The translations under genes and the position numbers were made by a program. Positions 1-64,000 of a stretch of DNA of 64,000 bases are shown here, piece by piece (position 1 is the first letter of the stretch; the number at the start of each line of letters is the position of its first letter). The stretch is from Celeribacter baekdonensis (GTDB lineage: Bacteria; Pseudomonadota; Alphaproteobacteria; Rhodobacterales; Rhodobacteraceae). The notes under the pieces were generated by a model. That model was not told where the DNA came from, searched no databases, and worked only from the letters and a program-made list of their open reading frames with translations. The stretch spans positions 62,001 to 126,000 of the forward strand of contig NZ_FNBL01000006.1 of assembly GCF_900102315.1 (NCBI RefSeq), read 5' to 3'.

Positions 1-1106
1 CCGACATTCGGATGATGCAGCGCCCGATTGGCCCGGTTGCGGTGTTTGGCGCGTCGAATTTCCCACTGGCCTTTTCGACTGCAGGCGGCGACACCGCGTC
101 GGCGCTGGCGGCGGGCTGTCCGGTTGTGGTCAAGGGCCACGACGCTCACCCCGGCACCGGCGAAATCATCGCCGAGGCGATCCACGCCGCGATCCAAAAA
201 TGCGGTGTGCATCCGGGCGTATTTTCACTGGTACAAGGCGGCTCGCGCGATGTCGGGGCGGCGCTTGTGCAGCATCCGCTCATCCGCGCCGTGGGCTTCA
301 CCGGTTCCTTGGGTGGCGGTCGTGCCTTGTTTGATCTCTGCGCCCGGCGTCCGGAACCGATCCCGTTCTTTGGCGAATTGGGCTCGGTCAATCCGATGTT
401 CCTTTTGCCAAACGCCATGTCGGCCCGCGCCGAGGCGCTTGGTGCAGGTTGGGCCGGATCGTTAACCATGGGCGCGGGGCAGTTTTGCACCAACCCCGGC
501 ATTTCCGTCGTCATCGACGGGCCTGACGCCGACACCTATATGGACGCCGCTGTCAAAGCCCTGTCTGCCACGGGTGCTCAAGTCATGCTTACCGATGGGA
601 TTGCCAAGGCCTACCGCTCTGGCCGTGACAAAATCGCCGCCACAAGCGGTGTGCAGGAGGTGCTGACCACGACCTGCGACCTGCGCAACGCCACCCCTTA
701 TCTTTTTGCCGCGACCGGGGCCGAATGGCTGGCCAATGAGGCTTTGGGCGAAGAGGTCTTTGGGCCGCTTGGGCTGATTGTTCGGGTGGCGGATGTGGAT
801 GAAATGCGTGCGGTGGCCAAATCGCTACAGGGTCAGTTGACCTGTACGCTGCACATGGATGCGGATGACGCCGATCTGGCACAGAGCCTTCTGCCGATCC
901 TCGAACGCAAAGCCGGGCGCATCCTCGCCAATGGCTTTCCAACCGGGGTCGAAGTCTGTGATGCGATGGTGCATGGCGGGCCTTACCCCGCGTCCACCAA
1001 TTTTGGCGCAACCTCTGTCGGCACCATGGCGATCCGCCGCTTCCTGCGTCCCGTCAGCTACCAAAACCTCCCAGAGGCCATCCTGCCGGGAGATCTTGTC
1101 GGGTGA
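1..1106 (+). CDS. Alpha-ketoglutaric semialdehyde (2,5-dioxovalerate) dehydrogenase, 5' truncated
   Basis: The reading frame is open from the first bases of the window (frame starting at base 3), so the N-terminus lies outside. The visible 364+ residues belong to the aldehyde dehydrogenase superfamily: a cofactor-binding segment GASNFPLAFST, the glutamate in FFGELGSVNP and the nucleophile cysteine in GAGQFCTNPG. This spelling matches the NADP-dependent subgroup that oxidises alpha-ketoglutaric semialdehyde in oxidative pentose and sugar-acid catabolism. Its stop codon overlaps the GTG start of the KDGal kinase gene, so it is the upstream member of a sugar-acid operon. The substrate is inferred from family resemblance and neighbours; another semialdehyde is possible. 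Confidence 0.85.
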   Translation, partial: DIRMMQRPIGPVAVFGASNFPLAFSTAGGDTASALAAGCPVVVKGHDAHPGTGEIIAEAIHAAIQKCGVHPGVFSLVQGGSRDVGAALVQHPLIRAVGFTGSLGGGRALFDLCARRPEPIPFFGELGSVNPMFLLPNAMSARAEALGAGWAGSLTMGAGQFCTNPGISVVIDGPDADTYMDAAVKALSATGAQVMLTDGIAKAYRSGRDKIAATSGVQEVLTTTCDLRNATPYLFAATGAEWLANEALGEEVFGPLGLIVRVADVDEMRAVAKSLQGQLTCTLHMDADDADLAQSLLPILERKAGRILANGFPTGVEVCDAMVHGGPYPASTNFGATSVGTMAIRRFLRPVSYQNLPEAILPGDLVG

Positions 1107-2026
1107 ACACTTGGGCAAACTGGATTGCCGTCGATTGGGGCACGTCGAACCTCAGGCTTTGGGCGATAGATACCCAAGGTCAGGTGAGGATCGAACGGGA
1201 CTCGGATCAGGGCATGGGGCGGTTGACGCCGAACCAGTTTGAGGCGGTGCTCCTGACCCTTTGCGAGGGGTTGCTTGATCCTGCGCGCACGACCCCTGTG
1301 CTGATCTGTGGCATGGCGGGCGCGAGACAAGGCTGGGCCGAAGCGCCGTATCTGTCGGTTCCCGTAGCTTTGAGTGCGCTCGGGGCCGGGGGCATCACCC
1401 CTTTGGTCACATCGCCCTTGATCGCCGTGCGCATCCTTCCGGGCCTGTCCCAAGCCACGCCCGCCGATGTGATGCGTGGTGAAGAGACCCAAATCGCCGG
1501 GTTCGCGGCCCTTCATCCCGAGTTTGACGGCACCCTTTGCCTGCCCGGCACCCACAGCAAATGGGTGTCTTTGGCGCAGGGCAGCGTAAGCGGCTTTCGC
1601 ACCGTCATGACGGGCGAGATGTTTGCGCTTTTGTCCGAACACTCCGTGTTGCGGCACAGTGTTGGCCGCGACCTTGCCGGGGATGACTTGGATGAGATCG
1701 CGTTCATTGAAGGCGTGCGACAGGCTTGGCGCGCGCCCGATGCGACTTTTGCCACGCTGTTCGCCCTGCGCGCCGAAAGCCTTTTGTACGCCACGCCCCC
1801 CGCGACGCTGCGCGCACGGCTGTCCGGGCTTTTGATCGGCATGGAACTGGCCGCGACCCGCGATTTTTGGGAGGGGCAAAAGGTGGCTTTGATCGGTGCC
1901 GGGTCCTTGACCGCGCTTTACGCGCGCGCCCTTTCCGAGATTGGTGCTGTGCCGCAAATTGAGGATGGGCGTGATCTTGCCCTGCGCGGATTATGCGCCG
2001 CTTACCCACATATGTTTGAGCCATAA
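1103..2026 (+). CDS. dgoK: 2-dehydro-3-deoxygalactonokinase
   Basis: A 307-residue sugar-acid kinase that phosphorylates 2-keto-3-deoxygalactonate to the 6-phospho form in the cytoplasm, the second-last step of the De Ley-Doudoroff galactonate route. The N-terminal phosphate-binding motif IAVDWGTSNLRLW and the LCLPGTHSKWV segment near residue 145 are characteristic of DgoK. The start is GTG at 1103, which shares GTGA with the stop of the preceding dehydrogenase. The next gene is the matching aldolase, nine bases downstream, so function and context agree. Confidence 0.93.
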   Translation: MNTWANWIAVDWGTSNLRLWAIDTQGQVRIERDSDQGMGRLTPNQFEAVLLTLCEGLLDPARTTPVLICGMAGARQGWAEAPYLSVPVALSALGAGGITPLVTSPLIAVRILPGLSQATPADVMRGEETQIAGFAALHPEFDGTLCLPGTHSKWVSLAQGSVSGFRTVMTGEMFALLSEHSVLRHSVGRDLAGDDLDEIAFIEGVRQAWRAPDATFATLFALRAESLLYATPPATLRARLSGLLIGMELAATRDFWEGQKVALIGAGSLTALYARALSEIGAVPQIEDGRDLALRGLCAAYPHMFEP

Positions 2027-2035
2027 GGACATCGC

Positions 2036-2644
2036 ATGACACGCAACATCATCGCCATTTTGCGCGGCATCACCCCAGATGAGGCGGTGCCCATCGCCGA
2101 AGCGCTGATCGCTGAGGGCGTCACCAAGATCGAGGTGCCGTTGAATTCGCCGAACCCGTTTGCCTCAATTGCCGCCATGGTCAAACTCTGCGGCACGCGG
2201 GCGGTGATCGGTGCCGGGACCGTGCTTGAGACTGCTCAGGTGGCGCAGCTCAAAACCATCGGTGCGCAACTCGTCGTGTCGCCCAACATGGACCCCGAGG
2301 TGATCCAAGCGACGAAAGCCGCCGGGATGCTGTCCTATCCCGGCGTGATGACACCGTCGGAATGTTTTGCCGCACTCAAAGCCGGAGCGGATGGATTGAA
2401 ACTTTTCCCCGGCGCGCTTTTGGGGCCTGAAGGGTTGAAAGCCATCCGCGCCGTCTTGCCCGCGGGCACCGAAGTGCTTTGCGTCGGAGGCGCCGCGCCG
2501 GATAATTTTGCCGAATGGGCGGCGGCCAGCGTCGATGGGTTTGGCATCGGATCGGCGATTTACAAACCGGGCGACAGTGTCGATGTGGTCCGCGACAAGG
2601 CGCGCAGCATTGTCGCCGCTTATGACGCGGTGTTTGGCCAATGA
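2036..2644 (+). CDS. dgoA: 2-dehydro-3-deoxy-6-phosphogalactonate aldolase
   Basis: A 202-residue class I aldolase of the KDPG/KDPGal family that cleaves 2-keto-3-deoxy-6-phosphogalactonate to pyruvate and glyceraldehyde 3-phosphate. The sequence has the family order: [10 protein letters not shown] at the N-terminus, the glutamate in [14 protein letters not shown], and the Schiff-base lysine in GLKLFPG. An AAGGA ribosome-binding site lies just before the ATG. It follows dgoK and its stop overlaps the ATG of the lactonase gene (ATGA), so the kinase, aldolase and lactonase are translated from one message. Confidence 0.94.
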
Positions 2645-3489
2645 ATGCGCAGGTTTTTGATCCCCGCCCATGTGTTTTGGGCGAAGGGCCACTGTGGCAC
2701 CCGCTGCGCCAAGAGCTTTTTTGGTTCGACATCATCGCATGCCGCCTGTTGTCCCGTCAGGGCGAGACCACGCGGATGTGGCAGTTTGACGAACATCATT
2801 CGGCGGCGGGTTGGGTCGATCATGACACGCTTTTGATCGCCTCGGAGACGGGCCTTTGGCGGTTTGACATTGCAACCGGACGGCGCGATTTGGTTGCGCC
2901 TTTGGAGGCGGATCGTTCCGAAACGCGATCGAACGATGGCCGCGCCGACCGGCAGGGCGGGTTTTGGATTGGCACCATGGGCAAGCGCGCCGAACCCGGT
3001 CTGGGGGCTATTTATCGCTATTACAAAGGCGAGATTGTGCGGTTGTTTGACGGGCTGACCATCCCCAACGCCATCTGTTTCGCTCCCAATGGGCGCATTG
3101 CCTATTTCGCCTGTACCAAGACCGGACAGATCAACCGTCAGGCGCTCGATGCCTCCGGCTGGCCCATCGGCGCATCTGAGGTGTTTCTTGACCTGCGCGA
3201 CGCGGGATTGAACCCCGATGGTGCGGTGGTGGATGCCGAGGGCGGGATTTGGAATGCACAATGGGGGGCGGGCCGCGTGGCGCGGTATTTGCCGGATGGC
3301 TCGTTTGATCGCGCCATATCGGTTGGCGGGGCTCATAGCTCCTGTCCGGCCTTTGGCGGCGCGGATTTGACCACGCTGTTTGTGACGACCGCGCGCGAAG
3401 ACATCCTGATGCCGGATGCGGCGCAAGGGGTGGTTTATGCCTGTGACGCGGGTATGACAGGATTACAGGAGCCACAAATTATCCTGTAA
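2641..3489 (+). CDS. SMP-30/gluconolactonase family sugar lactonase
   Basis: A 282-residue six-bladed beta-propeller of the SMP-30/LRE family that opens a sugar lactone to the aldonic acid using a bound divalent cation. The early glutamate in LGEGPLWHP, the segment [19 protein letters not shown] and [10 protein letters not shown], and the late [12 protein letters not shown] are the metal-binding and substrate-loop signatures. The ATG overlaps the dgoA stop. With the kinase and aldolase it would supply galactonate (or an epimer) from the lactone made by a sugar dehydrogenase that is not in the window. Specificity for galactono- versus arabino- or glucono-lactone cannot be read from sequence. 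Confidence 0.9.
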
Positions 3490-3494
3490 GGGTC

Positions 3495-3824
3495 TTATGA
3501 TGCGCCCAAGCTCTCCAAAATCCGCGTATGTACATCCGCCGGTAGCGCCTGAATGGCGCGTTCAATGGCAAGGCGTTCTTGGTGAGCGGTATGGAGTTGA
3601 TCAATCAGCGAAATCACCACGCCCAAGGCCGTTTCATCCAGATCCAAATCAAACGACAGATCGCACAGCAATTCCAACCGGGCGATGTCGATCCGCCGAA
3701 ACACATAGCCCGTCTCACTCCGATCCGGTCGCACAAACTCGGCCTCGATGAAGCGGACAAGTTGGTCCCGGCTCAATCGGGTGATTGTGGTGATCACCTC
3801 CTCTTCAGAAAAATGTTCAATCAT
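3495..3824 (-). CDS. cbpM: CbpM-type chaperone modulator
   Basis: A 109-residue MerR-like modulator, the size of E. coli CbpM, which binds the J-domain of CbpA and blocks its co-chaperone and DNA-binding activity. An N-terminal EEEVITTITRLSRDQLVRFIE helix-turn-helix segment is followed by GYVFRRIDIARLELLCDL and a C-terminal helical region. Its start overlaps the stop of the J-protein gene by four bases, the usual cbpA-cbpM arrangement. It converges on the sugar-acid operon with only five bases between stops. Function is inferred from family and gene order. Confidence 0.85.
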   Translation of the reverse strand: MIEHFSEEEVITTITRLSRDQLVRFIEAEFVRPDRSETGYVFRRIDIARLELLCDLSFDLDLDETALGVVISLIDQLHTAHQERLAIERAIQALPADVHTRILESLGAS

Positions 3825-4768
3825 GAGTGGCCCCCCTTCATCAGATCAATCCGAGGATCAAAAGTGTTTTTGCCGCGCCGCGCCGTCAGGAAGTCCCGCA
3901 AATCGGCATCAACCTCGGGCGGGACGACGATTTTAAGCTCGACCTTTTGATCGCCTTTCTCTTTGGCCCCAGCGCGTTCAACACCACGGCCTCTCAACCG
4001 CAGAATGCGCCCCGAACTGCTGCCGGGAGGAACGGTCAAATCCACGGGTCCGTGGATCGTTGGCGCGCTGACTTTGCCGCCCAAAAGGGCCTCTTCAATG
4101 GTGATCGGTAGCGTCAGGAGAATGTCATCTCCGTCGCGGTGAAACACCGGATGCGAGCGCACGGACACGGTGATCAACGCATCTCCGGCGGGGCCTTGCC
4201 CAAATCCGGGCGCGCCCTTACCACGCAGGCGCAAGGTTTGGCCATCCATCGTGCCTTTGGGAATACTCACCGAAAGGGCCTGACCGTCCGGTAAGGTGAT
4301 GCGCGTTTTCGTGCCCAACACGGCCTCCAGGAACGGCACCTCAAGGCTATAGCGCAGGTCCGCGCCGCGCGCAGAGGCCCCTTGCGCGCCAAACCCGCCG
4401 CCGCCGGATTGCCGCGCACGGTTGCGCAGGATTTCGGCGAAAATATCGGCCGGGTCGGACTGCGCGCCAAAGCCGCTCCGTTGCCGATAGGTATTGTCAG
4501 AGGTGTCCGCAAAATCGCGGTAATATTGGCGCGGGGGCCGCTCCGCCCCCTGTGCATCAATCTCGCCCGCATCATAGCGCGCGCGGGTTTCGGGCTTTTT
4601 CAAAAGATCATAAGCCGTCCCAATCGCTTTAAACCGATCTTCTGCACCGGGATCATCCGGGTGCAGGTCAGGGTGGCTGGTGCGCACCAGTTTGCGGTAG
4701 GCTTTTTTGATCTCATCTGCGGTTGCCGACTTGGTGAGACCTAACACTTTGTAGGGATCATCGGGCAT
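3821..4768 (-). CDS. cbpA: DnaJ-family co-chaperone CbpA (curved DNA-binding protein type)
   Basis: A 315-residue class II J-protein. Residues 1-70 are a J-domain with the HPD motif (TSHPDLHPDD) that stimulates the DnaK ATPase. A glycine-rich linker (around 90-125) follows, then the two-barrel DnaJ C-terminal substrate-binding domain with no cysteine zinc finger, which separates it from DnaJ itself. The C-terminus is typical (LKIVVPPEVDADLRDFL). AAGGA precedes the ATG. It is the first gene of a two-gene operon with cbpM, consistent with a stress or stationary-phase chaperone. Confidence 0.9.
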   Translation of the reverse strand: MPDDPYKVLGLTKSATADEIKKAYRKLVRTSHPDLHPDDPGAEDRFKAIGTAYDLLKKPETRARYDAGEIDAQGAERPPRQYYRDFADTSDNTYRQRSGFGAQSDPADIFAEILRNRARQSGGGGFGAQGASARGADLRYSLEVPFLEAVLGTKTRITLPDGQALSVSIPKGTMDGQTLRLRGKGAPGFGQGPAGDALITVSVRSHPVFHRDGDDILLTLPITIEEALLGGKVSAPTIHGPVDLTVPPGSSSGRILRLRGRGVERAGAKEKGDQKVELKIVVPPEVDADLRDFLTARRGKNTFDPRIDLMKGGHS

Positions 4769-4823
4769 CTGGGTTCCTTATCGACCATTGTGGCGTCATG
4801 ATAGCGCGGTCCCGTAAAAATGC

Positions 4824-5228
4824 TTACTCATCTGCCTTGCGATTCGCCAGATATCTGGCCAATACGAACGCCGCCGTGAAAGCCACGAGCGACGGTAGGG
4901 TTTCGATGTCAGGGTCTGACGGCGCAGGTTTGAGCGCGCGGTGTGGGGCAGGCTGCGGATCTGGCGTTTTGGTCCGTTCGAGGCGAGCCTGATGGGCGGA
5001 CAGCGCCAAAACGACGGCCGCACAGACGATCAAACCGAGCCCCATCACAAGAGATGCCATGCGTGGGCCGACCTCTGCGCTCAACGTCATATAGGCCCAA
5101 AGCAACACGAAGCAAACGCCCACACCCGCTGTCAGACCAGCGATCACAACCGCCAGTGCTGACCAAAGAAGCTTGCGCGCGCCATCTTTGACGTCACGCT
5201 CCGCGCGGTGCAAAAGAGAGCTGAACAT
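4824..5228 (-). CDS. YqjE-like / phage_holin_3_6 family small membrane protein
   Basis: A 134-residue inner-membrane protein. Two hydrophobic segments are visible (about residues 23-47 and 58-78), followed by a proline-rich soluble stretch and a short hydrophobic C-terminal segment (LPSLVAFTAAFVLARYLA). The layout fits the YqjE/putative actinobacterial holin family. Its start follows the stop of the DUF883 gene by only five bases, matching the yqjD-yqjE order of enterobacteria. The role is unknown; the name holin is a family label, and no phage genes are nearby. Confidence 0.7.
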   Translation of the reverse strand: MFSSLLHRAERDVKDGARKLLWSALAVVIAGLTAGVGVCFVLLWAYMTLSAEVGPRMASLVMGLGLIVCAAVVLALSAHQARLERTKTPDPQPAPHRALKPAPSDPDIETLPSLVAFTAAFVLARYLANRKADE

Positions 5229-5233
5229 TGATC

Positions 5234-5545
5234 TTAACGCCGCGACAGGGCGCCAATCACCAGCCCGGCAAGCGCGGCAAGGCCAATGGCCATAAAGGGA
5301 TGTGTGGCGACCGATGTTTCAAGCTGCTCCTCTGCGCTGCGGCCTTTGCGTTCGACATATTTTTGTGCTTCATCAAAGCCTTCGGCAATATCAGCGCCCA
5401 TGTCGCGCCCTTGCTTTGTTGCCGTTGCGCCGACTGATTTTGCAAGCTTTGCAATATCTTCGCGCAAAACGGCCAATTGCTTGGTCAGTTCTTCGAAATC
5501 ATTGGCAACAGAGGCAGCATCGGGGGTGTTGGTTTCACTTTTCAT
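5234..5545 (-). CDS. DUF883 (ElaB/YqjD-type) membrane-anchored protein
   Basis: A 103-residue protein with a long amphipathic helix (residues 15-75, EELTKQLAVLREDIAKLAKS) and a single C-terminal membrane helix ending in a basic tail (GLAALAGLVIGALSRR). This is the DUF883/ElaB/YqjD architecture; E. coli YqjD is an inner-membrane protein that binds stationary-phase ribosomes. The gene is first in an operon with the YqjE-like gene, and the cbpA-cbpM stress pair follows on the same strand. Ribosome tethering here is an inference from the family. Confidence 0.8.
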   Translation of the reverse strand: MKSETNTPDAASVANDFEELTKQLAVLREDIAKLAKSVGATATKQGRDMGADIAEGFDEAQKYVERKGRSAEEQLETSVATHPFMAIGLAALAGLVIGALSRR

Positions 5546-6001
5546 CGAAAACTCCTTTGGAGATATTGGACCGGGAGGAAGGGAAAGGCAGAGGCAAACG
5601 TCTCGACGGCCTGCACGGTGCTTTGACCTTGGAAGGACACATCGGAGCTGTCAACCGCAGCCCCGGTATTGTGAACACGTTGGTCGCGGTCGTGACGACG
5701 CTCTCTTTTGGCCTCCCGAGTACGGATGTGCACTGATCGGGGTTAGCGCGAGAGGCGCAAAAAAGGGGCAATAGACGCGAAGTCAAATTTTGGCCCAAAT
5801 GGAGCGGGGCTTATGGCTTTCCTCTCCTGTCCGGGGCGCAGATCCCGATATGGAAAGATACGCCTTAATACGCCTTAATACGCCTTATCAGAGCATGGCC
5901 ATCAGACTGCGCAACTCGTTGAAACAAGATGTCGCCTTTTGGCGTAGGTCAACGCGTATGGTAAGCCGTTTCTCGGTCAACCGGACCTGTTTCTTACCAC
6001 G
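5546..6001. other. 456-base intergenic region between DUF883 gene and nirV
   Basis: No convincing gene is visible. Short open frames here have no ribosome-binding site or recognisable domain. It holds a perfect 10-base triple repeat (5858-5887). On the minus strand, the frame of nirV stays open after its TGA for 37 more codons (5891-6001), encoding a basic, plausible-looking peptide tail (KKQVRLTEKRLTIRVDLR) up to a second TGA at 5888-5890. The promoter of the DUF883 operon should also be here, but I could not identify it. Confidence 0.5.
5858..5887. repeat. Three tandem copies of a 10-base unit
   Basis: The unit ATACGCCTTA occurs three times head to tail, exactly 10 bases apart, about one helical turn. 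It sits 115 bases beyond the 3' end of nirV, in otherwise non-repetitive sequence. It could be slippage or a phased protein-binding site; no function is assignable. Confidence 0.9.
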
Positions 6002-6763
6002 TCACACACCACCGCCCTTTATTTCCTTGTTTGTCACCAATCGCAGTCCGAGATGGGCAGGCGGGCTGCCGACAGCGCAGCCGCCGCGGGCCGGGTCGCG
6101 GACCAGAAACGGGATCGCGGCAACATGTTCGCCGCCGGCAAAAAAGGCCGGGCAACGATCGCGGTCGATGATGCCTCCACCGTCACCGGCAAAGCAATCG
6201 TCAGTCCATTCCCACACGGAGCCATCAAGATCGACAATGCCCTCGGGGCTGACGGAAAAACTGCCTTGTCGCACCAGACGCCGCGGCGCGAGGCCTTCGA
6301 TCAGATAGCTGGAAGCCCAGCTCAACGCTGGATCTGTGAAGATCGGGTCCGGCTCTTCGGGCAAAACATCTTTGGCCATGAAATCCCATTCCTCTGCCGT
6401 CGGCAGTCTGAAGGGATGACGCGCATGACGGTTGATCCAGTCCAGGTACTGGTTGACGTCTACGAAATTCAGCCCGGTGGCCGGAAGGAACACGGGGTCT
6501 TCATGTGCAGGCGCGCGCAGTTCCAGATCACAGGCGCCATCGGCGTGACACTGATTCCATTCGGCCACAGTCACTTCGAATTTCTGCACGAAAATCTTAT
6601 GGTCGTCGGACAGCACGACCGCCTGTTCGGCCATCTCGGGCACATAGGACCAGTCGGGGCCGCGCAGCATCCACCACGCGCCCCCGACGAGCGTGACCGT
6701 CACCATACCTGCCACGATCCTTGGAAGGGACGCAAAGATCACATCAGATACGGAAACGGTCAT
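6002..6763 (-). CDS. nirV: NirV, formylglycine-generating-enzyme-like protein linked to nitrite reductase
   Basis: A 253-residue protein of the FGE-sulfatase/SUMF1 fold. A single N-terminal membrane segment (about residues 12-32) would hold the domain in the periplasm. FGE-like signatures include FEVTVAEWNQC, FRLPTAEEWDFMA, DLDGSVWEWTDDC and the terminal HLGLRLV. It starts 16 bases after the nirK stop, in the nirK-nirV order common in denitrifiers. NirV is associated with copper nitrite reductase, but its biochemical role is unsettled. It is not expected to be a true formylglycine enzyme, since no sulfatase is near. Confidence 0.88.
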   Translation of the reverse strand: MTVSVSDVIFASLPRIVAGMVTVTLVGGAWWMLRGPDWSYVPEMAEQAVVLSDDHKIFVQKFEVTVAEWNQCHADGACDLELRAPAHEDPVFLPATGLNFVDVNQYLDWINRHARHPFRLPTAEEWDFMAKDVLPEEPDPIFTDPALSWASSYLIEGLAPRRLVRQGSFSVSPEGIVDLDGSVWEWTDDCFAGDGGGIIDRDRCPAFFAGGEHVAAIPFLVRDPARGGCAVGSPPAHLGLRLVTNKEIKGGGV

Positions 6764-6778
6764 TGGTTTGGCCCCTCC

Positions 6779-7999
6779 TTAGGCTTCAATACTCTTCGGA
6801 GCGACGACTTGTTCCATCAGGGCGTTGTTCCATTCGCCTTCGACGACGAAATGCGCGGTGGCACCAAGAAGAGCCGCCTCAATGAGGTTGTGGTTCACAT
6901 AGGCGTAAACCCCCGGCTGTTCGAACGTATAGAGCGCCGCCCCGGCTGAGCCGCCCCGGATGAACCAGCTTTCAAGACCTGTCTGAGGGGCGTCAGAGAA
7001 GGACCCGGCTTCCCAGACATGGTTGCCATGGCCGCCAATAAGGTGTGGACGGGTGTCGCGGTTGGCCTGATTGTGGATCATCAAGACGGTTTCTCCGACC
7101 TTGGCCTTCAGCGCGTTCTCACCTGTCAGCGCTCCAACAGAGCCGTTAAACACGGAATGGGTCGGGGTCAGCGTGCGCATGGCATCAATGCTGTCGGCGT
7201 AGTCTTCGCCGGCTGTCTCATATGTCTTGTAGTCGCCATTTTCGTCGAGTGGCAGGTAGAAATCCTGTTCGCCGATATAGGCGATGTGGTCGTATGTGAG
7301 CGCGTTGCCATCGCGGTCTTTCAACCCATCTCGCGGCAACACCATCACCGCACCGTTCATCCCATGGGTGACGTGATAGGGGATCATCGCCCCGCCCGGT
7401 GCACAGTGATAGGTGAACACGCCCGGTTTGGTGGCTTTCCAACGCAACACGGTTTCCTCGCCGGGGAAGACATGGGTCAACCCGCCGCCGCCCAAGGCAC
7501 CTGTGGAGGCGTGGAAGTCGATGTTATGTTCCATCATCGAATCCACCGGGTTGCGCAGGGTCAGTTCGACATAATCACCCTCATGCACGATGACCAGCGG
7601 ACCGGGGACGGAACCGTTGTAGGTGAGTGCCCAAATTTCGGCACCCGTGTCCTCATCCACTGTCAACAGCACCTCTTTTGTATCCATGGTGATTTCGACG
7701 ATTTTGGGGCCGCTGGTTGCCACCTGTTCGTGGACCGGGGCAAAGGGTGGCGCGACAAGGTCCTGTTTCACGCGGGTGTATCCCGACAGGTCCACTTTCG
7801 GCGCGACGGCCTGAGCCTGAGCTTCGGCCTGAATGAACTGAGGCGCGGCGGCGCGTGGGGCGGCCAGAGGCGCGGATTTGTGCACCGGTGTCGCCAGAGC
7901 GGCACCGCCAACAGCGGCCGCGGCACCGGCAAGAAGAGAGCCGCGCAGCACATTGCGACGATTGGTTTTCACGAGGCCGGGGTTGATATATGTGGTCAT
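6779..7999 (-). CDS. nirK: Copper-containing nitrite reductase (NO-forming)
   Basis: A 406-residue periplasmic enzyme reducing nitrite to nitric oxide. A twin-arginine signal ([18 protein letters not shown]) ends near residue 36. Two cupredoxin domains follow. Copper ligands are visible as H158 and H163 ([19 protein letters not shown]), H198-C199 ([14 protein letters not shown]), H209 and M214. The catalytic aspartate is D161, and the later histidines are in TPTHSVFNG and [13 protein letters not shown]. The ATG at 7999 is preferred because GGAGGG lies five bases upstream; a TTG at 8011 would put the ribosome site inside the gene. It is flanked by pseudoazurin upstream and nirV downstream. Confidence 0.97.
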
Positions 8000-8069
8000 G
8001 AGACCCTCCAAGATTTTTATGGATTGTTGTGTCTTGTGCGTTGGGCCTTAATTTTGTTCACGGCAATGT

Positions 8070-8498
8070 TCAGAGTTTGCCGAGTTGTGTCTCAAAGCGT
8101 TCCTTGGCCTTTTTCGGCAAACGCCCGGCAAGGAAATCATCAGGTGCGGCGGCATCGCCGACTTTGATCGTCATCACCATGCCCATCGCGAAATGCGGAT
8201 TGCATTTGACGGCATAGACACCTTCGGCATCGAAGGTCACATCGAGTTCCTGGTTGATCTTACCTTTGAAGGCCTCGGCTCCGGCAGGGATCATGCCATC
8301 GACGCTTTCGGCATTATGGGCTTTGTCCGTGGGAATGAATTTGACGGTATCACCGGGCGCGATCTGCACGAGGTCGGGTTCAAAAACCATTGTGCCATTG
8401 TCGCTCTTGTTGAGCATATGCACTTCGAACACCTCCGCGTTGGCTACGCTGCCAAGCAAAGCGGCGAGAGCCAGTCCAGAAATCAGGGTACGAAACAT
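8070..8498 (-). CDS. Pseudoazurin (periplasmic blue-copper electron donor)
   Basis: A 142-residue secreted cupredoxin. Residues 1-20 form a Sec signal peptide ending in SVANA. The mature part starts EVFEVHMLNKSDNGTMVFEP. Type 1 copper ligands are the histidine of DKAHNAESVDG and the cysteine, histidine and methionine of KCNPHFAMGM. Pseudoazurin carries electrons from the cytochrome bc1 pool to NirK, and the gene lies 70 bases upstream of nirK on the same strand. The start at 8498 follows AAAGGACAG and begins the signal peptide; a longer upstream extension is rejected. An Fnr-like operator lies about 62 bases upstream. Confidence 0.96.
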   Translation of the reverse strand: MFRTLISGLALAALLGSVANAEVFEVHMLNKSDNGTMVFEPDLVQIAPGDTVKFIPTDKAHNAESVDGMIPAGAEAFKGKINQELDVTFDAEGVYAVKCNPHFAMGMVMTIKVGDAAAPDDFLAGRLPKKAKERFETQLGKL

Positions 8499-8555
8499 TG
8501 TCTGTCCTTTCGGTTGATTTGTTTTCGGCTTATTTATAGACCCGCCTCCAAGGCG

Positions 8556-8577
8556 AAGTTTGCGGTGGCACAAACTT
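8556..8577. promoter_or_regulatory. NnrR/Fnr-type operator between pseudoazurin and nnrR
   Basis: A perfect inverted repeat: AAGTTTG at 8556-8562 and CAAACTT at 8571-8577 with an eight-base spacer. Its core TTGCG-GTGG-CACAA (8560-8573) fits the Crp/Fnr-family pattern TTG-N8-CAA used by NnrR and Dnr regulators. It lies about 62 bases before the pseudoazurin ATG and 71 bases before the regulator ATG, so one site could serve both directions. Confidence 0.8.
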
Positions 8578-8643
8578 CTCATCGTTTCTCCCATGCGATA
8601 CGCATCTATTGGACGCCGCGCTCTAACGTGTTTAGAAAGAACA

Positions 8644-9366
8644 ATGTCTGACACAGCCAAAACATTGCCGCGCCTTGATGAGAGCCTGCTCAGTCATGTG
8701 CCGCCCTTCTCAAAGTTGGAAAAGCGGCAGATTCGTGAGATTCTGGACATGGCAAGCGTACGCCGCCTCGGCGAGGGCGTTGCGGTCTTTGAAGAAGGCG
8801 CGCCGGCGGAGCGTTTCTATATGTTGCTGGACGGCTATATCCGGGTGATGCGGATCACCGCGACCGGAGAGCAGGTCATCGCTCTCCACATCCCGTCCGG
8901 CCAATTGTTCGGCATCGCCAGGGCGATTGGACGTGACACTTACCCGGCGACGTCTGTGACGGCGTCTGAGGCGATCATCTTGAGTTGGCCCATGCGGGTT
9001 TGGGACGATTTCGTTGCGCGTTACGACGGTTTCGCCACCGAGACTTACAAGACGCTGGGACAGCGCCTTGGCGAAATGAACAACCGCATCGTTGAGATGG
9101 CGACGCAACAGGTCGAGCAACGTGTTGCCAATGCGCTTTTGCGGTTGATCAACCAGACTGGTCGCAAGGTTGAGGGCGGCATCGAGATCGACTTTCCGAT
9201 CACCCGTCAGGACCTCTCGGAAATGACTGCCACCACATTACATACAGTATCGCGTTTGTTGAGTGCTTGGGAAAAACAGGGGTTGGTGTCGAGTCGCCGC
9301 AAGCGGATCACCGTGACCGATCCCCACCGTCTTGTGTTGATGTGCCGGGGTGGGGTGCCGATATAA
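8644..9366 (+). CDS. nnrR: Crp/Fnr-family nitric-oxide-responsive regulator (NnrR type)
   Basis: A 240-residue regulator with an N-terminal cyclic-nucleotide-like beta-barrel (about 20-130), a dimerisation helix (about 135-165) and a C-terminal winged helix with recognition segment TATTLHTVSRLLSAWEKQG. The N-terminus lacks the cysteine cluster of oxygen-sensing Fnr, which places it with NnrR/Nnr/Dnr proteins that respond to NO. The ATG at 8644 is chosen because homology begins there; an upstream in-frame extension crosses the operator. It sits between nir and nor genes, both with matching TTGCG-type sites. Its 3' end overlaps the convergent DUF1858 gene by 59 bases. Confidence 0.88.
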   Translation: MSDTAKTLPRLDESLLSHVPPFSKLEKRQIREILDMASVRRLGEGVAVFEEGAPAERFYMLLDGYIRVMRITATGEQVIALHIPSGQLFGIARAIGRDTYPATSVTASEAIILSWPMRVWDDFVARYDGFATETYKTLGQRLGEMNNRIVEMATQQVEQRVANALLRLINQTGRKVEGGIEIDFPITRQDLSEMTATTLHTVSRLLSAWEKQGLVSSRRKRITVTDPHRLVLMCRGGVPI

Positions 9367-9565
9367 CCGCCTCGCGCAATTCCGCGACAAAGGCGTGCTG
9401 ATCAAGATGGTATTCTGCACAGGCGTCTTCAACTGTGTGAAAGGGCGTGACGAGACAGCCGACACAGAGCATTTTGTGGCGTAAGAAAACCTGAATCGTC
9501 GCGGGCCATGTTTCCATGAGCTCATTCAGGGTCAGATCGGTATTGAGCGGGGATGTCAGAGGCAT
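9308..9565 (-). CDS. DUF1858 domain small CxxC protein
   Basis: An 85-residue cytoplasmic protein with a DUF1858-type domain: NTDLTLNELMETWPATIQVFLRHKMLCVGC followed by VEDACAEYH. The two cysteines of MLCVGCLV are the family hallmark, seen also in hybrid-cluster and redox-associated proteins. It is transcribed divergently from norC, and the TTGCG-CCAG-CGCAA operator (9614-9627) lies about 50 bases upstream, so NnrR control is likely. The last 59 bases overlap the nnrR 3' end. Exact role unknown; a metal or redox function linked to NO is plausible. Confidence 0.82.
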   Translation of the reverse strand: MPLTSPLNTDLTLNELMETWPATIQVFLRHKMLCVGCLVTPFHTVEDACAEYHLDQHAFVAELREAVISAPHPGTSTQDGGDRSR

Positions 9566-9613
9566 GGCGCGTCCTTTCCCCGATCAATCTAAAGAGCTGA
9601 ATGTATCGAAACG

Positions 9614-9627
9614 TTGCGCCAGCGCAA
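9614..9627. promoter_or_regulatory. NnrR/Fnr-type operator upstream of norC
   Basis: The palindrome TTGCG-CCAG-CGCAA is a perfect Crp/Fnr-family half-site pair. Its centre is about 70 bases before the norC ATG and 56 bases before the DUF1858 start. It matches the site between pseudoazurin and nnrR at the TTGCG half. Confidence 0.85.
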
Positions 9628-9689
9628 ACTTCGCACATTTCAGGACGGTTACCTCTCTGGTCATCAAGTGACCCAAAGAGAGGCCCACC

Positions 9690-10142
9690 ATGGCTGAAAT
9701 TCTGACCAAAACGCGGGCGCGAAACATCTTTTACGGAGGATCAATCTTCTTCGTTGTGGTGTTCATTGCGCTGACCGCGCAGAGCCACCGACATATCGTC
9801 AAAACGTCTACCGCAGGGATGCCGCTGACCGAACAGGTCGCGCTCGGCAAACATGTCTGGGAAAAAAATTCCTGCATCAACTGTCACACGCTGCATGGTG
9901 AAGGCGCCTATTTCGCCCCTGAGATCGGCAATGTGATGACCCGCTGGGGCGTCGCCGATGACCCGGAAACCGCCTATGAAATCCTCGACGGATGGATGCA
10001 GGCGCAGCCTTCGGGCATCGAAGGCCGCCGCCAGATGCCGCATTTCGAGATCACCGAGGAAGAGATGCGCGCGCTCTCTGAGTTCCTGCGCTGGGCCGAT
10101 CAAACCGACACCCAAGGCTGGCCGCCGAATGACGCGGGCTAA
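9690..10142 (+). CDS. norC: Nitric oxide reductase subunit C (cytochrome c)
   Basis: A 150-residue membrane-anchored cytochrome c, the electron-entry subunit of cNOR. One N-terminal transmembrane helix (about 13-31) is followed by a periplasmic haem domain with C62-I-N-C65-H66 and an axial methionine probably in RRQMPHFEI. Length and motif order match NorC. It is followed after 12 bases by norB, with AAGGAG between. The promoter region carries the TTGCG-N4-CGCAA operator, so expression should depend on NO and low oxygen. Confidence 0.97.
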   Translation: MAEILTKTRARNIFYGGSIFFVVVFIALTAQSHRHIVKTSTAGMPLTEQVALGKHVWEKNSCINCHTLHGEGAYFAPEIGNVMTRWGVADDPETAYEILDGWMQAQPSGIEGRRQMPHFEITEEEMRALSEFLRWADQTDTQGWPPNDAG

Positions 10143-10154
10143 GGAGAATAAACT

Positions 10155-11519
10155 ATGAAATACCAATCCCAATCTGTGGCGAAAGCCTATTTCTACTGCG
10201 CCATGGCGCTGTTTGGCATTCAGGTGCTGGGCGGGCTTTTGGCGGGCTGGATCTACGTTTCACCCAACACCCTGTCCGAGATCGTGCCTTTCAACGTGAT
10301 CCGCATGATCCACACAAACGCGCTGATCGTCTGGCTGCTGCTGGGCTTTTTCGGCGCGGCCTATTTCCTCGTTCCCGAAGAATCGGAACGCGAACTGTAC
10401 TCCGTCAAACTCGCCTATCTCCAATTGATCATTCTGATGGTCGGCACGCTGGGCGCGGTCGGTTCCTACCTTGTCGGCATTCACGGCGGTCGTGAGTTTC
10501 TCGAACAACCCTTATGGGTGAAATTCGGCATTCTTGTCGCGGCTGTCATTTTCTTGTTCAACATCTCGATGACGGTTCTCGCCGGGCGCAAAACCGCGAT
10601 CACCAACGTACTTTTGATGGGGCTGTGGTTGTTGTGCCTGTTGTGGGTCTTCGCCTTCATCAATCCCGATAACCTGAGCCTCGACAAAATGTATTGGTGG
10701 ATGGTCATTCACCTCTGGGTCGAAGCCACATGGGAACTCGTCATGGCCGCGATCCTTGGCTATCTGATGCTCAAGCTCACTGGCGTAGACCGCGAAGTGG
10801 TCGAAAAATGGCTCTATGTCATCGTCGCCACCGCGCTGTTCTCCGGCATCCTTGGCACCGGCCACCATTTCTACTGGATCGGTACGCCGGGCTATTGGCA
10901 GTGGATCGGGTCGATCTTCTCCACCTTCGAAGTCATCCCCTTCTTTCTGATGATGTCCTTCGCCTTCGTCATGGTCTGGAAAGGGCGCAAGAATCACCCG
11001 AACAAGGCCGCGCTTCTGTGGTCGCTCGGGTCCTCCACTGTGGCTTTCTTTGGTGCGGGCGTTTGGGGATTTTTGCACACGCTGCATGGGGTGAACTTCT
11101 ACTCGCACGGCACACAGATCACCGCCGCCCATGGTCACCTTGCCTTCTACGGGGCTTATGTCGCGCTCAATCTCGCCATCTTTACCTACGCCATGCCGAT
11201 GCTGCGCGGACGTGATCCCTATAATCAGGTGCTTAACATGGCGTCCTTCTGGCTGATGACCGGCGGCATGACCTTTATGACCTTCGTGCTGACCTTTGCC
11301 GGGACGATCCAGACCCATATGCAGCGTGTGCTGGGCGAAAATTACATGGATGTTCAGGACAGCCTGTCGCTCTTCTACCTGATGCGCTTTGGCGCGGGGG
11401 CCGCAGTGGTCGTCGGGGCGCTCCTGTTCATCTACTCGCTCGTTGTGGTGCGCAAACGTGAGGTGATTCAACCCGGCCCAGCACAACCCGGCCCAGCGCA
11501 ATCCGTCGCAGGAGAATGA
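10155..11519 (+). CDS. norB: Nitric oxide reductase subunit B (catalytic)
   Basis: A 454-residue integral membrane protein of the haem-copper oxidase superfamily with about twelve helices, which reduces two NO to N2O. Conserved histidine segments are visible in order: MIHTNALIVW, HLWVEATWEL (with the NOR-type glutamate), GTGHHFYWIG, and HTLHGVNFYSHGTQITAAHGHLAFYG. The HH pair with the paired glutamates is typical of the non-haem iron site. There is no N-terminal quinol-oxidase extension, so it is the cytochrome c-dependent form, in agreement with the adjacent norC. The C-terminal tail has a short Pro-Gly-Pro-Ala-Gln repeat. Confidence 0.97.
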   Translation: MKYQSQSVAKAYFYCAMALFGIQVLGGLLAGWIYVSPNTLSEIVPFNVIRMIHTNALIVWLLLGFFGAAYFLVPEESERELYSVKLAYLQLIILMVGTLGAVGSYLVGIHGGREFLEQPLWVKFGILVAAVIFLFNISMTVLAGRKTAITNVLLMGLWLLCLLWVFAFINPDNLSLDKMYWWMVIHLWVEATWELVMAAILGYLMLKLTGVDREVVEKWLYVIVATALFSGILGTGHHFYWIGTPGYWQWIGSIFSTFEVIPFFLMMSFAFVMVWKGRKNHPNKAALLWSLGSSTVAFFGAGVWGFLHTLHGVNFYSHGTQITAAHGHLAFYGAYVALNLAIFTYAMPMLRGRDPYNQVLNMASFWLMTGGMTFMTFVLTFAGTIQTHMQRVLGENYMDVQDSLSLFYLMRFGAGAAVVVGALLFIYSLVVVRKREVIQPGPAQPGPAQSVAGE

Positions 11520-11521
11520 CC

Positions 11522-12325
11522 ATGACCCTCGATCTTTCACCCACGCCCCCCGATCTGCCGTTCTATCAGCCAACGGGTATGGAATGCGGCCTGTTCGAAA
11601 CGGCTTATGAAAACGGTTTGCCCCTTCTTCTGAAGGGGCCGACCGGCTGCGGCAAAACCCGCTTTGTCGAATATATGGCCGCAGTTCTGGGCAAGCCGAT
11701 CTATACCGTGGCCTGTCACGACGATCTCTCTGCGGCCGATCTGATCGGGCGCTACCTGCTCAAGGGTGGTGAAACCGAATGGGTTGATGGGCCACTGACC
11801 CGCGCCGTGCGTGAGGGCGCGATCTGTTACCTCGACGAGGTGGTTGAGGCGCGCAAGGACGTCACCGTGGTGCTGCACCCGCTGACGGACTCGCGCCGCA
11901 CTCTGATGATCGACCGCACGGGGGAGGAGCTTGCCGCACCAAAGGGTTTCATGCTCGTTGCCTCCTACAATCCGGGCTATCAAAACGTGCTCAAACGTTT
12001 GAAACCCTCGACCCGTCAACGGTTCCTTTCGATCTCTTTCGACTTCCCGGAGCCAGAGGTGGAAATTGCGGTGGTCAGTGCCGAAAGCGGGCTGGAACCC
12101 GGACGTGTCGCGCCATTGGTGCGGCTCGCAGGGCATATTCGCGCCCTGTCCGGGATGGATCTTGAAGAGGGCGTGTCCACCCGGCTTCTGACCTATGCGG
12201 CGCGGCTGATGGCCAGCAATATGAGTGTCGATCAGGCGATTCAGGTCGCCATCATCGAACCGCTCACCGATGAACCGGATGTGCAGCAGGCGCTGCGTGA
12301 TCTGGTCTCGACGATCTACGGATAG
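11522..12325 (+). CDS. norQ: NorQ, MoxR-family AAA+ ATPase for NOR activation
   Basis: A 267-residue AAA+ ATPase with Walker A GPTGCGKT (residues 39-46), Walker B ICYLDEVVEA, and an arginine-rich segment (RLKPSTRQRF). With NorD it is needed to assemble the non-haem iron site of NorCB. AGGAG at 11510-11514 is seven bases before the ATG at 11522 but only one base before the ATG at 11516 that overlaps the norB stop, so 11522 is preferred. The gene order norCBQD is complete here. Confidence 0.94.
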   Translation: MTLDLSPTPPDLPFYQPTGMECGLFETAYENGLPLLLKGPTGCGKTRFVEYMAAVLGKPIYTVACHDDLSAADLIGRYLLKGGETEWVDGPLTRAVREGAICYLDEVVEARKDVTVVLHPLTDSRRTLMIDRTGEELAAPKGFMLVASYNPGYQNVLKRLKPSTRQRFLSISFDFPEPEVEIAVVSAESGLEPGRVAPLVRLAGHIRALSGMDLEEGVSTRLLTYAARLMASNMSVDQAIQVAIIEPLTDEPDVQQALRDLVSTIYG

Positions 12326-12335
12326 GAGCCGCGCC

Positions 12336-14231
12336 ATGCGTTTGATGGACCTGATGGAACCGGAAGAGACGGTGGGCAACCTGTGGCACGATTTGGCCAA
12401 AGACATCGGTGCCGACACAAGGTTCCCGGAGGCGGGCGTGACTTTTTCCTCACTCCGCCCCTCTCTGACGGTGGTGTTTCGCGCGCTGGGTGGCGATGCG
12501 GGGGTGGAGCTTGTCGAAGCCGCCCCAACACCGGTTCGGCATCGCATGGCGTTGCGCCGCAAACTCGGGTCCGCCCGCGAAACAGAACATGTGGCGGCCT
12601 TTGATGGCGAGCGCCTGCGCTTGCCGCCGGTCATTGATGTGTTTCCAGAAGTGCGCCTCAACCGCGCGGCGTATTTTTGGCTCATCGCTTTGGCGGCCGT
12701 GAGCGGTCAAGAGATGCCGGATTTGCCTGTGGAATCTGTGGGCCCGGCGATGGATTGCGCGCAAATCCGGGCCAATGCGCAGGCCTGCGATCACGCCTAT
12801 CTGCGCTGTCCCGGTCTGCGCAGGGCCTATCGTGACCTTGCACTTTTGTCCCTCGGACGCCGCACCAATCTGGCGCGCCCTCCCGCCGAAGCCATGATGG
12901 AACAGGCGTTGCGGGATCAGCTGGGTGGGGAGGTCTCATCCCCCGCCGCGCTGCCAAGCGAAACGGGCACCTATATGCCGCTCGCTCCGGTGCCGATCTG
13001 GCTGCGGTTCGAACGTCTGACATCCGGTCGTGGTGCGAGCGAGGATCAGGCTCAGAGCAAGACTGCCGCCCCCGGTGCGGCCAGCACCAAACGCAAGCTC
13101 GGCGAGCGTCGCGATCTCGATCAGACGCGGCGGCGCGACAGTTTTATCATCCACAGGTTTGAATCCATTCTCTCTTGGGTCGAGTCGATGAACATCAACC
13201 GCTCGGTTGACGATGACGACGAAGAGAACGCCGCCAAGGCAGCGGATGATCAGGACCAGATCACTCTGAGCAAACACAATCGCAAGGCGGCGACCCGGCT
13301 TCGGCTGCATCTTGATCTCTCTCCGGTCGATGCCGAACATGAGCGGCTGGCGGGCACGCATATTTATCCCGAATGGAACCACCGCACCCGCAGCTATATG
13401 GAGGGCCATTGCCGCGTGCTCGAAGCCCCTGTTGCCGTTGGCCCCAATGACGGGTTTCGGGCCGATCCGCGCCATATTCGCGCGGTGCGGCGGCAATTCG
13501 AGGCGCTGCGCCCGAAACGCATCCTGCGCCCGCGTCAAATCGACGGTAGCGAATTGGACCTCGACGCGGTGATTTGCAACCGCACTGACATCATTGCCAG
13601 CGGTCGTGGGACGGATCGCATCTGGCAACAAGCGCGCCAAGTCGACCGCGATCTGACGGTTGCCTTCCTGATTGACACGTCGCGCTCGACCGAGGCGGCG
13701 ATTGGCGACAGTTCGGTGATCAATGTGGCCCGTGAGGCCATGTCGGCGCTCAGTGCCGGGATCGACGCCGCAGGCGACCGGTTCGGCATCTGGGGGTTTT
13801 CCTCGCTCCGGCGCGACCGGGTTTTCCTTGCGCGGGTCAAAGGGTTTTCCGATCCGATGGGATTTCCTGTCCAAGACAATATCGCCGCGCTCAAACCCGG
13901 CCATTTCACCCGTCTCGGCGCGGCGATCCGCCATGTCAGCGCGGAATTGGCAAAAGAAAAGGCCAGCCACAAGCTGTTGATCGTTTTGACCGATGGCAAG
14001 CCCAACGATCTTGATCATTACGAAGGCCAGCACGGCATCGAAGACAGCCATATGGCGGTGCGCGAGGCGCGCCGGGCCGGGCTGTTGTTGCATGGGGTGA
14101 TCATCGACGAAGACGGGCAGGACTGGTTCGCCCGCATTTTTGGCCGGGGCGGGTTCACGCTTTTACCCCATCCCGAGCGGCTCTTGCGGGCCCTTCCCGA
14201 TATTTACCGCAGTCTCACACAGGAGAGTTGA
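12336..14231 (+). CDS. norD: NorD, von Willebrand A-domain NOR maturation protein
   Basis: A 631-residue protein whose C-terminal third is a von Willebrand A domain with the MIDAS-type motif FLIDTSRSTEA and the later VLTDGKPND. The N-terminal two thirds are helical, with an acidic patch (DDDDEENAAKAADDQDQ) near the middle. NorD works with NorQ as a MoxR/VWA pair inserting iron into NorB. The start at 12336 follows TAGGAG closely; a longer frame upstream runs into norQ and is rejected. It ends one base before the next small gene. Confidence 0.93.
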   Translation: MRLMDLMEPEETVGNLWHDLAKDIGADTRFPEAGVTFSSLRPSLTVVFRALGGDAGVELVEAAPTPVRHRMALRRKLGSARETEHVAAFDGERLRLPPVIDVFPEVRLNRAAYFWLIALAAVSGQEMPDLPVESVGPAMDCAQIRANAQACDHAYLRCPGLRRAYRDLALLSLGRRTNLARPPAEAMMEQALRDQLGGEVSSPAALPSETGTYMPLAPVPIWLRFERLTSGRGASEDQAQSKTAAPGAASTKRKLGERRDLDQTRRRDSFIIHRFESILSWVESMNINRSVDDDDEENAAKAADDQDQITLSKHNRKAATRLRLHLDLSPVDAEHERLAGTHIYPEWNHRTRSYMEGHCRVLEAPVAVGPNDGFRADPRHIRAVRRQFEALRPKRILRPRQIDGSELDLDAVICNRTDIIASGRGTDRIWQQARQVDRDLTVAFLIDTSRSTEAAIGDSSVINVAREAMSALSAGIDAAGDRFGIWGFSSLRRDRVFLARVKGFSDPMGFPVQDNIAALKPGHFTRLGAAIRHVSAELAKEKASHKLLIVLTDGKPNDLDHYEGQHGIEDSHMAVREARRAGLLLHGVIIDEDGQDWFARIFGRGGFTLLPHPERLLRALPDIYRSLTQES

Positions 14232-14232
14232 T

Positions 14233-14406
14233 ATGCGTTTTCTAATCCTTCTCATCGCCCTCATCCCCGTATCGGGTTTTGCCGAGGCGTTCGACCGCCC
14301 AATCCCACAGGCGCAATCCGCCACGGCGGAACTTTGGTTCTTTCTCGCCACATTGGCACTGATTGCCGCACTGATTGCGGTGGCGCGGGTGGTGGCGCGG
14401 CGATGA
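14233..14406 (+). CDS. 57-residue single-span membrane protein in nor locus
   Basis: A small protein starting one base after the norD stop, with an AGGAG site 7-8 bases upstream of its ATG. Residues 1-18 look like a signal or first membrane segment (LILLIALIPVSGFAEA), a short polar loop follows, and a second hydrophobic helix occupies about residues 31-53 before a basic end (RVVARR). Its stop overlaps the next ATG. I do not recognise a family. Position, size and topology recall small NorF/NorE-like accessory proteins, but that is context only. Confidence 0.72.
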   Translation: MRFLILLIALIPVSGFAEAFDRPIPQAQSATAELWFFLATLALIAALIAVARVVARR

Positions 14407-14639
14407 CCCGACACGGCACGGGGCACTGGAGCGCGGCACGCATCGCGCTGCTGCTCTTTCCTTTCGGTTGGGGTGCTTTTGCGGTGAATGTTTTTTTCGC
14501 CTCGCTCATTGGGTCGTGGCTTGGCTTGCCGGTTGCGACCACCTCGGTGTCGTTGGGGCTTGGCGCGCTCATCGCGCTGCCTGCCACCTATGCCTTTGCC
14601 TGTCATATCCGACGCCTGATGGATGCTGCCGACACTTGA
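14403..14639 (+). CDS. 78-residue membrane protein in nor locus
   Basis: A two-helix membrane protein (hydrophobic at about residues 13-35 and 42-65) whose ATG overlaps the stop of the preceding 57-residue gene (ATGA). It has a basic N-terminus and a short C-terminal segment (FACHIRRLMDAADT). Fourteen bases separate it from nnrS, with AGGAG in the gap. No family recognised. The tight coupling with norD and nnrS makes an NO-related membrane role likely, but no catalytic residue is evident. Confidence 0.72.
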   Translation: MTRHGTGHWSAARIALLLFPFGWGAFAVNVFFASLIGSWLGLPVATTSVSLGLGALIALPATYAFACHIRRLMDAADT

Positions 14640-14652
14640 AAGGAGTTTGAGA

Positions 14653-15849
14653 ATGCCCGTTTCTTCCACTGAACAGATGCGCCGTTGGACGGGGCCAGCC
14701 CTGTTTTCCTATGGGTTTCGCCCGTTTTTCCTCTTTGGATCGCTTTGGGCCGCCTGTGCCATGTGCCTGTGGATTCTGGTCTTGTCCGGGGCGCTCACCC
14801 TGCCGTCACGGCTTGATCCGGTGAGTTGGCACGCCCATGCCTTTCTGTTCGGGTATCTCGGCGCGATCATCGCCGGGTTCCTTTTGACGGCTGTTCCCAA
14901 CTGGACCGGTCGCCTGCCGGTGGTCGGCACGCCCCTGATCGGGGTGTTCGCGCTCTGGGGGATAGGGCGTATCGCCATGCTGTTTTCGGGGCTGATCCCT
15001 TTCGGCTATGCGGTCGCCACCGACCTTGCCTTTCCACTGGTGCTCGGGGCGTTCTTGCTGCGGGAGATCGTTGCGGGGCGGAATTGGCGCAACCTGCCCG
15101 TGTTGCTCCTGCTCATGGTGTTTACCCTCTCTGACCTTCTGTTCCTTTTGGAGGCCGGGCGCGGGGGCAATGCGGCGACGGGTTTCGGAATGCGGCTGGG
15201 GCTTGGCTCGGCGTTGATGATGGTCGCCTTGATTGGCGGTCGGATCATCCCGTCTTTTACCCGCAACTGGTTGGTGAAGGCGGGACATGTGGCGCGTCCG
15301 GTGCCGCCGATGCAGCGGTTTGACAAAGCCACATTGGCCCTGAGCGCTCTGGCGCTTTTGGCATGGGGGGCGGCGCCGTCGCATGTGATCACCGCACTTC
15401 TCCTTGCTGTGATCGGCGTGTTGCACCTGATCCGCCTGAGCCGTTGGCAAGGGCTATTGACCCGGCGCGAACCGATTCTGATTGTCTTGCACATGAGTTA
15501 TCTCTGCTTGCCGCTCGGGGCTTTGGCTGTCAGCGCCTCGATCCTGTGGCCGGAGCTGTTGGCGGGGCCTGCCGCAGTGCACCTGTGGACCGCAGGCGTG
15601 ATTGGTGGGATGACGCTGTCGGTGATGAGCCGTGCCTCGCTGGGCCATACCGGGCGCGCCCTGCAGGCCAGCCGTGGGACCGTGGCGATCTACGTCGCGC
15701 TCTTTGCCGCCACAATCCTGCGGTTTCTGGCCGGGTTTGTGCCACTGACCGGGCTGTATCAGCTTTCGGGAGGCTTTTGGATTGTGGCATTTCTGGGCTT
15801 CGCCATACAGTATGCCCCGATGCTGTGGTCTGCGAAACGGTCCCATTGA
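14653..15849 (+). CDS. nnrS: NnrS family haem/copper membrane protein
   Basis: A 398-residue integral membrane protein with about twelve hydrophobic segments. The N-terminal FSYGFRPFFLFGSLWA, the HAHAFLFGYLGAIIAGFLLTAVPNWTG region and GGRIIPSFTRNW are NnrS hallmarks; conserved histidines in HAH and later MSRASLGHTGRA are candidate haem ligands. NnrS relieves nitrosative stress in several bacteria and is usually under NO-responsive control. The ATG at 14653 has AGGAG ten bases upstream. It is followed by nnrU in the same operon. Confidence 0.93.
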   Translation: MPVSSTEQMRRWTGPALFSYGFRPFFLFGSLWAACAMCLWILVLSGALTLPSRLDPVSWHAHAFLFGYLGAIIAGFLLTAVPNWTGRLPVVGTPLIGVFALWGIGRIAMLFSGLIPFGYAVATDLAFPLVLGAFLLREIVAGRNWRNLPVLLLLMVFTLSDLLFLLEAGRGGNAATGFGMRLGLGSALMMVALIGGRIIPSFTRNWLVKAGHVARPVPPMQRFDKATLALSALALLAWGAAPSHVITALLLAVIGVLHLIRLSRWQGLLTRREPILIVLHMSYLCLPLGALAVSASILWPELLAGPAAVHLWTAGVIGGMTLSVMSRASLGHTGRALQASRGTVAIYVALFAATILRFLAGFVPLTGLYQLSGGFWIVAFLGFAIQYAPMLWSAKRSH

Positions 15850-15862
15850 GGAGGTCTGTGAC

Positions 15863-16528
15863 ATGAACTGGGTTGCCTATGGGGCGATGTTCGCGTTGTT
15901 TTTGTTCAGCCATTCGATCCCGACCCGCCCCGCCGTCAAACGCCGGGCGGTGGTGGCGGTGGGCGCGCGGGGCTTCACCATTCTATACTCGCTTCTGTCG
16001 CTGGCCATGCTTTTGCTGCTGATCCGTGCGGCCAACTGGCCCGATCCGGTTCTGTTGTGGCCACAATCTGCGGTCACTCTGACTGTGACACGAATCGGAA
16101 TGCTGGCGGTCTGCATGATATTCGCCCTGTCGCTTGGGCGGCCGAATCCCTTTTCCTTCGGAGGGGCAAAGAATGACGCGTTTGATCCGTCGCGACCGGG
16201 TTTCGTGCGGGTGCACCGTCATCCGCTCTTGTTGGGGTTTCTGCTTTGGGCAGGTTTGCATCTGTTGCCCAATGGCGATTTGGCGCATGTGTTGCTGTTT
16301 GGCGCACTGGGCGGGTTTGCCATCCTTGGGATGAGGCTTCTGGATCGGCGGCGGCAAAAAGAACTGGGGATGCAGACATGGCAGACCCTGCGGCAGCATG
16401 CAAAACGTGCGCCCCTGCGGACGGTCTTTGCAAAGGGCGATGTCAGGCGGAGTGTCTACGCGCTGTTCGCCTATTGTGGCCTGATTGCTGGCCACAGCGC
16501 TTTTGCGGGCGTTTCTGTGCTTTGGTGA
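15863..16528 (+). CDS. nnrU: NnrU family membrane protein
   Basis: A 222-residue protein with about six membrane helices. NnrU/isoprenylcysteine methyltransferase-like signatures are visible: FLFSHSIPTRPAVK near the N-terminus, GRPNPFSFGG and FVRVHRHPLLLGFLLWAGLHLLPNG. The family is required for nitrite/NO reduction in Rhodobacter, but the reaction is unknown. The ATG at 15863 follows GAGGTCTG. It is the last gene of the nor-nnrS-nnrU run, and a GC hairpin stands about 85 bases downstream. Confidence 0.9.
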   Translation: MNWVAYGAMFALFLFSHSIPTRPAVKRRAVVAVGARGFTILYSLLSLAMLLLLIRAANWPDPVLLWPQSAVTLTVTRIGMLAVCMIFALSLGRPNPFSFGGAKNDAFDPSRPGFVRVHRHPLLLGFLLWAGLHLLPNGDLAHVLLFGALGGFAILGMRLLDRRRQKELGMQTWQTLRQHAKRAPLRTVFAKGDVRRSVYALFAYCGLIAGHSAFAGVSVLW

Positions 16529-16611
16529 TCCTCTGAGTGATCCTTGGTCGAACTACGAAGACGGGTGTTGAAACCACAGGTCTTTGTCAGCACCCATCGT
16601 CAGCACTCATT

Positions 16612-16637
16612 GGGGCAGCGGCTTGCACCGCTGCCCC
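16612..16637. terminator. GC-rich hairpin between convergent nnrU and tautomerase genes
   Basis: GGGGCAGCGG (16612-16621), a six-base loop and CCGCTGCCCC (16628-16637) form a perfect ten-pair stem. There is no strong T tract on either side, so it is a probable but not textbook bidirectional terminator. Confidence 0.65.
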
Positions 16638-16651
16638 GTGCAAAAGGCGAC

Positions 16652-16864
16652 TTAGCCCTTGGCGCGATACTCTTCCGGCAACACAAACACTTCGTCAGCG
16701 CGGCCGTACCCACCATCCTTGACCTCTTCGATCAGGACCATTGTGTTGGGGCGCACGACCTCTCCAAAGAGCCCAACCAGCAGGTCGGTTGTCTTGTGGA
16801 TCAGGTCTTCTTTCTGTGCCGTGGTGAGGGAGTCTTGTGGCAGTTTGTAGTTTGCAAATGGCAT
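16652..16864 (-). CDS. 4-oxalocrotonate tautomerase family protein
   Basis: A 70-residue tautomerase-fold subunit. The initiator methionine is followed by proline (MPFANYKLP), the general base of this family after methionine removal. The length fits a hexameric 4-OT-like enzyme that interconverts 2-hydroxydienoates and oxo isomers. It follows the SDR gene after 27 bases on the same strand, so the two probably share an operon. The ring-cleavage pathway such an enzyme would serve is not in the window; its substrate is unknown. Confidence 0.85.
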   Translation of the reverse strand: MPFANYKLPQDSLTTAQKEDLIHKTTDLLVGLFGEVVRPNTMVLIEEVKDGGYGRADEVFVLPEEYRAKG

Positions 16865-16891
16865 TTGGTCGTCCTTTCAAGGGGAGGGGGG

Positions 16892-17629
16892 TTAGATCAC
16901 GCCGCCATTGGCGCGAAGGGTTTGGCCACTGATCCAGCGGCCATCAGGGCCAGCGAGAAAAGCCACAGCGGCAGCGATGTCATCAGGCGTTCCAAGACGC
17001 CCAAACGGGTTCATGTTCTTAATGCTTTCGACCAAGGCATCGGGTTTCCCGGTCATGAAAAATTCGGTGTCCACCGGGCCGGGCGCGACGGCGTTGACGG
17101 TGATCCCACGCGGGCCAAGTTCTTTTGCCAACACATGGGTCATCGCCTCGACGGCGGCTTTGGTCGCGGCATAGAGGCCGTAGTTTGGCTGGTAGAGACC
17201 AACGACGCTGGAGGACAGGCTGACAATGGTTCCGCCCTCCGTCAGGCGATGGGCGGCCTCGCGCATGCCTCTGAAGACGCCCGCAAAATTGACGGCGCAT
17301 TGTGCGTCAAAGTCATCATCTGTCGCGGTGCCAATCGGGCCGCCGCGCATGATGCCTGCATTGTTGATCAGACCGCTGACGGGTCCGAAGGCCTGTTCAG
17401 CAGCGTCAAACACCTCGGCCATGCAGGATGGCTTTGCGACATCGCCTTGGACCGCAATCGCTTGGCCGCCCGCCTCCTTTATCGTTTTGACGACGCGATC
17501 AGCACCGGCTTTGTCACGCGCATAATTTATCAGAACAGCATGGCCGTCCCGAGCAAGGCGCAGTGCGATGGCCGCACCGATCCCTTTGCTGGCGCCAGTG
17601 ATGATTGTGTTTTGAGTAGGGTGCTCCAT
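16892..17629 (-). CDS. Short-chain dehydrogenase/reductase (FabG-like)
   Basis: A 245-residue classical SDR. TGASKGIG (about residues 11-18) binds the nucleotide; NNAG, the serine of SLSSSVVG and the Y-x-x-x-K of YAATKAA complete the catalytic set. C-terminal TLRANGGVI is typical. The start at 17629 is where homology begins; the upstream extension runs across the divergent promoter. It is divergent from a LysR regulator and upstream of the tautomerase, so it is probably that regulator's target. Substrate not identifiable; likely a ketone or quinone reductase. Confidence 0.88.
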   Translation of the reverse strand: MEHPTQNTIITGASKGIGAAIALRLARDGHAVLINYARDKAGADRVVKTIKEAGGQAIAVQGDVAKPSCMAEVFDAAEQAFGPVSGLINNAGIMRGGPIGTATDDDFDAQCAVNFAGVFRGMREAAHRLTEGGTIVSLSSSVVGLYQPNYGLYAATKAAVEAMTHVLAKELGPRGITVNAVAPGPVDTEFFMTGKPDALVESIKNMNPFGRLGTPDDIAAAVAFLAGPDGRWISGQTLRANGGVI

Positions 17630-17671
17630 GTCGATCTCCGGTCTGTTGTCACGGTAGATAAACCGGAATAG

Positions 17672-17710
17672 ATTCCAGATAATCCGGCGATAATTGGAAT
17701 GATAATTCGG
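17672..17710. promoter_or_regulatory. Probable LysR operator between SDR and LysR genes
   Basis: The 94-base divergent region holds ATTCCA at 17672-17677 and TGGAAT at 17695-17700 as an inverted repeat, and three near-copies of ATAAT(T/C)(C/G)GG at 17679, 17690 and 17702, about one helical turn apart. This arrangement fits LysR-type recognition and activation half-sites. No binding data are available. Confidence 0.55.
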
Positions 17711-17723
17711 GAATGGCGAACAA

Positions 17724-18620
17724 ATGATAGACCGCCTTGCGACGATGCGCCTTTTTGTCCGTGTTCTGGAGCGTGGCAGTTTTACCAAAGCCGCCGCCGA
17801 TCTGAACATTCCGCGCTCAACCGCCAGCGAAGCCATTCAACGGTTGGAGCGCGATTTGGAAAGTCGCTTGCTCGACCGCACGACACGACACATCGCCGCC
17901 ACGCCCGATGGTGCGGCCTATTACCAACGCTGCCTGTCGATCTTGGCCGATTTGGAGGAGGCAGAAGGTGCTTTGCGTGGACACGAACCTTCGGGCCTTT
18001 TGCGCATTGATGCCCCTGGCACACTCACACGGGTCTTTTTATTGCCGCGCCTGTCGGGGTTCCTCGCCCGATATCCCAAGATCACCTTGCAACTTGGTCA
18101 GACGGAACGATTGGTCGATCTGGTGCGCGAAGGGGTCGACTGTGTCATCCGCGCTGGAGAACCGGAGGACAGCACCATGATGATGCGGCGACTCGCCAGC
18201 ATCCCGGAAATCACCTGTGCCAGCCCCGAGTATCTCGCAAAATACGGCACACCGCAGTCCGTCAAAGACCTCGACGGTCATCGTATGGTGGGGTTTTTGT
18301 CGTCGCGAACCGGAACGGCGATGCCGCTTGAGTTCAAAGTTGGGACGGGTTTTGAGGAAGTTTCTTTACCAGCGACAGTGACGGCCAATGACGCAGACAC
18401 GGTGCATCACTTGGCAAGGGAAGGATTCGGCCTCGTGCAAGCACCAAAGTATCGTTTTCTGGATGACCTTGAGGCTGGGAGACTGGTGGAAGTCTTGACC
18501 AACGCGCCACCCCCACCCATTTTCCTCGCCGCCTACTCACCCCAGAACCGACAACTCTCCCCCAGAGTACGGGTGTTTCTGGATTGGGTGGTTCATGTGT
18601 TTGAGGACGCGGCCCTGTAA
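17724..18620 (+). CDS. LysR-family transcriptional regulator (divergent from SDR gene)
   Basis: A 298-residue LysR-type regulator of the CrgA/AaeR-like group. Residues 1-60 form the winged helix (MRLFVRVLERGSFTKAAADL, then STASEAIQRLERDL), joined to a two-lobe effector domain (about 90-298) with GVDCVIRAGEPEDSTMM. The ATG has no strong ribosome site but is fixed by homology. It is transcribed away from the SDR-tautomerase pair, and the intervening repeats are candidate binding sites. It probably controls the divergent genes and itself. Confidence 0.9.
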   Translation: MIDRLATMRLFVRVLERGSFTKAAADLNIPRSTASEAIQRLERDLESRLLDRTTRHIAATPDGAAYYQRCLSILADLEEAEGALRGHEPSGLLRIDAPGTLTRVFLLPRLSGFLARYPKITLQLGQTERLVDLVREGVDCVIRAGEPEDSTMMMRRLASIPEITCASPEYLAKYGTPQSVKDLDGHRMVGFLSSRTGTAMPLEFKVGTGFEEVSLPATVTANDADTVHHLAREGFGLVQAPKYRFLDDLEAGRLVEVLTNAPPPPIFLAAYSPQNRQLSPRVRVFLDWVVHVFEDAAL

Positions 18621-18648
18621 GGTGCTGTCTCGACGAGGTTCGCCCCGG

Positions 18649-19713
18649 TTATTTCACCGCATCCACACCAAAACTATCACGCCATTTTTCGATAAAGCGG
18701 GCGCGCCTGTGTCGATCCATCGCCACAAGCAAGGTCGGCCCAATGGGAATGTAGCGCGTCGCACTTTCGTTTGCGGCGGTTTCATCGCTGTTGCTGTCAT
18801 GAATGAGCGTGCTCTGGGACAACAGGGCGCGGCCTCGGGGCGACAGGAGAAAGTCCAAAAACCCGCCCGCCGTAGCACCTTGGTGCGCGCCTTTTTGGAT
18901 CATAAAAGCGCGCGACAAAAACAACGTGTAATCTTCGGGGTAAATCACGCCCAAATTCTCATGCGGGACGGTATCAACATAAGAGCCCAACACATTATAG
19001 GCGATTTTATATCGGCCACTGTCGACCCCTTCGATGATTTCCGCCGAACAACAGGTTGCCACCGCATCGACGCGGGCGAAGCCTTCCAAAAGCCCGCCAA
19101 AGGTTGTGGCCTCCTGGCTGTCCATAAAGGCAAAGAGAAATCCAAGGCCGGAGGCTTCCACATCATAGGTGGCGATTTTACCCATAAAGTCGTCAGAGGA
19201 ACGCCGCATCAAATCCAACAATGCAAAGCGCGTGCGCGGGGCGTCCTCAGCCGAGACCAGATCGGTGTTGTAGATGATCACAGCGGCTTCGCGGGTGATC
19301 CCCCAAAGTTCGTCGCGCCACCGACGCGCGGCGGGCAATTGGGCTGTGAATTCAGATTGATAGGCGCTGGCACAGGCACGATTGACCAAATCCACCATCT
19401 GATGCACCCCGGAGGAAATCACCACATCCGCAGGCGTGGCTGTCCCCTCACAGGCCGCAAGGCTGTTGGCATACAGCGCGTTGGACCCCCATTGTTCATA
19501 GGCGATTTCGACGCTTGGGTTGGCCGCGACAAAGGCCGCCAAAGCGGGGGCAAAAATCGAAATATCGGTGGTGGAGCGCACCACGAGAACGGTGCTTGGC
19601 GTGGCGTCTTTGGCAATAAATCTTTGGCTGGCCTCTTGGCCGATCGCTGGGGCGGCAATGAGGCACAGCACCATCAAACTCAAACGCCACAGAGGCGATA
19701 CATCTCCCATCAT
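18649..19713 (-). CDS. Periplasmic iron(III)/thiamine-type ABC solute-binding protein, sensor-kinase linked
   Basis: A 354-residue secreted binding protein. A signal peptide covers about residues 1-25 (LMVLCLIAAPAIGQ). The body has the class II periplasmic-binding fold with DADVVISSGVHQMVDLV-like and WRDELWGITREAAVIIYNTDL segments, closest to Fe3+/thiamine/2-aminoethylphosphonate binders. Its ATG overlaps the stop of the kinase gene (ATGA), and no ABC permease or ATPase is nearby. That suggests it senses a ligand for TctE rather than feeding a transporter, as proposed for some tctDE-linked binding proteins. Ligand unknown. Confidence 0.78.
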   Translation of the reverse strand: MMGDVSPLWRLSLMVLCLIAAPAIGQEASQRFIAKDATPSTVLVVRSTTDISIFAPALAAFVAANPSVEIAYEQWGSNALYANSLAACEGTATPADVVISSGVHQMVDLVNRACASAYQSEFTAQLPAARRWRDELWGITREAAVIIYNTDLVSAEDAPRTRFALLDLMRRSSDDFMGKIATYDVEASGLGFLFAFMDSQEATTFGGLLEGFARVDAVATCCSAEIIEGVDSGRYKIAYNVLGSYVDTVPHENLGVIYPEDYTLFLSRAFMIQKGAHQGATAGGFLDFLLSPRGRALLSQSTLIHDSNSDETAANESATRYIPIGPTLLVAMDRHRRARFIEKWRDSFGVDAVK

Positions 19714-21113
19714 ACCTCCTCCACGCTATGGTCCGCAGGCAAGGCCAGACTGACACGAAACCCTTGATCATTGCGCGCCATATGCACCTTTCCTTCGAAT
19801 GCCTCGGCCACAGCGCGCACAATCGAGAGGCCCAATCCCGCGCTGTTGCCCTTTGACGCGGCGGAGCGTTCAAACCGTTGGCCGATGGTGTCGATCACAT
19901 CGTCGGCCGGGCCGGAACCCGCGTCCTGGACCCAAATCTCGCCTATGCCCTGATCGGCACAGACCCCGATGGTGATCGGTGATGTGCCATGACGCAGCGC
20001 ATTCGCCAGCATGTTTTTCGCCGCTTCACTCAATGAAATTTCATCGGCCATCACGATCACCGCCACATCCCCGATCTCTAATCGAACCTCGGCCTCCGGG
20101 GCCAAAACTTCGTGGTCGCGATCCTCAAAGACCTTCAGCGCCACGTCGCGCAAATCCACAGCGGAGGGCGGGGCGTTATCTGTGCGGTGGATGACCATGG
20201 CGCGCGACAACATTTGGTCCAACAAAGTGCCCAAAGAGCGTGTGCGCCGCACCAAGCGCTCCAGCCGTTGGGTGCGATGCGCGGGATCGTCTTCTATTGC
20301 CAATTCCGCCTGCGCCCGGATCGCGGCCACAGGGGTGCGCAACTGATGCGCGGTGTCGGAAATCAGATGTTTCATCGCGCCGACTTGTCGGTCCAGACGC
20401 TGCATAAAGCGGTTCATCGCATGGACCATGACGACAACCTCGGCGGGCCCGTCGGCGGTCATGGGCGTCAGGTCATAGGGATCGCGTTGCGACAGGTCAC
20501 GGGTCAGGATTTCGAGCGGTCGCATGGCTGAGCGGATCACTAAAAAAGCCCCTAAAAGCAAAGCGATACCGCCAATGCCCGTGACCAGAACCGCGCCCTT
20601 GGTCAGGTCCAGCGCCATCGCATTGCGCGCCCGCAAAGTCTGTCCGACAAAGACAAACACAGCGCCGGAAAAATCCCGCTCCGAGAACCGCCTTGCCACC
20701 GTGACAAACCGCGCGCGTTCGCCTTGTAGTGTGCTGTCGAAAAACGCCGGCGTGGTGAGCGTGTCATGGGTGAAATCGCGTGCAACAGCGCCCGCGTAGC
20801 CGGTCAGAACCTCGCCCTGTGGGCCACGCACTGAATAAAAAATCCGATCATCCGCCGCCAGGGACAAAAGGCCAAAGGCCGAGACCGGAATATCCGCAAT
20901 CGGCGCGCCATTCACGATGTCGATTGATTCCGCGATGTCATTGGCCGCACCCAGTAAAATCCGATCAAAGGATTGCCGCGCTGCGTTTTTGCCGTAGGCA
21001 AAGGCGGCGATCGTCACCAAAATGCCCCCCACTGCCAAAAGCGACAAGACCCCGCCCATCACCCGTGACAGCAGTGTGCGTTGACCGTTCAGTGCGACCA
21101 TGTGGCTATTCAT
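19710..21113 (-). CDS. tctE: TctE-like sensor histidine kinase
   Basis: A 467-residue inner-membrane kinase: first membrane helix at about 12-35, periplasmic sensor domain, second helix at about 175-195, HAMP-like linker, dimerisation helix with the phosphorylatable histidine (DTAHQLRTPVAAIRAQAELA), and an ATPase domain with AKNMLANALRHG and GLGLSIVRAVAEAFEG. The N-terminal 2CSK_N-like region fits TctE. The start ATG at 21113 overlaps the end of the response regulator gene. It is transcribed tctD-tctE-binding protein, away from tctCBA. Confidence 0.88.
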   Translation of the reverse strand: MNSHMVALNGQRTLLSRVMGGVLSLLAVGGILVTIAAFAYGKNAARQSFDRILLGAANDIAESIDIVNGAPIADIPVSAFGLLSLAADDRIFYSVRGPQGEVLTGYAGAVARDFTHDTLTTPAFFDSTLQGERARFVTVARRFSERDFSGAVFVFVGQTLRARNAMALDLTKGAVLVTGIGGIALLLGAFLVIRSAMRPLEILTRDLSQRDPYDLTPMTADGPAEVVVMVHAMNRFMQRLDRQVGAMKHLISDTAHQLRTPVAAIRAQAELAIEDDPAHRTQRLERLVRRTRSLGTLLDQMLSRAMVIHRTDNAPPSAVDLRDVALKVFEDRDHEVLAPEAEVRLEIGDVAVIVMADEISLSEAAKNMLANALRHGTSPITIGVCADQGIGEIWVQDAGSGPADDVIDTIGQRFERSAASKGNSAGLGLSIVRAVAEAFEGKVHMARNDQGFRVSLALPADHSVEEV

Positions 21114-21777
21114 TCTGGAAAATCCGATAGCCGACACCGCGTTGGGTTTCGATCTTCACAGAGGAGGCTGCGAGCTTTTTGCGCAGCCGCGCGATGTAGA
21201 GTTCGATGGCATTTAGTCCCACATCGGCGTCATCAAAGGCGAACAACCCGTCATACAGGCGTTTCTTGCTCAGGGCCACCTTTTGATTGCGCAACAACAG
21301 CCCCAAAAGCGTGGCCTCGCGCCGGGTCAGATTCAGCGGCACACCCTCAAGTGTCGCATTCAGGGTTGCGAGCGAAAATGTCAGCGGTCCCAAAGAGATG
21401 GCATCCGATTTCTGATCCGCTTCACGCCGCACAAGGGCGCGAAGGCGGGCTTCCAATTCGCGTTGATCAAAGGGTTTGACCAAATAATCATCGGCCCCAA
21501 GATCAAGCGCGGACACCCGGTCATCGACGGAAAACAATGCGGTCAGCATCAACACCGGCGTACGGTCACCGCGCGTGCGCATGTCGCGCAACAGCTCGGT
21601 GCCGTTGCGGTCGGGCAGGTTGATGTCGAGCACAATCGCATCATAGCGCTGCACCGCCAGAAAATCCTCCGCCGCCTCACAACTCTCGGCGATGTCACAG
21701 GCCATGCCGGATTTGTCCAACCGAATGGCCACGGCTTCGGCCACATCGGCCGCATCTTCAACGATCAATATCCGCAT
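21106..21777 (-). CDS. tctD: TctD-like response regulator (OmpR/PhoB family)
   Basis: A 223-residue regulator. The receiver domain (1-115) has the acidic pocket in LIVEDAADVAEA, phosphoacceptor aspartate in IVLDINLPDRNG and the switch lysine in YLVKPFD. The winged-helix domain (about 125-223) ends in RGVGYRI. GGAGG lies just before the ATG at 21777; an upstream frame is shorter of support. The gene is divergent from tctCBA with a 181-base gap, so it most likely activates that tripartite carboxylate transporter in response to citrate or a similar acid. Confidence 0.92.
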   Translation of the reverse strand: MRILIVEDAADVAEAVAIRLDKSGMACDIAESCEAAEDFLAVQRYDAIVLDINLPDRNGTELLRDMRTRGDRTPVLMLTALFSVDDRVSALDLGADDYLVKPFDQRELEARLRALVRREADQKSDAISLGPLTFSLATLNATLEGVPLNLTRREATLLGLLLRNQKVALSKKRLYDGLFAFDDADVGLNAIELYIARLRKKLAASSVKIETQRGVGYRIFQNE

Positions 21778-21877
21778 GGTCCTCCGATCCTCCCGCGTCA
21801 TAGGCCCGCGTGATCTGCCGTGACAGGTTCATGACAGCTTTGCAGTCTACACATCCTTCATAGCCATTCGCGAGGAG

Positions 21878-21931
21878 ACCGCAAACCTGCGGTGCGTTGG
21901 CTTTAGGACTTCGGGCGGCCTTACAGCCCGA
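21878..21931 (+). promoter_or_regulatory. Two inverted repeats in the leader of tctCBA
   Basis: ACCGCA-AACC-TGCGGT (21878-21893) and TCGGGC-nine bases-GCCCGA (21911-21931) lie between tctD and tctC, 28-81 bases before the tctC ATG. They could be TctD operator sites or hairpins in the mRNA leader; the sequence alone does not decide. Confidence 0.4.
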
Positions 21932-21958
21932 CAGACATGAATGTGGAGGAAAATACAC

Positions 21959-22948
21959 ATGATCATCAAGGCCACTCGCCTCACCGTTGCCGCAGCTTTG
22001 CTTGGCGCATCCACCTTTGGCGCATTTGCTGAGGGTTTCACCCCAGAGAACCCTGAATGTATCGCCCCCGCCAACCCCGGTGGCGGCTGGGATTTCACCT
22101 GCCGTCAGGTGGGGAAAGCACTGCAAGACCTCGGCCTTATCGAGAAAACCATGCAGGTCGTGAACCTCGCCGGGGGCGGTGGTGGTGTGGCCTATGCCGA
22201 AGTCGTCAACAAGCGCGCCGATGACAACGATCTGATTGTGGCCGCCTCCTCTGCAACAGCAACCCGTCTGGCTCAGGGCGCATTCCCCGGCAACACCATG
22301 GACCAAGTCCGTTGGTTGGCCTCGATTGGTGCCGATTACGGCGTGATCGCCGTCGCCAAAGACAGCGATATTGCCGATCTTCCGGCGCTGCTTGAGATGA
22401 TCAAAACCGATCCGCGCTCTGTGTCCGTTGCGGGCGGGTCCGCCGTGGGCGGTTGGGACCACCTCAAGGTCCTGATCGCGGCCAATGCTTATGGCATCGA
22501 CGATGTGCGTACCGTGAAATACATCGCTTTTGATGGCGGCGGCGAGGCGGTGACCCAGCTTTTGGCTGGCTCTGTTCAGGCCTTCACCGGCGATATTTCC
22601 GAGGCCAAAGGCTTTGTCGACAGCGGTGACATCCGTGTGCTCGCCGTGCTCTCGCCCGAGCGTCTTGGTGGTGAATTTGCCGAATTCCCGACGGCAAAAG
22701 AGCAGGGTGTGGATGCCATCGGTGCCAACTGGCGCGGCTTTTATGCGCCGGGCGACATGAGCGACGAAGCCTATGACGCATGGGTCTCAAAAATCGCTGA
22801 TCTCTATGCCACACCTGAGTGGAAAGAAATCATGGCGAACAACGGCATGGCACCGCTTGACCTGCAAGGTGCCGCCTTCGAAACATTCGTCTCCGAGAGC
22901 GTTGCGCAAATTCAGGCGATTTCGAAAGACATCGGCATCATCAAATAA
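21959..22948 (+). CDS. tctC: TctC tripartite tricarboxylate-binding protein
   Basis: A 329-residue periplasmic binding protein of the TTT (tripartite tricarboxylate transporter) family. A Sec signal spans about residues 1-25 (VAAALLGASTFGAFA). The mature protein begins with the family feature FTPENPECIAPANPGGGWDFTCR. GGAGG sits nine bases before the ATG at 21959. It would present citrate or another di/tricarboxylate or aromatic acid to TctBA. A GC hairpin follows the stop, which probably keeps tctC mRNA more abundant than tctBA. Confidence 0.93.
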   Translation: MIIKATRLTVAAALLGASTFGAFAEGFTPENPECIAPANPGGGWDFTCRQVGKALQDLGLIEKTMQVVNLAGGGGGVAYAEVVNKRADDNDLIVAASSATATRLAQGAFPGNTMDQVRWLASIGADYGVIAVAKDSDIADLPALLEMIKTDPRSVSVAGGSAVGGWDHLKVLIAANAYGIDDVRTVKYIAFDGGGEAVTQLLAGSVQAFTGDISEAKGFVDSGDIRVLAVLSPERLGGEFAEFPTAKEQGVDAIGANWRGFYAPGDMSDEAYDAWVSKIADLYATPEWKEIMANNGMAPLDLQGAAFETFVSESVAQIQAISKDIGIIK

Positions 22949-22973
22949 GCCATTTGGTTTGTGATGATGTGAC

Positions 22974-22998
22974 GGGCGCCGCATCTGTTGCGGCGCCC
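22974..22998 (+). terminator. Intercistronic hairpin between tctC and tctB
   Basis: GGGCGCCGC (22974-22982), a seven-base loop and GCGGCGCCC (22990-22998) form a nine-pair stem with no T run after it. In binding-protein operons such hairpins protect the upstream message or partly terminate, so more binding protein than permease is made. Confidence 0.75.
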
Positions 22999-23047
22999 AG
23001 CTCATATCCCCACCGGTCCGTTTCCACATCCTCCAAAGGAGATCCCC

Positions 23048-23479
23048 ATGAGTGATCGTATTTTTGGTTTGGTTGGCCTGCTTATTGCCATCGGCTTTGC
23101 CTTTGCCGCCTTGGCGATTGAGGAAAGTTTCCTCTCCGATGCCGTTGGTCCCAAAGCCTTTCCGCTGATCATTGCCACCATCCTCGGCCTCAGTTCCATT
23201 GCCATCGCACTTAAGCCCGACGACGCGCCCACTTGGCCAAGCCTCGGTCGCTTCGCGGAAATTCTCGCGGCGGCTGTGGTTATGATGCTGTATGCAGAAT
23301 TGCTTCCCGTCTTGGGCTTTGTGATCGCCACGGCCTTTGCCGCCGCCTATCTGACATGGCGGCTTGGATCGGGCATGGTGGCCACCGTGCTGACCGGTGT
23401 CGGCACCTCGGTTGGGATTTATGTCATCTTTCACCTCGTGCTTGGCCTGTCGCTCGCGCGCGGCCCGCTTGGGTTTTAA
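23048..23479 (+). CDS. tctB: TctB small permease subunit
   Basis: A 143-residue protein with four hydrophobic helices (about 5-24, 35-55, 75-100 and 115-140), the size and topology of TctB, the small membrane subunit of tripartite tricarboxylate transporters. The start at 23048 follows AAAGGAGATCCCC. It lies between tctC and tctA, twelve bases before the latter. Sequence in this family is poorly conserved, so assignment rests on topology and context. Confidence 0.88.
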   Translation: MSDRIFGLVGLLIAIGFAFAALAIEESFLSDAVGPKAFPLIIATILGLSSIAIALKPDDAPTWPSLGRFAEILAAAVVMMLYAELLPVLGFVIATAFAAAYLTWRLGSGMVATVLTGVGTSVGIYVIFHLVLGLSLARGPLGF

Positions 23480-23491
23480 AGGACCACCATC

Positions 23492-25033
23492 ATGGACACT
23501 TTCATGTCTCTCGCGGACGGTTTTGCCATTGCACTGACGTGGCAGAACATCCTTTTGGCCCTGTTGGGCTGTTTTCTTGGCACCATCATGGGCGCGCTTC
23601 CGGGCCTTGGTCCGTCAAACGGCGTGGCGATTTTGATCCCGCTGGCCTTTACCCTTGGTCTTGGGGCCACGCCCTCGCTGATCTTGCTGACGTCTGTCTA
23701 TTACGGGGCGATGTATGGCGGGCGGATTTCGTCCATCCTGCTCAACATTCCCGGCGATGAACCGGCGATGATGACCTGTCTCGACGGCTATCCAATGGCG
23801 CAAAAGGGCATGGCGGGGCAGGCGCTGTCGCTTTCTGGTATCGCCTCTTTCGTCGGTGCGTTTTTTGCCACTTGGGGCCTGATTTTCCTTGCGCCGCAGC
23901 TCGTTAAAATTGCGCTCTTGTTTGGCCCTGCCGAATATTTTGCGCTGTTCGCCTTGGCTTTTATGACCTTGGGCGGCGTGTCTTCGACCAACCAAGCCAA
24001 ATCGGCCTTCGCCGCAGCACTCGGTCTTGGCTTTGCGATGATTGGCGTTGACACCCAAACCGGCGTGCCGCGCTTTACCTTTGGCGAAGTGCACCTCTAT
24101 GACGGTTTGGATTTCCTCGTCGCCATCGTTGGCCTGTTTGCGCTCTCCGAAGTGTTCATCTTTTTGGAGCACCGTCATGGTGACGCAGACGGCACGGCGT
24201 CGAAAATCAAAGTCGGACGTCTGACGCCGCCACTTTCAATGCTCAAACAAACCACGCCGACGATGATCCGCTCCACGCTCTTGGGCTTCTTGGCGGGGGT
24301 CTTGCCGGGGGCAGGGGCCTCGCTCGGGTCTTTTATCGCCTATTCGTTTGAAAAACGGTTGGTGGACAAGGACGGCAAGACCTTTGGCAAAGGCGATCCG
24401 CGCGGCGTGGCCGCGCCCGAGGCCGGCAACAACGCTGCCGCCGGTGGCGCGCTTGTGCCGATGTTGGCGCTGGGTGTGCCGGGGTCAGGCACCACGGCCG
24501 TGTTGTTGGCGGTGCTGTTGTCGCTCAATATCACGCCGGGCCCGCTGTTGTTCTCGCAAAACCCGGATGTGGTTTGGGGTCTGATCGCGGCGCTTTTCAT
24601 CGCCAACTTCATGCTTTTGGCGATGAATATCCCGATGGTCGGCCTGTTCACCCGCGTGCTGATGGTGCCGCCGCGTATCTTGATGCCGGTTGTCGCCATG
24701 GTGTCTTTCGTCGGCATCTACGGCATTTCGGGGTCGTCCTTTGACCTGTTGGTCATGGTGGGGTTCGGCATGTTGGGTTGGATCTTGCGCAAATTCGATG
24801 TGCCTCTGGTGCCGATCATCCTTGGTACCTTGTTGGGCAATGCGATGGAAAACAACCTGCGCCGCGCGATCACCATCGACAACGGCAATTGGTTGACCTT
24901 GGTCGATAGCCCGCTGTCGATCACATTGTGGGTGATCGCCATCGTCGGGTTTATTTTGCCGCTGATCATCGGTCGCAAAGTGAAATCGAAAATGCACGCC
25001 CGGCGTGACGAAGAAGGCTCTCTTGCCGACTGA
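23492..25033 (+). CDS. tctA: TctA large permease subunit
   Basis: A 513-residue membrane protein with about twelve helices and the two duplicated TctA signatures: GTIMGALPGLGPSNGVAILIPLAF near residue 30 (here quoted in part) and LAGVLPGAGASLGSF near 270, plus NNAAAGGALVPMLALGVPGSG. It carries out sodium- or proton-coupled uptake of the ligand bound by TctC. The ATG at 23492 follows AAAGGACC. A strong terminator stands shortly after its stop. Confidence 0.95.
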   Translation: MDTFMSLADGFAIALTWQNILLALLGCFLGTIMGALPGLGPSNGVAILIPLAFTLGLGATPSLILLTSVYYGAMYGGRISSILLNIPGDEPAMMTCLDGYPMAQKGMAGQALSLSGIASFVGAFFATWGLIFLAPQLVKIALLFGPAEYFALFALAFMTLGGVSSTNQAKSAFAAALGLGFAMIGVDTQTGVPRFTFGEVHLYDGLDFLVAIVGLFALSEVFIFLEHRHGDADGTASKIKVGRLTPPLSMLKQTTPTMIRSTLLGFLAGVLPGAGASLGSFIAYSFEKRLVDKDGKTFGKGDPRGVAAPEAGNNAAAGGALVPMLALGVPGSGTTAVLLAVLLSLNITPGPLLFSQNPDVVWGLIAALFIANFMLLAMNIPMVGLFTRVLMVPPRILMPVVAMVSFVGIYGISGSSFDLLVMVGFGMLGWILRKFDVPLVPIILGTLLGNAMENNLRRAITIDNGNWLTLVDSPLSITLWVIAIVGFILPLIIGRKVKSKMHARRDEEGSLAD

Positions 25034-25045
25034 AGCAAAAGACTG

Positions 25046-25078
25046 GCGGGCGTTTGTGCTCAAATCGCAAACGCCCGC
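25046..25078 (+). terminator. Rho-independent terminator after tctA
   Basis: GCGGGCGTTTG (25046-25056) and CAAACGCCCGC (25068-25078) form an eleven-pair stem with an eleven-base loop, followed by TTCTTCC. It ends tctCBA; the same hairpin is too far from the convergent DapA-like stop to be certain for that strand. Confidence 0.85.
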
Positions 25079-25147
25079 TTCTTCCTACGGCTCTGTTTTG
25101 CCGCAAGACTGAAATCACGCCTCTAGGCTGGAGTCCTCCAGGCGGGA

Positions 25148-26056
25148 TTAAAGGGCGAGGCCCTCCCGGCGGGTTTTGAAGTCCATCACATGTTGATCCA
25201 GCACGCTCCGTGATGGTGCTGACACTTCCGCCAGCGGCATCCGCACCAAAGCGGTATAGAGCCCGGCATTGGACAGAACGTATTTCACCGGGGCGGGGCT
25301 GTTTTCGATAAACATGGCATCGGCGATGTCGCGCAGGGCCTCGTGAATGTCCAAGGCGCGCAAGCGATCCCCTGCCTGCCAGGCTTTGTACAGCTCAACA
25401 CAGATTTCCGGGTCATAGTTCGAAAACACCGAGGTCAGACCACAAGACCCAAGCGCGTAAAACGCCAGCGCCAGACCGTCATCGCCACAGTGAATAGCCA
25501 GACCGGGCGCGGCCGTGCGCAGATCGGTCACGCGCGACGGCGCGCCTCCGGCTTCTTTGATCGCGACGATGTTGAGGTGACGCTGGGCCAGGGCACCGGC
25601 GGTGTCCGGGGCAATCTCGACCCCCGCCCGACCGGGCACAGAATAGAGCACGACATCGGCTGTGGTTGCATCGGCCACCGCAGAGAAATGGTTGAGCAAC
25701 CCCTGTTGTGAGGGCTTGTTGTAATATGGAGTGACGATCAAAACGCCATCGACGCCAAGTTCGGTTGCGCGCTGTGTCGCGGCTATCGTTTTGGCTGTGG
25801 AATTGGACCCGGTGCCGGCCAAAACATAGGCTTTGCCCTTGGCGCGTTTGACCGTATGCGCGATGAGCGCATCGGCTTCCTTAGAGGTGAGGGTCGCCGC
25901 CTCGCCTGTGGTGCCGACAGGTACGAGGCCAGTGATGCCAGCGGCCAGTTGGCGGTCAATCAACCTGTCAAAAGCGACCCAGTCGATATCGCCGGATTGG
26001 GTGAAAGGGGTGATGAGGGCGGTGAAAACACCGTCAAAGCGAGACAGATCGGACAT
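25148..26056 (-). CDS. DapA/N-acetylneuraminate lyase superfamily protein (HTPA synthase-like)
   Basis: A 302-residue class I aldolase very like 4-hydroxy-tetrahydrodipicolinate synthase. It keeps VGTTGEAATL (48-57), YYNKP (111-115), the catalytic tyrosine Y138, the arginine of PGRAG, and the Schiff-base lysine K167 in VAIKEAGG. GGAG precedes the ATG at 26056. It is the last gene of a minus-strand catabolic operon with a DapB-like protein, ALDH and amine oxidase subunits, so it need not make lysine. It could condense or cleave an oxo-acid with pyruvate, or dehydrate/deaminate like hydroxyproline-pathway relatives. A housekeeping dapA elsewhere would support this. Confidence 0.8.
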   Translation of the reverse strand: MSDLSRFDGVFTALITPFTQSGDIDWVAFDRLIDRQLAAGITGLVPVGTTGEAATLTSKEADALIAHTVKRAKGKAYVLAGTGSNSTAKTIAATQRATELGVDGVLIVTPYYNKPSQQGLLNHFSAVADATTADVVLYSVPGRAGVEIAPDTAGALAQRHLNIVAIKEAGGAPSRVTDLRTAAPGLAIHCGDDGLALAFYALGSCGLTSVFSNYDPEICVELYKAWQAGDRLRALDIHEALRDIADAMFIENSPAPVKYVLSNAGLYTALVRMPLAEVSAPSRSVLDQHVMDFKTRREGLAL

Positions 26057-26067
26057 GGGATTCTCCA

Positions 26068-26754
26068 TTAGGATGCAAGCAAATCTTTGGGGGCGTAAAG
26101 GCCATTGGCGCGTCCAACGAGCCAAAGGGCGGCCTCAACCGCACCGGCGGCATAGGCGGCGCGGGTGCGCACATTCAGTTCAAGGCGCAGCGTGGCGATT
26201 TTGTAATCCAGAACAACGGTGGTGATACCAGCCGTATCCCCGATGCGCTGGATGTCGAGATCGACCTCTTTGCCGGTGATCTCAGCAAGCTCGGCACTCA
26301 GCCGTTTGGTGGTGCCGGAGGCGGCCATTTTCTTGTCGGCTTTATAGACCTCTCCCACCGTAATCGCGGCCTCTGGCAAGGCTTTGCTCAGGGCAAGGGC
26401 TGCGGCGGCGAAGGCTTCAAACCCTTTGGTGAAATTGGCGCCGATCAAGAGGGCGCGGTGGTTCGCTTCGGCGTGAAGGCGCGCGGTTTGATCGGCGGAA
26501 AAACCTGTTGTGCCAATGATCACTGGCAAAGAGGTGCCTTGAAGATGGTCCAAAAGTGTCATGACCGCATCCGGTGTGGAAAAATCAATCACAACATCCG
26601 TGCCTGTGAAATCGGCTTCGGCCAATGTCAAAGTGGAGCCTGTGCCAGAGGCCGATATCGCCTGTGCCAGGGTGGCGTGGTCTGTTTCCGTCAGCAGGGC
26701 GCAGACCTCGCGCCCCACTTTACCTGTCGCGCCAAAAACCGAAATATGTGTCAT
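26068..26754 (-). CDS. DapB-like dihydrodipicolinate reductase homologue, non-canonical active site
   Basis: A 228-residue protein, about 40 residues shorter than typical DapB. The Rossmann N-terminus has GATGKVG (8-14), VVIDFSTP and IIGTTGFS. The C-terminus keeps RIGDTAG and AYAAGAVEAALWLVGRANGLY. The usual HH-x-x-K-x-D-x-P-SGT motif is replaced by EVYKADKKMAASGTT (135-149): the paired histidines are missing while a lysine, aspartate and SGT stay. GAGG lies six bases before the ATG at 26754. It lies between DapA-like and ALDH genes in a catabolic operon, so it probably acts on a related cyclic imine rather than in lysine synthesis. Confidence 0.75.
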   Translation of the reverse strand: MTHISVFGATGKVGREVCALLTETDHATLAQAISASGTGSTLTLAEADFTGTDVVIDFSTPDAVMTLLDHLQGTSLPVIIGTTGFSADQTARLHAEANHRALLIGANFTKGFEAFAAAALALSKALPEAAITVGEVYKADKKMAASGTTKRLSAELAEITGKEVDLDIQRIGDTAGITTVVLDYKIATLRLELNVRTRAAYAAGAVEAALWLVGRANGLYAPKDLLAS

Positions 26755-26762
26755 CTGCATCC

Positions 26763-28160
26763 TCAATCTATCACAACCTTGGTTTCGCTCATTTCGCGCA
26801 GCGCGATGCGGACCCCTTCGCGGCCAAGGCCGGATTTGCGCACCCCGCCAAACGGCACATGTTCGACCCGGAAATCGGGACCTTCGTTGATCATGACGCC
26901 ACCGACTTTGAGCTGACGCGAGGCCAGTTTGATCGCCTTATGATCATTGGTATAAACCCCGGCCTGAAGCCCAAATCCCGCCGCGTTCACTTCGCGGATC
27001 GCGCCCGAGAAATCGGTGAAGCTGCGGATGGAAATCACCGGACCAAAGGTCTCTTCGCTCATCAGTTTGGAGCGCGGATCAACGCCATTCATCACCACCG
27101 GATCAAAATGGGTGTGCTGACGTCGGCCTCCGGTCAACACATGCGCGCCTCCGGCCACGGCCGCCTCAATCCGAGCTTCGATTTCAATCGCAGAGGCGGC
27201 GTCAATCACCGGCCCCATGATGGTGGCGGGATCAGAGGGGTCGCCCATGCCGACATTGGCCACCAGCGCCAAAAGACGGTCGGTGAATTCGGCTTCAATC
27301 GCCTCATGCACATAGAGCTTTTTGACCGCAGCACAGCTTTGCCCAGCGATTTCATAGCGTTGCGCCACAGCGGTTTTCGCCGCCGCCTCAAGATCGCCAT
27401 CGGGCAGGACAAACAGCGGATCGTTGCCGCCCAATTCCATCAAACACCGGACAAGGCCAGAGGCGTTTTTGAGCGCAAGGCCCGCGCCGGGGCCACCCGT
27501 GAAACTCAACAGGTCAATCGGGGCCTTGGCCAAGGCGGTCGCGGCCTCTGCGCCACCATGGACGATCTGAATCAGGTCTTTCGGTGCGCCCGCCTCGTCG
27601 CACAGGTCCATCAGTATCTGTGCCGCAAGCGGGGCTTTGGGTGAGGGTTTGGCGATCACTGCATTGCCTGCCGCGATCGCCGGGCCGAGTTTGTGACACA
27701 ACAGGTTCACCGGGTAATTGAACGGTGTGATCGCGGCGACGACGCCGACCGGCTCATAGGTGATCACGGCCTGACGATCAGGGCCGCCTGCCACGATCCC
27801 GGTGTGCAAGACGTCGCCATCCAGAAACGTCGCCGCATCGCCCGACAGGCGCAGCGTGTTTTGGGCACGGCGGATCTCATTGCGCGCTTCGGTGATGGTT
27901 TTGCCCATTTCCTGCGACACCGTCTGCGCCAGGTTTTCCGCATCTTGTCCCATCAGATCGGCGATCCTGTTCAACAGGGCGCGGCGTTCATGCGGGGTGG
28001 AAAACCGAAAGGCGTCGGCGGCTTTCGTGGCGTTGGCGACGATTGTCTGGATCTCTTCGGCGCTGGTTTCATGCACCTTGCCGACGAGGCTGTTGTCATA
28101 GGGATTGCGCACTTCAAACTCTTGAAGGGCCGCGATGGAGGGAGATTGTACGTTCATCAT
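26763..28160 (-). CDS. NAD(P)-dependent aldehyde dehydrogenase
   Basis: A 465-residue aldehyde dehydrogenase with the asparagine of PFNYP (N148), glycine motif SFTGGPGAG, general base E242 (MELGGND) and nucleophile C276 (AGQSCAAVK). The spelling resembles phosphonoacetaldehyde, lactaldehyde and succinic-semialdehyde type enzymes more than betaine aldehyde enzymes. Its ATG overlaps the stop of the FAD subunit gene. In the operon it would oxidise the aldehyde released after imine opening or retro-aldol cleavage, for example aspartate, glutarate or succinate semialdehyde. Substrate not determinable. Confidence 0.87.
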   Translation of the reverse strand: MMNVQSPSIAALQEFEVRNPYDNSLVGKVHETSAEEIQTIVANATKAADAFRFSTPHERRALLNRIADLMGQDAENLAQTVSQEMGKTITEARNEIRRAQNTLRLSGDAATFLDGDVLHTGIVAGGPDRQAVITYEPVGVVAAITPFNYPVNLLCHKLGPAIAAGNAVIAKPSPKAPLAAQILMDLCDEAGAPKDLIQIVHGGAEAATALAKAPIDLLSFTGGPGAGLALKNASGLVRCLMELGGNDPLFVLPDGDLEAAAKTAVAQRYEIAGQSCAAVKKLYVHEAIEAEFTDRLLALVANVGMGDPSDPATIMGPVIDAASAIEIEARIEAAVAGGAHVLTGGRRQHTHFDPVVMNGVDPRSKLMSEETFGPVISIRSFTDFSGAIREVNAAGFGLQAGVYTNDHKAIKLASRQLKVGGVMINEGPDFRVEHVPFGGVRKSGLGREGVRIALREMSETKVVID

Positions 28161-29464
28161 TTGAGGTCCTGGTGAGAGGGGTCCGCGGTGAAATCGGGCG
28201 CATCAAGGATGTCGCGCACGCGGACGGGTTTGATGGGCCAGCGATTGCCGCGAAGATCGGCAAAGCTGGTGGTGTCGGGAGTGAGGGCTGCGACCCAATC
28301 GAGGCATTGACGGCCTTGACAGGGCCCCATGCCAAACCGTTCGGTGAGGCGCAGGGTGCGGGCCGTTGTTTGGGTTTGCTCTGAGGCTGTCTGAAGCGCC
28401 TGTTTCAGATCACCCAGACTGCGGTTTTCGCAGCGGCAGATGACGGTGTCGTCTGGCAATTCGGGAGCTGCAAGCGCGGGCGCACGGGCAAAGAGTTTGG
28501 CGAGCAGGGTTTGCGTTTTGATAAATCTCTGATCAGGCGCAATCGCCGCCCGACCTGGCGTCGCGTTCAAGGCGTGTAGGACCTGTTCAGCGGCACGTTT
28601 GCCATCTTCTTCGGCGGCCCAACGCCCCAGAACGGATCGGCAATCTCCGGCCTGAAATACGGGCGTTTGCCCCGTCATTTCGGCACTGATGCCAAAGTCA
28701 TTGCGTGCCAACCCGTCATGCAAACCAATGTGGTCCACACTGATTTCGGCCCAGCGACCCTGACGGCTGGTGTGAGCGATCAACGCCCCGTTGCGCGTCT
28801 CAATCCGGGTCAAATCCGTCCCCGAAAGAATCGGAACGCCTGCAAGCAGAAGTTGCCCGATATAGCGCGTGGCTTCGGTCAAAACGCGGGCGGGCAAACG
28901 CAGAGCCATCAGAGGGTGGCGCAGCGGGTTCCCGGTTTCGATCACCGCGACAGGCGGGCGATCTGCCGCCACCATTTGAGCTGCGATAGCATACAGCAGT
29001 GGGCCGGTGCCGGCCAAAAGAAGACGCCCCAAAGGCAATGTGCCTGTGGTTTTAAGCGCGATTTGCAGCGCCCCGGCACTGCTCACCCCGGCCAGGGTCC
29101 AACCGGGACGGGGCTGAATGCGTTCGCGCGCGCCGGTGGCGAAAATGACGGCGCGGGGTTTGAACATCATGCCAGCCTGCCCCGTCAGTAGGGCTGTGCC
29201 CGTCTGATCGAAGGCGGCGAAGGCGGTCGACAGGCGTAGATCAACACGCGGACGAACGCGGTCGAAATCCTGACGCAAGATGCGGGCTTCTCGGGTCAGT
29301 TTCGGCGTCAGATTTGGTTGGGCGCGCAAATTGGCATAAACGGCCCCGCCGATGCCCGGTGCATGGTCGACCAAAACGGGGTGAAGCCCCGCGTCGGACA
29401 ATGTGATGGCGGCCCGCAACCCGGCGGGGCCAGCGCCGACAATAAGGGGGCGGGTGTCAATCAT
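28157..29464 (-). CDS. FAD-dependent oxidoreductase subunit with C-terminal BFD-like [2Fe-2S] motif
   Basis: A 435-residue protein with an FAD-binding GxGxxG (VGAGPAGLRAA) at the N-terminus, a second nucleotide motif (LLLAGTGPLLYAIA) and a C-terminal region with CRC then CQGRQC about 55 residues later, a BFD-like iron-sulfur arrangement. This is the alpha-type subunit of heterotrimeric hydrogen-cyanide synthase, opine oxidase and D-hydroxyproline dehydrogenases (HcnB/OoxA/LhpF-like). The start overlaps the ferredoxin-like gene, and the stop overlaps the ALDH start. Electrons from the DadA-like subunit would pass through it. Confidence 0.85.
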   Translation of the reverse strand: MIDTRPLIVGAGPAGLRAAITLSDAGLHPVLVDHAPGIGGAVYANLRAQPNLTPKLTREARILRQDFDRVRPRVDLRLSTAFAAFDQTGTALLTGQAGMMFKPRAVIFATGARERIQPRPGWTLAGVSSAGALQIALKTTGTLPLGRLLLAGTGPLLYAIAAQMVAADRPPVAVIETGNPLRHPLMALRLPARVLTEATRYIGQLLLAGVPILSGTDLTRIETRNGALIAHTSRQGRWAEISVDHIGLHDGLARNDFGISAEMTGQTPVFQAGDCRSVLGRWAAEEDGKRAAEQVLHALNATPGRAAIAPDQRFIKTQTLLAKLFARAPALAAPELPDDTVICRCENRSLGDLKQALQTASEQTQTTARTLRLTERFGMGPCQGRQCLDWVAALTPDTTSFADLRGNRWPIKPVRVRDILDAPDFTADPSHQDLK

Positions 29465-29732
29465 GGGCGCTCTCCGTCAGGCGGTGATCGGACAGGCTGC
29501 GCACGGATTGCTCCGCATCGCAGAGGGTCAGACAGGCTTCGGCCACACCGATGCCTTCGATTGACACCAGACAATTTTGGCACTGACCAATGCCGCAAAA
29601 AATCGCGGCGGGCAGCGCGGTTTGGCGCAGGCCAAACTCAGTGATCCCGGCCCGCGACAGTGCCGAAGCGATTGTATCGCCGGGGAGAAAGGCAATTGGA
29701 GTGCCATTCCAAAGGATGGTTTGGACGCTCAT
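29457..29732 (-). CDS. Small (2Fe-2S) ferredoxin-like oxidase subunit
   Basis: A 91-residue ferredoxin-like subunit with iron ligands C46, C51, C54 and C67 (C-x4-C-x2-C-x12-C, IFCGIGQCQNCLVSIEG). It matches the small subunit of HcnA/LhpE-type heterotrimers. The ATG at 29732 overlaps the stop of the DadA-like gene (ATGA), and its end overlaps the FAD/BFD gene, so the three subunits are made in stoichiometric coupling. The longer frame upstream is a shadow within the DadA-like gene. Confidence 0.87.
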   Translation of the reverse strand: MSVQTILWNGTPIAFLPGDTIASALSRAGITEFGLRQTALPAAIFCGIGQCQNCLVSIEGIGVAEACLTLCDAEQSVRSLSDHRLTESAHD

Positions 29733-30928
29733 GCTGGGATCGCCTCTTGTGATGAAAAACGTCCGGGGGTGAGGGCGGCAAGATCGGGGCTGGATTGCCC
29801 GGTTGCGAGGTGTGCGGCGATCTCGCGACCGATCAGGGCGGACAGGCAAATCCCATCGCCTTCAAATCCGGTGGCGCAGATCACATTCGGCTCTTCCGGC
29901 AGAGCACCGACAATCGGCAAACCATCGAGAGACGCGCTGCGCACGCCCGCAAAGACCCGAATGATCCGGCGCTCAGCCAGCCGTGGCAGACAGCCGACAG
30001 CGCTGTGCAGCAGGCGGCGCACGATGGCGATGTCTGTTTGCCGCTCCGTCCCATGATCTTCGCGGGTTGAGCCGATCAACACCTGCCCTGTGCGCAGGGG
30101 GTCGATGACGACGGGGAGACCGGCGTCACCGCGCCCGTTTGCCGTTTTATCAAGGAGATACGCGGCAGAGGTCAGCGGGCCGGGCAGGTTGGGTTCAGAT
30201 GCGGGGCCTCTGTCAGAGACAATCAACTGACCGGAGCGCGCGATCATCGGCACGTTTGGGAGGAGTCCCATGGTGCCAATGCCGGAGGCGATCACGAGCT
30301 GTGCGCAATTCATCTCACCCGCCGAGGTGAAAACCCGCACACCCTCGGGACCCGGCTCATAGGCTTCCAGGCTGCGCGGCCAAAAGAGATCGCATTTGGC
30401 GGCGCTCAGATAGGCATGGGTGGCTTGATAGCCGAGCATATGCGCCTCACCTTGCAGTTCGATCACCCGCGTGATGTCTTTGCCAAGGCCAGAAATGGCC
30501 GAGGTTTGCGCGGCCCCATCTTGGTGGATGGAGACGGAGAGGGACTGGTCGTGCAGCATGCGCGTCAGACGATCAAGTGCTGCGCTTTCGGGGGCGGAAC
30601 GGGCAAAGATAAACGTTGGCCGAGGGTGAAAAATGCCTTTTAAAATGCCGTTGTGTTGTGCCATCTCTCGCGCATAGCAAAGCGAGGCGTCGGCAAGGTT
30701 GGCCATGAGGCCTGGGCGTTTGGACGCGACCGAGACGGCCCCATCCGACGCGCCTGAGGCCGCGGCCGCCGGGCCCTTGGCGTCGATGACGGCGACGCGG
30801 AGACCCCGTTGGGTCGCGTGCCATGCCACGGAGGCGCCGATAATGCCGGCTCCGGCAATCACGAGGTCATATGAGTCTGTCGGCTGCACCAAGGTTGCTC
30901 CAATTTGGTTTGATCCAAGGTTGGGCAA
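29729..30928 (-). CDS. DadA/glycine oxidase-like FAD-dependent amine oxidoreductase (catalytic subunit)
   Basis: A 399-residue DAO-family flavoprotein. The FAD motif is IAGAGIIGASVAWHA (near residues 24-38). The C-terminal VFAGVRSASLDGLPIVG and ATGFEGDGICLSALIGREIAAHL are typical of DadA, sarcosine oxidase beta and opine oxidase B subunits. It should oxidise a D-amino acid, imino acid or N-carboxyalkyl amino acid. It is the first gene of the minus-strand operon, divergent from an amino-acid ABC transporter. The 22 residues before the FAD motif may be over-long; an exact start is uncertain. Confidence 0.85.
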   Translation of the reverse strand: MPNLGSNQIGATLVQPTDSYDLVIAGAGIIGASVAWHATQRGLRVAVIDAKGPAAAASGASDGAVSVASKRPGLMANLADASLCYAREMAQHNGILKGIFHPRPTFIFARSAPESAALDRLTRMLHDQSLSVSIHQDGAAQTSAISGLGKDITRVIELQGEAHMLGYQATHAYLSAAKCDLFWPRSLEAYEPGPEGVRVFTSAGEMNCAQLVIASGIGTMGLLPNVPMIARSGQLIVSDRGPASEPNLPGPLTSAAYLLDKTANGRGDAGLPVVIDPLRTGQVLIGSTREDHGTERQTDIAIVRRLLHSAVGCLPRLAERRIIRVFAGVRSASLDGLPIVGALPEEPNVICATGFEGDGICLSALIGREIAAHLATGQSSPDLAALTPGRFSSQEAIPA

Positions 30929-31165
30929 TTCCGGGTCTGATTTCGATGCAAATATATGCGGTTAAGATACAAAAAAAGTTGGAACAATTCTGTGTGCGCC
31001 CGATAAAGATCTGTGACATGTAAATTATTTTGTATATTTGCAGGATGATCTTGTATTGCCTGACGCCCCGATAACGGGTGCTTTGTAGCAAGGAAGCACG
31101 GGAACGCCGTTTTCTCAAAACGAAGTGGCAGCGCAAAAGCTGCCTTGTCCAACAAGGAGATCAGA
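30929..31165. promoter_or_regulatory. Divergent promoter region with paired inverted operators
   Basis: This AT-rich 237-base gap separates the oxidase operon and the ABC transporter operon. TGCAAATATA at 30947-30956 and its reverse complement TATATTTGCA at 31033-31042 are perfect copies in opposite orientation, 86 bases apart. Each is near the promoter of one operon. They are good candidates for sites of the LysR regulator at 34635, or for another repressor. An AAGGAG ribosome site for the binding protein lies at its end. Confidence 0.6.
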
Positions 31166-31999
31166 ATGAAGCTCAAGGCTTTTATTGGTGGCACGCTTGC
31201 AGCACTTGCCACGGCTGTGTCGATTGGCTCGGCGCAGGCACAAGACAGTAAGATTGATGAGATCCGCGAGCGAGGTACGTTACGCATGGCGGGGATTCTC
31301 AGCGAAGACCCGTATTTTGCGAAAGACCCGCGCACCGGCGAATGGCGCGGCTTTGCCGTGTCTATGGCGCGTGATATTGCCGAAACGCTTGGTGTGGAGT
31401 TGGAAGTTGTTGAAAGCAGCTGGAGCAACTCGATCCTTGATGTGCAATCGGGCAAAGTGGACCTCGCCTTGGCGCTCACCGCTTTGCCGAAACGCGCGAT
31501 GGCGATTTCATTCTCTGACCCGACCTATTACAACAGCTTCGTGATCATCTCCCCGAATGAGGCGCTTGCCGACAAGGGGTGGGCGGAGTTGAACGATCCG
31601 GCCTATACGATCGCGGTTGATCTTGGTTCTGCGCAGGACAATATCGCGCGTCAGTATCTTCCGAACGCAAATGTTCTTCGGTTCAAATCTCGTGATGAGG
31701 CGGTGATTGCGGTCACCACGGGCAAAGCGGACGCGATGATCAACACCGTGTTGAACTCTGTTGTCATGTCCAAAAAGAACCCGGCGCTTGGCACCGTTTA
31801 TGTCCCCGAACCCACCCTGTCATCACCCTCTGTGATCGGTTTGAATTACGACACAGATGAAACGTGGAAAGCCTTTATTTCCGCCTGGGCCGATTACAAT
31901 CGCCGTGTTGGCAACAACCAAACATGGATCGTCGAAAGCCTTGCCCCCTTTGATGTGACCCTGGACGATTTGCCTGAAGGGTTCGACATCGGCGGATAA
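31166..31999 (+). CDS. Polar amino-acid/opine family ABC solute-binding protein
   Basis: A 277-residue family 3 solute-binding protein. A signal peptide covers about residues 1-24 (ALATAVSIGSAQA). The mature part has RGTLRMAGILSEDPYF, GEWRGFAVSMARDIAETLGVELE and GKADAMINTVLNS, as in HisJ/GlnH/NocT binders. AAGGAG lies six bases before the ATG at 31166. It is first in an operon with one permease and one ATPase. A weak CGCGC/GCGCG hairpin after its stop (32025-32040) may limit read-through. Ligand unknown but should be the substrate of the divergent oxidase. Confidence 0.88.
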   Translation: MKLKAFIGGTLAALATAVSIGSAQAQDSKIDEIRERGTLRMAGILSEDPYFAKDPRTGEWRGFAVSMARDIAETLGVELEVVESSWSNSILDVQSGKVDLALALTALPKRAMAISFSDPTYYNSFVIISPNEALADKGWAELNDPAYTIAVDLGSAQDNIARQYLPNANVLRFKSRDEAVIAVTTGKADAMINTVLNSVVMSKKNPALGTVYVPEPTLSSPSVIGLNYDTDETWKAFISAWADYNRRVGNNQTWIVESLAPFDVTLDDLPEGFDIGG

Positions 32000-32068
32000 G
32001 CCTGTCTTCACCACTCACTCTCGGCGCGCTTTTTGGCGCGTCGACCTTACCTATATTCGAGGACCTCC

Positions 32069-32731
32069 ATGTATAACTGGGACTTCTACACGGTCTTTCA
32101 GTCCTTTGATCTCTTCTGGCACGGGCTGCTCACCACTTTCCTTTACACCATCGGCTCGATTGGCTTTGGCATCGTCATCGGACTTGTGACCGCCTTTGCC
32201 CGGCTGTCTAAATGGCGGCTGTTGCGCGGTGCGGCACGCACGTACCAAGAGGTGTTTCGCTGCACCCCTTTGCTCGTACAAATCATGTGGGCCTATTATG
32301 CTTTGCCGATGTTGCTGGGGATCAGCATACCGAACTGGATCGCAGGGCTGGCGACGCTCTCACTCTATGTCGGGTCGTTTTACGGTGAAATCTTTCGGGG
32401 TGGCATCAATGCAATCGACAAAGGTCAGCGCGAAGCGGCCATGGCGGTTGGCATGTCTGGCGGCCAAGCGATGCGCCACATCATCATGCCGCAAGCCGTC
32501 AAAAAGATGCTACCTGCGTTCATCAACCAGTCGGTTATTCAGGTCAAAAACACATCGCTCCTATACGCCATTTCCATCGCGGAACTGACCTATATGACTT
32601 ACATCGTAAACAGCGAAACCTACCGCCCGCTCGAAAGCTATTCGATTGCCGCGATCATGTATTTCGCCATGCTTTTCCCGCTCACCCAATTCGCCGATTA
32701 TTTCGAACGCCGTATGCGGCGCAGCGACTGA
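32069..32731 (+). CDS. Amino-acid ABC transporter permease
   Basis: A 220-residue HisMQ-type permease with five to six helices and the ABC-coupling loop [25 protein letters not shown] (key residues EAA and G, around 130-150). The start at 32069 follows GAGGACCTCC. Only one permease gene is present, so the channel would be a homodimer. It is followed after 20 bases by the ATPase gene. Uptake of a polar or cyclic amino acid across the inner membrane is expected. Confidence 0.9.
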
Positions 32732-32751
32732 ACCGCAAAAAGGACCCTGTT

Positions 32752-33510
32752 ATGACCACGCCTTCTATTCTTTCTGTGCGCGCGTTGACAAAAAGCTATG
32801 GCGAGCTTGAGGTACTCAAAGGCATTGATCTGGACATCACGCCGGGTGAGGTGATTGCCATCATCGGCCCGTCTGGATCAGGCAAATCCACCTTCATCCG
32901 TTGTCTCAACATGATGGAAGTGCCTACCTCGGGATCGTTTAAATTTCGCGGCAGCCATGTGTTGCCAGAGTTTAAGGACAAGGCGGGAACGCTTGGAGCG
33001 GGCACATTGAGGCGCAAGGTTGGGATGTGTTTTCAACACTTTAACCTGTTTCCCCATTTGACCGTTTTGGACAATGTCACCAAGGGTCCAAGGGTAGTTT
33101 TAAAAGAGAGCCAAGTTGAGGCCGAAGCTCATGCGCGCGCGCTTTTGGCCAAGGTCGGTCTTGCCGATAAGGAAAACTATTATCCCAGCAAACTCTCCGG
33201 CGGGCAAAAACAGCGGGTGGCGATTGCGCGATCTCTGGCGATGCGCCCGGATGTGATGTTGTTTGACGAGGTGACCAGCGCGCTTGATCCCGAACTGGTG
33301 TCTGAGGTTTTGCAAGTGGTGCGGGATTTGGCCGAGGGCGGGATGACCATGGTGTTGGTCACGCATGAAATGGCCTTTGCCGCGGATGTCGCGGACCGGG
33401 TGATTTTTATCGACAATGGTGTGATTGCCGAACAAGGCCCGCCGCAGGAGGTGATGCACAGCCCACAATCCGAACGGCTTCAACAGTTTCTTCAGCGATT
33501 TCACGCATGA
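32752..33510 (+). CDS. Amino-acid ABC transporter ATP-binding protein
   Basis: A 252-residue ATPase of the HisP/GlnQ class: Walker [10 protein letters not shown] (around 39-47), Q-loop [11 protein letters not shown], signature [16 protein letters not shown], Walker [13 protein letters not shown] and switch histidine LVTHEM. AAAGGACC precedes the ATG. Its stop overlaps the start of the lysine-dehydrogenase-like gene (ATGA), which ties import directly to metabolism of the substrate. Confidence 0.95.
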
Positions 33511-34604
33511 CCCGCCCCATGCCGCCCGCTGAAACTTGCAAAATCGTCATCGTCGGCGGTGGGCGCTCCGGCACCGCCATCGCGCGGGTGTTTGGCGCGG
33601 ATCGGGCCTTTTCGCCTCTTGTGCTGGATATCGACTATGACCGCGTGCGTCTTTTGCAGGCGGAGGGCCTGAATGCCGCACAGGTCAGCGGCACGGATTT
33701 AGACGGGATGGGGCGGGCTCTCAAGGGGGCGGCGGCGGTCATATGCGCTGCGCCGCCCTCCGTTGTGCCCAGCACCGCAAAAGCTGCGCGCGCGGCGGGT
33801 TGCGTGTATTTGGATCTGTGCGAAGACCCAAAAGCATTGCGCGAGGTGTTTGAGATCGCCGCAGGGGCGCAAACGCCCTTCGCGCCGGGCTGTGGTCTTG
33901 CGCCGGGGCTGATTTCACTCATGGTGGACGACCTTGTGGCTCGCAGCGGTCCCGAGGCAGAGATCACCGCCTATGTTGGTGTTTTGCCGGCCCAAAAAAC
34001 CAATCGTCTCGGCTATGGCAATATGTGGGACATTGAGGCGTTGATTGCGGAATATACCCAGCCCTGCGCTGCGTTGGCGGACGGTAAGGTGGTCGGCTTG
34101 CCGCCACTCGACAATCTCGAAACCGTGACCATTTCCGGCGAGACCTTTGAAGCCTTTACCACTTCGGGCGCATTGGATGCTTTGGTCTCGCACTATGAGG
34201 GCCGTTTGAAGGGGTTGACGTTTAAGACGCTGCGCTATCATGGGCACCTCGATTACATCTCGTTTCTGCTCGATGATCTGGGCCTGTCAAAGCGGCTTTA
34301 CCTTTTGCGCAACCTGCTTTTGACCGGGCTTGAACGGATCGAGGATGATCGGGTGATTGTGCATCTGACCTGCTGCGTTGGTGCGCAGGAACGGACACAA
34401 ACGCGGCTGTTCTCACCGCCAACACTGTCGCGGCAGACGCCGACGTCCGCCCTTGCGCATATTTCGGCGCATCATGTCTGTTCGGTGGCGGACATCCTCA
34501 TGCGTGGTCTTGCGCCGCGCAAGGGTCTGTTGCACCATGGCGATCTTTCACTTGAAATCCTTTCGAACTCTGCCTTTTCAAAGGCACTCTTCACCAACGC
34601 CTAG
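33507..34604 (+). CDS. Saccharopine dehydrogenase/lysine 6-dehydrogenase-like NAD(P) oxidoreductase
   Basis: A 365-residue protein with an N-terminal Rossmann motif ([17 protein letters not shown]), a [19 protein letters not shown] segment and a C-terminal dimerisation/substrate domain, matching the saccharopine-dehydrogenase-like group that includes lysine 6-dehydrogenase and opine-type dehydrogenases. The start overlaps the ATPase stop. In this locus it probably oxidises or reduces an amino acid or cyclic imine made by the divergent oxidase operon. True saccharopine dehydrogenase activity is unlikely without a lysine-ketoglutarate pathway here. Confidence 0.78.
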
Positions 34605-34634
34605 GGTCGCAAGGCTCTCACCGGGGAGCAAACC

Positions 34635-35552
34635 ATGTCCGAGAAACCGCGTATTGCGCAGACTCAAAAAATCGACATTTCGCTTTTGCAGACCTTTCAT
34701 TTGGTTGCAAAAATCGGGTCTTTTTCCGGCGCGGCGCGTGAACTCAATATTTCCTACCAATCCGCCGCCAATCATGTCCGACGGCTTGAGCAGCTTTATG
34801 GCACGCAATTGGTGAAGGCCGAAAAAGGCTCGCGCGAGATTGTTTTGACGGCTCCGGGGCGCGCTCTTCATGCTTCATTGGGGGCGGAACTTGACACGAT
34901 TTTCGCGCGGCTGTCGCTTTTGCTGCGAAATGTCCATTCGGTGATGCGGTTTGGTGTCCCGCAGGCGCTGTTTCATGCGTTCTTTCCCGAAATTGTCAGG
35001 CAGGTGAAAGAAACCCATCCCGATATGGAGCTGAATTTTTTTGAGCGCGACACGGTTCTGTCGTCGATGATGGTCAACGGCGAATTGGACGCCTGCGTTT
35101 GTGAACGTTTCTTTGGCGATGCCAGTATTTCGCAGGTTCTTTTGGGGCAATACCGTCTCGCCTTGGTCTATCCGCAACATTGGGCGCGCGACTACGCCTC
35201 AAGCAATGACCTCGCCTCTTTGCAACAGGAGAATTTTATCACCTACGAGCCGGGCCAAACCCTGCGCTCGCGGGGGATTGATTTCCTCACCAAGAAACTG
35301 GGCAAAGCGCCACAAAACATGACCACCGTCTCGGGTTCGACCTCCGTCATGGAGCTTGTCAGGGCCGGGATCGGGTATGCCATTGTGCCCGAATGGGTTG
35401 CCGAAGCGGCGGGAGAGAAGGTCAAATGGATCATTCTCGACGAGATGCAGACCGTAAAGGTCTATTTTGCCACGCCGGTTTTCTTGTCCGAGGACCCGGT
35501 GCTTGTCTTTACACGAGAAATTTGCCGCAACGTGATGGGGTTTCGGGTCTGA
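34635..35552 (+). CDS. LysR-family regulator of the amine/imino-acid catabolic locus
   Basis: A 305-residue LysR regulator: winged helix at about residues 12-70 (LLQTFHLVAKIGSFSGAARE, then SYQSAANHVRRLEQL) and a C-terminal effector domain with GIGYAIVPEWVAEAAG. It lies 30 bases after the dehydrogenase-like gene on the same strand, so it is probably co-transcribed with the transporter and autoregulated. Opine and amino-acid catabolic loci are often controlled in this way. The inverted sites at 30947 and 31033 are its likely targets. Confidence 0.88.
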   Translation: MSEKPRIAQTQKIDISLLQTFHLVAKIGSFSGAARELNISYQSAANHVRRLEQLYGTQLVKAEKGSREIVLTAPGRALHASLGAELDTIFARLSLLLRNVHSVMRFGVPQALFHAFFPEIVRQVKETHPDMELNFFERDTVLSSMMVNGELDACVCERFFGDASISQVLLGQYRLALVYPQHWARDYASSNDLASLQQENFITYEPGQTLRSRGIDFLTKKLGKAPQNMTTVSGSTSVMELVRAGIGYAIVPEWVAEAAGEKVKWIILDEMQTVKVYFATPVFLSEDPVLVFTREICRNVMGFRV

Positions 35553-35628
35553 CACAGGAAAAGGCCTGCCGCTTTAACCCAACGCGCAGCCGCCATGGAC
35601 ATCCCTCATACCCCCACCTCACTGGGCG

Positions 35629-36087
35629 TTATTTATTCCTATTTTGCTGTGCGAGATACGCCTCAAACGCCGCCAAAGTGCCCTCGGAAACGTGGTGTTC
35701 GATCCCTTCGGCGTCAAGTTCGGCGGTGGTTTCAGGCACGCCCACGGCGATGAGCAAGGCCACAACGCTGCGATGTCGCGCCCGCACCCGATCCGCCAGG
35801 GCCGCGCCGTCGTCGGTTAAGAAAACGCCGCGATAGGGGCGAGACGTCGCCAAGCCTTCGCGTTTCAGCCGGGCGATGGCTTTGGTGGCCGTGGGTTGCG
35901 CCACGCCCATGCGCTCGGCAATATCGGCCACGCGGGCTTCGCCATGCTCAGCGATCAGATCGCCGATCATCTCGACATAGTCTTCCAGCAGGGCCACGGC
36001 CTGAACTTCGCGGGCGCGGGTGAACCGATCGGCCTGCGAGGCACTCTGCTGTTCTGGTGGAAGATTGGGCGAAAGCGATGGGGCCAT
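35629..36087 (-). CDS. mntR: DtxR-family manganese regulator MntR
   Basis: A 152-residue Mn(II)-responsive repressor. The winged helix occupies about residues 35-95 (RVADIAERMGVAQPTATKAIARLKREGL), followed by the metal-binding dimerisation helix region with HRSVVALLIAVGVPETTAELDAEGIEHHVS, including the acidic/histidine residues EGIEHH. AGGAG precedes the ATG at 36087. It is divergent from mntH and the promoter region has an MntR box. It should repress mntH when manganese is plentiful. Confidence 0.92.
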   Translation of the reverse strand: MAPSLSPNLPPEQQSASQADRFTRAREVQAVALLEDYVEMIGDLIAEHGEARVADIAERMGVAQPTATKAIARLKREGLATSRPYRGVFLTDDGAALADRVRARHRSVVALLIAVGVPETTAELDAEGIEHHVSEGTLAAFEAYLAQQNRNK

Positions 36088-36117
36088 AGCGCCTCTCCTG
36101 TTCTGTTGGGAATTCTG

Positions 36118-36133
36118 TATAGCCTAGGGATGA
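36118..36133. promoter_or_regulatory. Imperfect MntR half-site upstream of mntR
   Basis: TATAGC-CTAG-GGATGA shares the left half TATAGC and four-base spacer with the strong box at 36226, but its right half is degenerate. It sits 31 bases before the mntR ATG and may allow weak autoregulation. Confidence 0.4.
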
Positions 36134-36225
36134 CTTTTTCACCAGCGTTTAGATGGAGTGCCAAAGGCGCGCGGGCCTGTTGCAGAGGGCATCGCCATTC
36201 AGGTCAGCTTTACTGTTGCAATAAG

Positions 36226-36241
36226 TATAGCGAAGGCTATA
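36226..36241. promoter_or_regulatory. MntR box upstream of mntH
   Basis: TATAGC-GAAG-GCTATA is a perfect six-pair palindrome, 34 bases before the mntH ATG. It matches the core ATAGC-N4-GCTAT of the MntR operator known from E. coli, where the protein is also of the DtxR family. With a DtxR-type MntR next door the assignment is strong. Confidence 0.82.
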
Positions 36242-36274
36242 AATCGGCGTGACATTTATTTGTAAGGCGCGTTC

Positions 36275-37564
36275 ATGCCCTCTCTCACAGATCGCACAAA
36301 ACAAGGCATTGCCTCTGTTCTCGCCGGGGACCGTGGCGGTTGGCGCGCGCGCCTGCTGTTCGCCGGGCCCGCCATTATCGCCTCGGTGGCCTATATGGAC
36401 CCCGGCAATTACGCCACGAACATCCAAGCCGGTGCGGGCTATGGCTATACGCTGTTATGGGTTGTGCTTTTGGCCAATCTGATCGCGATGCTGTTTCAGG
36501 CGCTCTCAGCGCGGCTGGGCATCGTGACTGGCAAAAACCTGGCGGAACTGTCACGGGACAATTTCCCTCGCCCGGTGGTTTGGATCATGTGGGCGATCAG
36601 CGAAGTCGCCGCCATGGCGACCGATTTGGCCGAGTTTTTGGGCGGTGCCATCGGGCTTGCGCTGTTGTTTGACCTGCCGTTGATGGTCGGAATGATCATC
36701 ACTGCCATCGTCACCTATGCGATCCTGATCTTTGAGGGCAGAGGCTTTCGCCCGATGGAATTGATCATTGGGGCGCTCGTAGCCGTCATTGGCCTGTGTT
36801 ATTTGGCCGAAATCATCATCGCGCCAATTGATTGGAGCGGTGCGGCCATGGGGATGATCACGCCGGAATTGCCCGATGCGGCGGCGCTGACCATTGCGGT
36901 CGGCATCATCGGGGCCACTGTGATGCCTCACGCGATTTACCTGCATTCGGGTCTGACGCAATCGCGTGCCAATGTGCGCAACGCCGCCGAGCGGCGCAGG
37001 GTTTTGAAATTTTCCAACACCGAAGTGGTGGTCGCGCTTGCGGTGGCGGGCATGGTCAATATGGCGATGGTGATGATGGCGGCTTCCGCCTTTCACTTGG
37101 GTCATTCGGATGTGGCCGAAATTGAAACCGCCTATCATACGCTCACGCCGCTTTTGGGCGCGGCTGCGGCGGGTATGTTCTTGGCCTCTTTGATTGCCTC
37201 TGGCATTTCAAGTTCGGTCGTCGGCACCATGGCGGGTCAGATGATCATGCAGGGTTTTTTGCATTTTCGTGTGCCGATTTGGATTCGCCGTTTGGTGACC
37301 ATGGTCCCGGCCTTTGCCGTCGTCGCCGCAGGCGTGAATGCCACCGACGCTTTGGTGATGTCGCAAGTCGTGCTCTCCATCGCCTTGCCCGTGCCAATGA
37401 TCGCGCTGATCATTTTCGTGTCGCGCCGTGAGATCATGGGAGAATTTGTGATCCATCCGGGTCTGCGCATCTTGGCCGGAGTGGGGGCCGTTGCGGTGCT
37501 GGGGTTGAACTTCGTGCTGTTGGCAGAGTTTTTTGGCCTCAGCATGCCGTTTCTTGCGGGATAG
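36275..37564 (+). CDS. mntH: NRAMP-family Mn(II)/divalent metal transporter MntH
   Basis: A 429-residue proton-coupled metal importer with eleven predicted helices. Helix 1 has the metal-binding DPGNYATN, helix 6 has TVMPHAIYLHSG, both typical of NRAMP proteins. GNYATNIQAGAGYGY and RGFRPMELIIG also match. It is divergent from mntR with an MntR box in between, so it is induced by manganese limitation. Iron or cobalt may be carried as well. Confidence 0.96.
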   Translation: MPSLTDRTKQGIASVLAGDRGGWRARLLFAGPAIIASVAYMDPGNYATNIQAGAGYGYTLLWVVLLANLIAMLFQALSARLGIVTGKNLAELSRDNFPRPVVWIMWAISEVAAMATDLAEFLGGAIGLALLFDLPLMVGMIITAIVTYAILIFEGRGFRPMELIIGALVAVIGLCYLAEIIIAPIDWSGAAMGMITPELPDAAALTIAVGIIGATVMPHAIYLHSGLTQSRANVRNAAERRRVLKFSNTEVVVALAVAGMVNMAMVMMAASAFHLGHSDVAEIETAYHTLTPLLGAAAAGMFLASLIASGISSSVVGTMAGQMIMQGFLHFRVPIWIRRLVTMVPAFAVVAAGVNATDALVMSQVVLSIALPVPMIALIIFVSRREIMGEFVIHPGLRILAGVGAVAVLGLNFVLLAEFFGLSMPFLAG

Positions 37565-37711
37565 CGCCGCGGGCAGTGTTTGCCAAAAAATTGATCGTTT
37601 GCCCGATTTTTCCCCGCCAAATCCCGATCCAAGGCGTTTTGCCCGTGAAGCTGCGGCGAAGCACTTATAGTCTGATAGGGATCGGGCATTCGGGCAAAGG
37701 GCGAACATATC

Positions 37712-40700
37712 ATGGCGATTTACGCATCCATCCATCACGTCACCCATTATAAATATGATCGCAATGTCGAACTTGGCCCGCAAATCATCCGTCTGCGTCC
37801 CGCGCCGCATTCACGCACGCGGGTGATTTCGCATTCGCTCAAAGTTTCGCCCGCCAATCATTTCGTCAATCGCCAACAAGATCCCTATGGCAACTGGCAG
37901 ACCCGCTTTGTCTTTCCCGAACCCGTGCGGGAATTCAAAATCGAGGTCGATCTTGTCGCTGATATGACCGTCTATAACCCGTTCGATTTCTTCATCGAAG
38001 AAGAGGCCGAAGAGTGGCCGTTTGAGTATCCGGCGGACCTCAGGGACGATCTTGTGATCTACCGCACCCCCGAACCCGAAGGCCCGCTTTTGGCGCAATT
38101 CATCGGCACGCTCGATCTCAAAAAGATGCGGACGGTGGATTTTCTGGTTGGGCTGAACGCCAAGATCGCCAATTTTGTGAATTACACCATTCGGATGGAA
38201 GCGGGGGTTCAGACGCCCGAAGAGACGCTTGAAAAACGCTCCGGCTCATGCCGCGATTCCAGTTGGTTGTTGGTGCAGGTGCTGCGCCATCTGGGCTTGG
38301 CCGCGCGCTTTGTGTCGGGCTATCTCATTCAGCTCAAACCCGATGTCGAGGCGCTCGATGGTCCTTCTGGCACGGATCATGATTTCACCGATCTTCATGC
38401 CTGGTGTGAGGTGTTTATCCCCGGCGCGGGCTGGATTGGGCTCGATCCGACCTCCGGGCTTTTGACCGGCGAAAGCCATATCCCGCTGGCCGCCACCCCG
38501 CATTATCGCAACGCCGCGCCGATTTCGGGCGGCTATACCTCAGTCGGCGCGCCTGAGGTCAGTTTTGATTTCCAAATGGAGGTCAAACGCGTCTCCGAAC
38601 ATCCGCGTATCACCAAGCCTTTCTCGGATGAGGCATGGGATCGGCTCAACGTGTTGGGCCATAAGGTGGATCAAGCCTTGGACGAGGGTGACGTGCGCCT
38701 GACCATGGGCGGCGAGCCGACCTTTGTGTCGATTGATGATTTTGAAAGCGCGGAATGGAACACCGAAGCCGTGGGCCCGCAAAAACGTGCCCTCGCCGAC
38801 GAGCTGATCCGGCGGTTGCAAATGCGGTTCGCACCGGGGGGCTTTCTGCATTACGGCCAAGGCAAATGGTATCCGGGCGAAAGCCTGCCGCGTTGGACCT
38901 TTTCGCTTTATTGGCGGCGCGATGGCAAACCGGTTTGGAAAAACCCGGACTTGATTGCGAAAGAGGACGTGCCGACGCCCGCAGGGGCGCCAGAGGCCGG
39001 GGCATTTATGAAGAAATTCGCCGAAAACCTCGGCGTCGATCCGGTCAACGCCCAACCTGCCTATGAGGACCCGGCGGAATGGATTTTGAAAGAATCCCTG
39101 TTGCCGCCCAATGTGAACCCGGAAAACAGCAAGCTGAAAAACCCCGAAGATCGCGCCCGCTATGCGCGGGTGTTTGAGCGCGGGTTGACCGAACCCTCGG
39201 GCTATGTCCTGCCGATCCAGCGCTGGCAATCGAAAGCCGGGTCGAATTGGATTTCGGAACTGTGGCAAACCCGGCGCGGGCATTTGTTTTTGGTGCCGGG
39301 CGACAGCCCCGTGGGCTTTCGCCTGCCTTTGGGGGCGTTGCCGCATATTCCTCCTGCGAGTTTCCCCTATTCCTATCCCTCTGACCCGATGATGGATCAC
39401 GGGCCTTTGCCGGATTTTCACGAAAAGCTGTCCGAACGGCGCAAGCGGGTGGAGGATGAAATCACCCGATTGGCCGCCGAAGAAGAGGCGCGTGCGGCAC
39501 AGGAGGCCAAGGAAAAAGCCGATCTTTTGCCTGAGGAATCCGAGGGTCACAGCCAGCCCGTGAGCCAAGCCAAAGCGTCAGAGGCCGAACGTCAGGCGCT
39601 TATCGCACAGGGCATCGACCCATCCACCAGCGAAGTGCGCACCGCGATTGCGATTGAGCCACGCGACGGGCGGTTGTGCCTGTTCATGCCGCCCTGTGAG
39701 GCGCTCGAAGATTACCTTGAACTTTTGGCCGCTGCCGAAGACACCGCCGAAGAGCTTGGCCTGCCGATCCATGTCGAAGGTTATTCCCCGCCCGAAGACC
39801 CGCGTTTGAATGTGATCCGTGTCGCCCCCGATCCCGGCGTGATTGAGGTCAACATTCACCCGGCGCACAACTGGGACGACTGTGTTGCCACGACTGAGGC
39901 GATCTATGACGAGGCGCGGTTGTCGCGTCTGGGCGCGGATAAATTCATGATCGACGGGCGTCACACCGGCACGGGCGGCGGCAACCACGTTGTTGTGGGC
40001 GGGGCCACGCCTGCGGATTCGCCCTTCCTGCGTCGTCCGGATTTGCTCAAATCGCTGATCCTGATCTGGCAACGTCATCCGGCGCTGTCTTATCTGTTCT
40101 CTGGGTTGTTCATCGGCCCAACGTCGCAAGCGCCGCGTATTGATGAGGCGCGGCACGATACGCTCTATGAACTTGAAATCGCCCTGTCGCAGATCACGCC
40201 TCCCACCGAAGGGCCGGTGCCACCCGCGTGGTTGGTCGACCGTCTGTTGCGCAATATGTTGACCGATGTGACGGGCAACACCCACCGCGCCGAGATTTGT
40301 ATCGACAAATTGTTCTCCCCCGATGGTCCCACCGGGCGGCTTGGTTTGGTCGAATTCCGTGGCTTTGAGATGCCACCGCATCCGCGCATGAGCCTTGCGC
40401 AACAGGTGTTGTTACGCGCCATCATTGCGCGTTGTTGGAACGCGCCTGTTGAGGGCAAGCCCGTGCGTTGGGGCACGGTGCTGCATGATCGGTTCATGTT
40501 GCCGCATTTCCTGTGGGAAGATCTTTTGTCGCTTCTGAATGATCTCAAATTGCACGGATTCGAGTTGGACCCGGAATGGTATGTCGCGCAGGCCGAGTTC
40601 CGCTTTCCGTTTTGTGGTCAGATCGAGGCCGAGGGCGTCCATCTTGAAATCCGTCAGGCGCTTGAGCCATGGCATGTGTTGGGCGAAACGGGAGCGATTG

Positions 40701-41155
40701 GGGGCACCGTGCGCTACACCGACAGTTCGGTCGAGCGGCTTCAGGTCAAAATGACCACGCTGCACCAGGATCGCTACCGCATCATGTGCAACCAACGCCC
40801 CGTCCCGATGGCGCGCACCGCGACGTCCGGCACCTCTGTCGGCGGCGTTCGGTTCAAAGCCTGGCAGCCGCCAGAGGCCCTGCATCCGGTCTTGCCGGTC
40901 AACGCGCCGCTGACCTTTGACATCTATGATGACTGGACGGGTCGGGCCCTTGGCGGATGTACCTATCACGTCGCCCATCCGGGCGGGCGCAGCTATGACA
41001 CGTTCCCGGTCAATGGCAACGAGGCCGAAGCGCGGCGTCTGGCGCGGTTTGAACCTTACGGCCATGCGCCGGGCACATACACCCCCGTCACCGAGGTCCC
41101 GCATCCCGAATTTCCCTTGACGCTTGACCTCAGGCGGCCCATCGGTCTGCTTTAA
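37712..41155 (+). CDS. Transglutaminase-like + DUF2126 putative amidoligase fusion protein
   Basis: An unusually long 1147-residue protein. Residues 1-290 are a transglutaminase-like domain: N-terminal beta region ([14 protein letters not shown]), catalytic C180 ([19 protein letters not shown]), H229 (DLHAWCEVF) and D245 (GLDPTSG). The rest is DUF2126, beginning [17 protein letters not shown] near residue 330 and containing [14 protein letters not shown] and [18 protein letters not shown] charged coiled-coil insert lies near 570-640. DUF2126 is predicted to have glutamine-synthetase-like COOH-NH2 ligase activity. It is first of three linked genes. The substrate is unknown. Confidence 0.9.
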
Positions 41156-41166
41156 GCCTTGTTTAG

Positions 41167-41199
41167 GGCGTTTCACGGTAGTCTACTCGATGAAACGCC
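41167..41199 (+). other. Hairpin in the gap before the ATP-grasp gene
   Basis: GGCGTTTCA (41167-41175) and TGAAACGCC (41191-41199) form a nine-pair stem with a 15-base loop, 43 bases before the ATP-grasp ATG and just after the DUF2126 stop. There is no T tract, so it is more likely an RNA-processing or translation-tuning element, or an operator, than a terminator. Confidence 0.6.
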
Positions 41200-41241
41200 G
41201 AAATCAGGCAAAGGCACCGTTTAGGACATCCGAGCGACATC

Positions 41242-43665
41242 ATGCAGACCCCAACCCAGCCCACGGATGTTCCGTCGGATTTCTTTTCTGCGTATCTGCA
41301 ACGGCCGGGCGTGGCCGATGAGTTGTTTGATGCCAAAGGCCAGATGCGCCCGGTGTGGCGGCGCTTTGTCGATCGCTTTGCCCGCCTGACCCCTGCCGAG
41401 ATTGAAGCACGTTTTGAGCGTGGCGATCAATATCTGCGCGATGCGGGCGTGTTTTACCGCCAATATTCCAACGATCCCTTGGCCGAACGCGATTGGCCGC
41501 TCAGCCACATCCCGGTGATCTTGCACGAAGATGAATGGGCCACGATCTGTGCCGGGCTGACGCAACGCGCCGATCTTTTGGAACGGGTCATGGCCGATCT
41601 CTATGGTCCGGGCCGTTTGGTGGCGGACAATCACCTTCCGGCGGCCTTGATTGCGCGCTCGCCGCACTGGCTGCGCCCGATGGTGGGGGTGGAACCGCGT
41701 GGCGGGCATTACCTGCATTTCATCGCTTTCGAAATCGGGCGTTCGCCGGATGGCACATGGTTTGTTCTGGGTGACCGGACACAGGCCCCCTCTGGTGCGG
41801 GATTTGCGCTTGAAAACCGGATGGCGACGGGGCGGATTTTCCCCGAACGGTTTCCGCGCGCGCATATCCACAAACTGTCCGGCTTTTTCGGCACGTTTCG
41901 CAACGCGATGGAACGTTTGGCCTCGCCACAATGGGAACCGCATCGGGTCAGTGGCATTCTGACACCCGGCCCCTCCAACGACACCTATTACGAACACACC
42001 TATATCGCGCGCTATCTTGGGATGATGTTGCTTGAGGGCGAAGACATCGTGGTCGAAAACGCCCAAGCCATGGTGCGCACGATTGAGGGCTTGCAACCGC
42101 TTGGCATGTTGTGGCGTCGGATTGATGCGGCCTTTGCCGATCCGATTGAGTTCAATCCAACCTCGCATATCGGCACGCCGGGTCTTATGGAAGCCGTTCG
42201 GGCCGGGCACCTTGGCATGGCCAACGCGCTTGGCTCGGGTGTGCTTGAGATGCGGGCGATGATGGCGTTTTTGCCGCGCATGTCAAAGGTGCTCACCGGG
42301 CAAGCTTTGGCCCTGCCCAACATCGCAACATGGTGGTGTGGCGGGACGCGGGAGCGGGCCTATGTCCAAAAGAACGCACAAAACATGCTGATCAGCCCGG
42401 CGGATGCGGTGGATCTACCGTTTGATCTTGGGGCGACAACGGCGCTGGGCGGTGAATTCCGTGGCACTGCCATGGGGTCGATCTCCGATTGGCTTGAGCG
42501 CGAAGGCGACCGGCTTGTGGGTCAAGAGGCTGTGACGCTTTCGACCACGCCCGCATGGCAGGCGGATGGCGAAGGCAGTGGCCGGGTTGTGCCGCGTCCG
42601 ATGACCGTGCGGGTCTTTGCCGCACGGACCCCAGAAGGCTGGCACTTCATGAAAGGCGGCTATGCCCGCATTGGCCGAAGCGAAGATGTCACCGCCCTTG
42701 CGATGCAACGTGGTGGGTCGGTGGCGGACGTCTGGGTGGTCTCTGATCGCCCCCTGCCGCACACAAAATCCGCCGTCCCGTCCGATGGTAATTTTCGCCG
42801 TGCCGCTCCCGGTATTCTCCCGGCGCGTGCCGCCGACAACCTGTTTTGGCTGGGGCGTTATGTGGAGCGCACCGAAGATGCGGCGCGTTTGATCCGGGCC
42901 TATCATTTGCGCCTCGCCGCCACCGACAATCGCAATGATCCGCGTTTGAAAGCGCTGCGCAGCTATATGGCAGGATACGGGTTTGATCTGTCCCAAACCG
43001 TGCCCGAGGCGTTGATTTCACGCATCAGTACGGCGCGCAATTGTGCCTTTAACGTGCGGGATCGGTTTTCGACTGATGGCATTTCGGCGCTGAGCGATTT
43101 GTTGAAAACCGCCACGCGGATGACGAAAACGGCCCAGCCCGGCGATGATTGCGCGCGGGCGATGTCGGTTTTGGTCCGCAAAATTGCCGGGATCACCGGG
43201 CTTGTGCATGAAAATATGTACCGATTTGCCGGTTGGCGGTTTTTGAGCATTGGGCGGGCTTTGGAACGCTCGGATGCGATGGCCTCGCTTTTGGCGCGGT
43301 TCACGGGCGAGGATGCGCCCGAAGGCGCGCTCGATTTGGCGGTTGAAGTGGGGGATTCGATCATCACCCATCAGCGCCGCTATCGGGTCGAAACCAGCCG
43401 CGACACCGTGGTGGATCTTTTGGCTTTGGACGCCGACAACCCGCGCGCGCTGTTGTTTTTGATCCGTGCCCTGCGCCAGCATGCCGAGGCTTTGCCCAAC
43501 GCCCATCTGCATGGCCGCCCGTCCGACTTGTTGCGCACGATCCTGCCGCTTGAGACCGGGATTGCCTGTGCCATGCCGGTCGAGATGACGCCGGAGCGGC
43601 TTATGACCATTCGGGCAGAACTGGCGCGGATTTCCGATCTGATTTCCGCGACCTATTTGAGGTAA
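41242..43665 (+). CDS. Circularly permuted type-2 ATP-grasp + alpha-E domain protein
   Basis: An 807-residue two-domain protein. Residues 1-480 are a circularly permuted ATP-grasp of the DUF404/DUF407 type (AVFYRQYSNDPLAERDWPLSHIPVIL, YGPGRLVADNHLPAALI, GPSNDTYYEHTYIARYLG, LPNIATWWCG). Residues 500-807 are an alpha-E helical domain (ADNLFWLGRYVERTEDAARL, AIRALERSDAMASLLARF-like). Such fused proteins recur with DUF2126 and transglutaminase genes. ATP-grasp enzymes form amide bonds from carboxylate and amine through acyl phosphate; a peptide ligation here is predicted but not shown. The transglutaminase gene begins three bases after its stop. Confidence 0.9.
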   Translation: MQTPTQPTDVPSDFFSAYLQRPGVADELFDAKGQMRPVWRRFVDRFARLTPAEIEARFERGDQYLRDAGVFYRQYSNDPLAERDWPLSHIPVILHEDEWATICAGLTQRADLLERVMADLYGPGRLVADNHLPAALIARSPHWLRPMVGVEPRGGHYLHFIAFEIGRSPDGTWFVLGDRTQAPSGAGFALENRMATGRIFPERFPRAHIHKLSGFFGTFRNAMERLASPQWEPHRVSGILTPGPSNDTYYEHTYIARYLGMMLLEGEDIVVENAQAMVRTIEGLQPLGMLWRRIDAAFADPIEFNPTSHIGTPGLMEAVRAGHLGMANALGSGVLEMRAMMAFLPRMSKVLTGQALALPNIATWWCGGTRERAYVQKNAQNMLISPADAVDLPFDLGATTALGGEFRGTAMGSISDWLEREGDRLVGQEAVTLSTTPAWQADGEGSGRVVPRPMTVRVFAARTPEGWHFMKGGYARIGRSEDVTALAMQRGGSVADVWVVSDRPLPHTKSAVPSDGNFRRAAPGILPARAADNLFWLGRYVERTEDAARLIRAYHLRLAATDNRNDPRLKALRSYMAGYGFDLSQTVPEALISRISTARNCAFNVRDRFSTDGISALSDLLKTATRMTKTAQPGDDCARAMSVLVRKIAGITGLVHENMYRFAGWRFLSIGRALERSDAMASLLARFTGEDAPEGALDLAVEVGDSIITHQRRYRVETSRDTVVDLLALDADNPRALLFLIRALRQHAEALPNAHLHGRPSDLLRTILPLETGIACAMPVEMTPERLMTIRAELARISDLISATYLR

Positions 43666-43668
43666 GCG

Positions 43669-44553
43669 ATGCTGTATGACGTGAGCCTGACCATCGAATA
43701 TAATTATGCCGCCACCTCGGATCGGGCGCGCAATTTGGTGCGGCTTTTGCCCTCCGATATTGCGGGCGTGCAACAGGTCCGGCAACGTCTGCTTCAGGTC
43801 ACGCCCCGGCCCGATGAACGCCGCGATGGCGTTGATTTTTTTGGCAACGCAATGAGCATGGTGGCGTGGCACCATCCGATTGACGCCATGTCTCTCAATC
43901 TCACCGCCAAAGTGGAGCGGTTTGACACCATCGTGCCCCTTGATTTTTCGCCGCGTCTGGCGGAGTTCGCACGGGATCTGAGTGCGGTGCACGGGCTTGG
44001 CCCGGATGCCCCGCATCACTTTGCCTCGGCCTCGCCGCTGGTGTCGCCGTCGCCCGCGATGACGGCCTATGCCCGCGATCTTGTCGACCCGGACATGACT
44101 GCGATGCAGGGTGTCGAGGCGCTGGGCCGGGCGCTTCACCGCGATATGACGTTTGATCCCGAAGCGACCGACGTGAACACGCCGCCCGAAGAGGCCTTTG
44201 AAAACCGTCATGGCGTCTGTCAGGATTTCGCCCATGTGATGATCGCCGCCCTGCGCGGGATCGGCATTCCGGCGGGCTATGTCTCGGGGTTTTTGCGCAC
44301 CTTCGCGCCCCCCGGACAACCGCGCCTTGAGGGGGCGGATGCGATGCATGCGTGGGTGCGGGCCTGGGTCGGTCAGGAGACCGGCTGGATCGAATTTGAC
44401 CCGACCAATGACCAATTTGCCGGAACGGATTACATCACCGTGGGCTACGGGCGCGATTATGGCGATGTCGCGCCTGTGCGCGGCGTGATGCGGACCTCAG
44501 GCGGGCAAGAAAGCCGTCAGGCGGTGGATGTGATCCCGCTTGAGGGTGCCTAA
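43669..44553 (+). CDS. Transglutaminase-like cysteine protease family protein
   Basis: A 294-residue protein with an N-terminal bacterial transglutaminase-like domain (YDVSLTIEYNYAATSDRARNLVRL, partly quoted) and a papain-like transglutaminase core with C184 (GVCQDFAHVMIAALRGIG), H227 (DAMHAWVRAWVG) and D244 (IEFDPTND). The catalytic triad is intact. It is third of the DUF2126/ATP-grasp cluster. It might cleave or cross-link the peptide made by the ligases. A strong convergent terminator begins at its stop codon. Confidence 0.9.
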   Translation: MLYDVSLTIEYNYAATSDRARNLVRLLPSDIAGVQQVRQRLLQVTPRPDERRDGVDFFGNAMSMVAWHHPIDAMSLNLTAKVERFDTIVPLDFSPRLAEFARDLSAVHGLGPDAPHHFASASPLVSPSPAMTAYARDLVDPDMTAMQGVEALGRALHRDMTFDPEATDVNTPPEEAFENRHGVCQDFAHVMIAALRGIGIPAGYVSGFLRTFAPPGQPRLEGADAMHAWVRAWVGQETGWIEFDPTNDQFAGTDYITVGYGRDYGDVAPVRGVMRTSGGQESRQAVDVIPLEGA

Positions 44554-44598
44554 AGCGTTCCGCCTTCCCCTGTCTCAGGTGAAAGGCGTGACGCTTTA
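44551..44598. terminator. Bidirectional terminator between transglutaminase and dioxygenase genes
   Basis: TAAAGCGT (44551-44558) pairs with ACGCTTTA (44591-44598), and CGCCTT (44561-44566) with AAGGCG (44583-44588), leaving small symmetrical internal mismatches. The stem starts at the TAA stop of the transglutaminase gene and lies seven bases from the stop of the convergent dioxygenase gene. Confidence 0.8.
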
Positions 44599-44605
44599 AG
44601 CGCGG

Positions 44606-45424
44606 TCAATAATAGACGAAACTGCGCATCGACACCGAGGCGATGTCGATGGAGGAATTCATGAACATCACCTCATCTTTGGCGTCGGAGGCCCCGGCGA
44701 TGGTCAGCGCCGGAAGGTAGTGATCCAGCGACGGATGCGCCAGTGTCAACAGGTTGCCAAGCCCCTCACGATCCGAAAGCGCGGCATGGTCGCGTGTCAA
44801 AAGGCGTTCGGCAAACATCCCGTCAAACTCCAATGCCCAGTCATAAGGCTTTGCGCCATATTTCATTGTGCGCAGGTTGTGAACGATGTTGCCGGAGCCA
44901 AGGATCAACACCCCGCGATGGCGCAGCGCGGCAAGCGCCTGACCAATCTCAAGGTGATGCGGCAGGTCCTTGGTCATATCAATCGACAGCTGAAACACCG
45001 GGACATCGGCCTCAGGGTAGAGCCATGTCAAAACCGACCACGCGCCGTGATCCAGGCCCCATGTGTCATCGCCCTCGGCGTGGTGGCTGGCGAGGAGGGA
45101 GACGACCTCTTTGGCCACATCGGGTGCGCCTTGGGCGGGGTAGTGTTGGGCAAACAATTCCTGTGGGAAGCCGTAAAAATCATGGATGGTCTTGGGCATC
45201 CGCGACACATCCACCAGAGTTGACCCCCGTGTCATCCAATGCGCCGACACCACCAAAATTGCCTGTGGGCGCGGCAAAGAAGACCCTAACTCGGCCCAAC
45301 TGCGCGAATAGGCATTGTCTTCGATGGCGTTCATCGGGCTGCCGTGGCCCAAAAAGACGACGGGCATCCGATCCGAGGATGTGAGGCGGTCTTTCAGGTT
45401 TTGCAGGTCTTGTGCGAGGCTCAT
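44606..45424 (-). CDS. DODA-type (YgiD-like) extradiol dioxygenase
   Basis: A 272-residue class III extradiol dioxygenase related to E. coli YgiD, a zinc-dependent 4,5-DOPA dioxygenase. Family features are FLGHGSPMNAIEDN, ILVVSAHWMTRG, LDHGAWSVL and VLILGSGNIVHNLR, which carry the metal-binding histidines. The start at 45424 is fixed by homology (MSLAQDL); the in-frame upstream stretch is promoter sequence. It is divergent from a LysR regulator. Natural substrate unknown; an aromatic catechol is expected. Confidence 0.9.
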   Translation of the reverse strand: MSLAQDLQNLKDRLTSSDRMPVVFLGHGSPMNAIEDNAYSRSWAELGSSLPRPQAILVVSAHWMTRGSTLVDVSRMPKTIHDFYGFPQELFAQHYPAQGAPDVAKEVVSLLASHHAEGDDTWGLDHGAWSVLTWLYPEADVPVFQLSIDMTKDLPHHLEIGQALAALRHRGVLILGSGNIVHNLRTMKYGAKPYDWALEFDGMFAERLLTRDHAALSDREGLGNLLTLAHPSLDHYLPALTIAGASDAKDEVMFMNSSIDIASVSMRSFVYY

Positions 45425-45438
45425 GGTGATGTCCTTTG

Positions 45439-45467
45439 CTGTGCGAATACTGTGCGAATACTGTGCG
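45439..45467. repeat. 11-base direct repeat upstream of the dioxygenase gene
   Basis: CTGTGCGAATA occurs twice in tandem (45439 and 45450), followed by a partial third copy CTGTGCG (45461-45467). It lies 15-43 bases before the dioxygenase ATG, in the 5' leader or promoter. Regulatory meaning is unknown. Confidence 0.85.
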
Positions 45468-45574
45468 GGGGGCCTTTGCCCCAATGCTTGAGCCAAAGAT
45501 GGTGCTTGATATAAAGGAATGAAATAGCGAATATATGGAATGACTAAGAACAAAATATTCCCAATGGCTGCGTG

Positions 45575-46471
45575 ATGGACCTGATTGACGGGCTCAAAGC
45601 CTTTGTGGCCACGGCGCAAACCGGGTCGTTTACCGCGGCGGCGGACCGGCTTGGCATGTCCAATCGGTTGACGTCAAAATATGTCGCCGAGCTTGAACAG
45701 CGCCTTGGGGTGCGGGTGTTGCAACGCACCACGCGCAAGGTTGGGATCACCTCGGCGGGCGAAGAGCTTTTGGCCCGTGCGCCCGCGCTTTTGGACGAAC
45801 TCGACGCGATGCTCTCGGCGGTGACCGAGGATAGTCGCGGGTTTTCCGGCACGTTGCGGGTGTCTGCGCCCGTGACCTTTGGTGAAACCTATGTGCAGGG
45901 TCTGATGCAACGCTTCGCCGCCCCGCATCCTGACCTGACCATCGACTTGCGGCTCAACGACAGCTATGTCGATCTGGCCGCCGAAGGGGTCGATTTGGCG
46001 TTTCGGATCGGCACTCTGGATCAGCCGACGTTAAAGATGCGCAAACTGGGCGAAATCCAAAGCGTCGTTGTTGCCTCCCCGGCCTATCTCGCGGATCACC
46101 CTGCACCAAAGCGGCCCGAAGATCTGGCACATCACAGCTGTGTCATCGACACCAACCGCCGCCGCCCGGCGCACTGGGTGTTTGTGGACGGTGCACAAGA
46201 GATCGCAGTCACCGTGCGCAGCCGGTTCATGGTCAACAGTGCGCGTGCGGCGCGGGATTTGGCCGTCGCCGGGCAGGGGATCGCCTTTTGCCCGCGCTTT
46301 GTCTTGGGGGATGATCTTGAGACCGGGCGTTTGGTGTCGCTTTTGGACAGGTTTGATCGCCCCGGCCATCCGATCAGCGCGATCTATCTTGAAGGGCGCA
46401 CTTTGCCCCTTAAAGTGCGTGCATTGATTGACTTCGCCCGTACCGACATTCGCCAAGCGGGCATCGCCTGA
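45575..46471 (+). CDS. LysR-family regulator divergent from the dioxygenase
   Basis: A 298-residue LysR regulator of the CrgA-like class: winged helix at 1-60 (AFVATAQTGSFTAAADRLGM, then LTSKYVAELEQRLG) and an effector domain with SAPVTFGETYVQGLMQRF and GQGIAFCPRFVLGDDL. ATG at 45575 is preferred over GTG at 45572. It shares a 150-base divergent region with the DODA gene, with AT-rich repeats GGAATGA around 45517 and 45537. It likely controls the dioxygenase. Confidence 0.88.
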   Translation: MDLIDGLKAFVATAQTGSFTAAADRLGMSNRLTSKYVAELEQRLGVRVLQRTTRKVGITSAGEELLARAPALLDELDAMLSAVTEDSRGFSGTLRVSAPVTFGETYVQGLMQRFAAPHPDLTIDLRLNDSYVDLAAEGVDLAFRIGTLDQPTLKMRKLGEIQSVVVASPAYLADHPAPKRPEDLAHHSCVIDTNRRRPAHWVFVDGAQEIAVTVRSRFMVNSARAARDLAVAGQGIAFCPRFVLGDDLETGRLVSLLDRFDRPGHPISAIYLEGRTLPLKVRALIDFARTDIRQAGIA

Positions 46472-46603
46472 CACTGGCACGTTCAACAATTCTGTCTCAG
46501 TTTGACCTGAACCAAGGCCGAGCGCTACGCTGGGGCGTAGTCTTATCCCCAATCACGCTTTTTGACGTGTAGCGTAAAGCACGATGACCCGGAGGATTCC
46601 CGC

Positions 46604-48520
46604 ATGAAAACCGTCACCATTTTAGGCCCATCTCAATCAGGCAAATCAACCTTGGCCAAAGCGCTCGCGGGGCTTGAGACGGGCACATCCCGCTCTTTGA
46701 GCCTGTTTGGCGAGGCTGCGGTCACGATGTTTCGCTATCTGGATGAAGATTGGGCCGTGCTGGAGTGCCCTGGCGGGGCGGAGGGATTGTCACTGACCGG
46801 ATCGGCCTTGGCGGGCAGTGACGCAGCAGTGCTGTGCGTGTCGGCGGATGTGGACGCGGCGGTTTTGGCCGCGCCTTATTTGCGCCTGCTTGAGGCGGCC
46901 AATCTACCGACGCTGATTTTCGTCAACAAACTTGATGTCGCGGTTGACCGCATCAGCGATGTGGTCGCCGCCCTTCAGGCCTATTCGGCCCATGGCATCG
47001 TGCTGCGCGAAGTGCCGATCCGCGAGAATGGCGAAATCACCGGGGTGGTGGATCTGATCTCTGAACGCGCTTGGGCGTTCCATGACGGCGCGCGCTCGTC
47101 CTTGATGGAACTGCCGAAAGATATGCGCGCGCGCGAACAAGAGGCCCGCGCCGATTTGCTCGAACATCTGGCGGATTTCGACGATGCGCTGTTGGAGGAA
47201 TTGATCGAGGACCAACAGGTGATGAGTGACGAGATCTATGAGGTCTCAACCAAAGTACTTCAGCATCACGACCTGATCCCGACCTTTTTGGGCGCGGCCG
47301 CAAAGGGCAGTGGTCTGACACGGTTGATGAAAAGCCTGCGCCATGAGGTGCCGGGGATTGAGGCGCTCTCAGATCGGTTGGGCCTGTCTCCCGTGGCGGT
47401 CGGGATTTTTGCCGATCAGGTCAAACATCTTGGCAAAACCGTATTGATCCGCGCCGTGGGGGCTGAGATCACTGCGGGCGCGCAAGTGGCGGGTGGCAGT
47501 ATCGGCAGCCTCGTTGACATTGATGCCAAAACCCCGGTGAGCCAACTTGCCCCCGGTGCCCTCGCGTTGACGGTGAAAACCGATCACCTGTCCCTGCGCG
47601 CGCCGATTTATGGCGCGAGTGGGCCGATGGAGACGCCGGTTTGGGTCATGGCACATGCGCCGAAACACAGATCGCTGATCTCGCCCGTCAATGATCGCGA
47701 TGACGCGCGGCTCTCGGCGGCTTTGACGAAACTGGCGGAGATTGATCCGGGGCTGAGCGTTGAGCAGGACAGCCAAAGCGGCAAGGCAATTTTGGCGACC
47801 CAAGACCAGCTTCATCAACGCCGCGTTGTCGCAAAACTTGATGAGGTGTTTGGCGTCGCGATCACCCTTGAGGCGATCCCTCCGGCGCTGTTTGAAACCA
47901 TCACGCGGCGGGTCGAGACCCAGCACCGCCACCGCAAACAATCCGGTGGCGCCGGTCAATTTGCCGATGTGGTGATCGAGATCGAACCCTTGCCGCGTGG
48001 CGATGGTTTTGTCTTTGCCGAAACGGTCAAAGGCGGCGCGGTGCCGCGCAATTACATGTCGGCGGTTGAGGCAGGGGTGTGCGATGCGCTGGCCGAGGGG
48101 CCGAATGGTTGGCCGGTGGTGGACATCAAAGTCACGCTCAAAGACGGCAAGCATCATGCGGTGGACAGCTCTGATCATGCCTTCCGCACCGCCGCCAAAG
48201 GCGCTGTGCGCGAGGCGATGGCGGAGGCGAAACCCATCGTCTTGCAACCGATCCACCGGATCAGCATCCATGTGCCAAGCCCGTTTTCAGGTGGATTGGT
48301 GCCTTTGGTGACGGGTCTCAAGGGACAGGTTCTGGGTTTTGAGGCCGAAGGCGACGTGGCCGGATGGGATGTGTTTTCTGCCCTGTTGCCTGCGGCATCC
48401 GAGGCGGAGTTGTTTCAGGCCTTGGGCAGCGCCTCGCGGGGCACAGCGTGGTATGAGGCGGAACTGGATCACTATGAAGAGGCCCATGGCGCGATCGCGA
48501 CGATGGCCCCGACGTCCTGA
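46604..48520 (+). CDS. EF-G-like translational GTPase paralogue with divergent G domain
   Basis: A 638-residue homologue of elongation factor G. P-loop GPSQSGKST (8-16) and NKLD (from N108) are present. However, the DTPGH motif reads ECPGG (54-58), so the catalytic histidine is absent, and the switch I region is about 25 residues shorter than in EF-G. Domains II to V follow: HRKQSGGAGQFADV and the C-terminal GLKGQVLGFE are domain IV/V signatures. GGAGG precedes the ATG at 46604. It is a monocistronic unit closed by a terminator. Family members of this EF-G-like type are poorly characterised; it probably does not catalyse normal translocation. Confidence 0.85.
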   Translation: MKTVTILGPSQSGKSTLAKALAGLETGTSRSLSLFGEAAVTMFRYLDEDWAVLECPGGAEGLSLTGSALAGSDAAVLCVSADVDAAVLAAPYLRLLEAANLPTLIFVNKLDVAVDRISDVVAALQAYSAHGIVLREVPIRENGEITGVVDLISERAWAFHDGARSSLMELPKDMRAREQEARADLLEHLADFDDALLEELIEDQQVMSDEIYEVSTKVLQHHDLIPTFLGAAAKGSGLTRLMKSLRHEVPGIEALSDRLGLSPVAVGIFADQVKHLGKTVLIRAVGAEITAGAQVAGGSIGSLVDIDAKTPVSQLAPGALALTVKTDHLSLRAPIYGASGPMETPVWVMAHAPKHRSLISPVNDRDDARLSAALTKLAEIDPGLSVEQDSQSGKAILATQDQLHQRRVVAKLDEVFGVAITLEAIPPALFETITRRVETQHRHRKQSGGAGQFADVVIEIEPLPRGDGFVFAETVKGGAVPRNYMSAVEAGVCDALAEGPNGWPVVDIKVTLKDGKHHAVDSSDHAFRTAAKGAVREAMAEAKPIVLQPIHRISIHVPSPFSGGLVPLVTGLKGQVLGFEAEGDVAGWDVFSALLPAASEAELFQALGSASRGTAWYEAELDHYEEAHGAIATMAPTS

Positions 48521-48549
48521 TTGAGCTAACCCGTACAGCAAATTCAAAA

Positions 48550-48576
48550 GAGCCGCCGGGCATCCTTCGGCGGCTC
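48550..48576 (+). terminator. Rho-independent terminator after EF-G-like gene
   Basis: GAGCCGCCG (48550-48558) and CGGCGGCTC (48568-48576) make a nine-pair stem with a nine-base loop, followed by CTTTAAGTTT. It stands 30 bases beyond the stop codon. Confidence 0.88.
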
Positions 48577-48678
48577 CTTTAAGTTTGCCCCCTCAGACAA
48601 AATAACCCGACGGAAATCCCAACCTCCTGCGTATCATGGGTTCAAATTCGCTGCATTGCGGCATCTGAAAGGTCCGAC

Positions 48679-49845
48679 ATGAAAACCCCCCTTCGTCTTT
48701 TGATCGTCATTCTGCTCCTTGGAGCGGCCTATTGGGGCTGGACCCAATATGCAGGTCAGGACGATCAGGCTCCGCCTCAAACGGCACGGGTGACGCGTGG
48801 GTCCGTATCAGAGACCGTACTGGCCTCTGGAACCATCGAGGCCAAACAATTGATCAGCGTCGGCGCGCGCACCTCGGGGCAAATTGAAACCATGGCTGTC
48901 AGTTTGGGGCAAACCGTGGTGGCGGGTGATTTGATTGCGCAGATCGACAGTCAGGACCAACAAAACGATGTGCTTCAGGCCGAAGCGGAACTGGCCAATA
49001 TCAACGCGCAGATCGCGGCAAAAAACGCGAGTTTGAAAAAGGCGCAACTGTCCTTGAATCGGTTGAATGAGCTGAACAAACAAAATTACGCCTCGCAAGA
49101 AGATGTCGAAAGCGCGATTGCCGATCTGGCAGTCTATGAAGCCGAACTTGAGGCGCTGGATGCGCAAAAATCGAGTGCTGAGGTCAACGTGTCGACCGCG
49201 AAAATCGCGTTGGACCGCACCACGGTGACCGCGCCGATCAGCGGCACGGTTGTGGCCGTGGTGGTCGACGAAGGTCAAACGGTGAATGCCAATACGACCT
49301 CTCCGACCTTGGTGAAATTGGCCAATCTCGACAAGATGCTCGTCAAAGCCGAAATTTCCGAGGCCGACGTGGTGCATGTCGCGGCGGGTCAAAAGGTCAG
49401 TTTTACCATCCTTGGTGAACCCGACAACGCCTTTGCCGCCACCGTGCGCAACATCGAACCTGCCCCCTCGGAGATTGAGGACAGCGACACGATTTCGAGC
49501 GATGAGGCGATTTATTACAACGGGATTCTTGAGGTTGATAACCCGGATCATGTGTTGCGGATCGGGATGACGACGCAGGTGTCGGTGGTCTTGGATGAGG
49601 CGCTGAATGTATTGACCGTGCCTGCCGCGGCGTTGAACACGGGCGCGGAGGGGCAGCCGTTTGTCATGGTGTATGACGCCACCAGCGGTGCAGAAAAAAT
49701 GCAGCCGGTTGAGGTGGGTCTGAACGACAAAGTGACGGTGGAAATCATCTCTGGTTTGAACGAAGGCGATTTGGTTGTAACCGGGGCAGCCGTTGCGGCA
49801 TCCACAGGCAGTGCTGGCCGCATGGGTCCGGGAATGGGGTTCTGA
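48679..49845 (+). CDS. macA: MacA-like periplasmic adaptor (HlyD/RND membrane-fusion family)
   Basis: A 388-residue adaptor. A signal/anchor helix (about residues 5-22) is followed by the lipoyl/hairpin region (LISVGARTSGQIETMAVSLG, then a coiled coil at about 90-170) and a beta-barrel domain. VTAPISGTVVAVVVDEGQTV is the lipoyl half-motif. MacA links the MacB ATPase-permease to an outer-membrane TolC-type channel. It is one base away from macB, and the start follows AAAGGTCC. No TolC gene is adjacent, so a chromosomal one elsewhere must be used. Confidence 0.9.
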   Translation: MKTPLRLLIVILLLGAAYWGWTQYAGQDDQAPPQTARVTRGSVSETVLASGTIEAKQLISVGARTSGQIETMAVSLGQTVVAGDLIAQIDSQDQQNDVLQAEAELANINAQIAAKNASLKKAQLSLNRLNELNKQNYASQEDVESAIADLAVYEAELEALDAQKSSAEVNVSTAKIALDRTTVTAPISGTVVAVVVDEGQTVNANTTSPTLVKLANLDKMLVKAEISEADVVHVAAGQKVSFTILGEPDNAFAATVRNIEPAPSEIEDSDTISSDEAIYYNGILEVDNPDHVLRIGMTTQVSVVLDEALNVLTVPAAALNTGAEGQPFVMVYDATSGAEKMQPVEVGLNDKVTVEIISGLNEGDLVVTGAAVAASTGSAGRMGPGMGF

Positions 49846-49846
49846 T

Positions 49847-51814
49847 ATGACCGATGCCATACGGCTCAGCCCGCTTATTTCCGCGCGCGGTTTGACCCGC
49901 AGTTTTCCCGCAGGGGAAGAGGTCATCACCGTGTTGCGCGACGTGGATATCGACATTTATCCCGGCGAAATGGTGGCCATTATCGGCACCTCGGGCTCAG
50001 GCAAATCGACCCTGATGAACATCCTCGGCTGTCTCGATCGCGCCAGTTCCGGGACCTATATGTTTGATGGCAAGGATGTGGAGGATCTTGATCCTGACGA
50101 ACTGTCGCGGCTGCGGCGCGAACATTTCGGCTTTATTTTCCAACGCTATCAATTGCTGTCCGATCTGGATGCGGTCGGTAATGTCGAGGTGCCGGCGATT
50201 TATGCCGGGGTCGGGCGCACTGCACGGCGAGAACACGCCAAAGAGCTGTTGACCCAATTGGGCTTGGAGACGCGCTTTGATCACCGCCCCACCGAACTGT
50301 CCGGCGGCCAACAACAACGTGTCTCTGTGGCGCGTGCCCTGATGAATGGGGGCGAGGTGATCCTGGCCGATGAACCGACCGGCGCATTGGACACCAAAAG
50401 TGGTGATGACCTGATCGCGTTGCTTCTTGATCTCAACGCCAGGGGCCACACCATCGTCATGGTGACACACGACCCGAATGTGGCCAAACATGCCCATCGG
50501 ATCATCGAGATCAGCGATGGACGGATCATTTCGGATCAGCGGCAAGACGGCCAAGACCCCAAAAACAAGACCGCCTATAAGGCGCAAATCCCGCCCGCCA
50601 GTGCCCATATCGGCGCGGCGTTGCAGCGGTTGGGGGAGGCGTTCAACATTTCGCTCAAGGCGATGTTGGCGCATCGCACCCGCTCTTTTCTGACCATGCT
50701 CGGCATCATCATCGGCATCGCCTCCGTCGTGCTGGTTGTGGCGCTTGGCAATGGCACGCAGGAGAAGGTGCTTGAAAGCATCAGCTCGCTGGGCACCAAC
50801 ACGATTTCGGTGCGCGCAGGTTCGGGCTTTGGCGCGCGCGATTCCGGGCGGATCGAAACGCTGATGCCCTCAGATGCCGATGCCCTGTCCTTGATGCCCT
50901 TCGCCGACAGCGTCTCTCCCGCCGTGTCCACGCAGGCCTCGGTGATCTATCGCAACACCGAAGCCTCCGCGACGATCAGCGGGGTGAGTGGCGATTACTT
51001 TCAGGTCCACGCCTATGAAACCGTCTCTGGCACCGTGTTCAGTGACAGCGATGTCACGAGTTACACGCAGGTCGCAGTGATTGATGAGGACACGCAAGGC
51101 ACGTTTTTTGACACAGGTGTCGATCCTTTGGGGCAGGTGTTGATATTAGGCCATGTGCCGGTCCGGGTGATTGGCGTGGTGCGTTCGACAGGGGCCACGT
51201 TTGGTCCGTCTTCGCTCAATGTCTGGGTGCCCTACACCACGGCGATGGCGCGGGTGTCGGGGCAAAATAACCTCGACAGTATTGGCATTCGGGTCATTGA
51301 CGATTTCGATATGGCCGAGGCCGAAGCCCAGATTTCCGCACTTTTGACCGCGCGCCACGGCTCCAAGGATTTCTTTTTGACCAACACGGACACGATCCGT
51401 GAAACCATCACCTCAACGACCGAAACACTGACCTATCTTGTGGCGATGATCGCGGTGATTTCATTGATCGTCGGCGGGATTGGCGTGATGAACATCATGT
51501 TGGTCTCTGTGACTGAACGGACCAAAGAGATCGGTGTGCGCATCGCCATCGGTGCGCGGCGCTCCGATATTGTCAGCCAGTTTTTGCTGGAGGCCGTGAT
51601 GGTCTGTCTCGTGGGCGGGGTGATTGGGATTGCGGCGGCGTTGATTGGCGGGGTTTTGGTGGAACGCTTTGTGGACAGTGTGCGGTTGAGTTTTTCTCTC
51701 ACGGCCATTGTCGTGGCGTTCCTGTCCTCGACCTTGATCGGCGTCACCTTTGGCTTTCTTCCGGCACGCAATGCCGCGCGTCTCGACCCTGTGGTGGCGC
51801 TCAGTCGGGAGTGA
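49847..51814 (+). CDS. macB: MacB-like ABC transporter, ATPase-permease fusion
   Basis: A 655-residue fusion. Residues 10-240 form the ATPase: Walker [10 protein letters not shown], signature [15 protein letters not shown], Walker [13 protein letters not shown] and switch histidine MVTHDP. The first membrane helix is at about 290, followed by a periplasmic MacB domain (to about 510) and three C-terminal helices with the FtsX-type signature [20 protein letters not shown]. The ATG at 49847 comes one base after the macA stop. MacAB exports macrolides, lipopeptides or toxins; here its substrate is unknown. Confidence 0.93.
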
Positions 51815-51893
51815 GAGGGTGGTTTTCGGGACTGGTACCTTGGCGTGCGGCTCGGTAGCATGGCGTAAAACATGAAAAGGACGACACTGGAGC

Positions 51894-52790
51894 ATGCCAG
51901 ACCACCGCGCCGCATTCATCGGGGCCTCTGGGCGGATCGGCGCGCTGTTGCGGGCGGCATCACGGGCGGACCCTGCGGAGCATGTACAGATCACTTGGCA
52001 ATTTCGCGTGCCCCCGCCTGACCCTGAGGTCGGTTTTCACTGGCCTGACCTCACGGACCCGCAGCCTCTGATCCATGAGGCCGCGCGGCGGGGCGGGCTG
52101 GATGCGCTTTTGGTCTTTGCTGGTGTGTCCCAAACGGGGCGCAAAGACGATCCGGCTGAGATGAAAGCCAACGTCGAGATCGTGGATGCGGCGATCTCTG
52201 CGGCCCAGTCAGCGGGGATTTCAAAACTCATCGTGGCATCCTCTTCTGCGGTCTACGGCGCGGGGATGGGGTGTCCTTTTGTCGAAACCGATGCGCTTCA
52301 CCCGCTCAACGCCTATGGTGCGGCGAAAGTGGCGATGGAGGCGCTTTGCACCCGGCGTGCGGATGCGTTGGGGTTTGAGATCTGTTGCCTGCGCATCGGC
52401 AATGTCGCGGGGGCGGATATGCTTTTGGGCAATGCCATGGCGCGGGCGACAGACGATGCGCCGTTGCGGTTGGATATGTTCCCCGATGGTGATGGTTCGC
52501 GCCGGTCTTATGTCGGACCTCTGAGTCTGTTTCGCCTGCTCTGTGCTCTGGTGGCAACGGATCGGCGTTTGCCGTCTGTACTCAACCTAGGGGCGCGTCA
52601 CCCGGTGGCGATGAATGCGCTCTTGGATGCGGCCGGGGTGCCATGGACGGCCGTGCCCGTGTCTGCCTCGGCGCATCAAAATATCACGTTGAACTGTTCC
52701 GCTCTTTTTGACCTGTGCCCACAGGTCCCTGTAGGCGCTACCGCCGCAGACATCATTGCAGAATGGCAGCAGGTGCGAGGCGCATTATGA
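51894..52790 (+). CDS. NAD-dependent epimerase/dehydratase (extended SDR)
   Basis: A 298-residue extended short-chain dehydrogenase. The N-terminal nucleotide motif is modified to AFIGASGRIGALL, and the catalytic serine (VASSSAVYG) and Y-x-x-x-K (NAYGAAKVAMEA) are clear. It acts on a nucleotide sugar, possibly UDP-glucose/GalNAc epimerisation or a reductase step. Its stop overlaps the start of the phosphoglycosyl transferase gene (ATGA), placing it in surface polysaccharide synthesis. Exact sugar unknown. Confidence 0.87.
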   Translation: MPDHRAAFIGASGRIGALLRAASRADPAEHVQITWQFRVPPPDPEVGFHWPDLTDPQPLIHEAARRGGLDALLVFAGVSQTGRKDDPAEMKANVEIVDAAISAAQSAGISKLIVASSSAVYGAGMGCPFVETDALHPLNAYGAAKVAMEALCTRRADALGFEICCLRIGNVAGADMLLGNAMARATDDAPLRLDMFPDGDGSRRSYVGPLSLFRLLCALVATDRRLPSVLNLGARHPVAMNALLDAAGVPWTAVPVSASAHQNITLNCSALFDLCPQVPVGATAADIIAEWQQVRGAL

Positions 52791-53398
52791 CGGTTCGAAA
52801 ACGGCTGTTTGATATCGTCTTTGCGCTTGCTTTGGCGGCTCTGCTTTGGCCGGTCTTTACCGTCGTGGCCCTGTTGATCCTGATCCGGGACGGGGCGCCG
52901 ATTTTCTACGCCTCCGAGCGCATGAAAACCGCAGACTCCGGCTTTCAACTGATCAAATTCCGCACCATGACCGTGGCGCAAAATGACAGCGGCGTGTCGG
53001 GCGGCAATAAGGCCGCGCGGGTGACGAAAATCGGGCGCTTTCTGAGGAAAACCCGGTTGGATGAACTGCCGCAGCTTTGGAACATTCTGCGCGGCGATAT
53101 GTCCTTTGTCGGTCCGCGCCCGCCGCTTAGAGCCTATGTCGAGCGGTTTCCCGATCTCTACAGAGACGTTCTAAAAAACCGCCCCGGCGTGACGGGTTTG
53201 GCGAGTTTGTATTTTCACACGTACGAAGAAACCCTTTTGTCCAAATGTGACAGTTTTGAGCAAACGGATGATGTCTATGCCCGCCGGTGCGTGCCCCGAA
53301 AAGCGCGTTTGGATCTGATCTATCAAAGACATGCAACTGTCTGTTTCGACGTCAAAATATTGGTCATGACCTGCGCTGCCGTTCTGCGGAGGCGATGA
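52787..53398 (+). CDS. Small bacterial sugar transferase (monotopic phosphoglycosyl transferase)
   Basis: A 203-residue PglC-type phosphoglycosyl transferase. One re-entrant membrane helix (about residues 8-33) precedes the catalytic core: KFRTM, the DE dyad in RLDELPQLWNILRGDMSFVGPRPPL (quoted here in key parts) and PGVTGLASL. Such enzymes move a sugar 1-phosphate from a UDP-sugar to undecaprenyl phosphate and start a polysaccharide or glycan chain. The lack of the longer N-terminal domain of WbaP/WcaJ makes it the minimal form. It overlaps the epimerase gene. Confidence 0.92.
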   Translation: MTVRKRLFDIVFALALAALLWPVFTVVALLILIRDGAPIFYASERMKTADSGFQLIKFRTMTVAQNDSGVSGGNKAARVTKIGRFLRKTRLDELPQLWNILRGDMSFVGPRPPLRAYVERFPDLYRDVLKNRPGVTGLASLYFHTYEETLLSKCDSFEQTDDVYARRCVPRKARLDLIYQRHATVCFDVKILVMTCAAVLRRR

Positions 53399-53543
53399 GG
53401 CCCGGCGGTTCCTCGGCGGTCCTTCGCTGATCAATCTGGTACTTTTTTACACAGTTTCGGTTTTAATGCACATACGCCCTTTCCCAAGCCCATGCTTTTT
53501 GCAAGGTAGAAAGGGAAAATACACTTTATGAGCGAGTAACCGA
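53399..53543. other. Leader of the CapD-like gene
   Basis: This 145-base gap holds CCCTTTC (53477-53483) and GAAAGGG (53509-53515) as an inverted repeat around a 25-base loop. The start of the next gene has no good ribosome-binding site, so this structure could matter for its translation. No gene seen. Confidence 0.4.
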
Positions 53544-55427
53544 GTGTACAGAAGAGTTTTAATCGTTGGTATGACCTCCCTGCCTGTGCATGTTGTGCGC
53601 GCTGTTTTGATGGCAAACGACGTCGGGGTTTTATTCGCGGCACTCACGATGACACATATCTTGCTCTTTGGTGCGGATTTTCCTGCGTCCTATCCGGGCA
53701 TGTTTTGGCTTTACCTTGTAGTGGGTCTGTTTGGGCTGGCCATGATCATGGGGTTCCGTCTTCAGCGGATTAAACTGGTGATGCTGAACTCTGGCGATGT
53801 GCTTAATATCGCCAAGGCCAACCTTGCGATCATGCTGAGCCTGATGATTGTCTCTCTTGGTCTCGGTGTGCCGCATATGCTGGCCAACACTTTGACTTTT
53901 GGTGTGTTTTCTTTTGCTGGCATGGTCGGAACCCGCGCCACAGCGGTGTCTGTGTTTGGCCACCTTCGAGAACATCTGCACAAACGCCAAACGGTCGCCG
54001 TGTTTGGCGCCGGACCCGCCGGGGTGCAATTGGCCTCGGCATTGAGCCAATCGTCGGACATGCGCCCGGTGGCGTTTTTTGACGACAATCCCACCATGCA
54101 TGGGATGGAAATTGGCGGCATACCCGTGTGCTCGCCAAAAGATTTGGTCGCCGACATGTTTCGCCAATCCATCTCAAAGCTGATCATCGCTTTGCCCGAT
54201 AGCGCCAAGGCGCGGCAGACAGCGATTGTCGATATGTGTATTCGCGCCGATATTGACGTGCAGATTTTGCCATCCTTCATTGATTTGCTGGCGGATCGCG
54301 GCAATGAAAAATTGCGCACGGTTGATCCGCATGACATCTTGGGGCGCGACAAAGTTGATCTTGAGACCCCTGAGGTGGCCAAAAGCTATGCCGGGCGCGT
54401 GGTGATGGTCACCGGGGCGGGCGGGTCTATTGGTTCTGAATTGTGCCGTCAGTTGATCGCCTGTCGCCCAGCCAAAATCGTGTTGTTCGAGCAAAGCGAA
54501 TACAATCTGTATATGGCAGACCTCGATCTGGCCAAGCGCACCCAATCATGCGCTGTTGAGATTTGTTCCCGGCTTGGCTCGGTCACCGACCCCGTGCGCT
54601 TGCGTCAGGTGATGGCCGAGGAGAAGGTGGAAATCATCCTTCACGCTGCCGCCTACAAGCATGTGCCTTTGGTCGAGGGCAATGAACTTGAGGGCGCGCG
54701 CAACAATATTTTGGGCACGAAAATTTTGGCCGATGCCGCCGTTTCCGCGGGCATTGAGCGTTTTATCCTTGTGTCAACCGATAAGGCTGTGCGCCCGACC
54801 AGCGTGATGGGGGCGACAAAGCGTTTGGCGGAATTGATCGTTCAGGATGTGCAAACCCGCGCACCGGACACCAAATTTGCCATGGTGCGCTTTGGCAATG
54901 TGTTGGGGTCGTCCGGCTCTGTATTGCCACTGTTTCAGGCGCAAATCGAAGCGGGCGGGCCGGTGACCGTCACCCATCCAGAGATGAACCGGTATTTCAT
55001 GACGGTCTCTGAGGCCGCGCGTCTTGTGCTTTTGGCCGGGGCCTATGCCGAAGGCGGCGATGTGTTCGTATTGGACATGGGGAAACCGCAAAAAATCATC
55101 AATATTGCCCGCAAACTGATCCGGCTGTCCGGGCGTCGGGTCAAAGATCCGGTGACGGGCGAGGGTGACATTGAGATCAAAATCACGGGCCTGCGCCCCG
55201 GTGAAAAGCTATTTGAAGAGCTGTTTGTCGATGAGGACAGCCTGTGTAAAACCCCGCATCCGAAAATCTTGCGCGCCGAGGAGGCGCGGCTGAGCGAGAT
55301 TCAAATTGCGGGAATGTTGCGCGAAGTTCAGGTGGCCATCGACACGGCAAACCCGCAAAAATTGCGCAAGGTGGCGATGGAGCGAGTGGATGGCTACCAG
55401 TCCGAGCAATTTTCACTCAAGGCTTGA
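53544..55427 (+). CDS. CapD/PglF-type UDP-sugar 4,6-dehydratase (membrane-bound)
   Basis: A 627-residue protein with four N-terminal helices (about 30-130), a first Rossmann motif FGAGPAGVQLASAL and a second, catalytic one, VTGAGGSIGSELCRQL. The active-site segment is TDKAVRPTSVMGATKR, with methionine where ordinary SDRs have tyrosine, as in large CapD/FlaA1-type 4,6-dehydratases. It would make a UDP-4-keto-6-deoxy amino sugar at the membrane. The start is uncertain: GTG at 53544 or ATG at 53571, neither with a good ribosome site. It lies downstream of the PGT gene, its likely partner. Confidence 0.9.
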   Translation: MYRRVLIVGMTSLPVHVVRAVLMANDVGVLFAALTMTHILLFGADFPASYPGMFWLYLVVGLFGLAMIMGFRLQRIKLVMLNSGDVLNIAKANLAIMLSLMIVSLGLGVPHMLANTLTFGVFSFAGMVGTRATAVSVFGHLREHLHKRQTVAVFGAGPAGVQLASALSQSSDMRPVAFFDDNPTMHGMEIGGIPVCSPKDLVADMFRQSISKLIIALPDSAKARQTAIVDMCIRADIDVQILPSFIDLLADRGNEKLRTVDPHDILGRDKVDLETPEVAKSYAGRVVMVTGAGGSIGSELCRQLIACRPAKIVLFEQSEYNLYMADLDLAKRTQSCAVEICSRLGSVTDPVRLRQVMAEEKVEIILHAAAYKHVPLVEGNELEGARNNILGTKILADAAVSAGIERFILVSTDKAVRPTSVMGATKRLAELIVQDVQTRAPDTKFAMVRFGNVLGSSGSVLPLFQAQIEAGGPVTVTHPEMNRYFMTVSEAARLVLLAGAYAEGGDVFVLDMGKPQKIINIARKLIRLSGRRVKDPVTGEGDIEIKITGLRPGEKLFEELFVDEDSLCKTPHPKILRAEEARLSEIQIAGMLREVQVAIDTANPQKLRKVAMERVDGYQSEQFSLKA

Positions 55428-55524
55428 AACACCGCAGAGATGGACCAAAAGGGGGCAAAAACGCCCCATATCATTGCGCAGCGCTCAGGCCGCATACGGG
55501 CTAGGCCACAGGTTAAATTCTGAT

Positions 55525-57699
55525 ATGGTGAGTAAAATTTCGGGGAATAAAGTGGGTTACAGGACGATGCAGGGACGACGGGCGAGAGCTGAACGTCAAG
55601 GCGGCAAAGCTTTGCTTTGGGCCGTGGTCGGGGGCGTGGCGCTGTCAAGCACACCGATGATGGCCGAGGACCTGCACACCTCTCGTTTCGGCCTTTATGG
55701 CTCCGCAGGTCTGTTGGATATGCCCACGGCAGAGACGGCCCCGGATGGGCAATTGAGCCTGTCGCACACGCGTTTTGGTCCCGTGCGCCGTACCACCTTG
55801 GCCTTTCAAATCCTGCCGCGCCTGTCTGGCAGCCTCAGCTACAGCGGCACGGACAATCTGACCGACGAATTCGACGTCTATTGGGACCGGACCTTTGATC
55901 TCAGCTATCAGCTTTTTGACGAGGGGACTTATCGCCCCGCCGTTTCCATCGGTCTGCGCGATCTGATGGGCACAAGCCTTTTGGGCAGCGAATATATTGT
56001 GGCCACCAAATCCGTCGGCGAGCGCCTGCGTGTGACCGGGGGGCTTGGTTGGGGCCGTTTGGCGACGCAAAGCGATCTTGGCTTCTCCATCGGCAATCGG
56101 GATGGCGACCTTCGGGACACTGGCGGCACGCTCAATTTTGATCAATGGTTTCGCGGGCCTGTTGGGGCATTTGGCGGGGTCAGTTACGATCTCAATGACA
56201 AGTTGACCGTTTTGGCGGAATATTCGTCTGACGCCTATCTGGCCGAAACGGAGCGTGGCATCGTCACGCATAATTCGCCTTTCAACGTCGGTCTGAGCTA
56301 TCACATCACCCCCCATATCACCGCCACCGCCTCTTATCTCTATGGCGACATGTTCGGGTTTGGGATCACCGGATTTCTCAACCCGAAAACCCCGGCGGTG
56401 AAAGGCGGGCTTGAAACCGCACCGACTCCGGTGATGCAGCGTCCAAGCCGCTCGGCTGATGCGCTTGGTTGGTCCGGTGCATGGATCGAGGATGGCACAG
56501 ACGCGCCCGCGATCCGCAAAGCCTTGGCGGGGGCGATGGCCAAAGAGGGGCTTGAACTCGAAGCCATGTCTTTGACCGCGACCCGCGCCGAAGTGCGGTT
56601 TAACAACACCCGCTTTGCCGCCCGCGCCGAGGCGCTCGGCCGCCTGTCGCGCCTGATGTCGCGGGCCTTCCCGCCGTCGGTCGAAACCTTTGTGATGACC
56701 GAGGTGGTTGAGGGCGTGCCGACACAGTCCACAATCGTCCCGCGCACCGGTGTCGAGCGGCTTGAATTCGAACCGGCTGGCAAGATGCTGGCCGTGACGC
56801 AATTTGCCGATCCCCGCGCGCTGCCCTCCGATCCTTTGGTGCGCCTCGAAGATGTCTATCCGCGCCTGCATTGGTCTGTGTCACCCTATCTGACAGCCTC
56901 TGTCTTTGACCCCGAAAGCCCATTGCGTGCCGACATCGGATTGCGTGGCAAGGTCAATTACGAACTGATGCCCGGCCTGTCTTTGCGGGCGTCAACCTCG
57001 GTTCGTCTCAGTGGCAATATTGCCGATGAGGATGTCAGCGTCGATGACACCACCCTGCCGCCTGTGCGCTCTGAAGCACCGTATTATTCCAATCAGGTCC
57101 AACTCGAAAACCTGACGGCCAACTGGTATGGCCACCCGGCTGAAAACATCTTTACCCGCGCGTCTGTCGGCTATCTTGAACGGATGTATGGCGGTGTGTC
57201 CGGTGAGGTGCTTTGGAAAAAATCCGCCAGCCGTCTGGCTCTTGGCGCCGAGGTCAACTATGCGCTCAAACGCGATTTTGATGATCTGTTTGGCTTTGGC
57301 GACTATGATATCGTGACGGGGCACGTTTCCGGTTACTACGACATGGGCAACGGCTTTCATGGTCAAGTGGATGTGGGTCGTTATCTTGCGGGCGACTGGG
57401 GCGCGACGTTCTCTGTGGATCGTGAATTCAACAATGGTTGGCAGGTTGGGGCCTATGCGACCTTGACCGATGTGCCCTTTGATGAATTTGGCGAAGGCTC
57501 GTTTGACAAAGGCATTCGGATTTCCATGCCCTCGGACTGGTTCGCCGGAACACCGACCACCGAACGTAATGATTTCCTGTTGCAATCGCTCACCCGTGAT
57601 GGTGGTGCGCGCCTGAATGTGCAGGGACGGCTGTATGAGCGCATCCGCGGCACCCAACAACCAGAGATCGAAGACCGTTGGGGGCGGTATTGGAGATGA
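55525..57699 (+). CDS. YjbH-domain outer-membrane capsule/exopolysaccharide protein
   Basis: A 724-residue exported beta-barrel-like protein of the YjbH family. A hydrophobic signal (KALLWAVVGGVALSSTPMMA) ends near residue 48, the mature part starting EDLHTSRFGLYGSAGLLDMPTAET (partly quoted). The C-terminus is rich in alternating aromatic/polar strands ending in WGRYWR. YjbH proteins belong to yjbEFGH-type exopolysaccharide secretion loci. The ATG at 55525 or 55567 could be the start; 55567 has AGGA too close, so 55525 is given. The stop overlaps the next gene. Confidence 0.85.
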   Translation: MVSKISGNKVGYRTMQGRRARAERQGGKALLWAVVGGVALSSTPMMAEDLHTSRFGLYGSAGLLDMPTAETAPDGQLSLSHTRFGPVRRTTLAFQILPRLSGSLSYSGTDNLTDEFDVYWDRTFDLSYQLFDEGTYRPAVSIGLRDLMGTSLLGSEYIVATKSVGERLRVTGGLGWGRLATQSDLGFSIGNRDGDLRDTGGTLNFDQWFRGPVGAFGGVSYDLNDKLTVLAEYSSDAYLAETERGIVTHNSPFNVGLSYHITPHITATASYLYGDMFGFGITGFLNPKTPAVKGGLETAPTPVMQRPSRSADALGWSGAWIEDGTDAPAIRKALAGAMAKEGLELEAMSLTATRAEVRFNNTRFAARAEALGRLSRLMSRAFPPSVETFVMTEVVEGVPTQSTIVPRTGVERLEFEPAGKMLAVTQFADPRALPSDPLVRLEDVYPRLHWSVSPYLTASVFDPESPLRADIGLRGKVNYELMPGLSLRASTSVRLSGNIADEDVSVDDTTLPPVRSEAPYYSNQVQLENLTANWYGHPAENIFTRASVGYLERMYGGVSGEVLWKKSASRLALGAEVNYALKRDFDDLFGFGDYDIVTGHVSGYYDMGNGFHGQVDVGRYLAGDWGATFSVDREFNNGWQVGAYATLTDVPFDEFGEGSFDKGIRISMPSDWFAGTPTTERNDFLLQSLTRDGGARLNVQGRLYERIRGTQQPEIEDRWGRYWR

Positions 57700-58403
57700 A
57701 ACAGCGCAAGATGACGCGTCTTGCCGTGGCTTTGGCTGTGTTCGGTTTGTCGTTTGGCCTGATGGGCTGTGGCAATGATCAGTCTGCCAAACGGGCCAGC
57801 GCAACGATCAAAGATCTCTCGTCCATGGCTGTGGAGAAACTGGGCGGCAAGGGCAAAGCCGCGCCCCCGGTTGATCCGCGCGTGTCGATTGAGACCACCA
57901 TGAGGGAAATCCCAGGGGTCCCGCTGCAATTTGTGATGCAAGAAAAAACAAGCGCCTATGCGGTGACCTCGATCTATGGCCAAAACGGTTCTGTGGTCAC
58001 TTGGGTTGGGGCCGATCGCAAAACCACAAGCCTTGATCGGGGAGTGCTGACGGCCACCCGTGGCTTTGGCAATGATTTGATGTCGGTGGAAGACGGCGGG
58101 GCTGTGCGGCTGATCACCACAAAACAGGCCGGGACGGTGACGAAAACCTATCGGTTTCTGGATGGGTTGGAGCGCACGACGCGTTTGACGCTGACCTGTG
58201 CAATCACTCCGGGGGAAACCCAATCCGTGACATCTGGTGAGATTTCGACCTCTGCAAGGATCGTGCGCGAGACCTGTCAGACCGCGACCGGGGGATTTTC
58301 TTTCACCAACACCTATTGGATTGATGCGGGAGGCCGGATGGTGCAATCGGTGCAATGGGCCAGTGCCGAGATTGGCCAATTGGTGTTTCGCCGTCTGAGA
58401 TGA
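57696..58403 (+). CDS. YjbF-family outer-membrane lipoprotein
   Basis: A 235-residue lipoprotein: a signal peptide with lipobox L-M-G-C (cysteine at about residue 25), a short linker and a beta-rich C-terminal domain. It has the YjbF/GfcB-like ending (QSVQWASAEIGQLVFRRL). Its ATG overlaps the YjbH stop, as in other yjbF/yjbH pairs, and the pair likely forms an outer-membrane path for polysaccharide. A bidirectional terminator follows its stop. Family assignment is moderate as sequences in this group vary. Confidence 0.78.
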   Translation: MKQRKMTRLAVALAVFGLSFGLMGCGNDQSAKRASATIKDLSSMAVEKLGGKGKAAPPVDPRVSIETTMREIPGVPLQFVMQEKTSAYAVTSIYGQNGSVVTWVGADRKTTSLDRGVLTATRGFGNDLMSVEDGGAVRLITTKQAGTVTKTYRFLDGLERTTRLTLTCAITPGETQSVTSGEISTSARIVRETCQTATGGFSFTNTYWIDAGGRMVQSVQWASAEIGQLVFRRLR

Positions 58404-58470
58404 GCGCGTCATCGGCGCTCAAAATCATCCTCTCACATTTGAATTTACTCAAATTTGAATTTGCAAAGAA

Positions 58471-58496
58471 AAACGGCGGCCAAATGACCGCCGTTT
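58471..58496. terminator. Bidirectional terminator between YjbF-like and small secreted protein genes
   Basis: AAACGGCGG (58471-58479) and CCGCCGTTT (58488-58496) form a nine-pair stem with an eight-base loop; TTTTAAAA follows on the plus strand and TTTTCTTTGC on the minus strand. Just upstream, TTTGAATTT occurs twice (58438 and 58454). Confidence 0.87.
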
Positions 58497-58518
58497 TAAA
58501 ATTCGAAAACGGGTCGAC

Positions 58519-58716
58519 TTAGGAGTCGAGAGCAACTGCGAGGGCAGCAGCGCCGAGCAGAAGCAAAAGAGCGTTACCACCCATGGAACCGTTGGAAGAG
58601 CTGGAGCTTTCCTCAACGATCACGGTGGGGGCCATTTCGGGCTCAGAATAGCCACCTGCAAAGGAAGCGGACGCTGTTGCGACAACCAGCATAGACGCGA
58701 GGGTAACTTTTTTCAT
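58519..58716 (-). CDS. 65-residue secreted protein with serine-rich linker and hydrophobic C-terminus
   Basis: A very small exported protein. The signal peptide covers about residues 1-20 (VTLASMLVVATASASFAG). A short acidic/serine region (VIVEESSSSSNGSMGG) leads into a hydrophobic run (NALLLLLGAAALAVALDS) at the C-terminus. GGAGATACC lies before the ATG at 58716. No family recognised, though similar short proteins accompany Rhodobacterales envelope genes. It could be a small outer-envelope or membrane-anchored peptide. Single gene with its own promoter, expressed opposite to yjbHF. Confidence 0.75.
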   Translation of the reverse strand: MKKVTLASMLVVATASASFAGGYSEPEMAPTVIVEESSSSSNGSMGGNALLLLLGAAALAVALDS

Positions 58717-58743
58717 ATTGGTATCTCCGTTACAACAAATCAC

Positions 58744-59045
58744 TCAGCATCCAAAGCCAAGTTCAGATCGAATTTTGCATACTCACCTTGAGCGGGAAAC
58801 CCCAAACTTTGCGGCAAGTCTGTTTTCGGCGAAAAAAATCCACATCGTGTCGTATTCAACTCACTTACTGATTTTAAGAGAAGAATTTAACAAAAACACA
58901 CACTAAAGCCTTTTGCGTGTTTCTGGGTCAGCAGGCTTGCAAAAGGACCGCGTAGCATCAATGTTACGGGCGTTTTGCAACTGATCTGGTTCCGGCCAAA
59001 TGCAACACGCTTAAATGGGAACGAATAGACCAAATCCTCTCGGTT
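58744..59045. other. Intergenic region between small secreted protein and MFS genes
   Basis: About 330 bases with no believable gene. The first part is AT-rich and should contain the promoter of the small secreted protein. A CCAAA/TTTGG inverted repeat lies near 59030-59046, about 30 bases before the MFS gene, and could be an operator. A 62-codon plus-strand frame at 58718-58906 has no ribosome site. Confidence 0.45.
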
Positions 59046-59072
59046 TGGCGCGTCAATCTCTGGGAGGGGATC

Positions 59073-60263
59073 ATGGTCAAAGGCATTGTCTGGCTTGTGC
59101 TGGCCTATGGGCTGAGTCAATTTTATCGGGCTTGCCTTGCGGTGTTCGGCCCCGTTCTCAAATCCGAAATCGGGTTGGGGCCTGAGGACACGTCCATGGC
59201 GCTGGGGCTGTGGTTTTTGACCTTTGCGGCCATGCAAATCCCCGTGGGCTGGTTGTTGGACCACCATTCCCCCAAAGCCACGGTGACGGTGCTTTTGTCA
59301 TTTGGCGGCGGCTTGGGCGCTATCGTGTTTGCGATGGCGCAGGGGCCTTTAGGGGTTAATGTCGCAATGATGTTGATCGGTATCGGTTGTTCGCCGGTGT
59401 TGATGACCTCGCTTTACATCATCGCCCGCACCGCGCCGCCTGCACGTTTCGGTACGCTGACCGGACTTGTGCTTGGCATTGGGTCGCTGGGCAATGTTGC
59501 TGCCGCCACCCCTTTGACATGGTCGATGGAGCTGTTGGGCTGGCGCGGCACGTTGGTGGGTTTGGCTGCTGTGACGCTGCTGATCGCCGGCGCGCTTTAT
59601 CGTTTTGTCCAGGACCCGCCCCGTCTTGTTCATGCCACGGAAGGGCCGCGCAAAGGGATGCGCGATCTGTTGAAACTGCGCGCGCTCTACCCGATCTTAT
59701 TGATCGCTTTGGTCGCCTATGCGCCCGGCGCTGGTCTGCGCGGCAGTTGGATTGGCGGCTATTTGTCCGATGTGCATGGGCTGAGCCCGGCACAGGTCGG
59801 AACGGGCACGCTCGTCATGGCGCTGGCAATGATCATCGGCAGCCTTGCCTTTGGCCCGATTGATCGGTTGATCAAAAGCCACAAATGGATCGTCGGCGGC
59901 AGTGCCGCGTTGACGCTTGTGCCCTTGGCGATGCTGTGGTGGGGCTTTGGTGACGCGACAGTGACAGCGGCCATTGTCTTGTTTGCGCTGGTTGGATTTT
60001 TCGCCTCCAATTATCCACAGATCATGAATCACGGTCGCACGCTTTTGCCACCTGAACTGGTCGGGCGCGGGGTGACGTTGATCAACCTGTTCTCCATTGG
60101 CGGTGTCGGCCTGTCACAGATTGCCTCCGCGCGCTTGTTTGCCGCGCAGATGGGGTCTGAGGGGGCAATGGCGGCGTCCTATAATGGTGTCTTTGGCTTC
60201 TTCACCGTCACGCTGGTGATTGGCCTTGTGGTCTATGCTTTTGGCGCGCGCGATCCCCGATAG
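59073..60263 (+). CDS. Major facilitator superfamily transporter
   Basis: A 396-residue twelve-helix MFS carrier. The cytoplasmic A-like motif between helices 2 and 3 reads GWLLDHHSPKATV, and a related one between helices 8 and 9 reads GPIDRLIKSHKW. The sequence belongs to the broad MFS_1 group; a specific substrate is not readable. GGGAGGGG precedes the ATG. It stands alone between the polysaccharide genes and the KpsS-like gene, and could be an anion or metabolite exporter. Confidence 0.88.
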   Translation: MVKGIVWLVLAYGLSQFYRACLAVFGPVLKSEIGLGPEDTSMALGLWFLTFAAMQIPVGWLLDHHSPKATVTVLLSFGGGLGAIVFAMAQGPLGVNVAMMLIGIGCSPVLMTSLYIIARTAPPARFGTLTGLVLGIGSLGNVAAATPLTWSMELLGWRGTLVGLAAVTLLIAGALYRFVQDPPRLVHATEGPRKGMRDLLKLRALYPILLIALVAYAPGAGLRGSWIGGYLSDVHGLSPAQVGTGTLVMALAMIIGSLAFGPIDRLIKSHKWIVGGSAALTLVPLAMLWWGFGDATVTAAIVLFALVGFFASNYPQIMNHGRTLLPPELVGRGVTLINLFSIGGVGLSQIASARLFAAQMGSEGAMAASYNGVFGFFTVTLVIGLVVYAFGARDPR

Positions 60264-60350
60264 CTGGCTTGTGACAGGGCGGCGCCTGTCCTAAGACATT
60301 TGGGGTGCAACACCTGTGGCACCGAGGCTTGATCTGGAGGCATCCGCGCG

Positions 60351-61487
60351 ATGATCGCATATCTCAAAGGCTGGTCGACCAAAAAGGACAGCTTCTTTGC
60401 CTCTGTCGCCAAGGCGGCGGGGGGTGGCAAAGCCTTGCCGTTGATTCCGCTGTCGTTTCACGGCTTTCCCGAAAGTGACGCGCGCGCCAAGGCGGCGATG
60501 GCCGTGGCCAAACGCCAGCCCAAAAGCGCGTTGGTGCGGAGGCTGAAATTTCGCCTGATTTGGGCACAGTACAACGGCGCGCGCCGCTATTTCACCCGCC
60601 ACCCGGACAGGATCGCGATGTGTTGGAATGGCATCACTGGCTCTCGCCGGGTGTTCATGGAGGGCGCGCGCGATGCGGGCGTGCCAACGCTTTATGGCGA
60701 ACTCGCGCCCTTTCCCGGTCGGATGCAACTTGATCCGAAAGGCGTCAATGCACTGGGCACCGTGCCGCGCGATCCGGGGTTTTTTACCGCATGGGCGGCG
60801 GGGCGTGCGGATCGTCAGGGCGACGCGTGGCGTGAGATGGGGACAAAGCTCACCGCGCGGCTGTCGCGGCGCGCGGATGTGGGGCAGGCGGAGGCCGATC
60901 TGTCCGATGAGCCGTTTCTTTTCGTGCCGTTGCAAGTGCCCAATGACAGTCAAATCACCATGTTTGGCGGCTGGGTTGGCTCTGTTGAGGGGATGATCGC
61001 GGCGCTGGCCGAGGCGTCCGAGGCCCTGCCAGAGGGCTGGCACATTCGGATCAAAGAACACCCCTCTGCCAAGACCTCTTTGGCGGAACCGCTGGCCCGC
61101 GCCATGTCTATTGCTCAAGGACGTCTGCGCCTCGACAACCAGACCGACACCTTTGCCCAAGTCCGCGCCAGCCGCGGCGTGATCACCATCAATTCCTCCG
61201 TCGGGCTGCAGTCGTTTTTCTATGACAAACCGGTGATCGTGTTGGGCGAGGCGTTTTTTGCGCTGCCCGGTTTGGTGCGCGTGATCGGGGACCAAATGGC
61301 GCTCCATGCGGCCATGGCGGAGGCGGAATCGCTCGCCTTTGATCCGGCCTTGCGGGCTGCTTTCATGAATTATCTTGATCAGGTGCATTTCCCGCATGTA
61401 TCGGAAGGCCCCGATGGCACCGTCGAGATCGACCAAAACGCCGCAGTACAGCGGATAATGGCGGCAAAGACCGCCATCGGGCACTAA
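60351..61487 (+). CDS. Capsule polysaccharide synthesis/export protein (KpsS-like)
   Basis: A 378-residue cytoplasmic protein resembling the Capsule_synth/KpsS-KpsC family. Visible features are DEPFLFVPLQVPNDSQI, HIRIKEHPSAKTSLAEPLARA, and GVITINSSVGLQSFFYDKPVIVLGEAFF, the glycosyltransferase-B-like donor-site segment. CTGGAGG lies ten bases before the ATG. Members add Kdo linkers for capsule anchoring. Together with the yjbHF pair it marks this region as surface-polysaccharide related. Specific linkage unknown. Confidence 0.82.
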   Translation: MIAYLKGWSTKKDSFFASVAKAAGGGKALPLIPLSFHGFPESDARAKAAMAVAKRQPKSALVRRLKFRLIWAQYNGARRYFTRHPDRIAMCWNGITGSRRVFMEGARDAGVPTLYGELAPFPGRMQLDPKGVNALGTVPRDPGFFTAWAAGRADRQGDAWREMGTKLTARLSRRADVGQAEADLSDEPFLFVPLQVPNDSQITMFGGWVGSVEGMIAALAEASEALPEGWHIRIKEHPSAKTSLAEPLARAMSIAQGRLRLDNQTDTFAQVRASRGVITINSSVGLQSFFYDKPVIVLGEAFFALPGLVRVIGDQMALHAAMAEAESLAFDPALRAAFMNYLDQVHFPHVSEGPDGTVEIDQNAAVQRIMAAKTAIGH

Positions 61488-61559
61488 ACCCTCTTTCCTC
61501 CAAACGCCCTTTCGCGTAAGGCTCCGCGCCAGTCAACCTGGACTGATGAGGAGACCCAA

Positions 61560-62582
61560 ATGGGCTATAAAGTCGTCGTCGCAGGCGCCACGGGCAACGT
61601 GGGCCGCGAAATGCTGAACATCCTCGCCGAGCGCGAGTTTCCTGTGGATGAGATCGTGGCGCTGGCGTCGCGTAAATCTCTCGGCACCGAAGTGAGCTTT
61701 GGCGACAAGACCCTCAAGACCCAAGACCTCGACACTTTCGATTTCACCGGCTGGGACATGGCGCTGTTTGCCGTGGGCTCGGATGCGACCAAAATCTACG
61801 CGCCGAAAGCCGCGAAAGCGGGGTGCGTTGTGATCGACAACTCGTCGCTCTATCGCTACGACGCCGATGTGCCGCTGATCGTGCCGGAAGTGAACCCGGA
61901 CGCCGTGATGGGCTATGCCAAGAAAAACATCATTGCCAACCCGAACTGTTCGACCGCGCAGATGGTTGTGGCTTTGAAGCCGTTGCATGACCGTGCCAAA
62001 ATCAAACGCGTTGTTGTGTCGACCTATCAATCGGTGTCTGGCGCGGGCAAAGCCGGGATTGACGAGCTTTGGGATCAAACCAAGGGCATGTATGTCCCCG
62101 GTCAGGAACGTGCGGCAGCGAAATTCACCAAGCAGATCGCCTTTAACGTGATCCCGCATATTGATGTGTTCATGGATTCCGGCGACACCAAAGAAGAATG
62201 GAAAATGATCGCCGAGACCAAAAAGATTTTGGACACGTCGATCAAAGTCACCGCGACCTGTGTGCGTGTGCCGGTGTTTGTCGGCCATTCTGAATCGATC
62301 AACATCGAGACCGAAGAGTTTCTGGACGAGGATGAAGCCCGTGAAATCCTGCGCGTTGCGCCGGGGATCTTGGTGGTCGATAAGCGCGAAGATGGCGGCT
62401 ATGTCACCCCGGTCGAATGCGTTGGCGATTACGCCACCTTTATCTCGCGCATCCGTCAGGATGTGAGCATCGAGAATGGTCTCAACCTGTGGTGCGTTTC
62501 TGACAACCTGCGCAAAGGTGCGGCACTGAACGCGGTTCAGATTGCCGAGCTTCTGGGCCGTCGGGTTTTGAAAAAAGGCTAA
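61560..62582 (+). CDS. asd: Aspartate-semialdehyde dehydrogenase
   Basis: A 340-residue enzyme reducing aspartyl phosphate to aspartate semialdehyde, the branch point for lysine, DAP, threonine and methionine. N-terminal VAGATGNVGREML binds NADP, the nucleophile is C130 (NPNCSTAQM), and a catalytic histidine is in FVGHSESINIE. GAGGAGACC lies just before the ATG. It is monocistronic and followed by two hairpins. Full length, so housekeeping. Confidence 0.97.
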   Translation: MGYKVVVAGATGNVGREMLNILAEREFPVDEIVALASRKSLGTEVSFGDKTLKTQDLDTFDFTGWDMALFAVGSDATKIYAPKAAKAGCVVIDNSSLYRYDADVPLIVPEVNPDAVMGYAKKNIIANPNCSTAQMVVALKPLHDRAKIKRVVVSTYQSVSGAGKAGIDELWDQTKGMYVPGQERAAAKFTKQIAFNVIPHIDVFMDSGDTKEEWKMIAETKKILDTSIKVTATCVRVPVFVGHSESINIETEEFLDEDEAREILRVAPGILVVDKREDGGYVTPVECVGDYATFISRIRQDVSIENGLNLWCVSDNLRKGAALNAVQIAELLGRRVLKKG

Positions 62583-62587
62583 GGTAG

Positions 62588-62604
62588 GAGGCCAAAAAGG
62601 CCTC
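62588..62604 (+). other. Short hairpin just after asd
   Basis: GAGGCC-AAAAA-GGCCTC, a six-pair stem five bases beyond the asd stop. It precedes a proper terminator and probably protects the 3' end or acts with it. Confidence 0.65.
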
Positions 62605-62631
62605 TGATCTTTGGTTGCTAAAGTCTTAAAG

Positions 62632-62657
62632 AAAGGGCGCTTGCGGGCGCCCTTTTT
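62632..62657 (+). terminator. Rho-independent terminator after asd
   Basis: AAGGGCGC (62633-62640) and GCGCCCTT (62647-62654) form an eight-pair stem with a six-base loop followed by TTTGTT. It is 50 bases after the asd stop. Confidence 0.9.
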
Positions 62658-62938
62658 GTTGGCGATTCGACCCCGGATAGGGTGCCCCCGCCGTCTTTTT
62701 ATTGGATTTAGGGACCAGTTTTGCCATCTTTGCGCCCAAAAGACCGAAACTCAGAGCGCTCACAGAGCAATAAAGTCAGGTTTTTATCTATTTATGTTTT
62801 TGAAATAAAACAGGAATTTTGAAAATTCTTCCTGGAGGCCGCATTAACTTTAAAGTTTATTTATCAGCGCGGAGAAATTGTGGCGCTGTTATGTTCTGAT
62901 TGACTTAAGACACCGCCACATAGAGAGGGAGGTCATTT
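62658..62938. other. AT-rich intergenic region before the 65-residue gene
   Basis: About 280 bases without a gene. It has an unusually AT-rich centre. GAATTTT-G-AAAATTC (62814-62828) is a perfect palindrome flanked by CAGG and CCTG, forming a larger imperfect hairpin or operator. The promoter of the small downstream gene should be here; the -10/-35 elements cannot be fixed. GAGGGAGG at 62925-62932 is a ribosome-binding site. Confidence 0.5.
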
Positions 62939-63136
62939 ATGTTTCGAGTGAAGATCAATCTCAGCGCCATCCGGCACGATCATTGCGCGCCTACATGTGA
63001 CGCCGAAGATCGGATAGGCGATTGGGCCGAGGAAATGGTGAATACCGAGCCCCGCCTGACGCGTGAGGAGTTATGCCGCACCTTTGGGGATAAATTCGGA
63101 GGTGTTGCGGGTAAGGGATATAAAACTGTGGCCTGA
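62939..63136 (+). CDS. 65-residue hypothetical protein
   Basis: A small protein preceded by GAGGGAGG at a good distance from its ATG. It starts FRVKINLSAIRHDHCAPTC and continues with charged, probably helical sequence (DWAEEMVNTEPRLTREELCRTF) and ends YKTVA. Two close cysteines with an upstream histidine pair (HDHCAPTC) could bind metal. There is no signal or membrane segment. I do not recognise a family. Good ribosome site and codon use support it as a real gene, but confidence is modest. Confidence 0.55.
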   Translation: MFRVKINLSAIRHDHCAPTCDAEDRIGDWAEEMVNTEPRLTREELCRTFGDKFGGVAGKGYKTVA

Positions 63137-63255
63137 TCAGGTGCTGATCGGCGGGCTTTTGCCGCGTGCGCTGCAAAGGTCCTTCGTCGCGGGAATATGA
63201 CTTGCGTCTCGCGCGCCATCATTGGACCTTTCCTCCGATCGAACAGGAGGAAACG

Positions 63256-64000
63256 ATGTTTTCAAACCCCATTGCCAAACAATCCATTTGGACCACATCC
63301 GCGCTTGTGCTCTGCGCGATGACTGTGCCCGGCATGAGCTTGGCCGATAGTTTTTCCGCCCAGTCGGATGTCACCGAAGTGACGCTTTACCCGCAAAGCG
63401 CCACCGTGACCCGAGAGGGCCAGATCAGCCTTCCCGCTGGCCAGCATGAGGTGACCTTTACCGACATTCCCGCAAGCTCAGTCGACGGGATCATTGCCAG
63501 CCTGCAAAGCACGGTAACGGGTGCCGCGTTGGGTCCGGTCACCTATGCACGCACAACCACCATTGGCGATGCAGAGCGCTACCGCACGCCAGAGGCCAAG
63601 GCCGCGAAAGCCGCATTGGATGCGCTTGAGGCGCAGTTGCGTGACGAGACCCGTAAAGCCGCCGCAGTGCGCCTTGAGGTCGCCGCCGCCGAGGACACTT
63701 TGGCCTATTTGGGCCGCCTGTCGGCAGGGGAGGCCACGTCTGTCGACACCATGGCCGCCACGGCTGACATGATCCGCGAACACTCCTTGTCCGCCCGTCT
63801 TGCCATGGCTGACGCGACCGCCCGCGCCGAGGCCGCAGACCGAGACCTTGAGGCCCTCAAGGACAACATCACCCGCGCCAAAGCCGCCTTGGACCGTCTT
63901 GCCCCGTCTGAGGGCGATCGCCTGTCGATCACCCTCGCGCTGGATGTCGCTGAGGCGGGCGATGTGACGGTGGATTTCAGCTATAGTGTGGACGATGCCT
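63256..64000 (+). CDS. DUF4139/DUF4140 secreted protein, 3' truncated by window end
   Basis: An open frame from an ATG with AGGAGG six bases upstream to the end of the window: 248 codons, no stop. A signal peptide covers about residues 1-31 (TSALVLCAMTVPGMSLA). The mature N-terminus (VTEVTLYPQSATVTREGQISLPAGQHEVTFTDIP, key part quoted) is the DUF4140 start of mucoidy-inhibitor-like proteins, and a coiled coil at about 110-215 follows (AKAALDALEAQLRDE). DUF4139 would follow beyond the window. Function of the family is unknown; envelope association is expected. Confidence 0.85.
   Translation, partial: MFSNPIAKQSIWTTSALVLCAMTVPGMSLADSFSAQSDVTEVTLYPQSATVTREGQISLPAGQHEVTFTDIPASSVDGIIASLQSTVTGAALGPVTYARTTTIGDAERYRTPEAKAAKAALDALEAQLRDETRKAAAVRLEVAAAEDTLAYLGRLSAGEATSVDTMAATADMIREHSLSARLAMADATARAEAADRDLEALKDNITRAKAALDRLAPSEGDRLSITLALDVAEAGDVTVDFSYSVDDA

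Follow-up and report, generated by a model that had tools for sequence, protein, structure and literature searches.

Background

The window analysed here, the whole 64,000-nucleotide stretch of a Celeribacter baekdonensis contig, contains a locus in which homologues of the lysine-biosynthesis enzymes DapA and DapB are encoded beside an ABC importer, a three-subunit flavin dehydrogenase, an aldehyde dehydrogenase (ALDH) and a lysine-dehydrogenase-like enzyme. What is such a set of genes for? An earlier note on this DNA knew of no described pathway with the exact gene set, and the open-access literature that we searched agrees with it: we found there no description of this block, no matching pathway for the degradation of opine metallophores or nicotianamine, and nothing relevant on diaminopimelate (DAP) catabolism. 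Our best explanation, favoured tentatively and with somewhat less than even confidence, is that the locus serves the dedicated catabolism of a secondary-amine amino acid, of imino or opine type, via the node of pyruvate and aspartate semialdehyde.

Organization and conservation of the locus

Eleven genes form two divergent operons, one on the minus strand (25148-30928) and one on the plus strand (31163-35552), with strands and coordinates as first described. The minus-strand operon encodes a DapA-like protein of the DHDPS family (25148-26056 from an ATG start, with an alternative longer TTG start to 26125), a DapB-like reductase (26068-26754, a TTG start at 26766 being possible), the ALDH (26763-28160) and the alpha-type (28157-29464), gamma-type (29457-29735) and beta-type (29729-30928) subunits of the flavin dehydrogenase, the last with a GTG at about 30889 that may be its true start. 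On the plus strand follow a family 3 substrate-binding protein (SBP; 31163-31999), the only permease of the block, of the polar amino-acid type (32069-32731), an ATPase (32752-33510), a saccharopine/lysine-6-dehydrogenase-like (SDH-like) NAD-type dehydrogenase (33507-34604) and a LysR-type regulator (34635-35552). The earlier description of joints that mostly overlap or span fewer than 15 bases holds for the minus-strand operon, where they measure 11, 8, -4, -8 and -7 bases; those of the plus-strand operon measure 69, 20, -4 and 30. A Pfam scan of ten of the eleven proteins, the ATPase being named from its sequence, reported DHDPS, DapB_N and DapB_C, Aldedh, Pyr_redox_2, Fer2_4 and DAO domains in the minus-strand operon and SBP_bac_3, BPD_transp_1, Sacchrp_dh_C with Sacchrp_dh_NADP, and LysR in the other. 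The divergent intergenic region (30929-31162) has no Rfam match, the Rfam scan giving 0 matches, and promoter-like matches were not above chance (2 against 4.1 expected); the terminator scan gave 14 matches with 13.7 expected by chance.

The block is rare but well conserved. It was read in 16 places belonging to at least three alphaproteobacterial orders; a seventeenth (G1363, L097), whose contig ends before the ALDH, DapB and DapA genes, was left out of the count. Apart from a near-identical C. baekdonensis copy, protein identity across blocks is 33-80%, and recurrence at such identities indicates that the grouping of these genes is more than chance. The SBP, permease, ATPase, flavin trio, ALDH and DapA genes are present in all 16 blocks, the SDH-like gene in all 14 whose sequence stretch extends that far, and the LysR gene in 15 of 15. 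The DapB-like gene occurs in 12 of the 16. As a stand-in for it in the remaining four we considered a PRK07475 racemase-like gene, found in two of these (L043 and L094) and in none of the other 12; a PRK07475-type gene lies elsewhere in four of seven searched genomes with a DapB-like gene, so there is no clean mutual exclusion, and this candidate was rejected.

A DapA with its active site intact and an altered DapB

The block DapA scores 287.8 bits against TIGR00674 (cut-off 206 bits). The genome holds a separate dapA that outscores the block copy (310 against 264 bits) and a separate dapB with 275 bits, above the TIGR00036 cut-off; the dapA and dapB of the block are consequently extra copies, and this genome check upholds the view of a dedicated, non-housekeeping locus. 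In E. coli numbering, all 16 block DapAs retain T44, T45, Y107, Y133, R138, K161 and G186. Of these, R138 is the Arg by which aspartate semialdehyde is held; PMC11201819 describes it as contacting the carboxyl of an aldehyde substrate analogue and as strictly conserved in DHDPS. The same source gives the lysine contacts of DHDPS as the H53 position, N80, E84 and Y106. In the block proteins, S48 is replaced by Ala, His is found at the H53 and H56 positions in none of the 16, and the E84 position holds Lys in 13, Arg in two and Ile in one, whereas N80 and Y106 are kept in all. The block DapA, which has the fold and catalytic residues of the lysine-biosynthesis enzyme, thus seems to lack the lysine feedback brake; the housekeeping DapA retains S48, H53, H56, N80, E84 and Y106.

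The DapB-like protein reaches 85.8 bits against its family model, under the cut-off of 122. His159 is replaced by Tyr in all 12 block proteins, with K163 kept, whereas the HH pair (159-160) is present in all 15 housekeeping DapB copies aligned (of the 18 class loci L056-L073, 14 were tried for this set and 11 kept, L056, L059 and L069 being dropped). A structure model (pLDDT 83.3, from 5 alignment rows) has the DapB fold in common with the biosynthetic enzyme, and all its PDB matches, among the 50 listed, are DapB-type reductases. Judged from its sequence, the DapB-like protein is an accessory, altered enzyme. A DapB homologue is, as had been remarked, unusual in this setting; the central step that the earlier note gave it finds no support, the gene being absent from four of 16 blocks and His159 being replaced by Tyr in the other 12. 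Running DapB in reverse as a tetrahydrodipicolinate dehydrogenase with NAD(P)+ would be strongly uphill, and we set this possibility aside on redox grounds.

Importer, dehydrogenases and a proposed route

In binding proteins of this kind, an Asp at the position of HisJ D161 usually holds the primary alpha-amine of the ligand. Thr occupies this position in all 16 block SBPs. Among the few references compared, two secondary-amine and three primary-amine proteins, it is Thr in the hydroxyproline protein HypM, Ser in the nopaline protein NocT, and Asp in HisJ, ArgT and the SBP of a Rhizobium homoserine-type locus; three related SBPs from other loci have Val.

The flavin trio has the gene order B-C-A, in keeping with the earlier description of an oxidase trio, and this order is also that of opine and D-hydroxyproline dehydrogenases, including the flavin opine dehydrogenase OdhBCA (PMC4575208). 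The alpha-type subunit has an FAD/NAD fold and a CxC...CxxxxC motif, with no BFD domain reported by Pfam; the gamma-type subunit is a [2Fe-2S] protein with four conserved Cys; and the beta-type subunit, of the DAO family, matches PF01266 with 147 bits, HypO itself being a weak match. The best NCBIfam score of the ALDH is for sulfoacetaldehyde dehydrogenase (444.8, below the cut-off of 700), so that aspartate semialdehyde is not the family-level reading of its substrate. Its closest relative among four reference ALDHs is that of the Rhizobium homoserine locus (37.7%, the others 27.9-30.3%).

The SDH-like protein has no NCBIfam model match, and its best PDB relative is 3abi (PH1688, E 6e-17), which we take to be an L-lysine dehydrogenase, an omega-amine enzyme. 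With the L-lysine 6-dehydrogenase family (PH1688 and a Ruegeria homologue, L049) it has in common the Sacchrp_dh domains and a length of about 365 aa; most block members read NRLGY...IDEY where three outside homologues aligned read NALKY...INEY, which sets them apart as a distinct subgroup. A structure model built from two of the 14 known sequences had a pLDDT of 30.3.

From these features we infer a substrate class, an order of steps, a substrate for the ALDH and a direction for DapA. The ABC system would import a secondary-amine carboxylate, the membrane-linked flavin trio would oxidise one of its C-N bonds, and the SDH-like enzyme would oxidise a second. Carbon would then reach the DHDPS-type enzyme at the node of pyruvate, L-aspartate-4-semialdehyde and 4-hydroxy-tetrahydrodipicolinate. 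The usual direction of DHDPS is condensation; we favour cleavage, in which a 4-hydroxy cyclic imine dicarboxylate would yield pyruvate and aspartate semialdehyde, and an ALDH turning the latter into aspartate would pull the reaction. The DapB-like protein may play an accessory part as an imine reductase dependent on NAD(P), which could, for instance, shunt an intermediate into tetrahydrodipicolinate and lysine. The earlier logic of import, oxidation and an ALDH step is supported by these data, and cleavage to pyruvate and aspartate semialdehyde, also suggested there, fits the DHDPS active site found intact in all 16 relatives. An inexact precedent is a homoserine-type locus on a Rhizobium plasmid (L109), in which a dapA adjoins genes for an ALDH and for homoserine dehydrogenase, an enzyme that makes aspartate semialdehyde; this locus has neither trio nor DapB-like gene, and its DapA has an unaltered lysine site. 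We know of no established natural 4-hydroxy cyclic imine dicarboxylate that could serve as precursor. The ALDH family score, the retention of N80 and Y106 and the Val of three related SBPs also weigh against this route. A more specific form of this explanation, possible if rather improbable, is that lysine-biosynthesis chemistry is reversed: the brake-free DHDPS would be a 4-hydroxy-tetrahydrodipicolinate aldolase degrading a nutrient of the DAP or piperidine-2,6-dicarboxylate type to pyruvate and aspartate, with the Tyr-type DapB helping on the cyclic imine in most species.

Alternative explanations

Could DapA instead work forward? The trio would then split an opine built from pyruvate and some diamino acid (e.g. 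2,4-diaminobutyrate), the SDH-like enzyme would convert the omega-amine to aspartate semialdehyde and the ALDH would carry this to aspartate, while the feedback-free DapA with DapB would drain pyruvate and aspartate semialdehyde to lysine or remove the reactive aldehyde. The B-C-A order, the PAAT-type ABC importer and the LysR gene, common to the block, the noc opine loci of Ti plasmids and OdhBCA (PMC4575208), point this way, as do the kinship of the SDH-like protein to PH1688 and the Ser of NocT; and the housekeeping DapB could substitute in the four blocks without a DapB-like gene. The dapA of the Rhizobium homoserine-type locus speaks for this explanation as well. However, the trio is distant from NoxB (24.5% over 204 aa, E 4e-9) and NoxA (32.8% over 323 aa), and on these identities membership of the nopaline/octopine loci was rejected for the block, with the mechanism alone retained as an alternative; the block has one permease where noc has NocQ and NocM, and DapA, DapB-like, ALDH and SDH-like genes in place of arginase and ornithine cyclodeaminase; and a DapB without His159 would be odd for making lysine. 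We regard this explanation as unlikely.

The known trans-4-hydroxyproline pathway (4HypE, c4Hyp oxidase, the DHDPS-family Pyr4H2C deaminase and KGSA dehydrogenase) likewise combines a DAO-type oxidation, a DHDPS-family enzyme, an ALDH and an ABC importer, and the DAAO, DHDPS and ALDH superfamilies of the pathway in PMC4113996 recur in the block. A related route for a D-hydroxyproline-type hydroxy-imino acid would have the trio form a hydroxy-pyrroline or hydroxy-piperideine carboxylate, to be dehydrated or deaminated by the DHDPS-family enzyme, and the ALDH oxidise a keto-semialdehyde. The Thr of HypM agrees with this. Yet the source genome has 0 matches to the proline-racemase-family epimerase (PF05544), so that the absence of an epimerase noted for the locus extends, for this family, to the whole genome; six of seven genomes searched have some PF05544 match, none within the block stretches read. 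The block DapA finds no tblastn match in the S. meliloti hyp region at E 1e-4, HypD (picked out by gene neighbourhood in an unannotated record) has S, M and Y where the block has T44, T45 and R138, the HypH ALDH is only 28% identical, and the DapB-like and SDH-like genes are additional. On the epimerase and HypD results the 4-hydroxyproline pathway was rejected, the hydroxyproline option of the earlier note becomes unlikely, and the wider hydroxy-imino-acid route is decidedly doubtful. Very improbable, finally, is a modification or biosynthetic locus making a dipicolinate- or DAP-like compound from imported precursors: the adjacent DapA and DapB genes and the kept catalytic residues of DapA would suit it, but the importer, the respiratory-type flavin dehydrogenase and the ALDH suggest breakdown, and the 16 blocks read share no conserved gene for export or tailoring.

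Annotation and distribution

If catabolism of a secondary-amine amino acid is the function of the locus, a lysine-biosynthesis enzyme would have been recruited into catabolism with its feedback site dismantled, and a DapB subfamily would exist with an altered catalytic residue, for which the annotation 'dihydrodipicolinate reductase' is likely wrong. Some block members are annotated on plasmids as dapA 'lysine biosynthesis', which this finding would correct. Should lysine chemistry indeed run in reverse here, the block would represent a new catabolic pathway for a cell-wall or spore-related class of bacterial compounds. The locus would also point to a nutrient of marine and root-associated bacteria. 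Outside the 16 blocks read, a second Pannonibacter strain (NZ_CP013069) has matches for the SBP, the SDH-like protein, DapA, the DapB-like protein and the beta subunit of the trio.

Organization and distribution of a proposed catabolic block

The two divergent operons proposed in the earlier note at window positions 25148-35552 were borne out. The minus-strand operon encodes, in gene order, the DAO-type beta, [2Fe-2S] gamma and FAD/NAD alpha subunits of a flavin dehydrogenase (the trio), an aldehyde dehydrogenase (ALDH), a DapB-like protein and a DapA-like protein, with joints that overlap or measure at most 11 bases. The plus-strand operon encodes an ABC substrate-binding protein (SBP), a single permease, an ATPase, a saccharopine/lysine-6-dehydrogenase-like enzyme (SDH) and a LysR regulator. 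The genome carrying the window, of 4.44 Mb and 99.99% completeness, closely resembles that of Celeribacter baekdonensis B30; the block copy there shows 95-100% protein identity to the window's. Nearby genes, named from sequence, are three plus-strand TctC, TctB, TctA-like tripartite tricarboxylate transporter genes (21941-25033), convergent with the end of the dapA operon, and a minus-strand DtxR/MntR-like regulator adjoining a plus-strand Nramp-like metal transporter (35629-37564).

Sixteen blocks were compared, from the window, C. baekdonensis, a Rhodobacterales MAG, Chelatococcus, Martelella, Pannonibacter, Ciceribacter, Ensifer, and genomes G292, G428, G1208, G1129, G1252, G1429, G1381 and G1394. 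The expected co-occurrence held for DapA, the trio and the ABC genes (16/16, the ATPase being partly cut in the MAG) but not for the DapB-like protein (12/16), which is absent from Chelatococcus, G1429, G1381 and G1394. ALDH was also found in all 16, and SDH (14/14) and LysR (15/15) in every block whose stretch extends to them; the position and orientation of LysR and the importer genes differ between blocks.

The DapB-like clade is sparsely distributed. Among 390 genomes of the window's order, the window and G292 alone exceeded 180 bits (next match, 39 bits), and only the window and G428 exceeded 320 bits among 385 genomes of the class (next match, 128 bits). An SBP profile again recovered only the window and G428 in the 385 class genomes. 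Among 398 genomes sampled from the phylum, the window alone reached that level, three others scoring 249-276 bits; in the order of G864 the profile recovered 7 of 397 genomes. DapB-like matches lay on six plasmid records, the Tsukamurella one being weak, partial and annotated dapB. As the earlier note had supposed, no exact match to the gene set was found in the open-access literature searched.

An altered DapB-like protein

The DapB-like protein is accessory and altered. In a midpoint-rooted tree of the blocks (five concatenated proteins, 1653 columns), the window's side includes G1429, G1381 and G1394 (support 98), and Chelatococcus lies on the opposite side (support 77); because the DapB-less blocks are split across both sides, two losses would be the simplest reading under this root. 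The 12 proteins form a single clade (support 99) in which, by E. coli numbering, His159 is replaced by Tyr and Asp165 is gone throughout, Lys163 and the SGT motif are always retained, and His160 and Arg240 persist in 8/12 and 4/12, respectively, while the HH pair and Arg240 are present in 15/15 aligned housekeeping DapB sequences. An AlphaFold model (pLDDT 83.3, pTM 0.74, from an alignment of five rows) has the DapB fold, and all 50 PDB matches listed are DapB reductases. Among DapB-less blocks, those of Chelatococcus and G1429 have a PRK07475 racemase-like gene alongside the block genes; in G1429, G1381 and G1394, LysR is followed by a short-chain dehydrogenase gene.

Housekeeping dapA and dapB, which the earlier note had proposed to look for apart from the block, were both found in the window's genome: a second dapB (275 bits) and a better-scoring dapA (310 bits). 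The window DapB-like protein scores 60-86 bits, under the TIGR00036 cut-off of 122 bits. Of four DHDPS-family genes in this genome, the 310-bit one is likely the housekeeping dapA and the window DapA ranks second (264 bits). A dapB over the cut-off was present in seven of eight further block-bearing genomes, and the block copies found in these eight were all under it (52-114 bits); in contrast to those seven, G1429 gave zero matches to the housekeeping dapB family, which may reflect its assembly or another route. G1129 has a third DapB-family gene over the cut-off (G1129:C4:11587-12363, 161 bits), beyond its housekeeping and block copies. A further DHDPS-family gene (G000:C16:60667-61530, 104 bits), some 1.3 to 0.5 kb outside the window's left edge, keeps the catalytic lysine and lacks the rest of the DHDPS catalytic pattern.

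A DapA-like protein predicted to lack lysine feedback

Block DapA, one clade of 16 (support 80), is predicted to have kept catalysis and lost the lysine brake. T44, T45, Y107, Y133, R138, K161 and G186 are conserved in all 16; R138 is described in PMC11201819 as the strictly conserved contact to the semialdehyde carboxyl. I203 is Thr in all 16, and position 248 is Asn in eight and Ser in eight. The same source gives residues 53, 80, 84 and 106 as lysine contacts. N80 and Y106 are retained in 16/16, position 84 has become Lys (13), Arg (2) or Ile (1), neither H53 nor H56 is His in any block DapA, and S48 is always Ala; the lysine site is intact in the housekeeping DapA of the window's genome and in E. 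coli DapA. H56K and E84T are tabulated as DHDPS-deregulating in PMC10464499, in a table row whose labels look garbled.

Binding protein, oxidizing enzymes and a possible route

The carboxylate-binding Arg (HisJ R77) is conserved in 16/16 block SBPs. The HisJ D161 position is Thr in them, as in the hydroxyproline SBP HypM; it is Ser in the nopaline SBP NocT, Val in three related SBPs from other loci, and Asp in HisJ, ArgT and the SBP of a homoserine-type locus. This pattern suggests that the ligand has no ordinary primary alpha-amine. Two loci with a 40%-identical SBP (L051 7852-15442; L052 7817-15396) also encode a PRK07475 racemase-like protein, a D-amino acid dehydrogenase-like protein and a ThDP enzyme.

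The gamma and alpha subunits keep C-x4-C-x2-C-x11/12-C and CxC...CxxxxC, respectively, in 16/16 blocks. The closest trio outside the block, about 41% in every subunit, is on Sinorhizobium meliloti plasmid pB (L075), where it occurs with LysR, a dipeptide-type ABC system and an SDR (7750-17760). The closest PDB relative of SDH is 3abi (E 6e-17), and a Ruegeria SDH homologue adjoins ALDH and cyanophycin genes.

The hydroxyproline-like substrate considered earlier was judged unlikely, the block failing two defining tests of that pathway. Ti opine loci resemble the block in set-up but differ in having no close homology to it, and the block trio is distant from the nopaline-locus subunits NoxA and NoxB. 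The parts fit a scheme in which a secondary-amine acid would be imported and undergo two C-N oxidations, its carbon then passing through a pyruvate/aspartate-semialdehyde node. Cleavage by DapA is tentatively favoured over condensation, because ALDH would pull the reaction and the feedback site is gone. The homoserine-type locus on a plasmid of Rhizobium sp. CB3060 (L109 5495-10335), with consecutive genes for homoserine dehydrogenase, ALDH, dapA and aspartate ammonia-lyase, offers a partial precedent for such a node in a catabolic setting; its DapA, unlike block DapA, has an intact lysine site.
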